NCBI GenBank assembly: GCA_009837185.1 | Contig: VXUA01000034.1 | Location: forward strand, 1-49,191 | Reading direction: 5' to 3' | Source: Gammaproteobacteria bacterium | GTDB lineage: Bacteria > Pseudomonadota > Gammaproteobacteria > Pseudomonadales > Azotimanducaceae | DNA: 49,191 nucleotides | In this document: positions 1 through 49,191 of the stretch, one piece after another | Position numbering within the stretch: position 1 is the first letter of the stretch | How the letters are laid out: each line of letters begins with the position of its first letter | Translations under genes and position numbers: made by a program | Notes under the pieces: model-generated | The model's database searches: none | The model's input: only the letters and a program-made list of their open reading frames with translations | What the model was told of the DNA's origin: nothing

Positions 1-260
1 CTAAGTTTTTGAGTCCTTCGTACAAGGACTGCGCGTTCGTCAGATACAACCAAGAGTAGTCATCACTGCGTTTTAGTTCCACCAGTTCGCGACACATGTC
101 GAAGAACGATAAGTGCTTCTTTTTATCCTCACACCGTTGTTGTTGGAGTGCTAAGAAATAGTTGTACACAAACCGCACTGACCCAAACTGCCGGCTGCTG
201 GCGCAAAGTCTGTTGCTGGACATTCGTAGGGTAGACTCGATAACAATACGCGATTAACAT
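1..260 (-). pseudogene. tnpB: 5' end of IS605-family TnpB (OrfB), frameshifted and cut by the window edge
   Basis: Read on the minus strand from ATG at 260-258, the frame gives a typical TnpB start containing YRVYPT and QQQTLRQQ. The frame then breaks at about 188-200. A second frame continues with FGSVRFVYNYFLALQQQ, FDMCRELVELK, and a segment matching the usual SWL..N.QSL...L..L of the OrfB N-terminal helix-turn-helix region. Removing 7 bases (188-194, ctgccgg on the plus strand) joins the halves as LRQQ-FGSVRFVYN, which is what the family shows. TnpB proteins are RNA-guided nucleases of IS200/IS605 transposons. The catalytic RuvC part and the right end lie outside the window. The frameshift points to a dead copy or a sequencing error. 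No tnpA is visible. Confidence 0.8.
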
Positions 261-261
261 G

Positions 262-276
262 TACTATATTATAGTA
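262..276. repeat. Short perfect palindrome just upstream of the tnpB start
   Basis: TACTATA-T-TATAGTA is a perfect 7-bp inverted repeat with a 1-base centre, one base before the tnpB ATG. It could be part of the transposon left end, where IS605 elements carry hairpins, or an AT-rich promoter element. Its role is inferred from position only. Confidence 0.3.
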
Positions 277-472
277 ATAAATTCAAAATGAACCACCACC
301 AGAGAATCAAATACTCAGAAACGACGAATCTTCTGTAACGAAAAATATCAGAACTGAACCTACATTTAAAGGAGGAGACTTTCTATTGAAAACTGGGTCT
401 TGGTGAGCGGTGTAGAGTCATTGGGTATGACCTCGATTTTCCGTTACTAACGCCGGAGCGACCATTGCCGAT

Positions 473-1285
473 GTGTATATGCGTAAGCCTGTTCAAATAG
501 ATGCCATCGAGATTTGGGGAGGCACTGATCCGCACTCCTTACTTGCAGCACTTGAGACATTTCCTGACGAGTTTGACGAGGTTAAAAATACTGCTTTTGG
601 TCATGCAATGCGCGGACTTGCCCGGACAGATCCTGACGAAGCATTCAACCAACTAAATGGTATGAGTGACGAATTTAACCGAGCTAGAATTACCGAAATT
701 GTAGTTGAGGGTTGGTCTGAACAAGATCCACAAGCCGCATTACAATGGGTGCAATACGACGCTGTGACGGAAGGACAGGAATTCAGGTCTAAACTTCAAT
801 CGATTGTATTAAGCAAATTAGCACAAACCGACCCACGTATGGCTCTCGATTTAGCATTGAGTCTTCCTCTTGCCGACAATGGGATTGGTCCTGAAAAAGC
901 AGTCATCAGTGAACTCGCCAAAGTCGATTTGGACGAAGCATTATCAATGTTGACAGAAGTGCGAAACCAAGCTACGCGCGAGTCTACATACGTATCCCTC
1001 GGGCACGAACTGATCCGCGCGGGCAGATCCAGCCAAGCGATCGAACTCGCCAAGAAATCAAGCGAAGAAGTTCAATATGGATATCTCATGTCATTGACCG
1101 GGCACTGGTCATGGCTTGAGCCTGTCGATTTGTTAAATCACTTAGAAGAAATACCTGTAGCTTCAGTACAACGCGAAGCCGCTGTAGGCATTGCGATGAG
1201 CCACAAATTGCATGTTGCACTGACCAAAGAGCAACGAGAATCCCTGAAAAAATACATTCCCGAGTTCTATTGGAACAAATTGTAG
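473..1285 (+). CDS. Helical-repeat (HEAT/TPR-like) protein, probably N-terminally truncated
   Basis: The 270-residue product is built of about 35-residue helical units, each starting with a DP or D.-A signature: TDPHSLLAAL, TDPDEAFNQL, QDPQAALQWV, TDPRMALDLALSLP, VDLDEALSML. This is an alpha-solenoid pattern seen in uncharacterised proteobacterial proteins, and no enzyme motif is visible. The start is unclear. The frame is open back to 431 after a TGA, the candidate starts are GTG 473 and ATG 479, neither has a Shine-Dalgarno sequence, and no signal peptide or membrane helix precedes the repeats. With the transposase remnant only about 200 bases upstream, the likeliest reading is that the 5' part was lost and this is a remnant. 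It could also be a short intact cytosolic protein. Its function is unknown. Confidence 0.55.
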   Translation: MYMRKPVQIDAIEIWGGTDPHSLLAALETFPDEFDEVKNTAFGHAMRGLARTDPDEAFNQLNGMSDEFNRARITEIVVEGWSEQDPQAALQWVQYDAVTEGQEFRSKLQSIVLSKLAQTDPRMALDLALSLPLADNGIGPEKAVISELAKVDLDEALSMLTEVRNQATRESTYVSLGHELIRAGRSSQAIELAKKSSEEVQYGYLMSLTGHWSWLEPVDLLNHLEEIPVASVQREAAVGIAMSHKLHVALTKEQRESLKKYIPEFYWNKL

Positions 1286-1690
1286 AATTGCGACGTTGAT
1301 GTTGTGGGTCTTGAGTTCGAGTCAAGAACAGAACCCGTTGAACCAATTAATTTGTGAGTTCGAAATTAACGTTTCACTCCTGACGCTAACAGCTATTCGC
1401 AATCTCGAAAGCACCGACAACAATTCGATTTCATTGTTCTTCGTAATCTAGCAAAATTAGTCCCTAATTACGAACGACATAAACAAACATCTTGAGTAGT
1501 CGAGACGTCATAGTTTTGAAGGAATTTTCCCAAAAATACATTTAAAATCATCTATGTAACCAGAGACTGGTTTGATTCCCTTGTTTTTTGACTTCAGCTA
1601 AAGAGAAGAGTCAGTAAACCTTAGGTTGAATTCATCTAGTTTGACCATATTTACCATGTTATGAAAAGACACGAAGAAACCATACGATAG
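1286..1690. other. Intergenic region upstream of lon
   Basis: I find no credible gene here. A 6-bp hairpin (TCTTGA / TCAAGA, 7-base loop) at 1309-1327 lies 24 bases after the solenoid gene, but it has no T-tract. The 3' end holds a possible heat-shock-type promoter, listed separately. Confidence 0.6.
1625..1650 (+). promoter_or_regulatory. Possible sigma-32 (heat shock) promoter of lon
   Basis: GTTGAA (1625-1630), 12 bases, then GACCATAT (1643-1650) resembles the sigma-32 consensus CTTGAA - 13/14 - CCCCATNT. It matches five of six bases in the first box and all but the first two fixed bases in the second. It lies about 40 bases before the lon start codon. lon is a known heat-shock gene in Enterobacteria, which makes the match more believable, but the spacer is one base short. 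Confidence 0.3.
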
Positions 1691-4009
1691 ATGGCAGTTG
1701 CACCTGTTTTACCATTAAAAAATCTAGTGATTTATCCCGGACAAATCGCGCCGATTGCCGTGGGCCGAGAAAAGTCACTGCGCGCAGTGACGAAGGCTAT
1801 GGAATCAAATAACTTGATTCTGACTGTACTACAACGCGACTCCGAAATGGAAGATCCCGTTAAGCAGGACTTGTACACCATCGGATCACTTTGCACCATT
1901 AAGCGAGTCGATAAACGTAATTCCGGTGCACAGGTCATAGCAGAAGCACAGCAAAGAGTGCAATTACATCGGGTATACAACAACAAAGAGTACATGTCTG
2001 CGCAGTATGCTGAACTCACAAATCTAGCAGACATTTTTCCAAAAATCAGTGCAAGTGCCCTCGCCACTCATGCCACCGCTTTGGAATACGCTCAGAAAAT
2101 CGCAAGCGTGCTTAATCCCGACAAAAGTGAACAGGTCTATCAACAATTTGTAGGACAATACAAGAACCCTATTACGCAAATGTATCGTATCGCGTCCTAC
2201 TCGAAACATCTCCACGAAGAACAAGCCCAAGAAATTCTTGAAATCGATGACGTGGACAAACTCATGGAATACGTTCTAGAAGTTCTCAAGAATGAATTGT
2301 CAATTGCAGAGATTCAGCTCGAAATTCAAAGTTCCGCTCACGAAGGCATGGAACAACAACAACGGGAACACCTACTTCGTCAACAAAAGCGCGCGATTGA
2401 ACAAGCGTTGGGTGAAGGCGAAAACGATGACGAAATCGCAGAGCTCAAGGAACAACTGCGGCAGGCAAACATTCCTGAAAATGCTAGAAAAGAAGTTGAC
2501 CGGGAGCTACGTCGACTCGCTAGGATGTCTCCGCACGCATCCGACTTTCAAGTTGCTAGAAGCTACCTAGAACTAGTAGCAGAACTACCATGGAATGTGG
2601 TTACCGAAGACAATCTTGAACTAGGTCACGCCAAAGAAATCTTAGAAGAGGATCACTTCGGTTTAGAGGACGTCAAGGACCGCATACTCGAATCACTCGC
2701 TGTTCTAAAACTAAACCCTGAAGCCAAAGCGTCGATTCTCTGTTTCGTTGGACCACCTGGTGTTGGAAAGACCTCACTTGGACAGTCAATCGCACGCGCG
2801 ATGGGCCGCAAATTCGAAAGAATGAGCCTCGGAGGCTTGCACGATGAAGCTGAATTACGCGGACATCGTCGGACCTACATTGGATCAATGCCCGGTCGTA
2901 TTCTCCAAGCGATTCGTAGATGTGGAGTTCGCAATCCTGTGCTCATGCTGGACGAACTCGACAAATTGGGAAGGGACTTTCGAGGCGACCCCTCAGCCGC
3001 TTTGATGGAAATTCTAGACCCTGCTCAAAACATCGAATTCAGAGACAACTATCTCAATTTGCCGTTCGATCTATCAAAAGTATTTTTTATCACCACTGCA
3101 AACACGCTCGAAGGAATACTTCGCCCACTGCTTGATCGATTAGAGGTTATTGAATTAACCGGTTACAGTGAATTAGAAAAACTTGAAATCGCTCGACGAT
3201 TCTTAATTCCTCGTCAAACTTTGAATGCTGGTCTTCAAGAACCTCAGATGCAGTTCACTGACGGAGGCTTAAAACATGTCGTGCGACGCTATACACGCGA
3301 AGCCGGAGTTCGAAACTTAGAACGAACAATCGAGAGTATTGCTCGAAAACGAGCGAAGAATAGCCTCCTCGAAAACACAACTCGCGGCAAATTAAGTGTC
3401 GAAAGGGTAGTTGAGTTACTAGGACCGGAAAAGTTTCGTGAAGACCGCAACCGACGAACTCTCACGAATGGTGTCGCAACTGGCTTAGCATGGACTGAAG
3501 CTGGTGGGGACGTACTTTATGTCGAGGCTTCCTTGACCTCGAAAGATGACAAAGTCACCATCACCGGTCATGTCGGCCAAGTTATGCAAGAGTCGGCGAA
3601 AGCTGCGCGAAGCTATATTTGGTCTGTAGCCGAAGAACTACATATTGACCGCGAAGCAATAGAAGAATCGGGAGTACATATCCACATTCCAGCTGGCGCG
3701 GTACCAAAGGACGGACCATCGGCGGGAATCACGATGGCTACCGCACTCGCTAGCGCTTATAGTTCCAAGATCGTCCGAGATGACATCGCGATGACTGGAG
3801 AACTCACGCTATCCGGTTTGGTGTTACCGGTTGGCGGTGTCCGAGAGAAGATTCTTGCGGCGCATCGATCGGGAATTAGACACGTAATTCTTCCAAAAGA
3901 CAACGCGTCAGAATTAGAAAAACTCCCCACTTCAGTACGCGAAGACATGGAGATTAGTTTGGTCGAGACCCTCACTGATGTCGTCAAGATCGCGATTCCC
4001 AATCTCTAG
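1691..4009 (+). CDS. lon: ATP-dependent Lon protease
   Basis: A 772-residue LonA-type protease (E. coli Lon has 784). It unfolds and degrades misfolded and regulatory proteins in the cytoplasm. The N-terminal substrate-binding domain begins PVLPLKNLVIYPGQ, followed by a coiled-coil region around residues 180-280. The AAA+ module has Walker A GPPGVGKT (K360) and Walker B VLMLDELD (D421/E422). The C-terminal protease domain carries the Ser-Lys dyad: S677 in PKDGPSAGI and K720 in GGVREKILAA. The ATG start fits the family N-terminus, though the Shine-Dalgarno is weak. It stands alone and converges on pbpC with a 38-bp gap. Sequence motifs and length leave no real alternative. Confidence 0.97.
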   Translation: MAVAPVLPLKNLVIYPGQIAPIAVGREKSLRAVTKAMESNNLILTVLQRDSEMEDPVKQDLYTIGSLCTIKRVDKRNSGAQVIAEAQQRVQLHRVYNNKEYMSAQYAELTNLADIFPKISASALATHATALEYAQKIASVLNPDKSEQVYQQFVGQYKNPITQMYRIASYSKHLHEEQAQEILEIDDVDKLMEYVLEVLKNELSIAEIQLEIQSSAHEGMEQQQREHLLRQQKRAIEQALGEGENDDEIAELKEQLRQANIPENARKEVDRELRRLARMSPHASDFQVARSYLELVAELPWNVVTEDNLELGHAKEILEEDHFGLEDVKDRILESLAVLKLNPEAKASILCFVGPPGVGKTSLGQSIARAMGRKFERMSLGGLHDEAELRGHRRTYIGSMPGRILQAIRRCGVRNPVLMLDELDKLGRDFRGDPSAALMEILDPAQNIEFRDNYLNLPFDLSKVFFITTANTLEGILRPLLDRLEVIELTGYSELEKLEIARRFLIPRQTLNAGLQEPQMQFTDGGLKHVVRRYTREAGVRNLERTIESIARKRAKNSLLENTTRGKLSVERVVELLGPEKFREDRNRRTLTNGVATGLAWTEAGGDVLYVEASLTSKDDKVTITGHVGQVMQESAKAARSYIWSVAEELHIDREAIEESGVHIHIPAGAVPKDGPSAGITMATALASAYSSKIVRDDIAMTGELTLSGLVLPVGGVREKILAAHRSGIRHVILPKDNASELEKLPTSVREDMEISLVETLTDVVKIAIPNL

Positions 4010-4047
4010 TTGAAATCCTCGCGAAATGTGAAAGCGAATACTGGGCT

Positions 4048-6237
4048 CTAACGCACGACTATTTCTACAGCCTCTGTTCGCGCAACTAGTTTATCAGATT
4101 GATATAGCTCAGCCGCAACTTCATGCGTGCCTGTGGTTAAAGTCCACAAAAATGAGGAACCCGTAGATTCATAGCGGTCGTTATCAATCTGCCAAACAAT
4201 TCGATCGCGTGCATTCACTCCCGAAACCAAAAATTCCAACTTCTGATATTCCGCTGGTACCCTTGGATCAATCGCTAACGTGAGCTCTGGTGTGGGAATT
4301 ACGATTCGAAAGTCTTGCGCGGCTGTTGATTCACCGCTGTTGGCGAATTTTGGTTCGGTACCTCTTATGAAATACTCCTCTCGTTTGTTGTATATATTGC
4401 CCTCTTCCGGTTTTACCCCAGAGTCCGCACAAATCTCATGTACAACCAAATTAGGACTGAGCCATAGATTGCTAGGTTCGCGATTCTGATTTAGTAAGTC
4501 AAAAGCTGTTCGAACGGCGAGCGCGGGGCCGGTCGACCCCGTGACATGTCGCATTCGGCGATTGTCCAAATTTCCCATCCACGCACCAACAATAAACTTG
4601 TCATCGTAAGCGATCGTCCACGTGTCTCGCGGACCAGACGAAGTTCCGGTTTTGATCGCTGTTTGATTTGGGAAGTCTAGTACCCCGTTCCCAAACTCTA
4701 AAGATCTAGCACTAGTATCCGAAAGAATGTTGGAGATTAAAGAGGCGATTTCCGCTGAAAACACTTGCTCGGCGTAAGCGTCTGTTGGATGGTCCGCCAG
4801 GACCTTGAACTTTCGGTAGATTCCCTGATTCGCTAACGCACCGTAGGCTTCGACTAAACCCAGTAAATTCGTCTCGACATTTCCCAAAGCCAAGCCACCT
4901 CCATAGTGAGATACTGGTTTGTCAAAATGCTGAAAACCTAGTCTTTTCAATTTTTGAACAAAGTTTTCGCTACCGATAGCTCGTAGAGTTCGAACAGCGG
5001 GTGTATTTAGTGAATTTCCAAGAGCCGTTCGAAGCGTCACCTCACCGTAAAAATGATGGGAAAAGTTCTTGTAGTGATGTAATCCTGTCTCAACTTTTTC
5101 AACTAAGGGACGATCTTCGATTGTAGTCGCTGCAGTCCACCCAGCTTCCAGAGCCAGAGCATACAAAAATGGCTTTAAAGTAGACCCTGGTTGGCGAGGT
5201 AAGAGCACGGCGTCATAGTACGTGTCCCTATTCGTATCAACATTTTCCGACACAACGACCCAAGCCAACACCTCACCGGTCGTATAGTCAGCTGCTAACA
5301 AACTCGCGGTTCCGACATTTTGGCTCTTGAGTTCCTCCAAACGCGCTCGCAAAACATGCTCTAGTTCAAGCTGAAGATGTCCATCTAACGTAGTGGTAAT
5401 TTGCGTTCGCTTTGTTTGAATCGTCTTAGCTATGTACCGAAGAAAATGAGGTGCTTCAACTGTGACTGTCGCTCGCGGTGCATCCGTCAAAGAGAAATTC
5501 GTTTCGTCAAGACTGAGCACTTCTTCACAGCACTCTAACCGAAGACTAAGCTGACGGACGGCTCGCAACAAATCGTCTTTGTCGTTGGAGGGTGTTAGCC
5601 GCGACGGAGCGCGGATCATCGCTGCCAACATCAACATTTCTAACTCACTCAGAGACTGCAAGTCTCGGGAGAAGTGATGCTGTGCTGCTTGTACGATACC
5701 CCGGCGATTCGATGCATAGGGAACTTGGTTCAGATAGAATTCCAAAATTTCGTGCTTGGAGACTTGTTGTTCCAGACGAACGGCTTCCCAGCCTTCCAAC
5801 CACCGTGTCCAAACAGTTCTTGGACGTGGACGAATCATCCGAATGACCTGTTCAGAAATAGTACTCGCACCTCGAATTTTCGACCAATGCCTCAAGTTTT
5901 CGTACAGTGCCGCGACGCGCGCCAACCAGTCCTGTCCACCGTGGTGAAAGAAGCGCTTGTCTTCAGCAGTCACTACTGCTTGTACCAAAAACTCGGGTAC
6001 TTCGTGTAGTCTAACTTGATCAGTCACATTCCACGCATTAAGGAATGTTGAATTCAGTGGTTCTCCATGTCGATCTATGAATTTGGTGCGTTCGGTTTGG
6101 ATCGCTATTTGTGCTAAGGTGTTTGGACCAGCTTGTAGAGTGTATAGCGTATAACCGCTGAGCGCTACGACACCGACGAGGCACCCGATGACTGAACTCC
6201 CCCCGAGCAGACACCTGACTGCTGAGCCTACCTTCAC
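4048..6237 (-). CDS. pbpC: Penicillin-binding protein 1C (bifunctional glycosyltransferase/transpeptidase)
   Basis: The 729-residue inner-membrane protein has one N-terminal membrane helix (about residues 12-32). The GT51 glycosyltransferase domain shows AEDKRFFHHGG (catalytic E92), RGASTISEQ and EFYLNQVPY. The transpeptidase domain has PGSTLKPF (S352-T-L-K355), SLN and KTGTSSGPRDTW. A C-terminal Ig-like domain ending around TGTHEVAAELY matches the PBP1C C-terminal domain. GT51 polymerises lipid II and the transpeptidase domain would crosslink the glycan. The start is GTG, 3 bases after the stop of the alpha-2-macroglobulin gene, so the two are surely cotranscribed and probably translationally coupled. 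In E. coli the same pair (yfhM-pbpC) is adjacent. It is the last gene of its operon, converging on lon. Confidence 0.95.
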   Translation of the reverse strand: MKVGSAVRCLLGGSSVIGCLVGVVALSGYTLYTLQAGPNTLAQIAIQTERTKFIDRHGEPLNSTFLNAWNVTDQVRLHEVPEFLVQAVVTAEDKRFFHHGGQDWLARVAALYENLRHWSKIRGASTISEQVIRMIRPRPRTVWTRWLEGWEAVRLEQQVSKHEILEFYLNQVPYASNRRGIVQAAQHHFSRDLQSLSELEMLMLAAMIRAPSRLTPSNDKDDLLRAVRQLSLRLECCEEVLSLDETNFSLTDAPRATVTVEAPHFLRYIAKTIQTKRTQITTTLDGHLQLELEHVLRARLEELKSQNVGTASLLAADYTTGEVLAWVVVSENVDTNRDTYYDAVLLPRQPGSTLKPFLYALALEAGWTAATTIEDRPLVEKVETGLHHYKNFSHHFYGEVTLRTALGNSLNTPAVRTLRAIGSENFVQKLKRLGFQHFDKPVSHYGGGLALGNVETNLLGLVEAYGALANQGIYRKFKVLADHPTDAYAEQVFSAEIASLISNILSDTSARSLEFGNGVLDFPNQTAIKTGTSSGPRDTWTIAYDDKFIVGAWMGNLDNRRMRHVTGSTGPALAVRTAFDLLNQNREPSNLWLSPNLVVHEICADSGVKPEEGNIYNKREEYFIRGTEPKFANSGESTAAQDFRIVIPTPELTLAIDPRVPAEYQKLEFLVSGVNARDRIVWQIDNDRYESTGSSFLWTLTTGTHEVAAELYQSDKLVARTEAVEIVVR

Positions 6238-6240
6238 TGC

Positions 6241-9200
6241 TTATGGTTCAATCCGTAGTACACGCGAGGTCGATTTTCCGAACACTTCTGGCCGATACAT
6301 TTCTTCCGTATGAGCTGGAACTACCTGAAACTCACCGGATATGATTGCTTGCCCTACCCACGACATGCGGTATCTACCGGGATGCACTTGTTTGGCAAAA
6401 AATCTAACGTTTTCGTGTCCTTTTTCTGTGTGGTAAAACGGCCAGGGATTGCCTCGTGCATGTTCAAATTGGTGGAACCATGCACTCTTCGGAGAGAGTT
6501 TGTCCTCGGCCTCCAAATCGACAACGGAATCGGTCGCTAAGATCCGACTAACTGGTTCAATACCACCAGGAACCGTGTCGTCGACAACTACGTGATATCG
6601 GGTCGCAGGTACCGTCAAGAACAAGTTCACCTTGACAATTTCACCCTGTTCGACCGTTGCGTCTCGTGCTAAGGGGTGCCACCCACCGTTTCTTTTTACC
6701 AAATACTCGCGATCCAGCTCAAATCCTGACAATCGTGTTAAAGATGCGTCGGGAGCTGCAAGATAGGACAGTTCGACCGTATAAAAACCATTACCATTGC
6801 CATCTCTTCTGAGCGATAACGTGTCTTTTGAAGGAGCAATTGTGGAAGCTAAGGAGTGCACAAGTCGATGACTCTTCTGTGCTACTCCTAGTTCCAAACC
6901 AGAGGCAAGATTTACTTCACTTCCGTCACTACTTTCGAGATTGATAGACGCGATGAATTCCTTATCAGTGTCAAAGAACGTCGAATATGTCAGTAGCGCA
7001 TTTACGCAATAAACATTTTCTTGAGTGTTAGACCAGTGTTCTCGATCTCCACGAAAAGACATGACAGTTTGCACCAGTGGAAACATTTCATCTCGTTCTA
7101 CTTGGTCTGGTGCAAGTTTTGAGAACCGAGATAGTGCTTCCAATACCACACAGTTGGTGCGAGCATGGGAATTAAGAATAAAGTTGTAAATCGAAGGTAC
7201 GCTCTCGACAAATTCCACACTTCCGTCAACGAGCGTTCGGTCATTCATGATGGTATCGAACGCTAGCCCCGCAATCGTCTGAGCGTTATCCGAGTTAGTG
7301 GCGGCGATCAAGAAGTGCGCTAAACCGAAAAGGTTCATATTCTGGACTTCATTCACAAAGCGAGATAGATCTTCGTGAGTAAATCCATCGGTCCTGGACA
7401 AAGCATTTAACGCAACAGCACGAATCGTCGCGCGCGCTTGACTACTGCCGAGAGCAAAACTCTGTGAATCCCGAAGAACCTCTCTCAAATATTCGTGCAA
7501 ACGTGTTACAACTCTTGCATCTACTTCATACCCTGAATCTTCAATCCACGTAAACGCTAAGGCTGTAAATGCGGAAAGATATGCATTGACGTTATTGTTA
7601 GATGGCACGAAGAACGTCATACCACCGTTCGGTGCTTGAAAGTCGCTCGCCGTTTCCAAAACAGCGTTGATTACTTCATCCGCATCAAACCGACTCATAG
7701 CTGTAACTCCGGTCTGTGCTTGAAGCTTCTTCGACTGCATTGCCATCACAGCTTGAAAGATCTTCTGCTCCCAACAGTTGTAAGGATAAGCGCGTGCATA
7801 ACCAAAAACCCCTTCTAAACTCCCGAAATCGTGTGTAGAGAGATCAATCGTTAAAGCACCTCCGCCATTCGGCGAGAGTTGAGCGGTGTTGATTGGTATC
7901 TGAACAGTGTCTTCGGCTAGTATGCCGTAGTCGACGCTAGTAACTTTGACTCGCGACGCGCGCACGGGAATTTCTACCTTAAGAGAATCTTGGTCAGATC
8001 GGTCCTGCGCACGCGCGATTAATGAGATTTTTTGAAAGTTAGGCGAGCTGACCTCAAGAAAATTGAGATGACCTGCCTGTATGGTGTGTGTTACCGTCTT
8101 GCGTTCGTAGGGTGCGAGAGTCACTTTAGTGGTATGAATTGACTTTTCATCTCTAGCGAGTAAGCCAGATAAGACTAACTCAACGTCTAAGGTGCGTGTC
8201 CGTCGTGCCCGGTTTAGGATTGAAATTCCAACATCAAAGGTATCGCCTTTGGAGACTATGTTGGGGACAGTCGGTCGAATCTCGGTGTCTTTTGTAGAAG
8301 TGAACGAAGTCTGCGTAAAACCAAAGCGATTGTCTGTCGTCGCAGCAAGTACGAACACTCGCCAGGAGGTCAGGTAATCCGGGAGTTCGAATGATAGTTT
8401 GCTTCGCCCTTTCTCCGCGACCACGGATGGATTCCAATACGCTACAAATTTATCAATCGTGCGAATGTCATCGGTAAGCCCGCCACCACCGAACTCCGTT
8501 CCACTCTTCAACATTCTGGAGCTAGTCACTAACACTTCTTCGAGTTCTTTCTCAGTCCGAAACCCAATCAATTTGCGAATTAGAGAATAATTTATTACAC
8601 CAAGTTGGCTGAATCGATCAAAAGCATCCGAGGGATCAAAATAGCTTGAACGAGACTCGATTAGATCCAAAACAGCTTCATCCAAGACAACGACCGCGTA
8701 TTCGACGGGTAGCGAATGTCTATCTGTACGGTCTGAAGCAATAGTCAAGGTCACTTTGTCTCGAGGTTCGTACTTGTTGCGGTTTGAGGTCACTTTAAGG
8801 GTCAAATCTCGTGTCGGATCAGACACATCGAAGGAAGCGTAGCCCAATCGATAATTCGGAATACCCAAATCGACCCAATCCGGGTCATCGAGGTCTGGAG
8901 AACTATCGCCTACTCGAGGTGAGGCGATGATGACGGACAAGAAAAAACCAGGCATGTACTCGGGTTTCACTTCAAAGTCAATGACAGGAGTACTTGAATC
9001 GAACCATTGAACAAATTGATCAATGATTCCGCCGCGTTCGACGGTAATTAGCGCTGAGGAGTTAACTAATGGATTCTGCACCACGCAACGGACTCGCTCA
9101 CCAACTTCAAGTTCACTGTCGACGCAGGACAATTTGAGGAATTTGTTTCTATCGTCTAGGTCTTCCTCCCAAAGAACAAACTCTTTACCGGTAACCCAGA

Positions 9201-12200
9201 GTCGCAAATCTGACTTATGAACATTACCGTTGGAATCTTGCACGGACGCTTCGGTTCGATATTGACCTGGCATCTCTGGTGTGAAAATACACTCGGACAC
9301 GGCACCAGTCGACACGCCGGTACATTGATGCACTAGTTCCCAAACGGTGTGATACACACGATTGAACATGGTCGGAGTCACGCCGCTTTGGACACGTGCT
9401 AGGGCTGTTACACGTTTGTACACTTTAACCTCGAACGGAGCTCCGGCCTTGGGTACTCCTTTCTTTGAAACGACTATCGTTTCGATCGACGACGGAGTTC
9501 CTGATTGAAGTATCGAACGATCTGTCGAACTTAATCCAATGTATCTATTGACTCCTCGATACGGTACCGACGACCGAGAAGTCACATATTTGCCTCGGTC
9601 ACTTTGTACTGCAGACTCCACGGTCAAAGTCCCGACATAGATCTTGCTTTTCAGTTTTGGTATTGACGTCTGTTGGCTACCTTCTTTGTCTAAAGTTGTT
9701 CGGCGTTGCAATAGAGTCTGTCGCGCCACCCGGTCCGAATGATTAAATCGAAACTTTTTCGCTTGTTCCGTATTGAAAAATATGCTTCTTGGTTGGATCC
9801 AAACGGTAATCCTGCCGGGAGCATCCATGTAAGCTCCGCCAGCATGAAACTCACTGGTGGTGGAGACGCTGAAAGGGTCGTTGAATTGAAACTCGTCTCC
9901 ATGGATCAGCTGTGAAACTTTGATTGGATTCGGGGTGAAATCACTTACAAAAAAGTCCATATTGGTTGCGATAGGATGAAGTAGCGGTTCGTCATTCTCC
10001 AGCTCCTGCTCAATGAGAACTGGAATCTCGTAGAAAAGAGCGAAACTATACTGTCCCATGATCGTGGTTTTGGACAATCTAAACTCACCTTCAAATGCAC
10101 CGAATTCATTCAATTCAATTGCTTCTTCCGAGTACACCACGTCCCAGTTCGGACCTCTTACTTCGAGCGAATATCGACCATCAGGTGGTAACTGCAGACG
10201 GATGTCTGACCAATCCCTTACGTATCCTTTATATCTAACCGTATCTCCTTTATGGTAGATGCCCTGCGTTGTCATACCCCATACATTCAGGCGGATGTTA
10301 TCCCCGTGATACCAACTGGAAATCCACCTTCTACTGTTGGAATCTGAGGGCATTCTTAGCTGGAGTGAGGAAATGATGGGTACTACCGCGATCCCCCTTT
10401 CGCCTGTGACCTTGACTAAGATTGCGCGACAGTCGGGCTCTTCACAATCTAGATCCTCCCAATTTCCATCTATCTTTTGGTTCGGGTTATAGACTCGCTG
10501 TCCATTGAGTCTCGCAATGCCGTCCTCGTCGGTGTGTGAGACTTGTGCGTTTGAAGCAACTTTGGCAAAGTCCTTCGGTAGTGTCGCATACAGTTCGACA
10601 CGAGCCCCTGTAACGGGTTGTCCGGACTGCATGTCAGTGACCCAAACTAAAGTGTTTACCGCACTCTCTTTGACGTAGACCTGATAGGATGTCGCTTGTG
10701 CAAAAATATTCTTCCGCATCAAGTCTTCTTGAACTTCGAACCTCGGTGTGGCTTGAATCGATCCGATCATCGCACCCGAAGTTCCACTAAAAATACTCCT
10801 TAGCCCCAAATCTTGAATCAGTACTGTGTTGTCTTCCACGGGTGCTTTAAGATCACGCACTTGATTGGGATGGGTCCCTCGTTTATCGAGGCTTGTGAAC
10901 TGTAAGCTTAGCTCGTCGATATTCCGAGTAAATGTTGGGATAGTAGTTGAAACGTCCGACTCTACTACGAAAAACCAACCTTCTAGATCGAGCTTAGGCC
11001 GGAAATTTCCGGTCTTAATGTCGATACGTTTGATTCCTTGAATGTCACGACCGAATACGTCTTGGAAAGGTGACATTCCCGAATCTGCAGCTTCATCGAT
11101 TTCACCAAATCTGAGTTCATAGTTCGAATTTGGTTGAAGAGGCGTCGGAAGGTTGTACGCAACTTGTTTTGTGCTATCAAAATCTCGAAAATACCAACGC
11201 AGACCTCGAGTCCAAGTTGGACTGTGAAAGGCGCGAGTAAATGGTGGATTGGATGCGAGTAAATTGTCGACTGTTTCTTTCTCGATAGGGCTAGAGAATA
11301 GCAGTGAAATTCGGCGATCAGGTGCGCACGATACTGATTGAATTTCACTTAAATCGTTGACTGTAGATCGTTCGTTGACATTTAAATCAAAACAATCCAA
11401 TCCTAGGAAACGGAACTCTGCAAACGTCTTTGCGACATCTGGGTACACAATTTCCTTTTCTCGGGTCAAGGGTCCTTCGGTAGATTGAATGTAAGGCAAC
11501 TGTACCAACTCGACGCTGTGTCCTTCACCTAGTGCTTTGTTTGGCATTACAAACCATGCTCGAGACGAGTTATGTTGCAGCCAATTAAAACGCCTGTCCA
11601 AGATATCGGAAACACCAACGAATTTGTTCTCCAAAGTCTGCGCTTCGTAATAGTCGTAGACCCATATCTTCGTATCCACACTCTGTTCGGACTCATCGCG
11701 AACTACGAGTCTGTTTGCTAGAGAATCTATTTGAACTGGTTGGTCAAAATTTAAATAAAAAATTGGACGAGTGGGAGAGACCCAAGCAGAAACCCGGGAG
11801 TAAATAATTGTTGGTAGCCTGGTACGAAATTTATGTACATAAGGTTCTGCTAAAGTGTCGCCGGAATCTGTAGTAATTCCAGGTTTGATAGTTACTGTAT
11901 ATTCGGTCGCGAGTTTTAAATACGAGTCGGCTGGTAAATTACACGCGAGCGCATCACGTTTAACCCAATTCCACTCGCACCGAATAGCGGGCTTGATCGT
12001 AATTGGTACATCTTCGACACTGAACAATGACTCACCTAGCGCGATCACATTTTGATCAAATTCAATAACGATGCTCTTCGTTCGTTGAATGTCATCACCA
12101 CTGGGAGTAACTCTTGCGACCTTTAGAGTTTCTGCACCAAGACTGAAACAATACACACAGGTTAGTATTGTTAGAAGGGTTCTGCTGTTGAGTGAGAAAG

Positions 12201-12225
12201 TTGAAAGAACAGGATTATCGTTCAT
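6241..12225 (-). CDS. Bacterial alpha-2-macroglobulin (YfhM-like) with thioester
   Basis: A 1,994-residue exported protein made of many beta-sandwich (MG) domains. It carries a bait-type region and the thioester motif C-W-E-Q (Cys at about residue 1484, codon 7776-7774) inside a helical thioester domain. Such proteins trap attacking proteases in the periplasm through a reactive Cys-Gln bond. It sits 3 bases upstream of pbpC, and the pair is thought to guard against wall and protein damage together. I start it at ATG 12225, which has AGGAAGAG six bases upstream. A TTG at 12246 would add seven residues without benefit. A hydrophobic signal (LLTILTCVYCFSLGA) is present, but no clear lipobox precedes either Cys. 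Unlike E. coli YfhM, it may therefore be soluble in the periplasm. It is also longer than YfhM (about 1,650 residues). Confidence 0.93.
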   Translation of the reverse strand: MNDNPVLSTFSLNSRTLLTILTCVYCFSLGAETLKVARVTPSGDDIQRTKSIVIEFDQNVIALGESLFSVEDVPITIKPAIRCEWNWVKRDALACNLPADSYLKLATEYTVTIKPGITTDSGDTLAEPYVHKFRTRLPTIIYSRVSAWVSPTRPIFYLNFDQPVQIDSLANRLVVRDESEQSVDTKIWVYDYYEAQTLENKFVGVSDILDRRFNWLQHNSSRAWFVMPNKALGEGHSVELVQLPYIQSTEGPLTREKEIVYPDVAKTFAEFRFLGLDCFDLNVNERSTVNDLSEIQSVSCAPDRRISLLFSSPIEKETVDNLLASNPPFTRAFHSPTWTRGLRWYFRDFDSTKQVAYNLPTPLQPNSNYELRFGEIDEAADSGMSPFQDVFGRDIQGIKRIDIKTGNFRPKLDLEGWFFVVESDVSTTIPTFTRNIDELSLQFTSLDKRGTHPNQVRDLKAPVEDNTVLIQDLGLRSIFSGTSGAMIGSIQATPRFEVQEDLMRKNIFAQATSYQVYVKESAVNTLVWVTDMQSGQPVTGARVELYATLPKDFAKVASNAQVSHTDEDGIARLNGQRVYNPNQKIDGNWEDLDCEEPDCRAILVKVTGERGIAVVPIISSLQLRMPSDSNSRRWISSWYHGDNIRLNVWGMTTQGIYHKGDTVRYKGYVRDWSDIRLQLPPDGRYSLEVRGPNWDVVYSEEAIELNEFGAFEGEFRLSKTTIMGQYSFALFYEIPVLIEQELENDEPLLHPIATNMDFFVSDFTPNPIKVSQLIHGDEFQFNDPFSVSTTSEFHAGGAYMDAPGRITVWIQPRSIFFNTEQAKKFRFNHSDRVARQTLLQRRTTLDKEGSQQTSIPKLKSKIYVGTLTVESAVQSDRGKYVTSRSSVPYRGVNRYIGLSSTDRSILQSGTPSSIETIVVSKKGVPKAGAPFEVKVYKRVTALARVQSGVTPTMFNRVYHTVWELVHQCTGVSTGAVSECIFTPEMPGQYRTEASVQDSNGNVHKSDLRLWVTGKEFVLWEEDLDDRNKFLKLSCVDSELEVGERVRCVVQNPLVNSSALITVERGGIIDQFVQWFDSSTPVIDFEVKPEYMPGFFLSVIIASPRVGDSSPDLDDPDWVDLGIPNYRLGYASFDVSDPTRDLTLKVTSNRNKYEPRDKVTLTIASDRTDRHSLPVEYAVVVLDEAVLDLIESRSSYFDPSDAFDRFSQLGVINYSLIRKLIGFRTEKELEEVLVTSSRMLKSGTEFGGGGLTDDIRTIDKFVAYWNPSVVAEKGRSKLSFELPDYLTSWRVFVLAATTDNRFGFTQTSFTSTKDTEIRPTVPNIVSKGDTFDVGISILNRARRTRTLDVELVLSGLLARDEKSIHTTKVTLAPYERKTVTHTIQAGHLNFLEVSSPNFQKISLIARAQDRSDQDSLKVEIPVRASRVKVTSVDYGILAEDTVQIPINTAQLSPNGGGALTIDLSTHDFGSLEGVFGYARAYPYNCWEQKIFQAVMAMQSKKLQAQTGVTAMSRFDADEVINAVLETASDFQAPNGGMTFFVPSNNNVNAYLSAFTALAFTWIEDSGYEVDARVVTRLHEYLREVLRDSQSFALGSSQARATIRAVALNALSRTDGFTHEDLSRFVNEVQNMNLFGLAHFLIAATNSDNAQTIAGLAFDTIMNDRTLVDGSVEFVESVPSIYNFILNSHARTNCVVLEALSRFSKLAPDQVERDEMFPLVQTVMSFRGDREHWSNTQENVYCVNALLTYSTFFDTDKEFIASINLESSDGSEVNLASGLELGVAQKSHRLVHSLASTIAPSKDTLSLRRDGNGNGFYTVELSYLAAPDASLTRLSGFELDREYLVKRNGGWHPLARDATVEQGEIVKVNLFLTVPATRYHVVVDDTVPGGIEPVSRILATDSVVDLEAEDKLSPKSAWFHQFEHARGNPWPFYHTEKGHENVRFFAKQVHPGRYRMSWVGQAIISGEFQVVPAHTEEMYRPEVFGKSTSRVLRIEP

Positions 12226-12552
12226 GTACTCTTCCTGAATCGGCAAGGCTCGTGCTGAAGTTATCGCGATTGGGATTCAAACTGTATCCGGAGGGAAGAC
12301 CGTCCTAGTTAAATCATAACAACAGTTATGGATTTTTACTGCAAAAACTCTGTAAGTTCAATTGATTGCAAGAGGAATGCTTGACCTGCAGGGTTTGGAG
12401 ACGGTTGTTTGTTAGCGCGATTAACTGGTTGAGGTGCTTCGTATAATTTTTTTGCAAGCTGTCGAGATACAGAATAGTTCAGTTATCTTGAACCTACCTA
12501 GAGACGAACCTACGTTTCCAATCTAAAAATCAACAAAGGCAAGTTTTACAGA
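12226..12552. other. Divergent intergenic region
   Basis: This holds the promoters of the alpha-2-macroglobulin operon (leftwards) and the small protein gene at 12553 (rightwards). A TATAAT hexamer at 12442-12447 could be a rightward -10 box, but no good -35 lies 16-18 bases before it. No gene or repeat is seen. Confidence 0.5.
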
Positions 12553-12852
12553 ATGAGTGAAGTCAACGGAACCTGGAAAATCGAAGTAAACACTCCCATG
12601 GGTAAGCAGAATGCAGAAGTAAACGTTGAAGCCGATGGTAACACCTTTAATGGCTCCATCGCGATCACTCAAGGATCCTCTCCCATCACCGACGGCCAAA
12701 TCGATGGGAACAAGTTAAATTGGTCAGTGAAAATCACTCAGCCGATGCCAATGACGTTGGAGTTTGCGGTCGAAGTAAACGGTGATGACATGACTGGCTT
12801 TGTCAAACTAGGAATGTTTGGTAGCTCTGCGGTAAAAGGTACTCGAGCTTAG
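12553..12852 (+). CDS. Small conserved hypothetical protein
   Basis: A 99-residue protein beginning MSEVNGTWKIEVNTPMG, with alternating beta-strand segments, paired glycines (EADGNTFNGSI, QIDGNKLNWSV, VNGDDMTGFVKLG) and the ending GTRA. It has no signal peptide, membrane helix or catalytic motif. The pattern of short strands joined by D-G/N-G turns suggests a small antiparallel beta-barrel, as in lipocalin-like or DUF-type binding proteins. I recognise the style as a widespread uncharacterised proteobacterial family, but I know no function. Its TAG stop overlaps the TAA stop of the convergent dehydratase gene by two bases. Confidence 0.8.
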   Translation: MSEVNGTWKIEVNTPMGKQNAEVNVEADGNTFNGSIAITQGSSPITDGQIDGNKLNWSVKITQPMPMTLEFAVEVNGDDMTGFVKLGMFGSSAVKGTRA

Positions 12853-13790
12853 CCAAATTCGTGCGGACAGGGGACATTCCCTCCGCTCAAAATCACACCG
12901 ACCCTTTTCGCGACGAGCGATGGGTTTTCCAACATAGCTGCGACGACGACTGCCGCCGATGGTTCGATCACTATTTTCATCATTTCAAACACGAGTCGCG
13001 CCGCGTGTATGATTGAATCTTCCGACGCTAAGGCTACTTGTGTACTAGCAGCTTTGAGAATACCGAAATTTAGTTCTCCTAACGAAGAACGCAAACCGTC
13101 GGCAATAGTAACTGGTGGTAAAGGTGGTTGTCGATAACCAGTCTGGATTGACAAATATGCGTCTCTAGCTAACACTGGTTCGGCACATACAACCTCAACG
13201 TTTCCGTTTGCTGCAAGTATAGCACCACTAGCAAGCCCTCCTCCTCCGACTGGAACCCAAATTTGATCGACGTTGCACTCACTCTCAAGCAATTCTACGG
13301 TGGCAGATCCTTGACCTGTAATAATTCGAGCATCGTCGTAGGGATGAATGAAAGTTGCATCGTGCTTTTCCAGAAAGTCATGTAATACACTCTCGCGACT
13401 TTCGAGTTCCTGACCACAGTCTATAAGCGTAGCACCGTATCGTTCCATGTTGCGACGTTTGAACGGCGAAGCATCTGTCGGTACGACGACAAAACTCTTC
13501 ATTTCACGCAAACTTGTAGCCCATGCTAAAGCTGCACCGTGGTTACCCGAAGAATGGGTCACAACAGACTCAATATCTGAAGACAACTGTATAACCGTGT
13601 TGACCGCGCCGCGCGCTTTAAATGCTCCCGTTTTTTGAAAGTTCTCACACTTAAAAAATAGGTCAGCACCGACAAGTCTGTTCATGCTTCTGGATTGAAG
13701 CACTGGTGTGTGGTGGATGTACGGAGCTATTCGAGCTGTGGCGGCCAATACACAGTCCCTAGAGGGAGCTTTCAACCTTTGGGCTTCCAA
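12849..13790 (-). CDS. PLP-dependent threonine/serine dehydratase or serine racemase-like enzyme
   Basis: A 313-residue fold-type II PLP enzyme. K58 in KTGAFKARGA is the Schiff-base lysine, SSGNHGAALAWA holds the substrate/PLP loop, VGGGGLASG binds the cofactor phosphate, and the C-terminal LSGGN is typical. The family deaminates L-Thr or L-Ser to 2-oxo acids, or racemises serine. The short form without an ACT regulatory domain fits catabolic dehydratase or serine racemase better than biosynthetic IlvA. The longest start is TTG 13790, overlapping glnS by 19 bases. A second TTG (13775-13773) would share TTGA with the glnS stop and has GGAAG eight bases upstream, so the true start may be five codons later. 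Expression is probably coupled to glnS. Substrate cannot be decided from sequence. Confidence 0.85.
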   Translation of the reverse strand: MEAQRLKAPSRDCVLAATARIAPYIHHTPVLQSRSMNRLVGADLFFKCENFQKTGAFKARGAVNTVIQLSSDIESVVTHSSGNHGAALAWATSLREMKSFVVVPTDASPFKRRNMERYGATLIDCGQELESRESVLHDFLEKHDATFIHPYDDARIITGQGSATVELLESECNVDQIWVPVGGGGLASGAILAANGNVEVVCAEPVLARDAYLSIQTGYRQPPLPPVTIADGLRSSLGELNFGILKAASTQVALASEDSIIHAARLVFEMMKIVIEPSAAVVVAAMLENPSLVAKRVGVILSGGNVPCPHEFG

Positions 13791-15439
13791 CCTTGATTGA
13801 GTGGTACTGTTCGATGAAACACTAGATGTTCTAGTGTCGGATTCTCGTCGGGACTGCTGAAATAAAAACCTAGTCGCTCAAATTGAAAACTGGGACTATC
13901 TGAAACCGAGCATACGGCTTTTTCGACAAATCCGTGATGAATTGCATGTGAATCCGGATTGATCTCTTGTTCAAATTGTTCACGATTTGGCATTGGTACA
14001 GTAAAAAGTCGATCGTAATCGTGCATTTCTGCAGTAAACGCATTGTTTGCAGCAACAAATTGAATCACACCTTTGGGTTTGAGCCCGCTAGTGTCCGACC
14101 CACTCTTAGAACTCGGGAAGTACTTGGCGAAGACTTTGGTAACAGAACCGTGCTCATCGCGATCCACGTCCAAACACTCAATGATGAACGCGTATCTGAG
14201 TCGGACAAGACCCCCAAGTACGAGTCGCTTGAACTTCGGTGGTGGGCTAATCGCAAAGTCGTCGCGATCGATATAAATCGTTCTGCCGAATGTGAATGTT
14301 CGAACTCCTAACTCTTCATTTTTTGGATGCCACGGAGCTTCCAACACCAAGTCATCACCTTCGAAGTTAGTGATTTCTATTGCTAAAGGCTGCTTTACAG
14401 CCATCGCGCGTCTGCTCGTGTGTTCCAAGGTATTGCGAATACAAAAGTCGAGAAGTTCAGTTTCGATATTGTTGTTTTGTTTCGTAACACCAACACGGCT
14501 ACAAAAATCTCGGATCGCCGCCGGTGGAACTCCTCGCTTTCGCAGCCCGGAAAGGGTCGGCATTCTAGGATCGTCCCAACCCGAAACGTATCGGTTTTCC
14601 ACAAGCTGATTTAACATGCGTTTGGACATCACGTTATATTCCAAGCCTAAGCGAGAAAACTCAATCTGTGGTGGGTGAAAGTTGATATTGATATTCTCTA
14701 GTACCCAATCATACAACGGACGGTGGTCGGCAAATTCCAAAGTACATAAAGAGTGCGTTACCCCTTCCAAGGCATCACAAATACAGTGTGTAAAGTCATA
14801 CATCGGGTAGATACACCAGTTTGAGTCAGTGCGATGGTGTGGTGCATGTATGATTCGATAGAGCACAGGATCACGCATGTTTATGTTGGGTGCGTGCATG
14901 TCAATTTTTGCCCGGAGTGTTTTTGACCCGGTAGGAAATTCTCCGGCTCTCATGCGACGGAACAAATCGAGATTTTCTTCAATAGTCCGTTTTCGAAAGG
15001 GGCTATCTGTACCTGGATCGACCAACGAACCGCGATTTTGTTGTAGTTCTTCAAAACTCAGATCACAAACAAAAGCTCTGTCGCGCTTGATTAATTCCTC
15101 CGCAAACTCGTAGAGTTGTGGAAAATAGTCGGATGCGAATGTTAAGCGACTCTCCCAATCGAAACCCAACCACTTAACATCTCTTTGTATAGCCAGAACG
15201 TAGGATTCACTTTCGCTCAGTGGGTTCGTGTCGTCAAACCGCAAGTAGGTAATTCCTCCAAACTCTTCAGCAATGCCGAAATTCAGACAGATAGATTTAG
15301 CATGACCAATGTGCAGATATCCGTTCGGTTCCGGGGGAAATCTCGTTACAACGCCACCACTTATTCGTTCTTCTCGAATATCTTGTGCGACTCGTTCGCG
15401 TATGAAATCTTTTATGGTGTCGTTGCACATGCGCGACAT
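13772..15439 (-). CDS. glnS: Glutaminyl-tRNA synthetase
   Basis: Class I aminoacyl-tRNA synthetase charging tRNA-Gln with glutamine in the cytoplasm. It has PPEPNGYLHIGHAKS (HIGH motif), the GlnRS-specific segment FDDTNP, VMSKRML (KMSKS equivalent), the anticodon-domain start NTLEHTSRRAMAV, and a C-terminal beta-barrel region. From ATG 15439 the product has 555 residues, against 554 in E. coli. A start at 15529 would add 30 non-conserved residues and overlap the divergent gene at 15517, so I reject it. ATG 15430 is also possible. Direct GlnRS charging, rather than only the GatCAB route, fits a gamma- or betaproteobacterial host. It is the first gene of a two-gene unit with the dehydratase. 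Confidence 0.95.
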   Translation of the reverse strand: MSRMCNDTIKDFIRERVAQDIREERISGGVVTRFPPEPNGYLHIGHAKSICLNFGIAEEFGGITYLRFDDTNPLSESESYVLAIQRDVKWLGFDWESRLTFASDYFPQLYEFAEELIKRDRAFVCDLSFEELQQNRGSLVDPGTDSPFRKRTIEENLDLFRRMRAGEFPTGSKTLRAKIDMHAPNINMRDPVLYRIIHAPHHRTDSNWCIYPMYDFTHCICDALEGVTHSLCTLEFADHRPLYDWVLENININFHPPQIEFSRLGLEYNVMSKRMLNQLVENRYVSGWDDPRMPTLSGLRKRGVPPAAIRDFCSRVGVTKQNNNIETELLDFCIRNTLEHTSRRAMAVKQPLAIEITNFEGDDLVLEAPWHPKNEELGVRTFTFGRTIYIDRDDFAISPPPKFKRLVLGGLVRLRYAFIIECLDVDRDEHGSVTKVFAKYFPSSKSGSDTSGLKPKGVIQFVAANNAFTAEMHDYDRLFTVPMPNREQFEQEINPDSHAIHHGFVEKAVCSVSDSPSFQFERLGFYFSSPDENPTLEHLVFHRTVPLNQGWKPKG

Positions 15440-15516
15440 TGTAGGAAACTTGTAGTTTTCGTCCCGCTGTGAGCGACACAAGCACATCAAATCGATGCTG
15501 AACCGGTCGAATTGAG

Positions 15517-16905
15517 ATGAAAATTTCACACGTTTTTGCGTGGATCTTCCTCGTGGTGTTGTGGGGAACCTTGTCAGGATGCGAAAATACTCAATCGAGT
15601 GAACCGCTAGAACGTATAAGGACTAGTTTTTTTAGTCCACAGCATTACGTTGTCGCGCACGAGGGTCTTCCCATCGGTACGTATTCTCGTATTGCTAATC
15701 AGACCGACGACGACGTGTACGAATTTCGTACGACATTAAGTATGCCAAGTGCCAATGGCCTCATCCTCGCTACGGACTCGGTATACCAATTTCAGTCGCA
15801 CTCACCATATCAATTGTCTACAGCTACGCGGACGACCTATACGGTATCTAACGATAAGCCTTACCTAGTCGAACGAATCTATCCGTTTAGCAACAACGAC
15901 GTGGAAGTTCGAACGAACGAAGTGCCGGATAAAGAATATGGATTGCGGGAGTTTTTTGCGTTGGAACTGGCATTGATGTCGAAACTTGATCCTGAAGAAG
16001 ATGAGCTAGTTTCTGTCCCTACACCGTTTCACGAGACTGCCAAATCCACTCAATGGACTATTAGTGACCGTAGTGACCAGAGCGTAAAGGTGTCAAGTTC
16101 AGTCGGCGACCTAGCAACTTACTCTCTCGAGGAAGGACTACCACGCTTGGACACATTGATTGACGACACCGGGTTGAGCATGAAGCGGATTTCAGACGAC
16201 GAATTTGTTGCCTTAAATTTTCGACCACCTCACGTGATCGAGGATATCAGAATTCCGGTTGATCGACCAATTGAGAGTCCTCGAACTCTATCATCCCTAA
16301 AAGTACAGTTCGAGTTTGACGGCGATGAACTCGGTCCATGGTCTGCCTTGCTCGACGAACGCAACGTGCTTACGACATCTACCGAGTCTAATGTATCATC
16401 CTTTACATTCTTCAAGTGGGGTGGAGAGATGTCGGATGCTCAAACTACACAAAAGTTGCGATCAATTGTCGCGGAAGTGATTGAAGGAATCGATGAATCA
16501 GATCTCATTGTCAATGCCCTTGTCGCGTATGTGCATCGAACCATAACTTATACTGACTGGAACACGCTTCAATCAGTAGAAGAGACAATAGCACAAAAAA
16601 TTGGCGACTGCACCGAGTTCGCGCAACTATTTACCGCGCTTGCGACAGCCGCGGAATTGCATGCTCGAACGGTCGTTGGACTAGCATATCACGACAGTTC
16701 TCAAACCTTTGGTATTCATGCTTGGAACGAGGTCCTGTTTGAGGATGGTTCCACTCGCGAAGTTGATCCAACCTGGAACCAAATTCACGCGGATGCAACC
16801 CATATTGAGTTTCCACCCGCATACCAACACGAAATTGTTAGCACGCTTAAAAAGCTACGTATCAAGATACTGAACGTCGGTTACGATTCCGACCACAACA
16901 CTTAA
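15517..16905 (+). CDS. Transglutaminase-like lipoprotein
   Basis: A 462-residue protein with a lipoprotein signal peptide ending in lipobox LSGC (Cys about residue 22), so it should be membrane-anchored and face the periplasm. The C-terminal domain is a transglutaminase/protease core with the triad C365 (GDCTEFA), H401 (IHAWNEV) and D417 (VDPTWNQ). The N-terminal 300 residues are strand-rich and unassigned. Bacterial members act as cysteine proteases or amide-bond exchangers, and the substrate is unknown. It is transcribed divergently from glnS across a 77-bp gap. A likely alternative description is a periplasmic peptidase. The domain call is firm and the function is not. Confidence 0.88.
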   Translation: MKISHVFAWIFLVVLWGTLSGCENTQSSEPLERIRTSFFSPQHYVVAHEGLPIGTYSRIANQTDDDVYEFRTTLSMPSANGLILATDSVYQFQSHSPYQLSTATRTTYTVSNDKPYLVERIYPFSNNDVEVRTNEVPDKEYGLREFFALELALMSKLDPEEDELVSVPTPFHETAKSTQWTISDRSDQSVKVSSSVGDLATYSLEEGLPRLDTLIDDTGLSMKRISDDEFVALNFRPPHVIEDIRIPVDRPIESPRTLSSLKVQFEFDGDELGPWSALLDERNVLTTSTESNVSSFTFFKWGGEMSDAQTTQKLRSIVAEVIEGIDESDLIVNALVAYVHRTITYTDWNTLQSVEETIAQKIGDCTEFAQLFTALATAAELHARTVVGLAYHDSSQTFGIHAWNEVLFEDGSTREVDPTWNQIHADATHIEFPPAYQHEIVSTLKKLRIKILNVGYDSDHNT

Positions 16906-16936
16906 AGATCTCCTAGTAGTTTTGATCGAAACAGTA

Positions 16937-18214
16937 TCAGAAGTGCTGGTACCAAGTCGACAGAAACGGCACATATGTGATGAGCATTAATACGCCAAGC
17001 AATATCAACATGAACGGTATAGTGGCAACATACAAGTCCAATATCGATCTATTGAAACGATAGCTGGCAATGAACAAATTCATTCCAACAGGTGGTGTGA
17101 AATAGCCAATCTGCAGATTCGCGATAAGAATGATCCCAAGATGCACGGGATGGATGCCGTATCCTACTGCCACGGGTAAAAGAAGCGGCACCAAAATGAC
17201 GATCGCCGAGAAAATGTCGAGCAATGCTCCAACGAGTAAGAGAAAGACGTTAAGCAGCATCAAGAACACGAGAGGATTGGAGACCTGTTTGTTGATATAC
17301 CCAAACAACGTCTGCGCGATTTCAATGTCAACGAAGAAATTCGTTAGAGCTAACGCGCATCCAAGAATCAATATGATGCTACCAACCATAACCATTGACT
17401 CCTGAATAATGCCCGGGAGTTCTTTGAATTTGACTTCCTTATATACGACCACTTCGATGATCAACACATAAAGTGCGGTGATCGCGGCAATCTCAGATAT
17501 AGTGATAAAACCGGCGAAAATGCCACCAAGAATAAAGAATGGAAGAGGCAACTCCCATCTACACATCTTTATTGCTTTCCACAGTTCTTTCAGATTAAAA
17601 CTGGTGGTGGGTACCTCTCGATGTCGAAAAACTGTCCAAAGCGAAAGTGCTAATACCATCAACACAAAGGGTATTAGACCGGCAACAAAGAGTTCTTTAA
17701 CCGTAAAGTCAGCCCCTACATCCATTTGCTGTGCAAGAATACCGTAGAGAATCAGCGGTATGCTGGGTACAAGGAGCAGACCCAAGCTCCCCGAAGTCGT
17801 GATATGACCCAAGCTAAACTTCTCTGAGTAGCCCGCCTTCACTAGGATCGGTAACAAGATTGCTCCGAGCGCGACGATAGTTACACCTGATGCTCCGGTC
17901 AGCGCAGTAAAAACTGCACAGAGTAAAAATCCGACTATAGCCATCCCTCCGGGCATCCAACCAAAGAGTGCGCGAATCAGCTGTAGCAGTCTTTGCGTCG
18001 TTTCCGATGCGGAAAGCATATAGCCTGTAAATGTGAAAAGAGGGAGTGCTACTAACAGGGGAGTATTGGTGAGGCGGAGCATTTCCGTCGCGATAACCGA
18101 GAGTGGAATGTCATTTGCTAAATAACCAAATATCGCCCCTACCAAAATAACTGTGAACAAGGGTGCACCACAAAGTATCATTAGGACCAATACTATGACC
18201 GCGAGAATAGTCAT
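16937..18214 (-). CDS. dctM: TRAP transporter large membrane subunit
   Basis: A 425-residue polytopic protein with about 12-13 membrane helices, the length and pattern of DctM (12 or more helices, ion-transporter superfamily). Typical segments are LRLTNTPLLVALPLFTF, TALTGASGVTIVALG and LGIILIANLQIGYFTPPVGM. With DctQ it forms the membrane part of a tripartite, sodium-driven uptake system loaded by a periplasmic binding protein. Its ATG overlaps the dctQ TGA in ATGA (18214-18211). It is the last gene of the tatT-dctP-dctQ-dctM operon and converges on the transglutaminase gene. The ligand is unknown. Confidence 0.95.
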   Translation of the reverse strand: MTILAVIVLVLMILCGAPLFTVILVGAIFGYLANDIPLSVIATEMLRLTNTPLLVALPLFTFTGYMLSASETTQRLLQLIRALFGWMPGGMAIVGFLLCAVFTALTGASGVTIVALGAILLPILVKAGYSEKFSLGHITTSGSLGLLLVPSIPLILYGILAQQMDVGADFTVKELFVAGLIPFVLMVLALSLWTVFRHREVPTTSFNLKELWKAIKMCRWELPLPFFILGGIFAGFITISEIAAITALYVLIIEVVVYKEVKFKELPGIIQESMVMVGSIILILGCALALTNFFVDIEIAQTLFGYINKQVSNPLVFLMLLNVFLLLVGALLDIFSAIVILVPLLLPVAVGYGIHPVHLGIILIANLQIGYFTPPVGMNLFIASYRFNRSILDLYVATIPFMLILLGVLMLITYVPFLSTWYQHF

Positions 18215-18684
18215 TCGTCGTGCTTCAAAAAGATGCTAAAGAGAAATCGAAGTCCCATGACAAAACAGGCAAATGGAATAATCGAAACCAGCACCCAGGA
18301 TGGGATTTCACCAATTCCAGGAATTCCGATTTGAAATTCCAAAATCACGGATACGACGGAAAAGTAGCAGACTATCCAGCAAACGGCGCAAGCACTGAGA
18401 TCAGCAAATATCGCAGTGATTCTCGACCAGCCCTCTGGTAGGAATTTTTCCATGAAGTCCACTCGAATGTGCCCGTTTTGACGGACTGCGACCATCGCAC
18501 CTAGGAATGTAATCCACAGAACCGTCATACTCACGAATTCGTCGGCCCAAGAAAGGCCGAACGAGAGTTCGCCAATATTTCTTAAAGCAATCTGTACAAC
18601 TGCTACGAGTAGCAGCGAAAGAAAGAGTGCGACTAGGGTCGCTGACTCAATCCATCGTAGATAACGATTAATCCTATTGAGAAT
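18211..18684 (-). CDS. dctQ: TRAP transporter small membrane subunit, start codon non-canonical
   Basis: DctQ has four membrane helices and pairs with DctM. The first standard start in this frame is GTG 18534, which gives only 107 residues and loses the first helix. The frame is open upstream to 18714 and encodes a normal DctQ N-terminus, including NRYLRWIESATLVALF and RNIGELSFGLSWADEFV just before that GTG. No ATG, GTG or TTG lies in this stretch. I place the start at ATT 18684, giving 157 residues, inside the end of dctP. A GGAG lies about 13 bases upstream. The exact start is a guess: initiation may use AUU or another near-cognate codon through coupling to dctP, or a base error may have removed a normal start. 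Either way the full-length protein is the likely product. Confidence 0.75.
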   Translation of the reverse strand: MLNRINRYLRWIESATLVALFLSLLLVAVVQIALRNIGELSFGLSWADEFVSMTVLWITFLGAMVAVRQNGHIRVDFMEKFLPEGWSRITAIFADLSACAVCWIVCYFSVVSVILEFQIGIPGIGEIPSWVLVSIIPFACFVMGLRFLFSIFLKHDE

Positions 18685-19690
18685 GTTCGTTACGGAATTG
18701 CTCCAGAGCTTCTTCTATTAATTCGTAGCTTTCCCGATCAACTTGATCGTTTTCTAACCATTCGATAATCGCGTCTTGGGATAGCTTGCGCCACTCAGCA
18801 AGTGCGTCAGTATCGGGTGTGACTAATTCAACACCCTCCTCCAACATGACCTCGAACGCTTCGTCGTGCTCTTCGATCAGTTGCTTTTCCGCCCTCGTAA
18901 GTGCGCTGCTCATTTCGCTCAGTACCACTTCTTGATGTGATTCGCTGAGACGGTTGAACATTCGTTGGTCTATTGAATAAATTGTGTATACGTACTGCAA
19001 CGGAATGTCCAACATGTATTTAACCTGCGTATGCCACTGCAAAGCTATTGCTGCGACGGGCGGCGACGCAATCGTATCTATGAGACCAGTTTGTAATCCT
19101 GTAAGTACGTCTCCCACGGGAAGGGGAATAGGCGTAATACCAAACACTTTCAAGTTTTGTTTAGCAATTGGGTCATCTTTGGGAGTCCATACTTTTGATC
19201 GACGAATTTGTTGAATAGTACCCAGCTGTTTAGTCCCCATAGCATACGCAAATCCTACGGCAGTGAATCCAATTGGCACCACGCCAGACTCTTCGAGTTC
19301 GTTCATGAGTAAAGAATCCAACTGACTCCGCACTTCTGTCACTTCTTCGTGGTTTCGAAACAACATGGGGAGGCTATAGAGGTTCAAGTTTGGAATGTCG
19401 TTGACATATACACTAGTCTGTACGATGCCACCATGTAGCTGCCGAGCTCTAATTTTGCGCTTGACGGTGAAATCATCTCCCATAACTCCACCGGTATAAA
19501 ACTTGAACTTTACGTTACCTTCAGTTCGTTCGTCAACAACTTTCGCCGCCTCTCGTAGTTCGACCATAAGTGCCGTACCATCTGGGGCGGTTGTCGCAAT
19601 CTTAAATGTTGTGGTATTACCTTGTAGAGCAATGACGACCGACATCGCACTCAACAAGAAAGTGAAGCGCATTACTCTAGAAGAAATCAT
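18674..19690 (-). CDS. dctP: TRAP transporter periplasmic substrate-binding protein (DctP family)
   Basis: A 338-residue protein with a signal peptide (about residues 1-25, FTFLLSAMSVVIALQG). The DctP fold shows FKIATTAPDGT, FYTGGVMGDD, YSLPMLFRN and PLPVGDVLTGLQTGLIDT, the last being the ligand-binding stretch. It captures the solute in the periplasm and delivers it to DctQM. The ATG overlaps the 3' end of tatT by 14 bases and its own 3' end overlaps the reading frame of dctQ. TatT-partnered DctP proteins (TPAT-TRAP) are thought to handle hydrophobic or otherwise unusual ligands, so a simple C4-dicarboxylate ligand should not be assumed. Confidence 0.93.
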   Translation of the reverse strand: MISSRVMRFTFLLSAMSVVIALQGNTTTFKIATTAPDGTALMVELREAAKVVDERTEGNVKFKFYTGGVMGDDFTVKRKIRARQLHGGIVQTSVYVNDIPNLNLYSLPMLFRNHEEVTEVRSQLDSLLMNELEESGVVPIGFTAVGFAYAMGTKQLGTIQQIRRSKVWTPKDDPIAKQNLKVFGITPIPLPVGDVLTGLQTGLIDTIASPPVAAIALQWHTQVKYMLDIPLQYVYTIYSIDQRMFNRLSESHQEVVLSEMSSALTRAEKQLIEEHDEAFEVMLEEGVELVTPDTDALAEWRKLSQDAIIEWLENDQVDRESYELIEEALEQFRNEHSQ

Positions 19691-20555
19691 CTGCTGAATC
19701 TTTCAATTCTCGAGCGCGTTGTTGCGCTAGCCTATTCTGAAGGGTGAGTCCTTCAACAGTCGGATCTGCACTAATAACTTCGTCCAACAATCGATCATGG
19801 AGCTCTCGATCAAGAGTAGAGCGCGCAAAACGTTCCGCAAATAGCACCTTGGCGTATAAGTTTTTTCCTTCACTAAGTGATATTGCCCTCTCAAAGTGGT
19901 ACCGTGATTGCTCGCTATCGCCTCCGAGTGCAGGTGGAACTAAGGACATGAACACTCCCATGTACATATGGGGCGTCCCAAATTCATAGGTCTCGTCAAG
20001 TTCGAGCATGCGTTCGACGATTGCTTGTACCTTCGATAGTTGAGCTACAGCTCTTAGATCGTCGGAGTGTACGAGGATCCAACTGGACCACGCACCAGTG
20101 AGTGCGAACAGCAGAGGTAGGTCAGACTCTCGCAAAGATGCGATTACAGACTCCACTTCAGAAAATGGCTTGGTGTCCAAGTCACACAAATTGGCTTTGT
20201 CCAAACAAGCAGCCGTTAATGCATGTTCACGAGCTTTTGTCGTATACCGCTTTTGGCGGTCCTCATCTTTAACAAACGCGGTCGCGTAAGAGCTTTTTAA
20301 TTGGGCAGCTACCAAGAGCAATGAAACATCTCGAGGATTTTGTTGTAGCATTCCGTCGAGCAGGATTAGAAACGACGGAATTCCGGCTTCAATGAGTTCT
20401 GGATCGTCGCTATTCAAGATTGAGGCCTCAAGATCTTTAAATAGTCGGTTTGTTGCCGACGATATCACGACTTGACACCCGCACTGAATCATGAATAGAG
20501 CCAGTACTAAAGTACCAATCGCTAACTTCACGAATCGACCTTTCATTTGTGTCAT
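19677..20555 (-). CDS. TRAP transporter TatT component
   Basis: A 292-residue helical protein of the TatT family, the TPR-like partner known from Treponema pallidum TPAT-TRAP systems. The N-terminus is a signal peptide with CGC at about residues 25-27. The lipobox is imperfect, so lipidation is likely but not certain. Characteristic parts are SFLILLDGML..NP, the LLVAAQLKSSYATAFV helix, and the C-terminal HMYMGVFMSLVPPALGG and FERAISLSEG, which hold the conserved pocket. In Treponema, TatT trimers bind DctP-type proteins and may pass ligand through a pore. Here it is the first gene of the operon, 14 bases overlapped with dctP, which strongly supports partnership. Confidence 0.85.
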   Translation of the reverse strand: MTQMKGRFVKLAIGTLVLALFMIQCGCQVVISSATNRLFKDLEASILNSDDPELIEAGIPSFLILLDGMLQQNPRDVSLLLVAAQLKSSYATAFVKDEDRQKRYTTKAREHALTAACLDKANLCDLDTKPFSEVESVIASLRESDLPLLFALTGAWSSWILVHSDDLRAVAQLSKVQAIVERMLELDETYEFGTPHMYMGVFMSLVPPALGGDSEQSRYHFERAISLSEGKNLYAKVLFAERFARSTLDRELHDRLLDEVISADPTVEGLTLQNRLAQQRARELKDSADDFF

Positions 20556-20686
20556 TGTAGCAAAATTTGTCCTCGACCTTGACGTAAAATCACATCGTTT
20601 CTGAACCGAGTTCCTCGCATAGTAATAAGATGCCTAAGTCTGAGTGATGAGTGCTTTGAATCGAACTTACAAGGCAGACTATAAGT

Positions 20687-21397
20687 ATGGATAGTGGTCC
20701 GTCGCGCGACGACGCGGTAAAGCATGAATCGTTCCATCCTTGGTTCAAGTACGGCCCAATCCTGACCCTGTTACTTTACTGGCTTGGTTCTGCGTCAGGG
20801 TATATATTCTCATATCTAGGAGAATTCGTGCCATGGTGTATTCCGCACGTCGAAGGATGCACTAGTATAAGTCGGACTGGAAGATTTGGAACGAGCTTCT
20901 ATATCTTCAAATTTACTATGATTCCGGTCGCGTTCCTTGCGTTCGTGTACTGGTTAGACATGGCTCGTTGGAACAAAGTGTTTGCTCCCAACGGACACTT
21001 TTTGAACTTCGCGCCAACGATTCTAGGCTGTCTTGGGACAACAGCCCTATTACTCCAAATATCGGTTCTCGGGATCGAGTGTGGTGCCTGTCGAACGATT
21101 CGATCATACAGCACGACTTCGTTTTTCTTGCTGACGTTCATAGCACAGTGGTTTGCCTGGATCAGAATCAGAAAACAAAGTGCGCGGAACTGGGTTTCCG
21201 TGCTGTATCTTATCCTGTGTGTGTTGCTATCAATTGATGTCGTGCTTTTCGTTGTCGTCCCGAATCTATTTGAAAATACGAGCGCGCTCGAAAACTCCAT
21301 TGCGTGGCGCACGAGCTACCTAATTGCACTTGCACCCGCGCTTTCAGCATTTGGTTGGAGAAGCCCGTCGGAAAATCCACACGCGCCTAGGAGCTGA
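20687..21397 (+). CDS. Multipass membrane protein of unknown function
   Basis: A 236-residue protein with about six membrane helices (roughly residues 22-45, 68-88, 104-128, 138-156, 166-190 and 205-224). Between helices 1 and 2 lies a Cys-containing loop with PHVEGCTSISRTGRFG. The loop placement and the S-I-S..G motif recall Frag1/DRAM-type proteins, but I cannot assign it with confidence. Two further cysteines (GIECGAC) could pair outside the membrane. It is transcribed away from the TRAP operon and ends 13 bp from the convergent selenoprotein gene, with no visible terminator between. Confidence 0.7.
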   Translation: MDSGPSRDDAVKHESFHPWFKYGPILTLLLYWLGSASGYIFSYLGEFVPWCIPHVEGCTSISRTGRFGTSFYIFKFTMIPVAFLAFVYWLDMARWNKVFAPNGHFLNFAPTILGCLGTTALLLQISVLGIECGACRTIRSYSTTSFFLLTFIAQWFAWIRIRKQSARNWVSVLYLILCVLLSIDVVLFVVVPNLFENTSALENSIAWRTSYLIALAPALSAFGWRSPSENPHAPRS

Positions 21398-21410
21398 GAC
21401 TCCAAATAGA

Positions 21411-22028
21411 CTAGTCCTCGGAGGTTTCCTCCGCGTCGGCATCGTCTTCTGAATCGTCTCCTTTTACGAACTTTTTCACGTCTTCAAGTAAGTCGTCCAT
21501 CGATGGTCGATCGCTGTATCTCTCTTCAGCCCGTTTAAGTACTACTTTGCCGTCAGTATCAACCAATATGACACCAGGATGAGGCACACCATAAGCCCTT
21601 GAACCTTCCTCGTATTGTTCGTTGAGGATACCGAGAGCCTTAACTGTTTTCGCATCTTGATCGGACAATAGCGGATACGTCAATTCTTTGCTACTTTTAA
21701 ATTCAGCATTCTGTTCGACTGAATCATAAGTACTTGCGGATACGGCAACGCCGGCTTCGTTAAATTCTGAAACTCTTTCTTGCAACTCAACTAGTTGCGC
21801 CTTGCAATACGGTCACCAATCGGAGGTGCGCACAAAAAAGATCAAGAGACCCTTGCTCTCGCCTCGTAGATCATCAATCGATCGATCATTACCCTCGGTG
21901 TCTTTGACGGTTAGGTTAGGAACGTCCGTTCCAACATCCGGACCCCATGTGTCTTGATACTCTGCGCCTAATACGGCACCGGCAAATAGTAATAGTGCCA
22001 CGACGAACATAAACTTTTTAATCTTCAT
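21411..22028 (-). CDS. Secreted thioredoxin-fold (peroxiredoxin/AhpC-TSA-like) selenoprotein, copy B
   Basis: One frame runs from ATG 22028 to TAG 21411 with a single internal TGA (21815-21813). Read as selenocysteine it gives 205 residues with DWUPYCKAQLVELQ (U72, C75), a redox UxxC in the place where relatives carry CxxC. A signal peptide (MKIKKFMFVVALLLFAGA) predicts periplasmic location. A thioredoxin fold follows, with FFVRTSDW before the active site, YGVPHPGVILVDTDG (cis-Pro strand) and an acidic tail. The TGA is not a plain stop: the downstream half continues the same domain, has no credible start, and the neighbouring paralogue keeps a TGA at the same residue. TGA ends other genes here, so recoding to Trp is unlikely. 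The likely role is thiol or peroxide redox chemistry; the substrate is unknown. Confidence 0.87.
21782..21798 (-). promoter_or_regulatory. Candidate bacterial SECIS hairpin, copy B
   Basis: Fourteen bases after the UGA, the mRNA can form a perfect 6-bp stem (GCAACU / AGUUGC) with loop AGUUG. Bacterial SECIS elements lie just downstream of UGA, with a G in the apical loop that contacts SelB. Position and loop fit that description. The fold was found by eye, not by energy calculation. Confidence 0.45.
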
Positions 22029-22050
22029 AGGAACTTCGGCTTTGAACAGA

Positions 22051-22668
22051 CTAGTCTTCGGTGGATTCGTCCGCATCGGCTTCTTCTTCCGACACCACCG
22101 CTGCTATAAGCTCTTTCACGTCTTCGATTAAATCGTCCATGGATGCGCTATCTTTGAATTTATGCTCTGCCCGAGTTAGTACCACTTTGTCGTCGGTGTC
22201 GACCAATATCACCCCAGGATGTGAAACGCCGTACTGAAAAGAACCCTCTTCGTAGCTCTCATCGAGAATCCCTAAGCTTTTCACGGTTTTTGCATCTTGA
22301 TCTGATAACAGCGGGTAAGTTAGTTTTTCACTACTCTTAAACGATGCATTCTGCTCTACAGCGTCATAGGTACTTGCCGTAATAGCGATATCTGCTTCTT
22401 CAAATTCTGTAATTCTTTCCTGCAACTCAACTAGTAGCTCTTGGCAACTCCCTCACCAATCCGATGATTTAATAAAAAAGATTAATAGTCCTTTATTCTC
22501 GCCACGAAGATCATCGACGGTACGATCTTTACCCTCTGTATCTTTGACCGCTAGGTCAGGTAGATCTGAACCGATGTCGGGGCCCCATGTTTCTTTATTT
22601 TCGTCGCCTAACACGGCACCGGTTAACAACAGCGCAGCGACAACGAGTAAAAATTTCTTAATCTTCAT
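22051..22668 (-). CDS. Secreted thioredoxin-fold (peroxiredoxin/AhpC-TSA-like) selenoprotein, copy A
   Basis: Same architecture and same length (205 residues) as the gene 22 bp downstream: ATG 22668, signal peptide (MKIKKFLLVVAALLLTGA), internal TGA at 22455-22453 (U72) and TAG stop at 22051. The active site reads DWUGSCQELLVELQ, so the UxxC spacing is kept but the middle pair is Gly-Ser instead of Pro-Tyr. Outside the signal region the two proteins are roughly 70% identical by eye, including YPLLSDQDAKTVK and HPGVILVDTD. It is probably the first gene of a two-gene operon, transcribed divergently from the hydrolase at 22791. Translation needs SelA, SelB, SelC and SelD, none of which is in the window. 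The alternative, two independently broken genes, is unlikely given the equal positions. Confidence 0.85.
22422..22438 (-). promoter_or_regulatory. Candidate bacterial SECIS hairpin, copy A
   Basis: At the same 14-base distance from UGA as in copy B, the mRNA can pair GCUACU with AGUUGC around loop AGUUG, with one U-U mismatch. The loop and 3' arm are identical in both copies. The 5' arm has one change, in a region where the proteins differ. Confidence 0.35.
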
Positions 22669-22790
22669 AAAAAAATTCCTGAATATCCTTAGTCAACTCT
22701 TCCAACTCAACGGAAATTTTCATTCACCACGCGATTTAGAAAGCGTAATTCGTATAAACCGTGTTTGAAATAATTCCGTGATTCAGTTTT

Positions 22791-23684
22791 ATGCCAGCAT
22801 TCCAAACTCCCCAAGGTTCAATTTACTTTGAACAACGGGGTTCGCGCGCTGACCCCCCTATTGTACTGATTCATGGCCTTGGTTGTCAGATAGTGCATTG
22901 GCCCGATACGTTTATCGAGGGTTTGCGATCAGAAGGTTTTCGAGTGGTCATGCTGGACAATAGAGATGCAGGGCTTTCGTTTGGTAACGGAAAATCAACT
23001 CCAGAGATTGCGCAGCTCATCCAAGCTTTGGAAGACCCCGATGCTGTGGATCCACCGTATCGTCTTGCTGACATGGCAGACGATGTAGCACATTTGCTTG
23101 ATCACCTTGGGCAATCCGGTGCCCATTTGGTGGGCGTGTCAATGGGCGGAATGATTGCTCAATACGTCGCGCTGAATCATGCCGAGCGTGTGTTCAGTTT
23201 ATCGTTACTCATGAGCTCGACTGGTAATCCCGATATACCAACACCAGCTGCCGAAGTCGTGGCGGCACTTGGTACAACTGTGGTGTCCCCGACACGAGCA
23301 GAAAGTATCGAAGCTGCACGGGCTGCAAACAGAATCTTTGGGGGTCCATATTTTGACTCTTGTGAAGTGGGTATCGGTCGTTTTGTCGAAATTGCCTATG
23401 ATCGCGCCAGTCGGCCCAACGGGGTTCGCCGGCAACTTGGAGCTATTTTGAGTGACGGTGATCGACGTTCCATGCTCGCTACAGTAGAAATCCCAGCGTT
23501 GATGATCCACGGGGACCAAGACCCGCTGGTAGACCAATTTGGTTCTGTAGATCTTGCTGAAACGATCCCGAATTCTCGTCTCCGAATCATCGAAAAATTG
23601 GGGCACGACTTACCCGAGCCGCTGATACCGCAGATTCTCCAGGAAATTGTTACTCACATTCGAGAGCATCCCGCACCGCGTTAG
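22791..23684 (+). CDS. Alpha/beta-fold hydrolase
   Basis: A 297-residue hydrolase. It has the oxyanion-hole motif HGLGC, the nucleophile elbow GVSMGG (S117), the acid in HGDQDPLV and the histidine in KLGHDLP, all in the expected order. There is no signal peptide, so it is cytoplasmic. It resembles the esterase/lipase group that includes EstB-like and aclacinomycin methylesterase-like proteins with the N-terminal MPAFQTPQGSIYFEQRG pattern. The substrate cannot be told. It starts 122 bp from the divergent selenoprotein operon and ends 148 bp before the F420 operon, so membership of that operon is uncertain. Confidence 0.88.
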   Translation: MPAFQTPQGSIYFEQRGSRADPPIVLIHGLGCQIVHWPDTFIEGLRSEGFRVVMLDNRDAGLSFGNGKSTPEIAQLIQALEDPDAVDPPYRLADMADDVAHLLDHLGQSGAHLVGVSMGGMIAQYVALNHAERVFSLSLLMSSTGNPDIPTPAAEVVAALGTTVVSPTRAESIEAARAANRIFGGPYFDSCEVGIGRFVEIAYDRASRPNGVRRQLGAILSDGDRRSMLATVEIPALMIHGDQDPLVDQFGSVDLAETIPNSRLRIIEKLGHDLPEPLIPQILQEIVTHIREHPAPR

Positions 23685-23832
23685 CTAAGTGCGCGCATTT
23701 AAGTAGAGAAGTTTCACACTAACATCTTCATTGTTACGTTTGCAAGTCTAGGTACGAAATAATTAACAGGTTTCATGAACGAGAGGACAACACTAGACTC
23801 TACCTGCTTGTCGGCATGACCAGGAGTCACGT

Positions 23833-24528
23833 TTGCTTAGACTGATGAACAAATTTTTTTCGACCAATAATCCTGATACTATTGCGATTCTGGGCGGTAC
23901 CGGAGACGTAGGAACCGGTTTTACTTTGCGCTGGGGGAAATCTGGTCATAAGATCATAATAGGATCCCGAACTCGAGCAAAAGCGGAGACCGCGGTCGCG
24001 AAGCTCCTAAAGTCTTTTCCAAACTTGTCGGTGGTCGCAATGGAAAATCGCGAAGCCGCAGAGACAGGAGACATAGTTGTACTTACGGTCCCCGCCGCGC
24101 ATCAGATTAGTACTTTAGCTACTGTGAAAGATGTTCTGAAGGGGAAAATTCTTGTCGACGCAACGGTACCGTTGATGCCACCGAAAGTTGGCACGGTCCA
24201 ACTCCCGAATGAAGGTAGTGCTGGTAAGCGGGCACAAGAATTATTGGGAGACGATGTCATGGTAGTGAGTGCGTTTCAAAATATCGCTGCAGACTTGATG
24301 AAAACAGATGTCGATATAGAATGCGACGTGTTGGTGAGCGGCAACAAAAAAGTGGCTCGGGAGCGAGTGATTCAACTTGCAAAAGATGCAGGTATGCAAG
24401 CTTGGCACGCCGGGCCAATTGACAATGCCGCGGCTGCAGAAGCACTCACAAGTATTCTGATCCAGATCAACAAAAGGTATCCGATTTCTCACTCTGGAAT
24501 CAAAATAGTCGGTGGTCGCCACGACTAA
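23833..24528 (+). CDS. npdG: NADPH-dependent F420 reductase
   Basis: A 231-residue Rossmann enzyme that moves hydride between NADPH and coenzyme F420, supplying F420H2 to F420-dependent enzymes. The dinucleotide motif is ILGGTGDVGTGF (residues 19-30). The family-typical VDATVPLMPP and VSAFQNIAADL follow, with HAGPIDNAAAAEALTS at the C-terminus. The TTG start has a good AGGAG six bases upstream; ATG 23845 would be 18 bases from it. It is the first gene of the F420 operon, six bases before cofE. The neighbours make the F420 assignment secure. It is the only F420-using enzyme visible here. Confidence 0.93.
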   Translation: MLRLMNKFFSTNNPDTIAILGGTGDVGTGFTLRWGKSGHKIIIGSRTRAKAETAVAKLLKSFPNLSVVAMENREAAETGDIVVLTVPAAHQISTLATVKDVLKGKILVDATVPLMPPKVGTVQLPNEGSAGKRAQELLGDDVMVVSAFQNIAADLMKTDVDIECDVLVSGNKKVARERVIQLAKDAGMQAWHAGPIDNAAAAEALTSILIQINKRYPISHSGIKIVGGRHD

Positions 24529-24534
24529 CAGAAA

Positions 24535-25293
24535 GTGAACGTGCAGATTTTGCCTCTCCGAGGTGTTCCTCTTATTAGGGGAGGTGAGGATTTAGGTTTC
24601 GTACTCCTCAAGGTACTAGAGCACTCCAACGTGAGCTTAACGGACCATGATGTCGTCGTGGTCGCTCAGAAAATCGTATCAAAAGCAGAAAACCGCATGG
24701 TTGCTCTGACTTCAGTGACCCCCTCTCCAAGAGCGCAACAACTAGCAATCGAAGTTAATAAGGATCCGCGGTTGGTCGAATTGATCTTACGAGAGTCAAT
24801 CGGCATCGTTCGCCAAAAGAAAGGTGTTCTCATTACTCGTCATCGACTGGGTTTCGTTGCGGCAAACTCTGGAATCGACCAATCAAACGTAGACCACTCC
24901 GATGGTGAACGCGCACTATTACTGCCCATAGCACCCGATCGATCTGCTCAGAAAATCCGTGCGACACTTGCGGATCGGACAAGTACGAATATCGGTGTCA
25001 TCATCAGTGACTCGGTAAATAGACCATGGAGATTGGGGAGTGTAGGTTTAGCTATCGGGGTAGCGAATACCATGGTACTCGACGATCGGCGCGGAGATAC
25101 TGACTTATTTGGGCGCGTGCTCAATATAACCGTATCAAACAGGGCGGATTCCATTGCAACAGCGGCGTTGTTGGTCATGGGAGAGACAGACGAAAGCATA
25201 CCAGTCGCAGTAGTTCGTGGGCTATCGCCTTTAGCTGGTTCTGACGGAGCTCATCTAGGAAATAGACCTTTAGAAGAAGATCTTTTTCAATGA
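24535..25293 (+). CDS. cofE: Coenzyme F420-0:L-glutamate ligase
   Basis: A 252-residue CofE adding glutamate residues to F420-0 with GTP. Family segments: LPLRGVPLIRGGEDLG at the N-terminus, VVAQKIVSKAENR, RLGFVAANSGIDQSNVD, and the metal/GTP-site stretches ISDSVNRPWRLGSVGLAIG and LDDRRGDTDLFGR. It is the single-domain form. The C-terminal FMN reductase domain found in actinobacterial FbiB, which reduces dehydro-F420, is absent. The start is GTG 24535, and the stop overlaps the cofD start in ATGA. Confidence 0.95.
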   Translation: MNVQILPLRGVPLIRGGEDLGFVLLKVLEHSNVSLTDHDVVVVAQKIVSKAENRMVALTSVTPSPRAQQLAIEVNKDPRLVELILRESIGIVRQKKGVLITRHRLGFVAANSGIDQSNVDHSDGERALLLPIAPDRSAQKIRATLADRTSTNIGVIISDSVNRPWRLGSVGLAIGVANTMVLDDRRGDTDLFGRVLNITVSNRADSIATAALLVMGETDESIPVAVVRGLSPLAGSDGAHLGNRPLEEDLFQ

Positions 25294-26240
25294 GTGTCCT
25301 AGCTATAACAGGAGGTGTGGGAGGCGCGAAGTTATCGGTAGGACTGACACACTTACTAAATCCCAATCAGCTCGTGTTCTTAGTTAACACGGGAGATGAT
25401 TTTCGTCATCTAGGTTTGCACATATCGCCCGATCTCGACACACTAATTTACTCGTTAGCAGGAGTTGCCTGTCCTAAGAAAGGTTGGGGACGACGAGACG
25501 AAACTTGGTCATTCCTTAAAACTCTTGAAGATCTCGGTGGTCCTGCATGGTTTCAACTCGGAGATAAAGATCTCGCCTTGCACGTTTACCGAACTCAATT
25601 GATGAGTAATGGCGGTTCCCTAACCGAGGCGACGAAAGAAATTGCCGAAGCTTTAGACGTTACACACTCCGTACTACCCTGCAGTGACGATCCAATAGCG
25701 ACAGTAGTCGATACAGAAGATGGACAACTCTCATTTCAACATTACTTTGTGAAGTATCAATGTCGCCCTCAGGTCAAGGGGATACAGTACGATGGCGCAG
25801 ATCGCGCGCGACTAAATTCGAGCCTAGATTTGGCTACAATCTCAATGGTTGTCATTTGTCCGTCAAATCCTTATCTTTCCGTCGATCCCATCCTAACAAT
25901 CCCAGACTTCCGGAAGTTTTTACAGAATTCTAGTATTCCAGTATTGGCTGTATCACCAATCGTTCAAGGTCGAGCTCTCAAAGGACCAACAGCAAAAATT
26001 ATGACCGAACTTGGACACACCGTGAACAACAAAACCATCGCACGCCACTATAAAGAGATTCTGACTGGATTGATCGTTAATGATGGAGACGCCGTGGATT
26101 GCGAAACAATCCGAGACTTAGGAATCGAGTGTGTCGCGCGGAACACGGTCATGCATACGCTCGATGATCGAGTGCGGCTGGCGCAAGATACCTTGGATTT
26201 CGGGAAAGCACTGTTGAGTCGAAAACGATGTGGGCGATAG
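25290..26240 (+). CDS. cofD: CofD, F420-0 synthase (phospholactyl or related transferase)
   Basis: A 316-residue CofD/FbiA enzyme. It joins the guanylyl-activated C3 acid (from 2-phospholactate, PEP or 3-phosphoglycerate, depending on organism) to the deazaflavin Fo. Motifs: ITGGVGGAKLSVGL at the N-terminus, VNTGDDFRHLGLHISPDLDT, WFQLGDKDLALH, SNPYLSVDPIL and VSPIVQGRALKGPTAK. The ATG shares ATGA with the cofE stop, and its 3' end overlaps cofC by 13 bases, so translation is tightly coupled. Which of the three substrates is used cannot be read from the sequence by eye. Confidence 0.95.
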   Translation: MSVLAITGGVGGAKLSVGLTHLLNPNQLVFLVNTGDDFRHLGLHISPDLDTLIYSLAGVACPKKGWGRRDETWSFLKTLEDLGGPAWFQLGDKDLALHVYRTQLMSNGGSLTEATKEIAEALDVTHSVLPCSDDPIATVVDTEDGQLSFQHYFVKYQCRPQVKGIQYDGADRARLNSSLDLATISMVVICPSNPYLSVDPILTIPDFRKFLQNSSIPVLAVSPIVQGRALKGPTAKIMTELGHTVNNKTIARHYKEILTGLIVNDGDAVDCETIRDLGIECVARNTVMHTLDDRVRLAQDTLDFGKALLSRKRCGR

Positions 26241-26881
26241 TTCCGTACAAAGAGCCACCTTTCGGAAAGACTCGATTATCCAATAGACTCACCCCTTCAC
26301 ATCGTACTGTCCTTGCTTCAACGATGCTTGAGAATGTTGTTGATGCACTAGTGCAGTCAGAACAGATTCGAGGTATATTGCTCGTCTCCGAATCCTCGAA
26401 CTTAACGGAATTTTCGTTGAAAGAGAATGTCATCATCCTAGAAACTCAGACGACTAACCTGAGAGATGCTGTCACTCAAGCTGCCCGATTTGCGTACAAA
26501 CAATTAAGCTGTTCGTCAACATTTATTGTCCCCGCGGACTTACCGCTAATATCACCCAAAGACGTTGATTTTGCCATCACGCAACACGAGCGAGTAACCA
26601 TCATTCCCGACGCACGATTCAAGGGGACAAACGGTATTATTGCTACACCACCGAACGCGTTTGACTACGTATTCAATGGTCAGAGTTATCGTCAACACCA
26701 ACACAATGCACAAGTTGCTGGTTTAAATCCCAAATCTCTCCAAATCGAGGCATTTTCATACGACGTAGATACTTTTGACGATCTCATGATGATTGTCCAA
26801 TTACGCCCCGAATCTCGAACGGCTGCAGTTTACCGAAGCTTGACCACGAGTGATTCCTCATTACCCGCATATAACAAATAA
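26228..26881 (+). CDS. cofC: CofC/FbiD guanylyltransferase for F420 synthesis
   Basis: A 217-residue nucleotidyltransferase that activates a three-carbon phospho-acid with GTP for CofD. It has the CofC N-terminus WAIVPYKEPPFGKTRLSNRL, the metal-binding PADLPLIS, and IIPDARFKGTNGI, the usual nucleotide-site G-T-N. Some proteobacterial homologues prefer 3-phosphoglycerate and yield 3PG-F420; that is known of the family, not shown here. The absence of a dehydro-F420 reductase domain in the cluster is compatible with a 2-phospholactate or 3-phosphoglycerate route. It overlaps cofD and is followed by a 45-bp gap before fbiC. Confidence 0.92.
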   Translation: MWAIVPYKEPPFGKTRLSNRLTPSHRTVLASTMLENVVDALVQSEQIRGILLVSESSNLTEFSLKENVIILETQTTNLRDAVTQAARFAYKQLSCSSTFIVPADLPLISPKDVDFAITQHERVTIIPDARFKGTNGIIATPPNAFDYVFNGQSYRQHQHNAQVAGLNPKSLQIEAFSYDVDTFDDLMMIVQLRPESRTAAVYRSLTTSDSSLPAYNK

Positions 26882-26926
26882 TTTCAATCCGTCCCAGATC
26901 GCACTGGTAACCTGCACGAAAAGAAA

Positions 26927-29341
26927 GTGAGCTTCGATTTAACCATAACAACCCAAGCTGCGTACGACTTGGTGGATGTTCCGCATTTAGATGAACTCAT
27001 CGCACCTGCACAAGAACTGAGAGACGACGGATTTGGTTCAACAATAACCTATTCCAAGAAGGTCTTTATTCCATTGACACAACTGTGTCGCGACGTTTGT
27101 CACTACTGCACGTTTGCAAAAACTCCCGGGAAGTTAACGTCAGTATTTCTCACTGTCGATGAAGTCTTAGATGTTGCACGACAAGGCGAAGTAATGGGTT
27201 GCAAGGAAGCACTTTTCACACTTGGTGAAAAGCCTGAATTGCGTTATAAAGTCGCGAGGGAATGGTTGAACAAAGCGGGTTTTGAATCAACTATCGAATA
27301 TCTCACACACGTCACGGGTCAGGTATTAGAACGTACAAATCTGTTACCGCATGTAAACCCTGGCAATTTGACCTCTGAGGAAATCCGATCATTGTGCCAG
27401 GTTGCTCCATCGATGGGAATCATGCTGGAATCCTCTGCCGAACGACTCACGCAAAAAGGAATGCCGCATTTCGGTTCGCCCGACAAAGTACCGGAGGTTC
27501 GGTTAGCAACTCTTAAGCGTCTTGGCGAACTACGCGTACCAACGACGACGGGCATCTTGATCGGTATTGGAGAGACGCGTGCGGAAAGAGTCGAATCGCT
27601 CTTAGAAATTCGAAAACTGCACCAAGAATTTGGCCATATACAAGAAGTGATCGTACAAAACTTTCGCGCAAAACCTAATACGCTAATGGCTAACGCGACT
27701 GAACCGACGTCAGAGGATCTACGATGGACGATCGCTGTAGCAAGGTTAATTTTTGGTTCTACTATGTCTATTCAAGCTCCGCCTAATTTGAGCCCAGACG
27801 CACTACAGCCTATCGTCAATGCGGGGATCAACGATTGGGGTGGTGTGTCGCCGCTCACGCCGGACTTCGTAAATCCTGAAGCGCCGTGGCCACATTTGGA
27901 AAAACTTGCTCAGGCCACCGAGCAAGCGGGTAAATATTTACACGAACGATTGACTGTTTATCCTCGATTTATCAATGATCAATGGCTTGAAGCGAATCTT
28001 TTGTCGGATATCTTGAAACGGATTGATGCGGAGGGCTTACCGCGTACAGACGATTGGTCTCCGGGAACTGTAACGGAACCGCCGCAAGAAGTATTGCGAC
28101 GTATTCGTGAACCGAATCGGAGCACCGACACACCTATCTACAAAACACTACAAAATGCTATTGATCGGGATCTCAGTGAATCTGAAATCACCGGATTGTT
28201 TTCCGCCCGCGGTCGAGACTTTGACGCCGTCGTCGAATTCGCTGACGAGCTTCGAAAAAGAGTAAACGGCGACGTTGTAACCTACGTGGTAAACCGCAAC
28301 ATCAACTACACAAATATTTGCTACTTCAAGTGTCAGTTCTGTGCTTTCTCTAAGGGCAAATTAGCAGAGAATCTGCGTGGTCGACCATACGATATTTCAA
28401 ATGAGGAACTCGGTCGCCGCGTTGTAGAAGCATGGATTCGTGGTGGTACGGAGGTATGTCTCCAAGGTGGTATACACCCAGCATACACCGGCGAGAAATA
28501 TCTAGATGTTGTTCAAACTGTAAAGGAGGCAGTTCCAGACATTCACGTACATGCTTTTTCGCCGTTAGAAATCTGGCAAGGAGCAAAATCCTTAAATCGT
28601 TCGCTTAAAGACTTCCTATTGGAACTCAAACAAGAGGGACTAGGTACTTTACCAGGTACCGCAGCTGAAATTCTCGACGACGAAGTTCGCGCAATCATAT
28701 GCGCGGACAAAATCAACACCCAACAATGGCTCACGGTGATGCGGACGGCACACGAATGTGGAATCAAGAGTACCGCGACAATCATGTACGGTCACATTGA
28801 ACAACCGATTCATTGGGCTCGGCATCTTGTGCAGATTCGTACGCTCCAACAAGAGACGGGAGGTTTCACTGAGTTCGTTCCACTTCCGTTTATCCACATG
28901 GAAGCCCCAATGTATCTCAAGGGTAAATCTCGGTGCGGTCCGACGTTTCGCGAAGCTATTCTCATGCATGCCGTTGCTCGTATAGCTCTGTATCCGCACA
29001 TCGAAAACATCCAAGCTAGTTGGGTGAAGCTTGGGCGAGAAGGCGTGCGTGCGGTTCTCAGTGCAGGGTGCAATGATCTTGGTGGTACTCTTATGAACGA
29101 GAGTATTTCACGTGCGGCAGGTACCTTGCACGGTCAGGAACTACATCCAACTGAAATGGAAAGTTTGATCACTTCGCTAGAGCGAATTCCTGTACAACGC
29201 ACAACGCTTTACGGTTCTGTGAGCCCCACGATACACCAGAAAGGACTAACCTCGGCTCCACTAAGTTCGATCGACAACTCTCCGCCACGACGGCACACTC
29301 AACCACGAGTACCAGAATTGGTTCGAAATAAGGCGACCTAG
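26927..29341 (+). CDS. fbiC: Fused CofG/CofH Fo synthase
   Basis: An 804-residue two-domain radical-SAM enzyme making Fo (7,8-didemethyl-8-hydroxy-5-deazariboflavin) from tyrosine and a riboflavin precursor. The N-terminal CofG half has the cluster cysteines C54, C58 and C61 (LCRDVCHYCTF). The C-terminal CofH half has C465, C469 and C472 (ICYFKCQFCAF). Two separate 4Fe-4S/SAM sites are expected. The fused form is typical of Actinobacteria and many F420-positive bacteria; archaea have separate genes. The last 40 residues are proline- and serine-rich and likely unstructured. Start GTG 26927. It is the last gene of the F420 operon, and I saw no clear terminator after it. Confidence 0.96.
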   Translation: MSFDLTITTQAAYDLVDVPHLDELIAPAQELRDDGFGSTITYSKKVFIPLTQLCRDVCHYCTFAKTPGKLTSVFLTVDEVLDVARQGEVMGCKEALFTLGEKPELRYKVAREWLNKAGFESTIEYLTHVTGQVLERTNLLPHVNPGNLTSEEIRSLCQVAPSMGIMLESSAERLTQKGMPHFGSPDKVPEVRLATLKRLGELRVPTTTGILIGIGETRAERVESLLEIRKLHQEFGHIQEVIVQNFRAKPNTLMANATEPTSEDLRWTIAVARLIFGSTMSIQAPPNLSPDALQPIVNAGINDWGGVSPLTPDFVNPEAPWPHLEKLAQATEQAGKYLHERLTVYPRFINDQWLEANLLSDILKRIDAEGLPRTDDWSPGTVTEPPQEVLRRIREPNRSTDTPIYKTLQNAIDRDLSESEITGLFSARGRDFDAVVEFADELRKRVNGDVVTYVVNRNINYTNICYFKCQFCAFSKGKLAENLRGRPYDISNEELGRRVVEAWIRGGTEVCLQGGIHPAYTGEKYLDVVQTVKEAVPDIHVHAFSPLEIWQGAKSLNRSLKDFLLELKQEGLGTLPGTAAEILDDEVRAIICADKINTQQWLTVMRTAHECGIKSTATIMYGHIEQPIHWARHLVQIRTLQQETGGFTEFVPLPFIHMEAPMYLKGKSRCGPTFREAILMHAVARIALYPHIENIQASWVKLGREGVRAVLSAGCNDLGGTLMNESISRAAGTLHGQELHPTEMESLITSLERIPVQRTTLYGSVSPTIHQKGLTSAPLSSIDNSPPRRHTQPRVPELVRNKAT

Positions 29342-29809
29342 TTCAGGTGTTGGAATTCCTTAGCAGTTAGCAGGAGTTGGTCTTATATCCCTTGTTCGCC
29401 ATGCATCGGTGAGCAATCCTGACTTCCTTGTCCTATCGTTTGGGGGCTTGGACACTCAGTTTCGTACCCAATTTTTACCCCGTCATCATGTGAGGTGGTT
29501 AAATACAACTGGTGATTACCGAATCGCATCCAAGCGTTCCACACCGGACGAATGACCTGATGGACTATGGATTTGGTTCTAACTTTCATGATTTCTTTAC
29601 TCCCTTGTGAGGATTTAGTTGACTCATGTGCGACTTTTGGTTACACATGAAACGAAATTCTTGGGCGGTACGGATTCACTTTTGGTGTTTCTCATACCTG
29701 TTTGTAAGTAGGACTTCATTGTCCCACGTACTTCGAGCTCGGTATTTTAACAACAGCGAGTGTCGAATTACAACCCATTAGATAGTGATATTTACAAAAA
29801 GTTCAATAC
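29342..29809. other. Intergenic region between fbiC and cyoE, with one possible small gene
   Basis: It holds the 3' flanks of two convergent genes. Apart from the small minus-strand frame at 29383-29589, nothing is recognised: no tRNA, no strong terminator, no repeat. Confidence 0.5.
29383..29589 (-). CDS. Possible small protein of unknown function
   Basis: A 68-residue frame starting MKVRTKSIVHQVIRPVWNAW. An AGGGAG-like ribosome site lies about 10 bases before the ATG. The N-terminal half looks protein-like (balanced composition, WNAWMRFGNHQLYL), while the Cys/Ser/Pro-rich end is less convincing. No family is recognised. It may be chance. Confidence 0.35.
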   Translation of the reverse strand: MKVRTKSIVHQVIRPVWNAWMRFGNHQLYLTTSHDDGVKIGYETECPSPQTIGQGSQDCSPMHGEQGI

Positions 29810-30697
29810 CTAGGTACTATCTATGTAATGATCTAGGACAAAACCAACGAACAACACAGCCAAATATACGATAGAGAATTTGAACGAACGAATGGGCAAC
29901 TTTGGATTGTCGTCGATGAGCATCACGATAGAAAAACCCAAGTAGATGAGACCCAGAACAACTGCCAACACCAAGTACAACCACCCACTCATCCGAATAA
30001 GCAATGGGACTAAAGTGATACCGACTAATAACACAGTATAAACAAAGATCGAAAGCCGCGTGTATCGGTCCCCGTGGGTAAGAGGCAGCATGGGCACACC
30101 TACTTTTTCGTAGTCTTTCGCGCGATCAATCGCAAGAGCCCAGAAATGTGGCGGCGTCCACAAAAAAATTATCGCAACGAGTATGAGTGCTTCAGGTTCA
30201 ATGCTATCGGTGATACATACCCACCCCAAGAGTGGCGGTGCAGCACCAAATAGACCACCGATAACAATGTTCTGCGATGTTCGATGTTTCAGAAAGAAAG
30301 TGTAAAAGAGACCGTAGCCAGCCCAAGACGCGAGATTTAGCCAAGCCGCTAAAGGGTTCACTAACACAAAAAGAACAACAAGTCCGGTGACACCCAATAC
30401 AGTCGCAAAGATGATGCCATCTCGAGAGCGAACACGACCGGTTGGTACCGGCCGATTGCGAGTGCGAGCCATTTGCCGGTCGATCCGCGCGTCCACTACG
30501 TGATTTACGACCGCGGCACTGGCTGCAACAAGAGCAATGCCAACCAATCCGCAGACGGCCGACAACAAAAGTCGAAAACTTGGAACCGACAGATGTAGCG
30601 GATCCAATGCTAGTAACATGCCGACGAGTGCACAAAGCAACATGAGAAGCACAACACGCGGCTTCGTCATATCAAAAAAGTCTAGAGTGCGAGTCAC
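29810..30697 (-). CDS. cyoE: Protoheme IX farnesyltransferase (heme O synthase)
   Basis: A 295-residue UbiA-superfamily prenyltransferase with about eight membrane helices. It converts heme B to heme O for terminal oxidases. The first Asp motif is NHVVDARIDRQMARTRNRP (N65, D69, D73). The second is DRAKDYEKVGVPMLP, preceded by FLWTPPHFWALAI. N-terminal TKPRVVLLMLLCALVG is typical. The start is GTG 30697. No oxidase subunit genes are next to it in this window. The neighbour on its 5' side is divergent. Confidence 0.95.
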   Translation of the reverse strand: MTRTLDFFDMTKPRVVLLMLLCALVGMLLALDPLHLSVPSFRLLLSAVCGLVGIALVAASAAVVNHVVDARIDRQMARTRNRPVPTGRVRSRDGIIFATVLGVTGLVVLFVLVNPLAAWLNLASWAGYGLFYTFFLKHRTSQNIVIGGLFGAAPPLLGWVCITDSIEPEALILVAIIFLWTPPHFWALAIDRAKDYEKVGVPMLPLTHGDRYTRLSIFVYTVLLVGITLVPLLIRMSGWLYLVLAVVLGLIYLGFSIVMLIDDNPKLPIRSFKFSIVYLAVLFVGFVLDHYIDST

Positions 30698-31107
30698 TAA
30701 ATCAGCAAGAAATTTAGGGCGGGAAACTCACACATTTTAAGAGTGGCACTACTCTTGAAATGTTCGCAGCGGTACTTCAAATCGGAAATCACCATACATC
30801 AACATGACGAGCGATCGAAGTCGGAAATTCGCGAAAAATGTTTCCAAATGTGAAACCAACTAGTTAGCTTTGGCATCTCTAGACAGACTCCACGGAATTC
30901 TTGAGTAAGCATAACGACGGTTTTTGGACTCAAAGTAGTGCGATCGCGAAGTTTGTGCAATGACCGGTTTTTCGGTCTTAGGTTATATAATCTTTCTGTG
31001 TACTCGTGAGACTTTTGGATTCTCAATGCAAAGATGTCTTGCGACGAATAACTTTAGCAGGTCCAACGCAGTAACTTCACTAACTCCGTAACACGGAAGA
31101 AGGCATC
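30698..31107. other. Divergent intergenic region with the promoter of the MoxR-type operon
   Basis: This lies between cyoE (leftwards) and the first 594-residue gene (rightwards). The right part (about 30885-31069) is related by eye to 33205-33381, upstream of the second copy. It shares GAATTCT.GAGTAAG, GCAATGAC, TATAAT and TGTGTACTCGT in the same order. A 5-bp inverted repeat GACCG-gttttt-CGGTC (30962-30977) precedes the -10 box in this copy only. Nothing else is recognised. Confidence 0.6.
30986..30991 (+). promoter_or_regulatory. Probable -10 box of the first copy's promoter
   Basis: TATAAT lies 117 bases before the start codon and is preserved in the diverged upstream region of copy 2 (33302-33307), which argues for function. 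No good -35 box is seen at 16-18 bases, so an activator may be needed. Confidence 0.45.
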
Positions 31108-32891
31108 ATGAACGAATTACGACGTAATCTAGATTTATTGGCAAGCAAGGGCTCTCGCTATTTGCGACGGTTTGCATTGAAGGGGGCTATGGAAAGAGCG
31201 TGGCCTTTGGTGGGTATTGTTGCCCTTCTATTCCCGCTTGGGTATTTCGGCTATCGCTGTTACGATATTTATGCAGCTTTTCAGGCGACAGCTGCAGATG
31301 CAAGTTTCTCGCTGGTTCCGGTCGGTTGGGGACTGTTATGGACGATGCTGATCGCGTTGTTAATTCCCGCGGCATTTTGGCTCCTCCTCTACTCCTTAGA
31401 GTCCCGACGTTATCACGGTGCGAAAGAGAGCTTAGCTCGCGCTTGGCCAGTGGTCTTTCTCCTGGCGATTGCGTTCCCCGTAGGCTATTTTGTTTCCTAC
31501 CTGTTCCAGGTTCTAGGTCAATATGCCACCGTATCGTATGGTTTCAGTCCGTTTTTAAGCTTGGCGGTACTCTTGGCTGTTGTCTTAGTGGTTGCCATTC
31601 CTTTCGTGTTTATCGGCCTATGGGCATTTTTCGGATTTTCCTTTGGACGCGTCGACCGACAAACTTCACTGGCTTTGTTTGATCGTGAACTTGGATTAAA
31701 GGACCGACTGCAATCAGCGGATGAATTCCGTTTGAAGGAACAAGCAACGCCATTTGAACAAGCCGCGATTACTGATGCTATGCCCCACGCAGAGCAAGCA
31801 CTGCAAACGCGGTTGGCGAATATAGAAATCGCCAGACCGGCAATGGATACCATCAAATGGCCGCTGGTTTTTGCTGCAATGTTCATTTTTGTTCTCGGGT
31901 TGTCAACGAACGGCTTGCAGTTTGAGAAATCCACGATTGAACTGGCGATGGTTAGTCCCGACGATCATGTCGATCCTAATGAATCCGAAGAAGACGTAAA
32001 ACCGCCGGTATTTCCCGACGAGAAGAGTACCGAACAAGACGTACCGGAACCAGATGCTCCGGTAGCCGAAGAACAGAAGCCAACCGAGATGAAGAAAGCC
32101 ACCGAAGCTACGAACTCGGAATCCTCGCTCGCGGAGTCGGAGGAAGCACAAAGTGTGCCCCAGCAGACTTCGGAGAGTGGGTTGAGCGCGAGCGCTTCCA
32201 AACAAAACCAGCCGGGACAGGCGGCATCGAATATCGCTGGACTCGGGAACGAGAAACAGCAAGAAGAAGAGGTCGCGAAGAAGAAAGAGTCTAAGAAGAG
32301 CAAACCGGAGAAAGAAAACGATTCGAAGGAAGAAGAGAAAGACGACTCTGCAAGCGGTATCGCCGGTGGCAAAGGCACTGGTTCTGGCAAACAATCGGCC
32401 TCCACGGAAATGTTAGAGCAACACAGTCGATCTCGCGAAGATGACTTCGATCAAGACGTCGATCAAGAGTCCGATGACGAAGAGGATGAAGAGCAAGAAG
32501 CTGCAAGTGCGGCGAAACCCATGTTAAACCAGCGCAAAGCTCCTGTAGATCGTCAGTTGACACCATCGGGCGTCGGCTTTGAAGAGAATGAAGAACTTAA
32601 TGGTCGCGGTGGTCCTGGCGGTCTCAAGAAAACTCGTGGCGTCGCCGCGATGTTGCTTGGGGTTCCCATGCCAGATAAGCTGAGATCCCAAATTAACGTG
32701 GGCCGCATTAAGGTACAGCGGGAACGCTCGATTCCTATTCCCAATCAAGTCCAAACCACAAACAGTGAGAACCGGGGACAAATGGACGACAGTGTCGGTA
32801 CCTTCTCCCGCACTGAATTGAAACCCTGGATGCGAGACGTCGCGAAGAAGTACTTCCTCGACCTCCGCCAGAACAACAATACTGAAAACTA
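31064..32891 (+). repeat. Exact 1,828-bp direct repeat, copy 1
   Basis: This is identical to 33495-35322 (offset 2,431) at every position I compared, synonymous sites included. It begins 44 bases before the start codon and ends at the second base of the stop codon (TAG here, TAA in copy 2). Bases on both sides differ. Confidence 0.95.
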
Positions 32892-32892
32892 G
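31108..32892 (+). CDS. Membrane protein with charged low-complexity region, copy 1
   Basis: A 594-residue inner-membrane protein. Helices lie at about residues 31-52, 73-94, 112-134 and 150-178, then one at 246-262. The first four form two related halves: RAWPLVGIVALLFPLGYF at 30 and RAWPVVFLLAIAFPVGYF at 111. Residues about 278-500 are very rich in E, K, S, D and Q and probably disordered. The C-terminus (PWMRDVAKKYFLDLR) looks folded. The ribosome site GAAGAAGG lies just before ATG. The moxR gene follows copy 2 directly, so the protein probably works with the MoxR/vWA complex as a scaffold. I do not recognise a named family, though DUF4175-type proteins hold a similar place. Confidence 0.85.
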   Translation: MNELRRNLDLLASKGSRYLRRFALKGAMERAWPLVGIVALLFPLGYFGYRCYDIYAAFQATAADASFSLVPVGWGLLWTMLIALLIPAAFWLLLYSLESRRYHGAKESLARAWPVVFLLAIAFPVGYFVSYLFQVLGQYATVSYGFSPFLSLAVLLAVVLVVAIPFVFIGLWAFFGFSFGRVDRQTSLALFDRELGLKDRLQSADEFRLKEQATPFEQAAITDAMPHAEQALQTRLANIEIARPAMDTIKWPLVFAAMFIFVLGLSTNGLQFEKSTIELAMVSPDDHVDPNESEEDVKPPVFPDEKSTEQDVPEPDAPVAEEQKPTEMKKATEATNSESSLAESEEAQSVPQQTSESGLSASASKQNQPGQAASNIAGLGNEKQQEEEVAKKKESKKSKPEKENDSKEEEKDDSASGIAGGKGTGSGKQSASTEMLEQHSRSREDDFDQDVDQESDDEEDEEQEAASAAKPMLNQRKAPVDRQLTPSGVGFEENEELNGRGGPGGLKKTRGVAAMLLGVPMPDKLRSQINVGRIKVQRERSIPIPNQVQTTNSENRGQMDDSVGTFSRTELKPWMRDVAKKYFLDLRQNNNTEN

Positions 32893-33538
32893 ACTATTTG
32901 ACGATCTCATTTGAGAGAGAAAGGAATTTGATTTAGCCAATCAAAACGGTTCTTACTTGGTAGCTACGGGACAGGTTATATTCTGATTAATCGGCAAGAC
33001 AATCCCAAAAGAAGTCTGTAATGTAGATCACTCGCACAATGAAGTTTTCTTTGCGCACGAAACAAATTGTTGCGCGTGAATCTTCCCGTGAACTATCTCC
33101 AACGCCGCGGTCTCAAGTGTTTGAATCATTGGGGCGGAGGTGTTTTTTGAAGAAAATTGTATTTTCTTGTAACCAATTGATTTGCTATCGTATCCCTCAG
33201 ATAGCTCCGTAGAATTCTCGAGTAAGACTAAAGACAAAAACTGTTCCGACAACAAAGGATCGCGATGTCTATGCAATGACGTACTAATTAGTCTCGCATC
33301 ATATAATTTGTGTACTCGTTAGGCTGTCGGAATCTCGATACAAAAAAGTGTCGAGCTGCTGACATGTTGCGCGTCCAACGCTATAGAATAAAATACATTC
33401 CTTTGTAAATGAGGCGACGAAACAATCTGACCCCCGTGTGAGGACTCGTGCACTTCCATGAGAATGAACAAGTCTTACACTTTGAGCTCAGGGGCAACGC
33501 AGTAACTTCACTAACTCCGTAACACGGAAGAAGGCATC
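32893..33538. other. Region between the two 594-residue gene copies
   Basis: No gene is credible in these 646 bases. The first ~110 bases may be a decayed relative of the start of moxR: GGTAGCT..CGGGACA lies 67-68 bases after the stop in both places. The middle, 33205-33381, resembles the promoter region of copy 1. 33382-33494 has no counterpart upstream of copy 1. The exact repeat then begins at 33495. Confidence 0.5.
33302..33307 (+). promoter_or_regulatory. Probable -10 box upstream of the second copy
   Basis: TATAAT followed by TGTGTACTCGT matches the copy 1 promoter. It lies 231 bases before the start codon because of the extra 113-base leader, so the second copy may have a longer 5' untranslated region. 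Confidence 0.4.
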
Positions 33539-35322
33539 ATGAACGAATTACGACGTAATCTAGATTTATTGGCAAGCAAGGGCTCTCGCTATTTGCGACG
33601 GTTTGCATTGAAGGGGGCTATGGAAAGAGCGTGGCCTTTGGTGGGTATTGTTGCCCTTCTATTCCCGCTTGGGTATTTCGGCTATCGCTGTTACGATATT
33701 TATGCAGCTTTTCAGGCGACAGCTGCAGATGCAAGTTTCTCGCTGGTTCCGGTCGGTTGGGGACTGTTATGGACGATGCTGATCGCGTTGTTAATTCCCG
33801 CGGCATTTTGGCTCCTCCTCTACTCCTTAGAGTCCCGACGTTATCACGGTGCGAAAGAGAGCTTAGCTCGCGCTTGGCCAGTGGTCTTTCTCCTGGCGAT
33901 TGCGTTCCCCGTAGGCTATTTTGTTTCCTACCTGTTCCAGGTTCTAGGTCAATATGCCACCGTATCGTATGGTTTCAGTCCGTTTTTAAGCTTGGCGGTA
34001 CTCTTGGCTGTTGTCTTAGTGGTTGCCATTCCTTTCGTGTTTATCGGCCTATGGGCATTTTTCGGATTTTCCTTTGGACGCGTCGACCGACAAACTTCAC
34101 TGGCTTTGTTTGATCGTGAACTTGGATTAAAGGACCGACTGCAATCAGCGGATGAATTCCGTTTGAAGGAACAAGCAACGCCATTTGAACAAGCCGCGAT
34201 TACTGATGCTATGCCCCACGCAGAGCAAGCACTGCAAACGCGGTTGGCGAATATAGAAATCGCCAGACCGGCAATGGATACCATCAAATGGCCGCTGGTT
34301 TTTGCTGCAATGTTCATTTTTGTTCTCGGGTTGTCAACGAACGGCTTGCAGTTTGAGAAATCCACGATTGAACTGGCGATGGTTAGTCCCGACGATCATG
34401 TCGATCCTAATGAATCCGAAGAAGACGTAAAACCGCCGGTATTTCCCGACGAGAAGAGTACCGAACAAGACGTACCGGAACCAGATGCTCCGGTAGCCGA
34501 AGAACAGAAGCCAACCGAGATGAAGAAAGCCACCGAAGCTACGAACTCGGAATCCTCGCTCGCGGAGTCGGAGGAAGCACAAAGTGTGCCCCAGCAGACT
34601 TCGGAGAGTGGGTTGAGCGCGAGCGCTTCCAAACAAAACCAGCCGGGACAGGCGGCATCGAATATCGCTGGACTCGGGAACGAGAAACAGCAAGAAGAAG
34701 AGGTCGCGAAGAAGAAAGAGTCTAAGAAGAGCAAACCGGAGAAAGAAAACGATTCGAAGGAAGAAGAGAAAGACGACTCTGCAAGCGGTATCGCCGGTGG
34801 CAAAGGCACTGGTTCTGGCAAACAATCGGCCTCCACGGAAATGTTAGAGCAACACAGTCGATCTCGCGAAGATGACTTCGATCAAGACGTCGATCAAGAG
34901 TCCGATGACGAAGAGGATGAAGAGCAAGAAGCTGCAAGTGCGGCGAAACCCATGTTAAACCAGCGCAAAGCTCCTGTAGATCGTCAGTTGACACCATCGG
35001 GCGTCGGCTTTGAAGAGAATGAAGAACTTAATGGTCGCGGTGGTCCTGGCGGTCTCAAGAAAACTCGTGGCGTCGCCGCGATGTTGCTTGGGGTTCCCAT
35101 GCCAGATAAGCTGAGATCCCAAATTAACGTGGGCCGCATTAAGGTACAGCGGGAACGCTCGATTCCTATTCCCAATCAAGTCCAAACCACAAACAGTGAG
35201 AACCGGGGACAAATGGACGACAGTGTCGGTACCTTCTCCCGCACTGAATTGAAACCCTGGATGCGAGACGTCGCGAAGAAGTACTTCCTCGACCTCCGCC
35301 AGAACAACAATACTGAAAACTA
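33495..35322 (+). repeat. Exact 1,828-bp direct repeat, copy 2
   Basis: Partner of 31064-32891. The base before it is G against C in copy 1, and the last stop-codon base differs (A against G). CAACGC at the repeat edge also occurs at 33376-33381 in the diverged promoter, a possible microhomology at the join. Confidence 0.95.
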
Positions 35323-35323
35323 A
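33539..35323 (+). CDS. Membrane protein with charged low-complexity region, copy 2
   Basis: The 594 residues are identical to the product at 31108-32892: two duplicated two-helix units, a fifth helix near 246-262, then a long E/K/S-rich stretch and a short C-terminal domain. This copy ends TAA and is followed after 31 bases by moxR with its own ribosome site (AAGAGAGAA). It is therefore the copy joined to the operon. If both copies are real, the cell makes a double dose of one protein from two promoters. Confidence 0.85.
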   Translation: MNELRRNLDLLASKGSRYLRRFALKGAMERAWPLVGIVALLFPLGYFGYRCYDIYAAFQATAADASFSLVPVGWGLLWTMLIALLIPAAFWLLLYSLESRRYHGAKESLARAWPVVFLLAIAFPVGYFVSYLFQVLGQYATVSYGFSPFLSLAVLLAVVLVVAIPFVFIGLWAFFGFSFGRVDRQTSLALFDRELGLKDRLQSADEFRLKEQATPFEQAAITDAMPHAEQALQTRLANIEIARPAMDTIKWPLVFAAMFIFVLGLSTNGLQFEKSTIELAMVSPDDHVDPNESEEDVKPPVFPDEKSTEQDVPEPDAPVAEEQKPTEMKKATEATNSESSLAESEEAQSVPQQTSESGLSASASKQNQPGQAASNIAGLGNEKQQEEEVAKKKESKKSKPEKENDSKEEEKDDSASGIAGGKGTGSGKQSASTEMLEQHSRSREDDFDQDVDQESDDEEDEEQEAASAAKPMLNQRKAPVDRQLTPSGVGFEENEELNGRGGPGGLKKTRGVAAMLLGVPMPDKLRSQINVGRIKVQRERSIPIPNQVQTTNSENRGQMDDSVGTFSRTELKPWMRDVAKKYFLDLRQNNNTEN

Positions 35324-35354
35324 CCCTTCAACCATTTATTAAGAGAGAATATTT

Positions 35355-36380
35355 ATGGCAGATCAAGCAACCACGCAAGTCGATTCAGCGGTAGCTGCGC
35401 AAGCGGGACACTTTAAACAAGTCTTTCACGACATAAGGGCCGAAGTTCAAAAAATGATGGTCGGCCAAACCGCCGTAATCGACGGTGTACTCACTGCACT
35501 GTTGGCTGGTGGGCATGTACTTCTTGAAGGCGTGCCTGGACTTGGTAAGACCATGATCGTTCGGTGTTTGAGTGATGCAGTACATCTGCATTTCTCCAGA
35601 ATTCAGTTTACCCCTGATATGATGCCGGCCGACATTCAAGGTACGATGGTACTTACGGAAACTTCCGGTGGTGGCCACGAATTAACCTTTCAACAAGGAC
35701 CACTCATCAGCAACCTAATTCTCGCAGACGAGATTAACCGAGCAACGCCTAAGACGCAGTCTGCGCTGCTCGAAGCAATGCAAGAGAAACAGGTTACCGT
35801 CGGTAGTCGTACGATTCATCTCGAAGAACCTTATTGTGTTATGGCGACACAGAACCCAGTTGAGCAGGAAGGTACCTACCCACTACCTGAGGCACAACTA
35901 GACAGATTTTTGTTCAAACTAATCGTTGGTTATCCCGAAGAGCACGAATATGCAGATATCGTTGACCGTACGACTGGATCAGAAGAGGTCGAAATCAAGC
36001 CGGTAACCGATGGAAAAACTATTATGGAACTTCGTGATGTCGCCCGAGCCGTAGCTGTTCCACAGAACGTGAAAAGCTATGCCGTACATTTAGTTATGGC
36101 AACTCAGCCTGACAGCCGTTATGCCCCTGAAAGCGTATCGAAATACACCTTGCTTGGGTCAAGTCCACGCGGTGTACAAGGTCTGATGTTGGCTGGAAAA
36201 GTTCAAGCTCTACTCAACGATCGGTTTGCTGTCAGTACGGACGATGTCCAGACCGTAGCACATGGAGTGTTGCGTCATCGTCTCATTCTTAACTTCCAAG
36301 CTCAAGCAACTAACGTGACCCCAGACCAACTGATCGACGATATTCTTGAACAGGTCAAAACTCCTCACGCCGTAGATTAG
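35355..36380 (+). CDS. MoxR-family AAA+ ATPase
   Basis: A 341-residue cytoplasmic chaperone-like ATPase. Walker A is GVPGLGKT (K65), Walker B is LILADEINRA (D125/E126), sensor 1 is MATQNPVEQEGTYPLPEAQLDRF, and the lid domain is at the C-terminus. MoxR ATPases act with vWA-domain proteins to mature or remodel membrane or periplasmic complexes. Here the next three genes are DUF58 and two vWA proteins, the standard partners. The 20-base gap to the DUF58 gene supports one operon. The client is not known. Confidence 0.95.
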   Translation: MADQATTQVDSAVAAQAGHFKQVFHDIRAEVQKMMVGQTAVIDGVLTALLAGGHVLLEGVPGLGKTMIVRCLSDAVHLHFSRIQFTPDMMPADIQGTMVLTETSGGGHELTFQQGPLISNLILADEINRATPKTQSALLEAMQEKQVTVGSRTIHLEEPYCVMATQNPVEQEGTYPLPEAQLDRFLFKLIVGYPEEHEYADIVDRTTGSEEVEIKPVTDGKTIMELRDVARAVAVPQNVKSYAVHLVMATQPDSRYAPESVSKYTLLGSSPRGVQGLMLAGKVQALLNDRFAVSTDDVQTVAHGVLRHRLILNFQAQATNVTPDQLIDDILEQVKTPHAVD

Positions 36381-36400
36381 GCTAGGAGTGACCATCGGAA

Positions 36401-37306
36401 GTGGCTAGACTTACATTTGACGAACTCTTTGACTCAGAGTTTCTTAGTGCATTAGAAGTCTTTGATTTAAGAATCAAAAGATTTATACGGCAGGGACGCC
36501 ACGGCGAACAATTGTCGCATGACCGTGGATTCGGTCAGGAATTTAAAGATTTCAAGGCGTATGTCCCTGGCGACGATTTACGCGCCGTAAACTGGAGTAT
36601 TTACCAGCGTTTAGGCCGTCTCTTCGTCCATGTGTTTGAAGAGTATCAGGACTTACCGGTATATCTACTCGTCGATTTGTCGAAGAGTATGTTCCTTGAG
36701 GAACCACCGAGAATCGTCGCCGGCCTGCGTACCGCACTTGCTCTTGGGGCAATTGCCGCGGGTCAGCATGACGTGGTATCGTTGTTTTCGTTTTCAGACA
36801 ATTTGGAAATGCAGACCAAGCCCATTTCGTCGAAAGGACAACTCATCTTCCTTGCAAGGCAAATGGCGGAGCTTGATGAACTCGATAAAACGAACTTATC
36901 TGACGTTCTCGAAGAGTTGTCCCACCAAAAACTTCGTCGAGGGTTATTGGTAATTGTCTCTGACTTCTTTGATCCGTCCGGAATCGAAGCGATCGACGAT
37001 GCCATACGCAAGGTACGGCACAAAATTCTGCTCATGCAACTTACGAAAGAAGAAGATGCAGACCCAGAACTGAATCCAGAAATCGTTGGTGATCTGCGCC
37101 TAGTTGACTGTGAATTGGAAGAAGCGATAGACGTAACCATCGAACCTCAAGTAATACGCGAATACAAGCGTATTTACGGTACCTTCAATGAAGCTCTGAT
37201 CGAGCTTGCTGACTCTCTTGGTTCTGGTTTAGTTCAAATCGATTGTGAAAAGGACATCTTAGACCAATTGAGCGTGATGTTCCAAACAAGGAACTTATTA
37301 GTATGA
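36401..37306 (+). CDS. DUF58 protein with vWA-like fold
   Basis: A 301-residue soluble protein. The DUF58 signature is FKDFKAYVPGDDLRAVNWS, followed by LVDLSKSM, a MIDAS-type D-x-S-x-S for metal-dependent binding. No membrane helix is seen. DUF58 proteins always travel with MoxR and probably link the ATPase to its target. The start is GTG 36401. The stop shares ATGA with the next gene, indicating coupled translation. Confidence 0.93.
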   Translation: MARLTFDELFDSEFLSALEVFDLRIKRFIRQGRHGEQLSHDRGFGQEFKDFKAYVPGDDLRAVNWSIYQRLGRLFVHVFEEYQDLPVYLLVDLSKSMFLEEPPRIVAGLRTALALGAIAAGQHDVVSLFSFSDNLEMQTKPISSKGQLIFLARQMAELDELDKTNLSDVLEELSHQKLRRGLLVIVSDFFDPSGIEAIDDAIRKVRHKILLMQLTKEEDADPELNPEIVGDLRLVDCELEEAIDVTIEPQVIREYKRIYGTFNEALIELADSLGSGLVQIDCEKDILDQLSVMFQTRNLLV

Positions 37307-39033
37307 ACCTATTGAACTTAAGCCCTTTGTTTTTTGGTGCAGGTCTTGCGGGTTTAGCGGTCGGACTGTATTTATTACAGCAGCTGCGAATTCGCTACAC
37401 TCGAGTTCCAGTCCCAACCACGCTCTTCTGGGCAGAAGCCGTGCGCGATGCGCCGGTAAGGGTATTCCGGCAACGATTTAAACATTGGCTCGCTTGGTTG
37501 CTTGCGGTACTCATCTGCTGGTTACTATGGCTTGGTTTTGCTGATTTGAGAACCGACCGTTCCGAAACAGCAGCCTTTTACGCATTAATATTGGATGGTT
37601 CGGCTCAAAACGCCGTTGGCGACGATTTTGAGATCTCGAAGCAACAATTACTGAATGATGTGCGTTCATATCCAAATCCACAACGAGAAGTGTATTACGC
37701 GGGCGAACATAACCTGAAGTTACTCTCATACGATGAGGAAACGAGAGTACTACAGCAAAGATTAGATGACCAAACACCTGTGTCTGCACGATCAAGCGTT
37801 GAAGACCAACTTCGTCTCCTTGCACGAGATGCCGTCAACGCTGAAAACCAAGTAACTGCTATCGTGTACGGACGGACCGCCATACCCCAAGAAGTTATTG
37901 ACGATTTACCGGACAATATGAGCGTCGAGCAACGTCTCCCAGAAGATGAAACCGAATTCTCCAATCGCGGCATAGTCGCACTTGGCGTCGGTGAACCACT
38001 CTCGGGTGCGTGGGACAAAGTCGATGTGCTCATTCGAGTCTTACGAACCAATGCTGAGGGCGTCGCCGCTGAAGATCTTACGATCACCATTGGTGATCAA
38101 GCAGTTTCGAGCGGTGAATTAGACGTAGTCGGAGAATCGGATTTCCTATTAAAAGACGTTGTTGCGGACGGCTCGCAACTCCAGGTCTCATTGTCTGGAG
38201 AGGATGATCTTGAGTTTGACAACGAGGCAAGCTTAGTACTACCGATTAGAACGCAGATTCCCATTTACCTTGGAAACAACGTCCCTGAGTCCATACTGCC
38301 AGCCATCAACGCCGACACCGCTTTAATCGTTGTACCAGAGAATGAAGCTGAAGTAGCAGTATTAGGACCAGGAGATTCTCCTTCAGCACTTCCCTATTTT
38401 CGAGTTGTCGCAGAATCCGCACAAGAACAAGCTTTTGTAATTGGGTACGTCGGACCACAGGATGTAAACAGCGAAAGAGCCCTTGACCGTACGATCGAAC
38501 AGTTGGGTATCGAGCATATCGATGCTACTGCAATCGCACAAGAGATTGAACGCGAAATTACGGTGCGGCTCGAATTTGGTGATCAGCGATTTGTTTCGAT
38601 ATGGCAACCTGTTGTTGAAGATGAGTTCAATTTCCGCGAAAGTATTAGCTTTCCCCTGTTTATCTCCAAATCAATGCGCTACCTTGCAAATGAAGCACCT
38701 TGGTATGCGTATCTAGCTGCTGGAAGGCAAGCTATCGAACAAAGTGCTGGCACATCTCTTGCCGACACTGACACACTTTCAGAACTTGCGGTGGGGACCT
38801 ACTTTGTACGAAATGCCACCGGAGAATTTGAATTGACCGATGAACTCCCTGGAGTCATTTCCTTATTGGATAAGACTTCGACGGTCCGGAGCTCTGGTAC
38901 AAACATTGGAAGTGACACCGTCGCTACCACTTCACCTTATCCACTTTGGGAACTCATTACGTGGCTGATGCTCTTAGCGTTAGCTCTGGTAGTTACCGAG
39001 TGGTATATTTATCAACGGAGGCTCATGCCCTAA
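37303..39033 (+). CDS. BatA-like membrane protein with degenerate vWA-type domain
   Basis: A 576-residue protein with the BatA N-terminal domain: NLSPLFFGAGLAGLAVGLYL, then PVPTTLFW and a second helix (about 60-79). A periplasmic vWA-like region follows, and a last helix near 545-566 (LITWLMLLALALVVTEWYIY). The metal motif reads YALILDGSAQ (D98): the first Asp and Ser are present but the second Ser is Gln, so it may not bind metal normally. BatA/BatB proteins ('Bacteroides aerotolerance') are membrane partners of MoxR/DUF58, and the aerotolerance role is not general. The gene abuts the next with one base between. Confidence 0.85.
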   Translation: MNLLNLSPLFFGAGLAGLAVGLYLLQQLRIRYTRVPVPTTLFWAEAVRDAPVRVFRQRFKHWLAWLLAVLICWLLWLGFADLRTDRSETAAFYALILDGSAQNAVGDDFEISKQQLLNDVRSYPNPQREVYYAGEHNLKLLSYDEETRVLQQRLDDQTPVSARSSVEDQLRLLARDAVNAENQVTAIVYGRTAIPQEVIDDLPDNMSVEQRLPEDETEFSNRGIVALGVGEPLSGAWDKVDVLIRVLRTNAEGVAAEDLTITIGDQAVSSGELDVVGESDFLLKDVVADGSQLQVSLSGEDDLEFDNEASLVLPIRTQIPIYLGNNVPESILPAINADTALIVVPENEAEVAVLGPGDSPSALPYFRVVAESAQEQAFVIGYVGPQDVNSERALDRTIEQLGIEHIDATAIAQEIEREITVRLEFGDQRFVSIWQPVVEDEFNFRESISFPLFISKSMRYLANEAPWYAYLAAGRQAIEQSAGTSLADTDTLSELAVGTYFVRNATGEFELTDELPGVISLLDKTSTVRSSGTNIGSDTVATTSPYPLWELITWLMLLALALVVTEWYIYQRRLMP

Positions 39034-39034
39034 G

Positions 39035-41530
39035 ATGGATATTTCATTCACCTACCCGTTATTCGCGTTACTATTCCTGTTATTGCCAGTCATTTGGTTC
39101 TGGCCGGGAGGGCAACGCCGCATTCCACACTTAGTAATCCGATCTTTGATATTAGCGCTGCTTACTGTGGGCTTGATGAAGCCCGTATTTGTTACAGATA
39201 GTGATGACAAGCACTTTGCGATCATCTTGGACCAATCGGCAAGCCTAAGTGAATCACAACGAAATGAAGCTGTAGAAACTGCCCGAGAACTACGCTCACA
39301 GTATAGCCGAGAAGGCGATGTCAGTTTCATACAGATTGGCGGTGAAGAACCAGCGATCGATGGAGAGAGCATTACCCATCTGGATGACAATTTGTCACCA
39401 CTTGGAGATGCTTTGGAAAAAGCTGCACAAATGATTCCAATAGGGGAACAAGGCTCCGTGACCCTGATCTCGGACGGGCTTGCGACAGATAAACACTGGG
39501 GACACGCTTACGACCATTTGAAAACTCGGGGTATTCCAGTTAATTCTGTCAAACTGAGCGATGATTCAGATATTTTTGTCAGCGGCATAGAGGCCAATGA
39601 TGTCCGTGCTGGGGACGACGCTAAAGTGTTCGTTGACGTGGTTGGAACTGCAAGCGAATTTAGCATCATGGTTCGCGACGTCGAGACGGATGAAACGTTA
39701 GCAGAGAGTGAACAACTTCAAAGCAATGGTCGAGTGCGCCAAGTACTTTCTTTTCGCGTCGACACACCCGGCTTTAAAGAAATAGAAGTGGTTTTAAACA
39801 TCGACGAATCACTTGATTCGGATCTGACCAACAACACATTGCGAACCGTTTTACCCATTCAAGATCCAGTAAGAGTTCTGTATTTGGGCGAACGACAGAT
39901 TGGCGCGAAAAATAACTTAGATCGATTGCTTGGTGCCGGATTCGAGATGGACGCCCCCGAACCAAATTCCATCGACGGGGAATACGATATTTCTCCCTTC
40001 GATGTCGTGATACTAGATGATGTTCCAACAAGTTCTCTCAATGAAGACCTACTGAACAATATCTCACAAGAAGTTCAAGAAAATGGGATGGGATTGATTC
40101 ACAGCGGTGGCGAAGCCGCGTTCGGCGATGGTGGATATCACGACTCACCGATTACTGATTTGTTTCCTGTGGAAATCCCAGGAGATCAAGACAAAATTGA
40201 TCCTAGTGTAGGAGTCGCAATCATTCTGGACACCTCGGGGTCGATGGCAGGTAGTCGTATTGAATTAGCCAAACACATTGCCAGACTCGCGGTGCGACGC
40301 CTACAACCCCATGACCGGATTGGAATCGTCGAATTCTATGGAAATAAGCATTGGGCGATCCCGATGCAACCAGCAACAAATAAGATTGAAGTGGATCGCG
40401 CGATTGGTCGAATGAAAGCTATTGGCGGTACTGTACTCTTTCCCGCGGTTCAGGAGGCCTATTACGGTCTGCAAAACGTTAATACGCGTTTTAAACACAT
40501 CATTCTCATCACCGACGCGGGAGTTGAAGACGCGAACTATGAAGCTATGGTACGCCGCATTAACCGCGACCGAATTACGCTATCGACAATCTTAGTCGGT
40601 CAAGGCGGACACAATCAAGTGATGGCCGATATTGCAAACTGGGGTGGTGGTCGTTTCTACGCCGTCGGCAATCAGTTCCAAATTATTGATCTAATTTTCA
40701 AGCAATCTTCAACGAAGAAGTCACCGATGTACAAGCGCGGTGCATTTCAACTAGTTGCCAGCGCTGGTACCGGTTGGTGGGGTGAAATTGAAACGGAAAC
40801 GATCCGTCCCCTAAACGGCTATGTGGAAGTCTCTGCAAAAGACGGTGCCGAAGTCCTGCTTGCTGTCGAAGATACCGAACATCCAGTCGTAGCCACATGG
40901 CTATTTGGGTTAGGACGAGTAACAGCAATGATGACTGAACCTGTAGGTGAGGGCACGCGCTCTTGGAATAATTGGGAAGACTACTCTGAGTTTCTCGGTC
41001 GTATAGTGCGAAAAACTGCACCCGAGGTACGTATGTTTGAAACAGACGTACGTAGACAATACGGGAAGACAACCGTAATCGCAAATCGAGTTCCTAGAGT
41101 TCCGGATTTGTCCCCTACTCTTCAACTCTACGAGCTTGATTCCACGCCGCACTCGGCATCTCCACCGAACTTCGATGAGACTGCACCAGGACTGTTTGAA
41201 TCTGACATTCGATCTTCCGCACAAGCAGACTTGTATATGGGGATCGGCAATACATTCAACAAACGCGAATGGCGTGTCGTGAGCCTCGCCTCGACCGATC
41301 AAGTTCGCGAGAACCAAGTTGACCCCCTTAACGGATTAGATTTAGAGGCTCTAGCTGAACAAACTGGTGGTGTTTCTGTTGATGACATCAATTCCGATGA
41401 GCACATTCAAAAACTGAGCTTAGGAAGCGTAGCCTATGGCATCTTTGATTTCAGACCATGGATTTTCCTGTTAGCACTTCTCGCATATCTAGCTGATTTG
41501 ATATATAGACGCTGGCCTAGAGCTAGCTAA
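39035..41530 (+). CDS. BatB-like membrane protein with two vWA domains and a GATase-like insert
   Basis: An 831-residue protein with two N-terminal helices (about 6-22 and 31-49). A first vWA-like domain has IILDQSAS (D66, complete D-x-S-x-S). A middle class-I glutaminase-like or flavodoxin-like segment has VRVLYLGERQIGAKN, DVVILDDV and GLIHSGGEAAFGDGGY. A full vWA domain has ILDTSGSM (D399), the Thr of IGGTVLFPA and ITDAG. A C-terminal helix near residues 808-825 closes it. The middle segment lacks an obvious catalytic Cys (GLIHSGGE), so it is probably structural. The two vWA domains are likely periplasmic and bind the client or each other. It is followed 31 bases later by the giant TPR gene. 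Confidence 0.88.
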   Translation: MDISFTYPLFALLFLLLPVIWFWPGGQRRIPHLVIRSLILALLTVGLMKPVFVTDSDDKHFAIILDQSASLSESQRNEAVETARELRSQYSREGDVSFIQIGGEEPAIDGESITHLDDNLSPLGDALEKAAQMIPIGEQGSVTLISDGLATDKHWGHAYDHLKTRGIPVNSVKLSDDSDIFVSGIEANDVRAGDDAKVFVDVVGTASEFSIMVRDVETDETLAESEQLQSNGRVRQVLSFRVDTPGFKEIEVVLNIDESLDSDLTNNTLRTVLPIQDPVRVLYLGERQIGAKNNLDRLLGAGFEMDAPEPNSIDGEYDISPFDVVILDDVPTSSLNEDLLNNISQEVQENGMGLIHSGGEAAFGDGGYHDSPITDLFPVEIPGDQDKIDPSVGVAIILDTSGSMAGSRIELAKHIARLAVRRLQPHDRIGIVEFYGNKHWAIPMQPATNKIEVDRAIGRMKAIGGTVLFPAVQEAYYGLQNVNTRFKHIILITDAGVEDANYEAMVRRINRDRITLSTILVGQGGHNQVMADIANWGGGRFYAVGNQFQIIDLIFKQSSTKKSPMYKRGAFQLVASAGTGWWGEIETETIRPLNGYVEVSAKDGAEVLLAVEDTEHPVVATWLFGLGRVTAMMTEPVGEGTRSWNNWEDYSEFLGRIVRKTAPEVRMFETDVRRQYGKTTVIANRVPRVPDLSPTLQLYELDSTPHSASPPNFDETAPGLFESDIRSSAQADLYMGIGNTFNKREWRVVSLASTDQVRENQVDPLNGLDLEALAEQTGGVSVDDINSDEHIQKLSLGSVAYGIFDFRPWIFLLALLAYLADLIYRRWPRAS

Positions 41531-41561
41531 CCACACACCTGACAAGACGAGGGATCTTTCG

Positions 41562-44500
41562 ATGAAAGTTAAGCCACTCACCTCCTCGCTAATCGGTCTA
41601 GCACTAATTGTTGCCAGTGTGACCACTCACGCTGCGACACCGACTCTGGCCGCACTCGACGCGAGCAATGCTCAAAAGGGACGCCTATCCCTTGAATTAA
41701 TCGATGATGTGTTTAACGATTCGATCCTAGAAAACCAAAGTATTGAAGACGCGGTATTTAGTCTAACCGATACTGCTGAAAACCCTGAAAATAGCACTTG
41801 GCATCGCACTAAATCGTACCTTTCGATTGCTCATCTTTACTGGCGATACGGGCAGTTGCCGAACGCCACTGAAGTCTTAGCACAACTCTCTGAAAATGAA
41901 GAACTCCAGGATGAACTTGCTATCGATTATTTCATCCTTGCCGGTCGAATCGCAGATGCGAATGGAAATGAAATACAAGCGTTAGAACACTACGAACGCG
42001 CTTTCACTAGTACAAACGATCCTACCGAACGTGAATTTATCCAAATTCGACTAGCCATGATCGATACTGACAAGAGTAACGTCGACGCGTTGTACAAGCT
42101 TGCAATCGAGCGAGATCAAGTGTTCAAAAATCGGGCAGCGATTACTTTAGCAGTGTTGGGTCATACTGACAAAGCACTTGAGTTGTACAAGCCCGATCCG
42201 AACGACGAACAGTATTTTCGACACCTTATTCGTTACGCTGAGTGGGCAATTATCGCCGAAGAATACAAAACCGCTCAAGAATTTGCGTGGCTTGCCTATG
42301 ACAATACGGACATCCGTTTCGACGGACTGTATGCCTTGACTCTAGTCGACGAGTCTTACCGTCTAAATGGCGAATTAGATGTACTTGTGGCGAATTTACG
42401 CGATAGAGACGACAGAGATGAAGATCTTGTCGACCTTCACATTGACCTATTAACGGATTTAGAACGGTATGACGAGGCTATCGCGCTGTACCACTCGATG
42501 GATCTAGACCCAACAGATCTTGATGCGCGATTTCGCTTACTACAGATTTACGATGTTTCCAAACGCACCGACGAGATGATCGAGGAGTACGAACGACTCA
42601 TTACAGCAGAACCAAATACTGTGTTATGGTACTCGGGATTGGCATCGCACTATGTCTCAGTCGCGCAGCCGGAGCGTGCGGGTGAAGTGTGGCGCACTCT
42701 CGAAGACAACAACTCCGACGATATAGATGTACTCGTGCATGCCGGGCGATTGATGGGTCAAATGGGCTTTGAAACCGAAAGTCTTGATATGGTCAAACGA
42801 CACGGCGAAACGCACGGCGTTTCGACGACCGGTCAGATGTTTCTCTTCGAAGTACACTTGAACAAGGGGCGTAACAACGAAGCAGTTGCTGCGTTGAATG
42901 AACTCGTCGAATATCTTCCGGAGGACGCTGGAGACCTAAGAACCGTCGCGGACGCGTATGAACGTTTGCGAAAATATGAAAACGCATTGCAGATTTTTTC
43001 CAAAGTCGAAGAACACCAAGGAGAAGCGCTCGGCTACGACGATCGAATGCGATTAGCATGGCTCCATAGTGTGATAGGAAATCGCGAAGAAGCGCTACGA
43101 CTATGGCAGGAAATTTGGGTGCAGGAAGACACTCCGGCTAGACGCGCATTTGCAGAGGGTCAATTCTTACTGATCGCAGCAGAACTCAACAAGCTAGCCC
43201 GTATCGCCATCGATCTTGAAAACAAACTTACAGAAAAGACAGCTAGCAAGAATGACATTAACTTACTAGTGCGCATTTACACGGAGATTGGAGATTCGTT
43301 TTCGGCAGCGGAGGTTGTTGAACAGTATGCGGAGTACGCAGACTTACCAGAAGTAGAGAAACTTCGTCAATTAGGGACCGTCTACTTACAACTACAGGAG
43401 TACGACAAATACGATAAAGTCTTGCGACAACTAGAGGAAGTAGACCCAGACAACCGTATTGAACACATTCAAAATATCGTTCTCAACATGGTCGCGTTTA
43501 CCGTCGAAGAAGAGAGCGACGAGAAGCTAGAAGACATTCAACACTGGCTAGAACAACTTCGGTTGTTCGACGAAGAAGCAGTTACTGGTGAGTTTGAAGC
43601 AAGCGTACTTTCTATGAGTGGCTTTACGGAGCAGGCGATTGAGAGTTACCGATACGCACTCGTACGCCATCCACAACATAGCGACAACCTTCTGCTAATG
43701 GGCGAATTGATGAAAGAATCCGGTCGTACTGAAGAAGCAGTCGCAGTTTTCCAATACGTTGCCGAGCATTCTGAGGACGATAACGAGTTCGTCGTCGCGA
43801 TAGACGGCATCTTGAACATGATTGGACAAGAACGATTCGGTCAAAGATTGCCGCCAAATGACCAAGCAACGTTCCGTTGGGCTCACCGGATTATTTTAGA
43901 ACGGATTACTGGTCGCGCTGACAAGTTTTATCTCTATACGTTGCTGGGTGACATCGCGATCGAGACTCTTGACACTGAGGGCGAGTTCGTTGCCGTTGAG
44001 AATTCAATCTCGCAGGCTGGGATTCGTCGACTCTCGGTGCTCCGCGAACTGGTAACTATGTCCACTCGAGATGCCGGCTTTTTCTCGCTGAATCAAAAAG
44101 CTGGAGACACCGAGCGGCAACTTCGATATGGGAGGCGTCTGATTGGGCTCAGACAGCAACTGCCTCCTGAAGTCTATATCAGTCTTGCGAAAACTCTGTT
44201 GGAGCGGGAAGACACCTTAGGGGCAGAGAAATCGTTGAATTTAGTACGGGATATCACGGGTCAAATCGACGTAAACCAAACAAAGGCTGACCTATTCCAA
44301 GAAGCTGGATACGTGAAGAAAGCTTTAGCATCGTACAGCACTGCCTTAGCTTTGAATCAGGACGACAGCACGTTGCTGCTCAAAACCGCGGTGTTACGAG
44401 AAGCTAACGGACAGCTAGACGTCGCGAACACACTCTATATGAAGGGGTTGCTGAACGTACTACGTACTCAACCCGAAAAGCTCCATACTGACTCTAGGTC

Positions 44501-47500
44501 ACAGTCGAACATGTCGTCAAGTCTCCCAATAGGTATGCGAGTAGGGAGTAGCCGAAACTTAAGCGTGAATCGCGATTACCAGACTTTTTATGAGCCTTTT
44601 ACACAGGGAGTGATTGCAACTTGGCCAACCGAAGAATCAGAGGTAGCATCTAATCTAGCGCAGATTGAGAACATGTTCCAAGAGACATTAGCAAGCGTTG
44701 TTGAGATGCGCGCCGCCGATGAAGAGAAAGCAAACTTTTCACGTTTCTCTCGTTTAGACCATCTCGCACAATTCATCCGACGACTCGGCGCATCGGTACA
44801 ACAGGAAGAGTTTGTTTATTCACGTGACATTGAACTAGCAGAAGTGTTTGTTGATGGCACAACACCGGAACCGGATGAAACAGCAGAGCGCGACAGTGAC
44901 CTTATGAATAAGCGCGGCGGCTTTACAACGACAACAGTCATCATGCCCGGTGGCGGAATAATCACAACCGAAAGACAGACAAACGCAGCTACATCTTCTG
45001 GCGATTTCTTTTCCATGCTGAAGAACCAATACAAACTGTATGGTTTGAAAATGCCAGAAAAAATTCTCGCCATGGTTCCTGATAGTGAGCAAACGGATGA
45101 GGAAAACATTGCCTCATCCGAGGCTACCGATGACGGTTTGTTGACGCGAGATTTTCGCATGGCGGTACAACGCCAAAATGTTGATCGCATCGTACGACTT
45201 GCCGCTATTATGACGTTGCCGGAACCAGTGGACGAAGTGTTTGCGCAAATGGTAGACAATCGAAATTACGAACAAGCCCTTAGATACGCGAAACAACTGT
45301 TTGACGAGGTAACGGTCGCGCGACTGACATCCCGGATTGTCACCAGAATTAAAGAGAGTCCGCAAGAGTTAGTTCAATTACTCACAGGAAATGTGTACCT
45401 GCTTCAAGAAATCGAAGAAGATCACGGTCCGTTCTTTGAGTCGATTGATGAAATTTTCGACTTGCTCGAGTCACCAGAAGCAAAGCAAGCTACCTCACGT
45501 TCATTTTTCATGTATTCGAGAATCTGGGACTACATCAGAAGTCGTGAGAACAACGACGAGTTGCTGCAATTCTTTGAATACCAAGTTGCCCTGCCACTGG
45601 CTAACGATCCGAGGGTGCGTAGCATGATCTACGAACACATCAACAGATATACGTCATTGTTAGAGATGGAGTTGAACCGCCAACAACGTAACCGCTTAAA
45701 GACTGCCGCGACGGACATGATCGGTCAAATCGACTTTCAAGATGAATTTATGACGTCTTATTTGTTGCGTCTGGTTCTGCATTTTGACATTCACGAAAAC
45801 AATCGGGACGTACACTTAGACGTGATCGACATGATCAGTCAAAGGACCGAATTGGGGCTAGATGTCGTTGGTGTTTTTGAAGACTACTTTTCTGAAGACA
45901 AAGAAGCTGCATTTCTGAAATTGTTAGAGTCCGACATAGATGAACGGTTTGCTTACAACGTAAATTCCGCGATCATGCAACACTTCCACGAGCAAGCTCA
46001 AGCCATGATGATCGCGATGGTAGCGGGAGAATGTCCAACCGAGAATCAAATCGCGATGTTGGTACCTAGGGGAGGGTTTTTCGGTCCCTTTTTCAATACC
46101 GACATCGATGAGTACCAACTTGGAAAGAGCTTATTGGAGTGTTTCCCCGATAATGAAGAGTATCGCCGAAATTTAATCGTTACTTCAATCCAGAGTGGGG
46201 TAAATAGCCGAATCACCGAGCAATTGCGAAATGCTTACGAACTGGACAACACGGTTGTCGGAATTCGTACAGCGTTTTATCTGTGGAACAAACAACAGGA
46301 AGACTACGTTTCGGCGCTCGCGGTAGCCACTGATGGTGAACCTGATCTGACGAAACGTGACATTCTGGATGATATTCTGAAACGAAACGACGAATCTCGT
46401 TTCAAATATGGCAACCACCCAGACTACATCTTAACCTTGGTTCGAAATTTCGGCAATCCTGATGATAGCCTGTCAGTGAGAATGATTGGAGTCGAAGACC
46501 GCATTCCGAAGAACATTAAGACCGCGGCGAGCGCGATTGCTCAGCTAGGTTCTACACACACTGCAGCAGACGCTGGAGAAGCACTTCGTTTATTCTGGCG
46601 CAATCTAAACACTCAAAATTTAGGAGGTAGTAGCAGAGTTTACCTACCCGGTTCGCCAATGGGGATGTTTTTGAATTGGCCTCTCGACCAAAACGAGTTA
46701 GGAAACACCGACTTCTATGGATATTCACGGTCGCCGTTCGTGAGCTATGCAGGTACCTTAGCGCAATATCTCGTACAAAAGAGTACCGAGCAGCCGCAGA
46801 CTTCGGAAAAACTTTTAGATTGGTTGGTGCGGGAATTTTCCGTCGGTCGAGATCTCGAATTGCACTTGATGGCCCAAACTCCTTCACAAAGACGTTTTTC
46901 ACACAAGTGGTACGAGTTGCTGATTCAGGCATATGCCCTCCATCCAAACGACCGCGACAAACGATTATCAGAACTCACGAATGCGGTGGTAACTGAAACG
47001 GCAGATGAACACGAATTTAGCTTGTGGATGTATCTATCCAACAACGCCGAACAGGAAATTTCGACGGAAATGTTGGCCATGTTTGAGCAGTGGGCGGTCG
47101 AGCTATCTGGTCCGACCGCGCTTCAGACACTCAACATTGCACAGATGTTCGCACGCGCGGAACAGTGGGACAAAGCACTCGACTATTACACACTGTATGC
47201 ACTAAACCTTTCACGATCGGATCCCAATTTTGGTGGTGTACGATTTTCTTATGGCGGTGACCCGAATAACCCAGTAGATTTGTTTGGGTTAATAGACACA
47301 ATAGCAGAACACACCACGCATACGACCGCTCAGCAATTCGTGGAACGAATCGCACCCATGGTACGACCTTTTGATAGAGATATTTCTGATCATAGTCTGA
47401 ACGCAAAAACTGTGGATTTGCTGTCTCGAGTGTATCCAGCTGAAGAAGTGCTTGAAGTAGCCAAACGAATACGCCCGTCGATCGATGAACTGCTCCAGAA

Positions 47501-48428
47501 TGGAAAGCGCAATGTCGCGCCTGAATATGAAGCCGTTCCACCACTTTTGCAGGTCATTCGAGTGTTAGTGGACAGCGGTGACTTGAACGAAGCTATTAGA
47601 TATCTTCGACCAATCTTCGTAGAAGTGGTGATAGAAGAGGTCGAGGATCAAGAATCATCGGAAGAAGACATCCTTGCTGGCGCTGGAAACACCGTGATTT
47701 CTGTAAGCGGCACGACAATATCCGTTAGTGCGGCACAAGCCCGTTCATTAGTAAGTTCCATTGCAGCAGCATCGGCTGGAGGTGTTCCTATTAACATCAA
47801 TGTAAGTGGAGGTGCTGGTGGAATGGGATCGGAAGGTGTGGTTCCGTTAGTATCGCCAAACGTAATGGCATTGTTCAGAGATCGCGACACCATCTTTGAT
47901 TTTGACAACGACAAGTGGATGAATCTGCTCGTCGCATCCATGACCGATTGGCTCGAAAATGAAGAAATGGATGAACGCGGTCTTATCGAAATGCTTTCGG
48001 TAATCGCATTCGAATACGACCTACGGGACGAACCGGAAAAGGTAACTAATTCTTGGTCAAAGATCAGCGCTTGGCTAACGAAGTATCACCGATCTCTCGA
48101 TCGTTATAGTATTAAACCATTTTTGCAACTCGCTATTGATGCCGAGTTTCCGTTAGACCCTCAAGTGGCAGCGTACGCGTTTGAGTTAGACGTGCTCAGT
48201 CCAAGCGATGTTGTCACAGTCTTGAAGACTTTACGGAGTTCGAATTCTGCTGAGGTAGCATTCGCCACAGCAGAACTGCTTTCAGTAGATACTGCAAGTT
48301 TATCCGTATTACGAGAACTTGAGGAAATTGGTCAGTCGGTGAACAATGTCGACTACGTTCGAGATGTCGCAACGAAGATTCAATCGTTAGAGGCAGCCTA
48401 TCGAGAGTTGGAACCGAGCGTGCTATAG
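41562..48428 (+). CDS. Giant exported TPR-like repeat protein
   Basis: A 2,288-residue protein with a signal peptide (cleaved near THA-A, residue 23). It is helical throughout, with many TPR-type units, for example around residues 80-130 (AHLYWRYGQLPNATEVLAQL, ILAGRIADANGNEIQALEHY), 300-360 and 690-740 (GFTEQAIESYRYALVRHPQH). The central third is less regular. Residues about 2040-2092 are Gly/Ser/Val-rich and free of helices, probably a flexible loop. No catalytic motif is seen. GAGG lies nine bases before the ATG. Its place at the end of a MoxR/Bat operon, plus periplasmic targeting, suggests it is the client or platform of that system. Shorter TPR proteins (BatC/BatE) hold this place in other operons. 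The size is unusual. Confidence 0.85.
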   Translation: MKVKPLTSSLIGLALIVASVTTHAATPTLAALDASNAQKGRLSLELIDDVFNDSILENQSIEDAVFSLTDTAENPENSTWHRTKSYLSIAHLYWRYGQLPNATEVLAQLSENEELQDELAIDYFILAGRIADANGNEIQALEHYERAFTSTNDPTEREFIQIRLAMIDTDKSNVDALYKLAIERDQVFKNRAAITLAVLGHTDKALELYKPDPNDEQYFRHLIRYAEWAIIAEEYKTAQEFAWLAYDNTDIRFDGLYALTLVDESYRLNGELDVLVANLRDRDDRDEDLVDLHIDLLTDLERYDEAIALYHSMDLDPTDLDARFRLLQIYDVSKRTDEMIEEYERLITAEPNTVLWYSGLASHYVSVAQPERAGEVWRTLEDNNSDDIDVLVHAGRLMGQMGFETESLDMVKRHGETHGVSTTGQMFLFEVHLNKGRNNEAVAALNELVEYLPEDAGDLRTVADAYERLRKYENALQIFSKVEEHQGEALGYDDRMRLAWLHSVIGNREEALRLWQEIWVQEDTPARRAFAEGQFLLIAAELNKLARIAIDLENKLTEKTASKNDINLLVRIYTEIGDSFSAAEVVEQYAEYADLPEVEKLRQLGTVYLQLQEYDKYDKVLRQLEEVDPDNRIEHIQNIVLNMVAFTVEEESDEKLEDIQHWLEQLRLFDEEAVTGEFEASVLSMSGFTEQAIESYRYALVRHPQHSDNLLLMGELMKESGRTEEAVAVFQYVAEHSEDDNEFVVAIDGILNMIGQERFGQRLPPNDQATFRWAHRIILERITGRADKFYLYTLLGDIAIETLDTEGEFVAVENSISQAGIRRLSVLRELVTMSTRDAGFFSLNQKAGDTERQLRYGRRLIGLRQQLPPEVYISLAKTLLEREDTLGAEKSLNLVRDITGQIDVNQTKADLFQEAGYVKKALASYSTALALNQDDSTLLLKTAVLREANGQLDVANTLYMKGLLNVLRTQPEKLHTDSRSQSNMSSSLPIGMRVGSSRNLSVNRDYQTFYEPFTQGVIATWPTEESEVASNLAQIENMFQETLASVVEMRAADEEKANFSRFSRLDHLAQFIRRLGASVQQEEFVYSRDIELAEVFVDGTTPEPDETAERDSDLMNKRGGFTTTTVIMPGGGIITTERQTNAATSSGDFFSMLKNQYKLYGLKMPEKILAMVPDSEQTDEENIASSEATDDGLLTRDFRMAVQRQNVDRIVRLAAIMTLPEPVDEVFAQMVDNRNYEQALRYAKQLFDEVTVARLTSRIVTRIKESPQELVQLLTGNVYLLQEIEEDHGPFFESIDEIFDLLESPEAKQATSRSFFMYSRIWDYIRSRENNDELLQFFEYQVALPLANDPRVRSMIYEHINRYTSLLEMELNRQQRNRLKTAATDMIGQIDFQDEFMTSYLLRLVLHFDIHENNRDVHLDVIDMISQRTELGLDVVGVFEDYFSEDKEAAFLKLLESDIDERFAYNVNSAIMQHFHEQAQAMMIAMVAGECPTENQIAMLVPRGGFFGPFFNTDIDEYQLGKSLLECFPDNEEYRRNLIVTSIQSGVNSRITEQLRNAYELDNTVVGIRTAFYLWNKQQEDYVSALAVATDGEPDLTKRDILDDILKRNDESRFKYGNHPDYILTLVRNFGNPDDSLSVRMIGVEDRIPKNIKTAASAIAQLGSTHTAADAGEALRLFWRNLNTQNLGGSSRVYLPGSPMGMFLNWPLDQNELGNTDFYGYSRSPFVSYAGTLAQYLVQKSTEQPQTSEKLLDWLVREFSVGRDLELHLMAQTPSQRRFSHKWYELLIQAYALHPNDRDKRLSELTNAVVTETADEHEFSLWMYLSNNAEQEISTEMLAMFEQWAVELSGPTALQTLNIAQMFARAEQWDKALDYYTLYALNLSRSDPNFGGVRFSYGGDPNNPVDLFGLIDTIAEHTTHTTAQQFVERIAPMVRPFDRDISDHSLNAKTVDLLSRVYPAEEVLEVAKRIRPSIDELLQNGKRNVAPEYEAVPPLLQVIRVLVDSGDLNEAIRYLRPIFVEVVIEEVEDQESSEEDILAGAGNTVISVSGTTISVSAAQARSLVSSIAAASAGGVPININVSGGAGGMGSEGVVPLVSPNVMALFRDRDTIFDFDNDKWMNLLVASMTDWLENEEMDERGLIEMLSVIAFEYDLRDEPEKVTNSWSKISAWLTKYHRSLDRYSIKPFLQLAIDAEFPLDPQVAAYAFELDVLSPSDVVTVLKTLRSSNSAEVAFATAELLSVDTASLSVLRELEEIGQSVNNVDYVRDVATKIQSLEAAYRELEPSVL

Positions 48429-48674
48429 CTCCTGACAATTTTGTAAGTTCGGTTTAATCGCGAGGTAACGATATATTTGGACCTCACTTAGATTACACCC
48501 AATTGTTACATAAGCACGCATTCCGATACGCTCGATAGTGTCAGGAAGAGACCAAATCGCGACCATTCCCTTACTCGTTGGATTGGTTTGAGTACACTGC
48601 TGTAGGTGATGAATTTTTACTTATACTAAGCGTTGAACTTTACATTCAGTAACCAAAAGAAGAACCCCATAAAC

Positions 48675-49191
48675 ATGAAATACACACGACCGCGCGCTCA
48701 GCTGTTTTACAGCTTGTTGACTATTGTTCTCACAACGACCTTGACGGTGTCAATTTTTGCGGGTCCACTAGAGGATTTACATGAAGCAAACACGAGTGAG
48801 GAACGACTAGATTTAGACCTGGTGTATCAGGTGTTCAATGATGCAATTTTGACACATCTAACACTTGACCCAGCACTCGATGAACTACGCGATATCGCTG
48901 AAAACGCCGAAGTTAGTGATCGGACTCGTGCGAAATCGTATCTTTCGATGGCACATCTCTACTGGCGTTACGGTCACTTTGACAGTGCGATCGAAGTTGC
49001 TGACAAAGCAATTGAACTAGTAGAAACGACGGACGGCACCCTCCTCAAAGCGCGCTTGCTCGACGCACAAGGATTAAGAGGCGATGCCGTCGAGTGGTAC
49101 CAAAAGACGCTGGAACTGACCCAACTCCCAGAAGAGCAGAAATTCATTCGAATTCGTCTCGCGATGATTGACGTGCAGCCGACGAATGTTG
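48675..49191 (+). CDS. Second exported TPR-like protein, paralogue, cut by the window edge
   Basis: The frame is open from ATG 48675 to the end (172 codons). A signal peptide (about residues 1-29, ending SIFA) is followed by sequence clearly related to the N-terminus of the 2,288-residue protein: AKSYLSMAHLYWRYGHF against TKSYLSIAHLYWRYGQL, and FIRIRLAMIDVQPTNV against FIQIRLAMIDTDKSNV. The order and spacing of these segments are equal, so it is a tandem paralogue. A 246-base gap (48429-48674) separates them. The gap has a TATACT but no good -35, and may hold a separate promoter. Full length is unknown. Confidence 0.85.
   Translation, partial: MKYTRPRAQLFYSLLTIVLTTTLTVSIFAGPLEDLHEANTSEERLDLDLVYQVFNDAILTHLTLDPALDELRDIAENAEVSDRTRAKSYLSMAHLYWRYGHFDSAIEVADKAIELVETTDGTLLKARLLDAQGLRGDAVEWYQKTLELTQLPEEQKFIRIRLAMIDVQPTNV

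Follow-up and report, generated by a model that had tools for sequence, protein, structure and literature searches.

Two adjacent reverse-strand genes, each crossed at the same codon by an in-frame UGA, pose a question that is easily stated: is this codon a stop, or is it read as selenocysteine (Sec), and if so, what would the Sec do in the product? Both genes, here called A and B, lie in one continuous stretch of 49,191 nucleotides, the whole of which is referred to as the window. Taken as a whole, we consider it likely that A and B are a tandem pair of exported selenoproteins that acquire Sec by means of a SECIS element, share a peroxiredoxin fold, and work through a UxxC site as thiol:disulfide oxidoreductases.

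Architecture of the tandem genes

The pair and its principal elements are as follows.

22051..22668, (-) strand: gene A, the upstream copy; 205 codons, motif SDWUGSC, TAG stop
21411..22028, (-) strand: gene B, the downstream copy; 205 codons, motif SDWUPYC, TAG stop
22453..22455, (-) strand: in-frame UGA of gene A, very probably a Sec codon (U72); aligns with Cys in relatives
21813..21815, (-) strand: in-frame UGA of gene B, very probably a Sec codon (U72); aligns with Cys in relatives
22029..22050, (-) strand: A–B intergenic gap of 22 bases, from the gene coordinates
22606..22668, (-) strand: putative signal peptide of gene A, about 21 residues, by eye; cleavage after AVLG
21966..22028, (-) strand: putative signal peptide of gene B, about 21 residues, by eye; cleavage after AVLG

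The genes are arranged head to tail, and their products, both beginning MKIKKF, align without gaps over their full length at 69% identity. Both frames run as originally predicted, with exactly one TGA each, at the aligned codon 72, followed by the expected xxC (SDW-U-GSC in A, SDW-U-PYC in B). The anticipated fragmentation is visible in the ordinary open reading frame list, which holds three of the four pieces, the fourth, of 71 codons, falling below the 80-aa limit. When at least 60 codons are required before the TGA and at least 100 after it, four frames in the window can be joined over one TGA; two of these run antisense to longer ORFs, and only the A/B pair is free-standing. Both proteins score well above the gathering cut-off of 26 bits for the AhpC-TSA family (PF00578), A at 77.2 and B at 99.7 bits. 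The intergenic gap is 22 bases in five of the six genomes that bear the pair and 321 in the sixth (G002), and A and B probably share a single transcript. The predicted signal peptides are recognizable by eye on both proteins, as MKIKK, a hydrophobic stretch, and AVLG; the stretch in A contains no Cys, and in the predicted structure of B residues 10–27 form a helix of low pLDDT.

Beside the pair, at 23833-29341, lie what we take to be genes of coenzyme F420 synthesis (an F420-dependent NADP reductase, cofE, cofD, cofC, and an fbiC-like fusion). Elsewhere in the window, two adjacent ORFs of 594 aa each (31108-32892 and 33539-35323), with equal antisense open frames, are perhaps another tandem pair, and two ORFs are very long (6241-12246, 2001 aa; 41562-48428, 2288 aa).

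Reading of the in-frame UGA

A Sec codon presupposes the machinery to read it, and the genome of origin (about 2.77 Mb in 86 contigs, 95% complete) holds all four genes named in the original prediction. Adjoining selA (533.5 bits) and selB (412.6 bits) as well as selD (258.7 bits) exceed their curated cut-offs, and tRNA-Sec (selC) is found at 67.5 bits, above the Rfam cut-off, with the anticodon TCA according to ARAGORN. Beside selA–selB stands an ORF (L017 3593-4306) that is presumably a transposase of the IS30 type.

Relatives were sought in 97 genomes, the organism's own included, with a match at E ≤ 1e-20 defining a carrier. There are 51 carriers, 50 among the 61 genomes of the organism's own family and one among the 36 from the rest of the order, and every one of the 51 has at least one TGA copy. 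In a sample of 369 genomes of the class, mostly from other orders, the organism's own genome is the sole match at the same threshold. A scan of contigs from named genomes added 23 loci, comprising 6 with UGA, 16 with Cys, and one (L082) that was left out of the family table as too remote. Reduced to 83 distinct coding sequences, these two collections continue through site 72, as the original prediction required: the codon there is TGA in 62, TGC or TGT in 16, and other or none in five. The last group comprises TGG and CAT in broken genes (G032 and G010), a GAC coding for Asp (G012), and two Sec-less rows (G010 and G008) that are apparently intact. Cys forms come from Henriciella, Aquisalinus, and other Alphaproteobacteria, from one Vicinamibacteria MAG, and from four Gammaproteobacteria/Pseudomonadales MAGs.

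Carriage of the gene goes together with selA. At E ≤ 0.001, selA occurs in 50 of the 51 carriers (47 above the cut-off, three as fragments) versus 11 of the 46 other genomes, with a Fisher p of 1.3e-15 that treats related genomes as if they were independent, which they are not; the same qualification attaches to the comparison within the organism's own family (49/50 carriers vs 7/11 others, p = 0.003). In the exceptional carrier, G044, whose completeness is 85%, a UGA copy is present and selA was not found. The 11 genomes with selA on the other side of the comparison have no match to the A/B-type gene at E ≤ 1e-20.

If these UGAs terminated translation, the genes would be pseudogenes or would encode peptides of 71 residues. 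Other ORFs of the window do use UGA as a normal stop. Against termination stand the 62 distinct relatives whose frame runs on through the UGA, the covarying hairpin described below, the Sec machinery, and the low dN/dS beyond the codon: between A and B within the six genomes, the ratio is 0.11–0.18 after the UGA and 0.04–0.13 before it, figures that are rough because most dS values exceed 1. We regard termination as highly improbable. Still less weight, indeed almost none, is due to a genome-wide reassignment of UGA as a sense codon, which would account for its presence in both A and B but not for TGA ending five of the 25 non-overlapping window ORFs of at least 150 aa, nor for 24 of the 26 AhpC-TSA matches in the genome having no internal stop, A and B being the only two that do. 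UGA at this conserved coding position very probably encodes Sec in both genes; Sec insertion itself we infer from the sequence evidence.

Copies with neither Sec nor Cys occur in genomes that also have Sec copies. In G010, the corresponding locus (L104 3793-6371) is an array in which one copy with Sec is accompanied by a broken one, by a remnant, and by a copy of 219 aa that is apparently intact and has neither residue at the site. The Sec-less copy of G008 (L111 2351-2992) lies on another contig and forms one clade with the Sec-less copy of G010. A longer Sec form, with UPPC, a C-terminal extension, and a length of 358–413 aa, is present in six genomes of the family (L105, L107, L108, L109, L110, and L112; two of the six were aligned).

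A hairpin downstream of the UGA

In the proposed mechanism, SelB and tRNA-Sec would decode UGA72 as selenocysteine, aided by a bacterial SECIS hairpin. Both genes have a candidate for this element.

22422..22438, (-) strand: SECIS-like hairpin of gene A; 5/6 pairs, one U.U mismatch, loop AGUUG
21782..21798, (-) strand: SECIS-like hairpin of gene B; 6/6 pairs, loop AGUUG

The hairpin occupies a fixed place, bases 17–33 with the T of the UGA counted as 0; its stem has six pairs, and its five-base loop begins 20 bases past the UGA. This place was chosen post hoc, once hairpins in these genes had been inspected, a choice for which the comparisons that follow (a codon-redraw null, displaced arms, and the Cys genes) control in part. 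Across the 62 UGA genes, a mean of 5.82 of the six pairs form (six in 51 genes, five in 11), versus a null of 4.26 (sd 0.12) obtained by random synonymous recoding according to the usage of the gene concerned; none of 1000 redraws is as high. Sliding the 3′ arm by 1–6 bases either way leaves at most 3.29 pairs in the same genes. The 16 Cys genes exhibit no excess pairing at this place (3.13 vs a null of 3.09, with 482 of 1000 redraws as high), and a G at loop position 2, present in 62/62 UGA genes, is found in only 5/16 Cys genes. On the family tree, from which the two broken rows were left out, three of the pairs changed type 11, 9, and 6 times (26 in total, counting paired rows), while the remaining three are of one type throughout. 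The codons themselves are similarly constrained. Among those for invariant residues, synonymous change is seen in 1/5 hairpin codons of A and 1/6 of B, compared with 21/30 and 22/32 upstream and 31/77 and 64/88 further downstream.

Folding energy, read naively, counts against the element, and energy-based tests of it were rejected. The energy z of the best hairpin relative to synonymous redraws does not separate Sec genes (mean −0.71, n = 62) from Cys genes (−0.69, n = 16), and it falls under −1 in 23/62 and 6/16, respectively. Folded as single sequences, the A and B regions do not outperform their dinucleotide shuffles (z 0.36 to 1.29). The hairpin alone, at −5.5 kcal/mol in B and −1.3 in A, lies above the published cut-off of −7.5 kcal/mol. 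The energy varies with the length that is folded. Folds of 53 nt from the UGA reach −7.3 and −4.4 kcal/mol, also short of that cut-off, and folds of 68 nt reach −9.7 (hairpin kept) and −9.2 kcal/mol (other pairs, hairpin absent). As laid out in the available portions of PMC13188914, the bSECIS model comprises an apical loop of 3–9 nt, an upper stem of 4–16 bp, a minimum free energy of −7.5 kcal/mol or lower, a G in the first two loop positions, and a distance of 16–37 nt from the UGA; the same portions describe putative elements in some genes that fail the model. Set beside those figures, the present hairpin has a 5-nt loop with G at position 2, a distance of 20 nt, and a stem of 6 bp in B and of six positions with one mismatch in A, all within the ranges given there for loop, stem, and distance.

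Fold and active site

The fold is that of a peroxiredoxin, with Bcp/AhpE chains as the best fold matches and a pLDDT of 83.6 for the predicted structure of B. Profile alignment to solved Bcp/PrxQ chains superimposes C75 on the peroxidatic Cys and leaves U72 three residues before it. The TxxC signature is absent: Sec or Cys occupies the Thr/Ser column in all rows of a 28-row alignment. In its place is a CxxC-type motif whose first position is the Sec, UGSC in A and UPYC in B. According to the available portions of PMC2757866, peroxiredoxins carry an Arg at the cis-Pro position. P151 of the window proteins falls on this Arg in 2cx3, 2ywn, and 3hjp (in 5enu, the Arg aligns with H150), and Pro is found at 151 in 58 of 59 relatives. 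Sec at the first position of a CxxC-type motif, in combination with a cis-Pro in place of the Arg, leads us to propose a thiol:disulfide oxidoreductase in which Sec72 probably makes the attack, a function suggested by sequence and alignment.

These alignments bear directly on the original prediction, which had U replace either the peroxidatic or the resolving Cys. Its Sec reading is supported by the machinery, the Cys relatives, and the covarying hairpin; the residue assignment needs correction, as Sec takes the place of the leading Cys of the CxxC and C75 falls on the peroxidatic column. A function as selenoprotein peroxidases, in which hydrogen peroxide or organic peroxides would oxidize Sec72 to a selenenic acid that Cys75 resolves, is the less probable assignment. 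It is disfavored by the absence of TxxC, by the offset of three residues between U72 and the peroxidatic position, which C75 occupies, and by the replacement of the Arg with the nearly invariant Pro.

In the preferred oxidoreductase mechanism, each product would be exported to the periplasm, where its peroxiredoxin-like fold would present a thioredoxin/ResA-type UxxC site with a cis-proline. Sec72 would attack, Cys75 would resolve the mixed selenosulfide, and the enzyme would be re-reduced, for example via a DsbD-like protein; a DsbD-type membrane domain is present in the organism's own genome. Export, substrate, the direction of electron flow, and the reductant are likewise what we infer.

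The same genome has 24 AhpC-TSA matches above the cut-off, 15 of them in open frames of 426–701 aa. One AhpC-TSA ORF (L029 130-1977) combines a likely signal peptide and a long N-terminal part with a C-terminal WCGPC.

Duplication and divergence of the two copies

The side-by-side pair is found in six genomes of the genus (G000, G002, G005, G008, G011, and G013). Flanking genes of G008 and of G010, which has one Sec copy, match those of the window, as judged by eye for these two. The UGSC copies of all six genomes group in a single clade (support 100/99), and the duplication is therefore older than the split of the six genomes. The pair goes back to a single duplication before these sampled members of the genus separated; in copy B the site is still of the ancestral type, and copy A changed around it.

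Where A changed is evident from a comparison set of 59 further relatives, 44 with Sec and 15 with Cys, which excludes seven rows longer than 240 aa, namely the six long Sec rows and one Cys row (L066). Q78 and R174, kept in 59/59 relatives, are gone from copy A in all six genomes. Copy A has also lost P73 in six of six, a residue present in 52/59 relatives, and R67 in four of six, present in 59/59. Copy B departs from the family at a single conserved column in all six genomes, where S68 has become T. Position 78 is of particular consequence at the RNA level: the codon is CAA in 6/6 B copies and CUA in 6/6 A copies, and this base difference is what produces the hairpin's U.U mismatch in all six A copies.

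Two accounts of this divergence may be weighed. In the first, the copies are a specialized couple. Copy A would have been re-tuned, through P73G, Q78L, and the loss of R174, to a new partner, perhaps B itself, and the two would form a periplasmic Sec-to-Sec relay. Q78L would at the same time have weakened A's own Sec-insertion hairpin, and if the couple is real, the ratio of A to B would therefore follow the selenium supply. This account is speculative and, on balance, unlikely. In the second, copy A is a decaying paralogue whose weak hairpin permits little Sec insertion and whose product is of little use. The loss of Q78, R174, and P73 in six of six genomes, the mismatch in every A hairpin, and the occurrence of Sec-less and broken copies in the genus would all fit such decay. 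However, the frame of A is intact in all six genomes, its orthologue dN/dS is below 1 in 15/15 pairs (0.04–0.56), UGA and Cys75 are kept in 6/6, and its hairpin codons are conserved, such that decay appears quite unlikely.

Synonymous divergence within copy A is itself uneven. Its dS is lower after the UGA (22051-22452) than before it in 15/15 orthologue pairs, compared with 8/15 pairs for copy B. An overlapping gene was considered as the source of the low dS in the second half of A and rejected, as no other frame is open throughout in the six genomes.

Relation to known selenoproteins and redox families

The protein type is known. In the available parts of the papers concerned, UxxC peroxiredoxin-like/AhpC-TSA selenoproteins have been in print since the 2005 Sargasso Sea survey (PMC1088965) and appear again in PMC2398784, PMC9312934, and PMC13188914. 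The available text of PMC2398784 also describes reads with two adjacent selenoprotein genes, of different families. The nearest described group is the peroxiredoxin-like thiol:disulfide oxidoreductase selenoproteins ("Prx-like 1" of the GOS survey), which, as far as the accessible description goes, have the AhpC-TSA domain and UxxC in common with A and B; WP_010940744.1 is a published representative of the oxidoreductase type, and the comparison made here is by domain and motif. Unlike that group as described there, A and B are tandem paralogues that pair UPYC with UGSC.

Other relationships are more distant. ResA/CcmG/TlpA proteins share the CxxC-type site and the cis-Pro (PMC2757866, in the portions available), whereas A and B have Sec for the first Cys and their best fold matches are Bcp/AhpE; NF002854 (ResA) gives 50 and 35.1 bits for the window proteins, far below its cut-off of 170. 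PrxQ/Bcp and AhpE differ from A and B in having TxxC and an Arg at the cis-Pro place. Sec-containing peroxiredoxins with TxxU (PMC13188914, as excerpted) belong to the same Pfam family and have Sec in the last position of the motif, rather than the first as in A and B. NF040769 (SelL-related redox protein) matches B at 50 and A at 34.1 bits, below its curated cut-off of 120, and all 29 family members scanned match it at E ≤ 0.001. NF041046 (UGSC-containing selenoprotein) does not match A or B at E ≤ 1 in the NCBIfam search, and we take its sharing of the letters UGSC with copy A as coincidence. A and B reach the cut-off of no NCBIfam model. In a partial search of open-licence PMC papers, we found no report of tandem bacterial UxxC selenoproteins, nor of selenoproteins of sponge symbionts or of Halieaceae/OM60/HTCC2089. 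New relative to these systems are a tandem duplication of old date that six genomes have retained and the divergence of copy A, which is without three otherwise conserved residues, one of these changes also breaking a hairpin pair.

Implications for the family

Among the genomes sampled, the Sec-containing, peroxiredoxin-fold UxxC family is concentrated in one gammaproteobacterial family. With its window members under every NCBIfam cut-off, ordinary annotation therefore likely splits these genes. In copy A, a single mutation accounts for both Q78L and the missing SECIS pair, a clean case that makes the conflict between selection on the protein and selection on the RNA within a bacterial selenoprotein gene directly testable.
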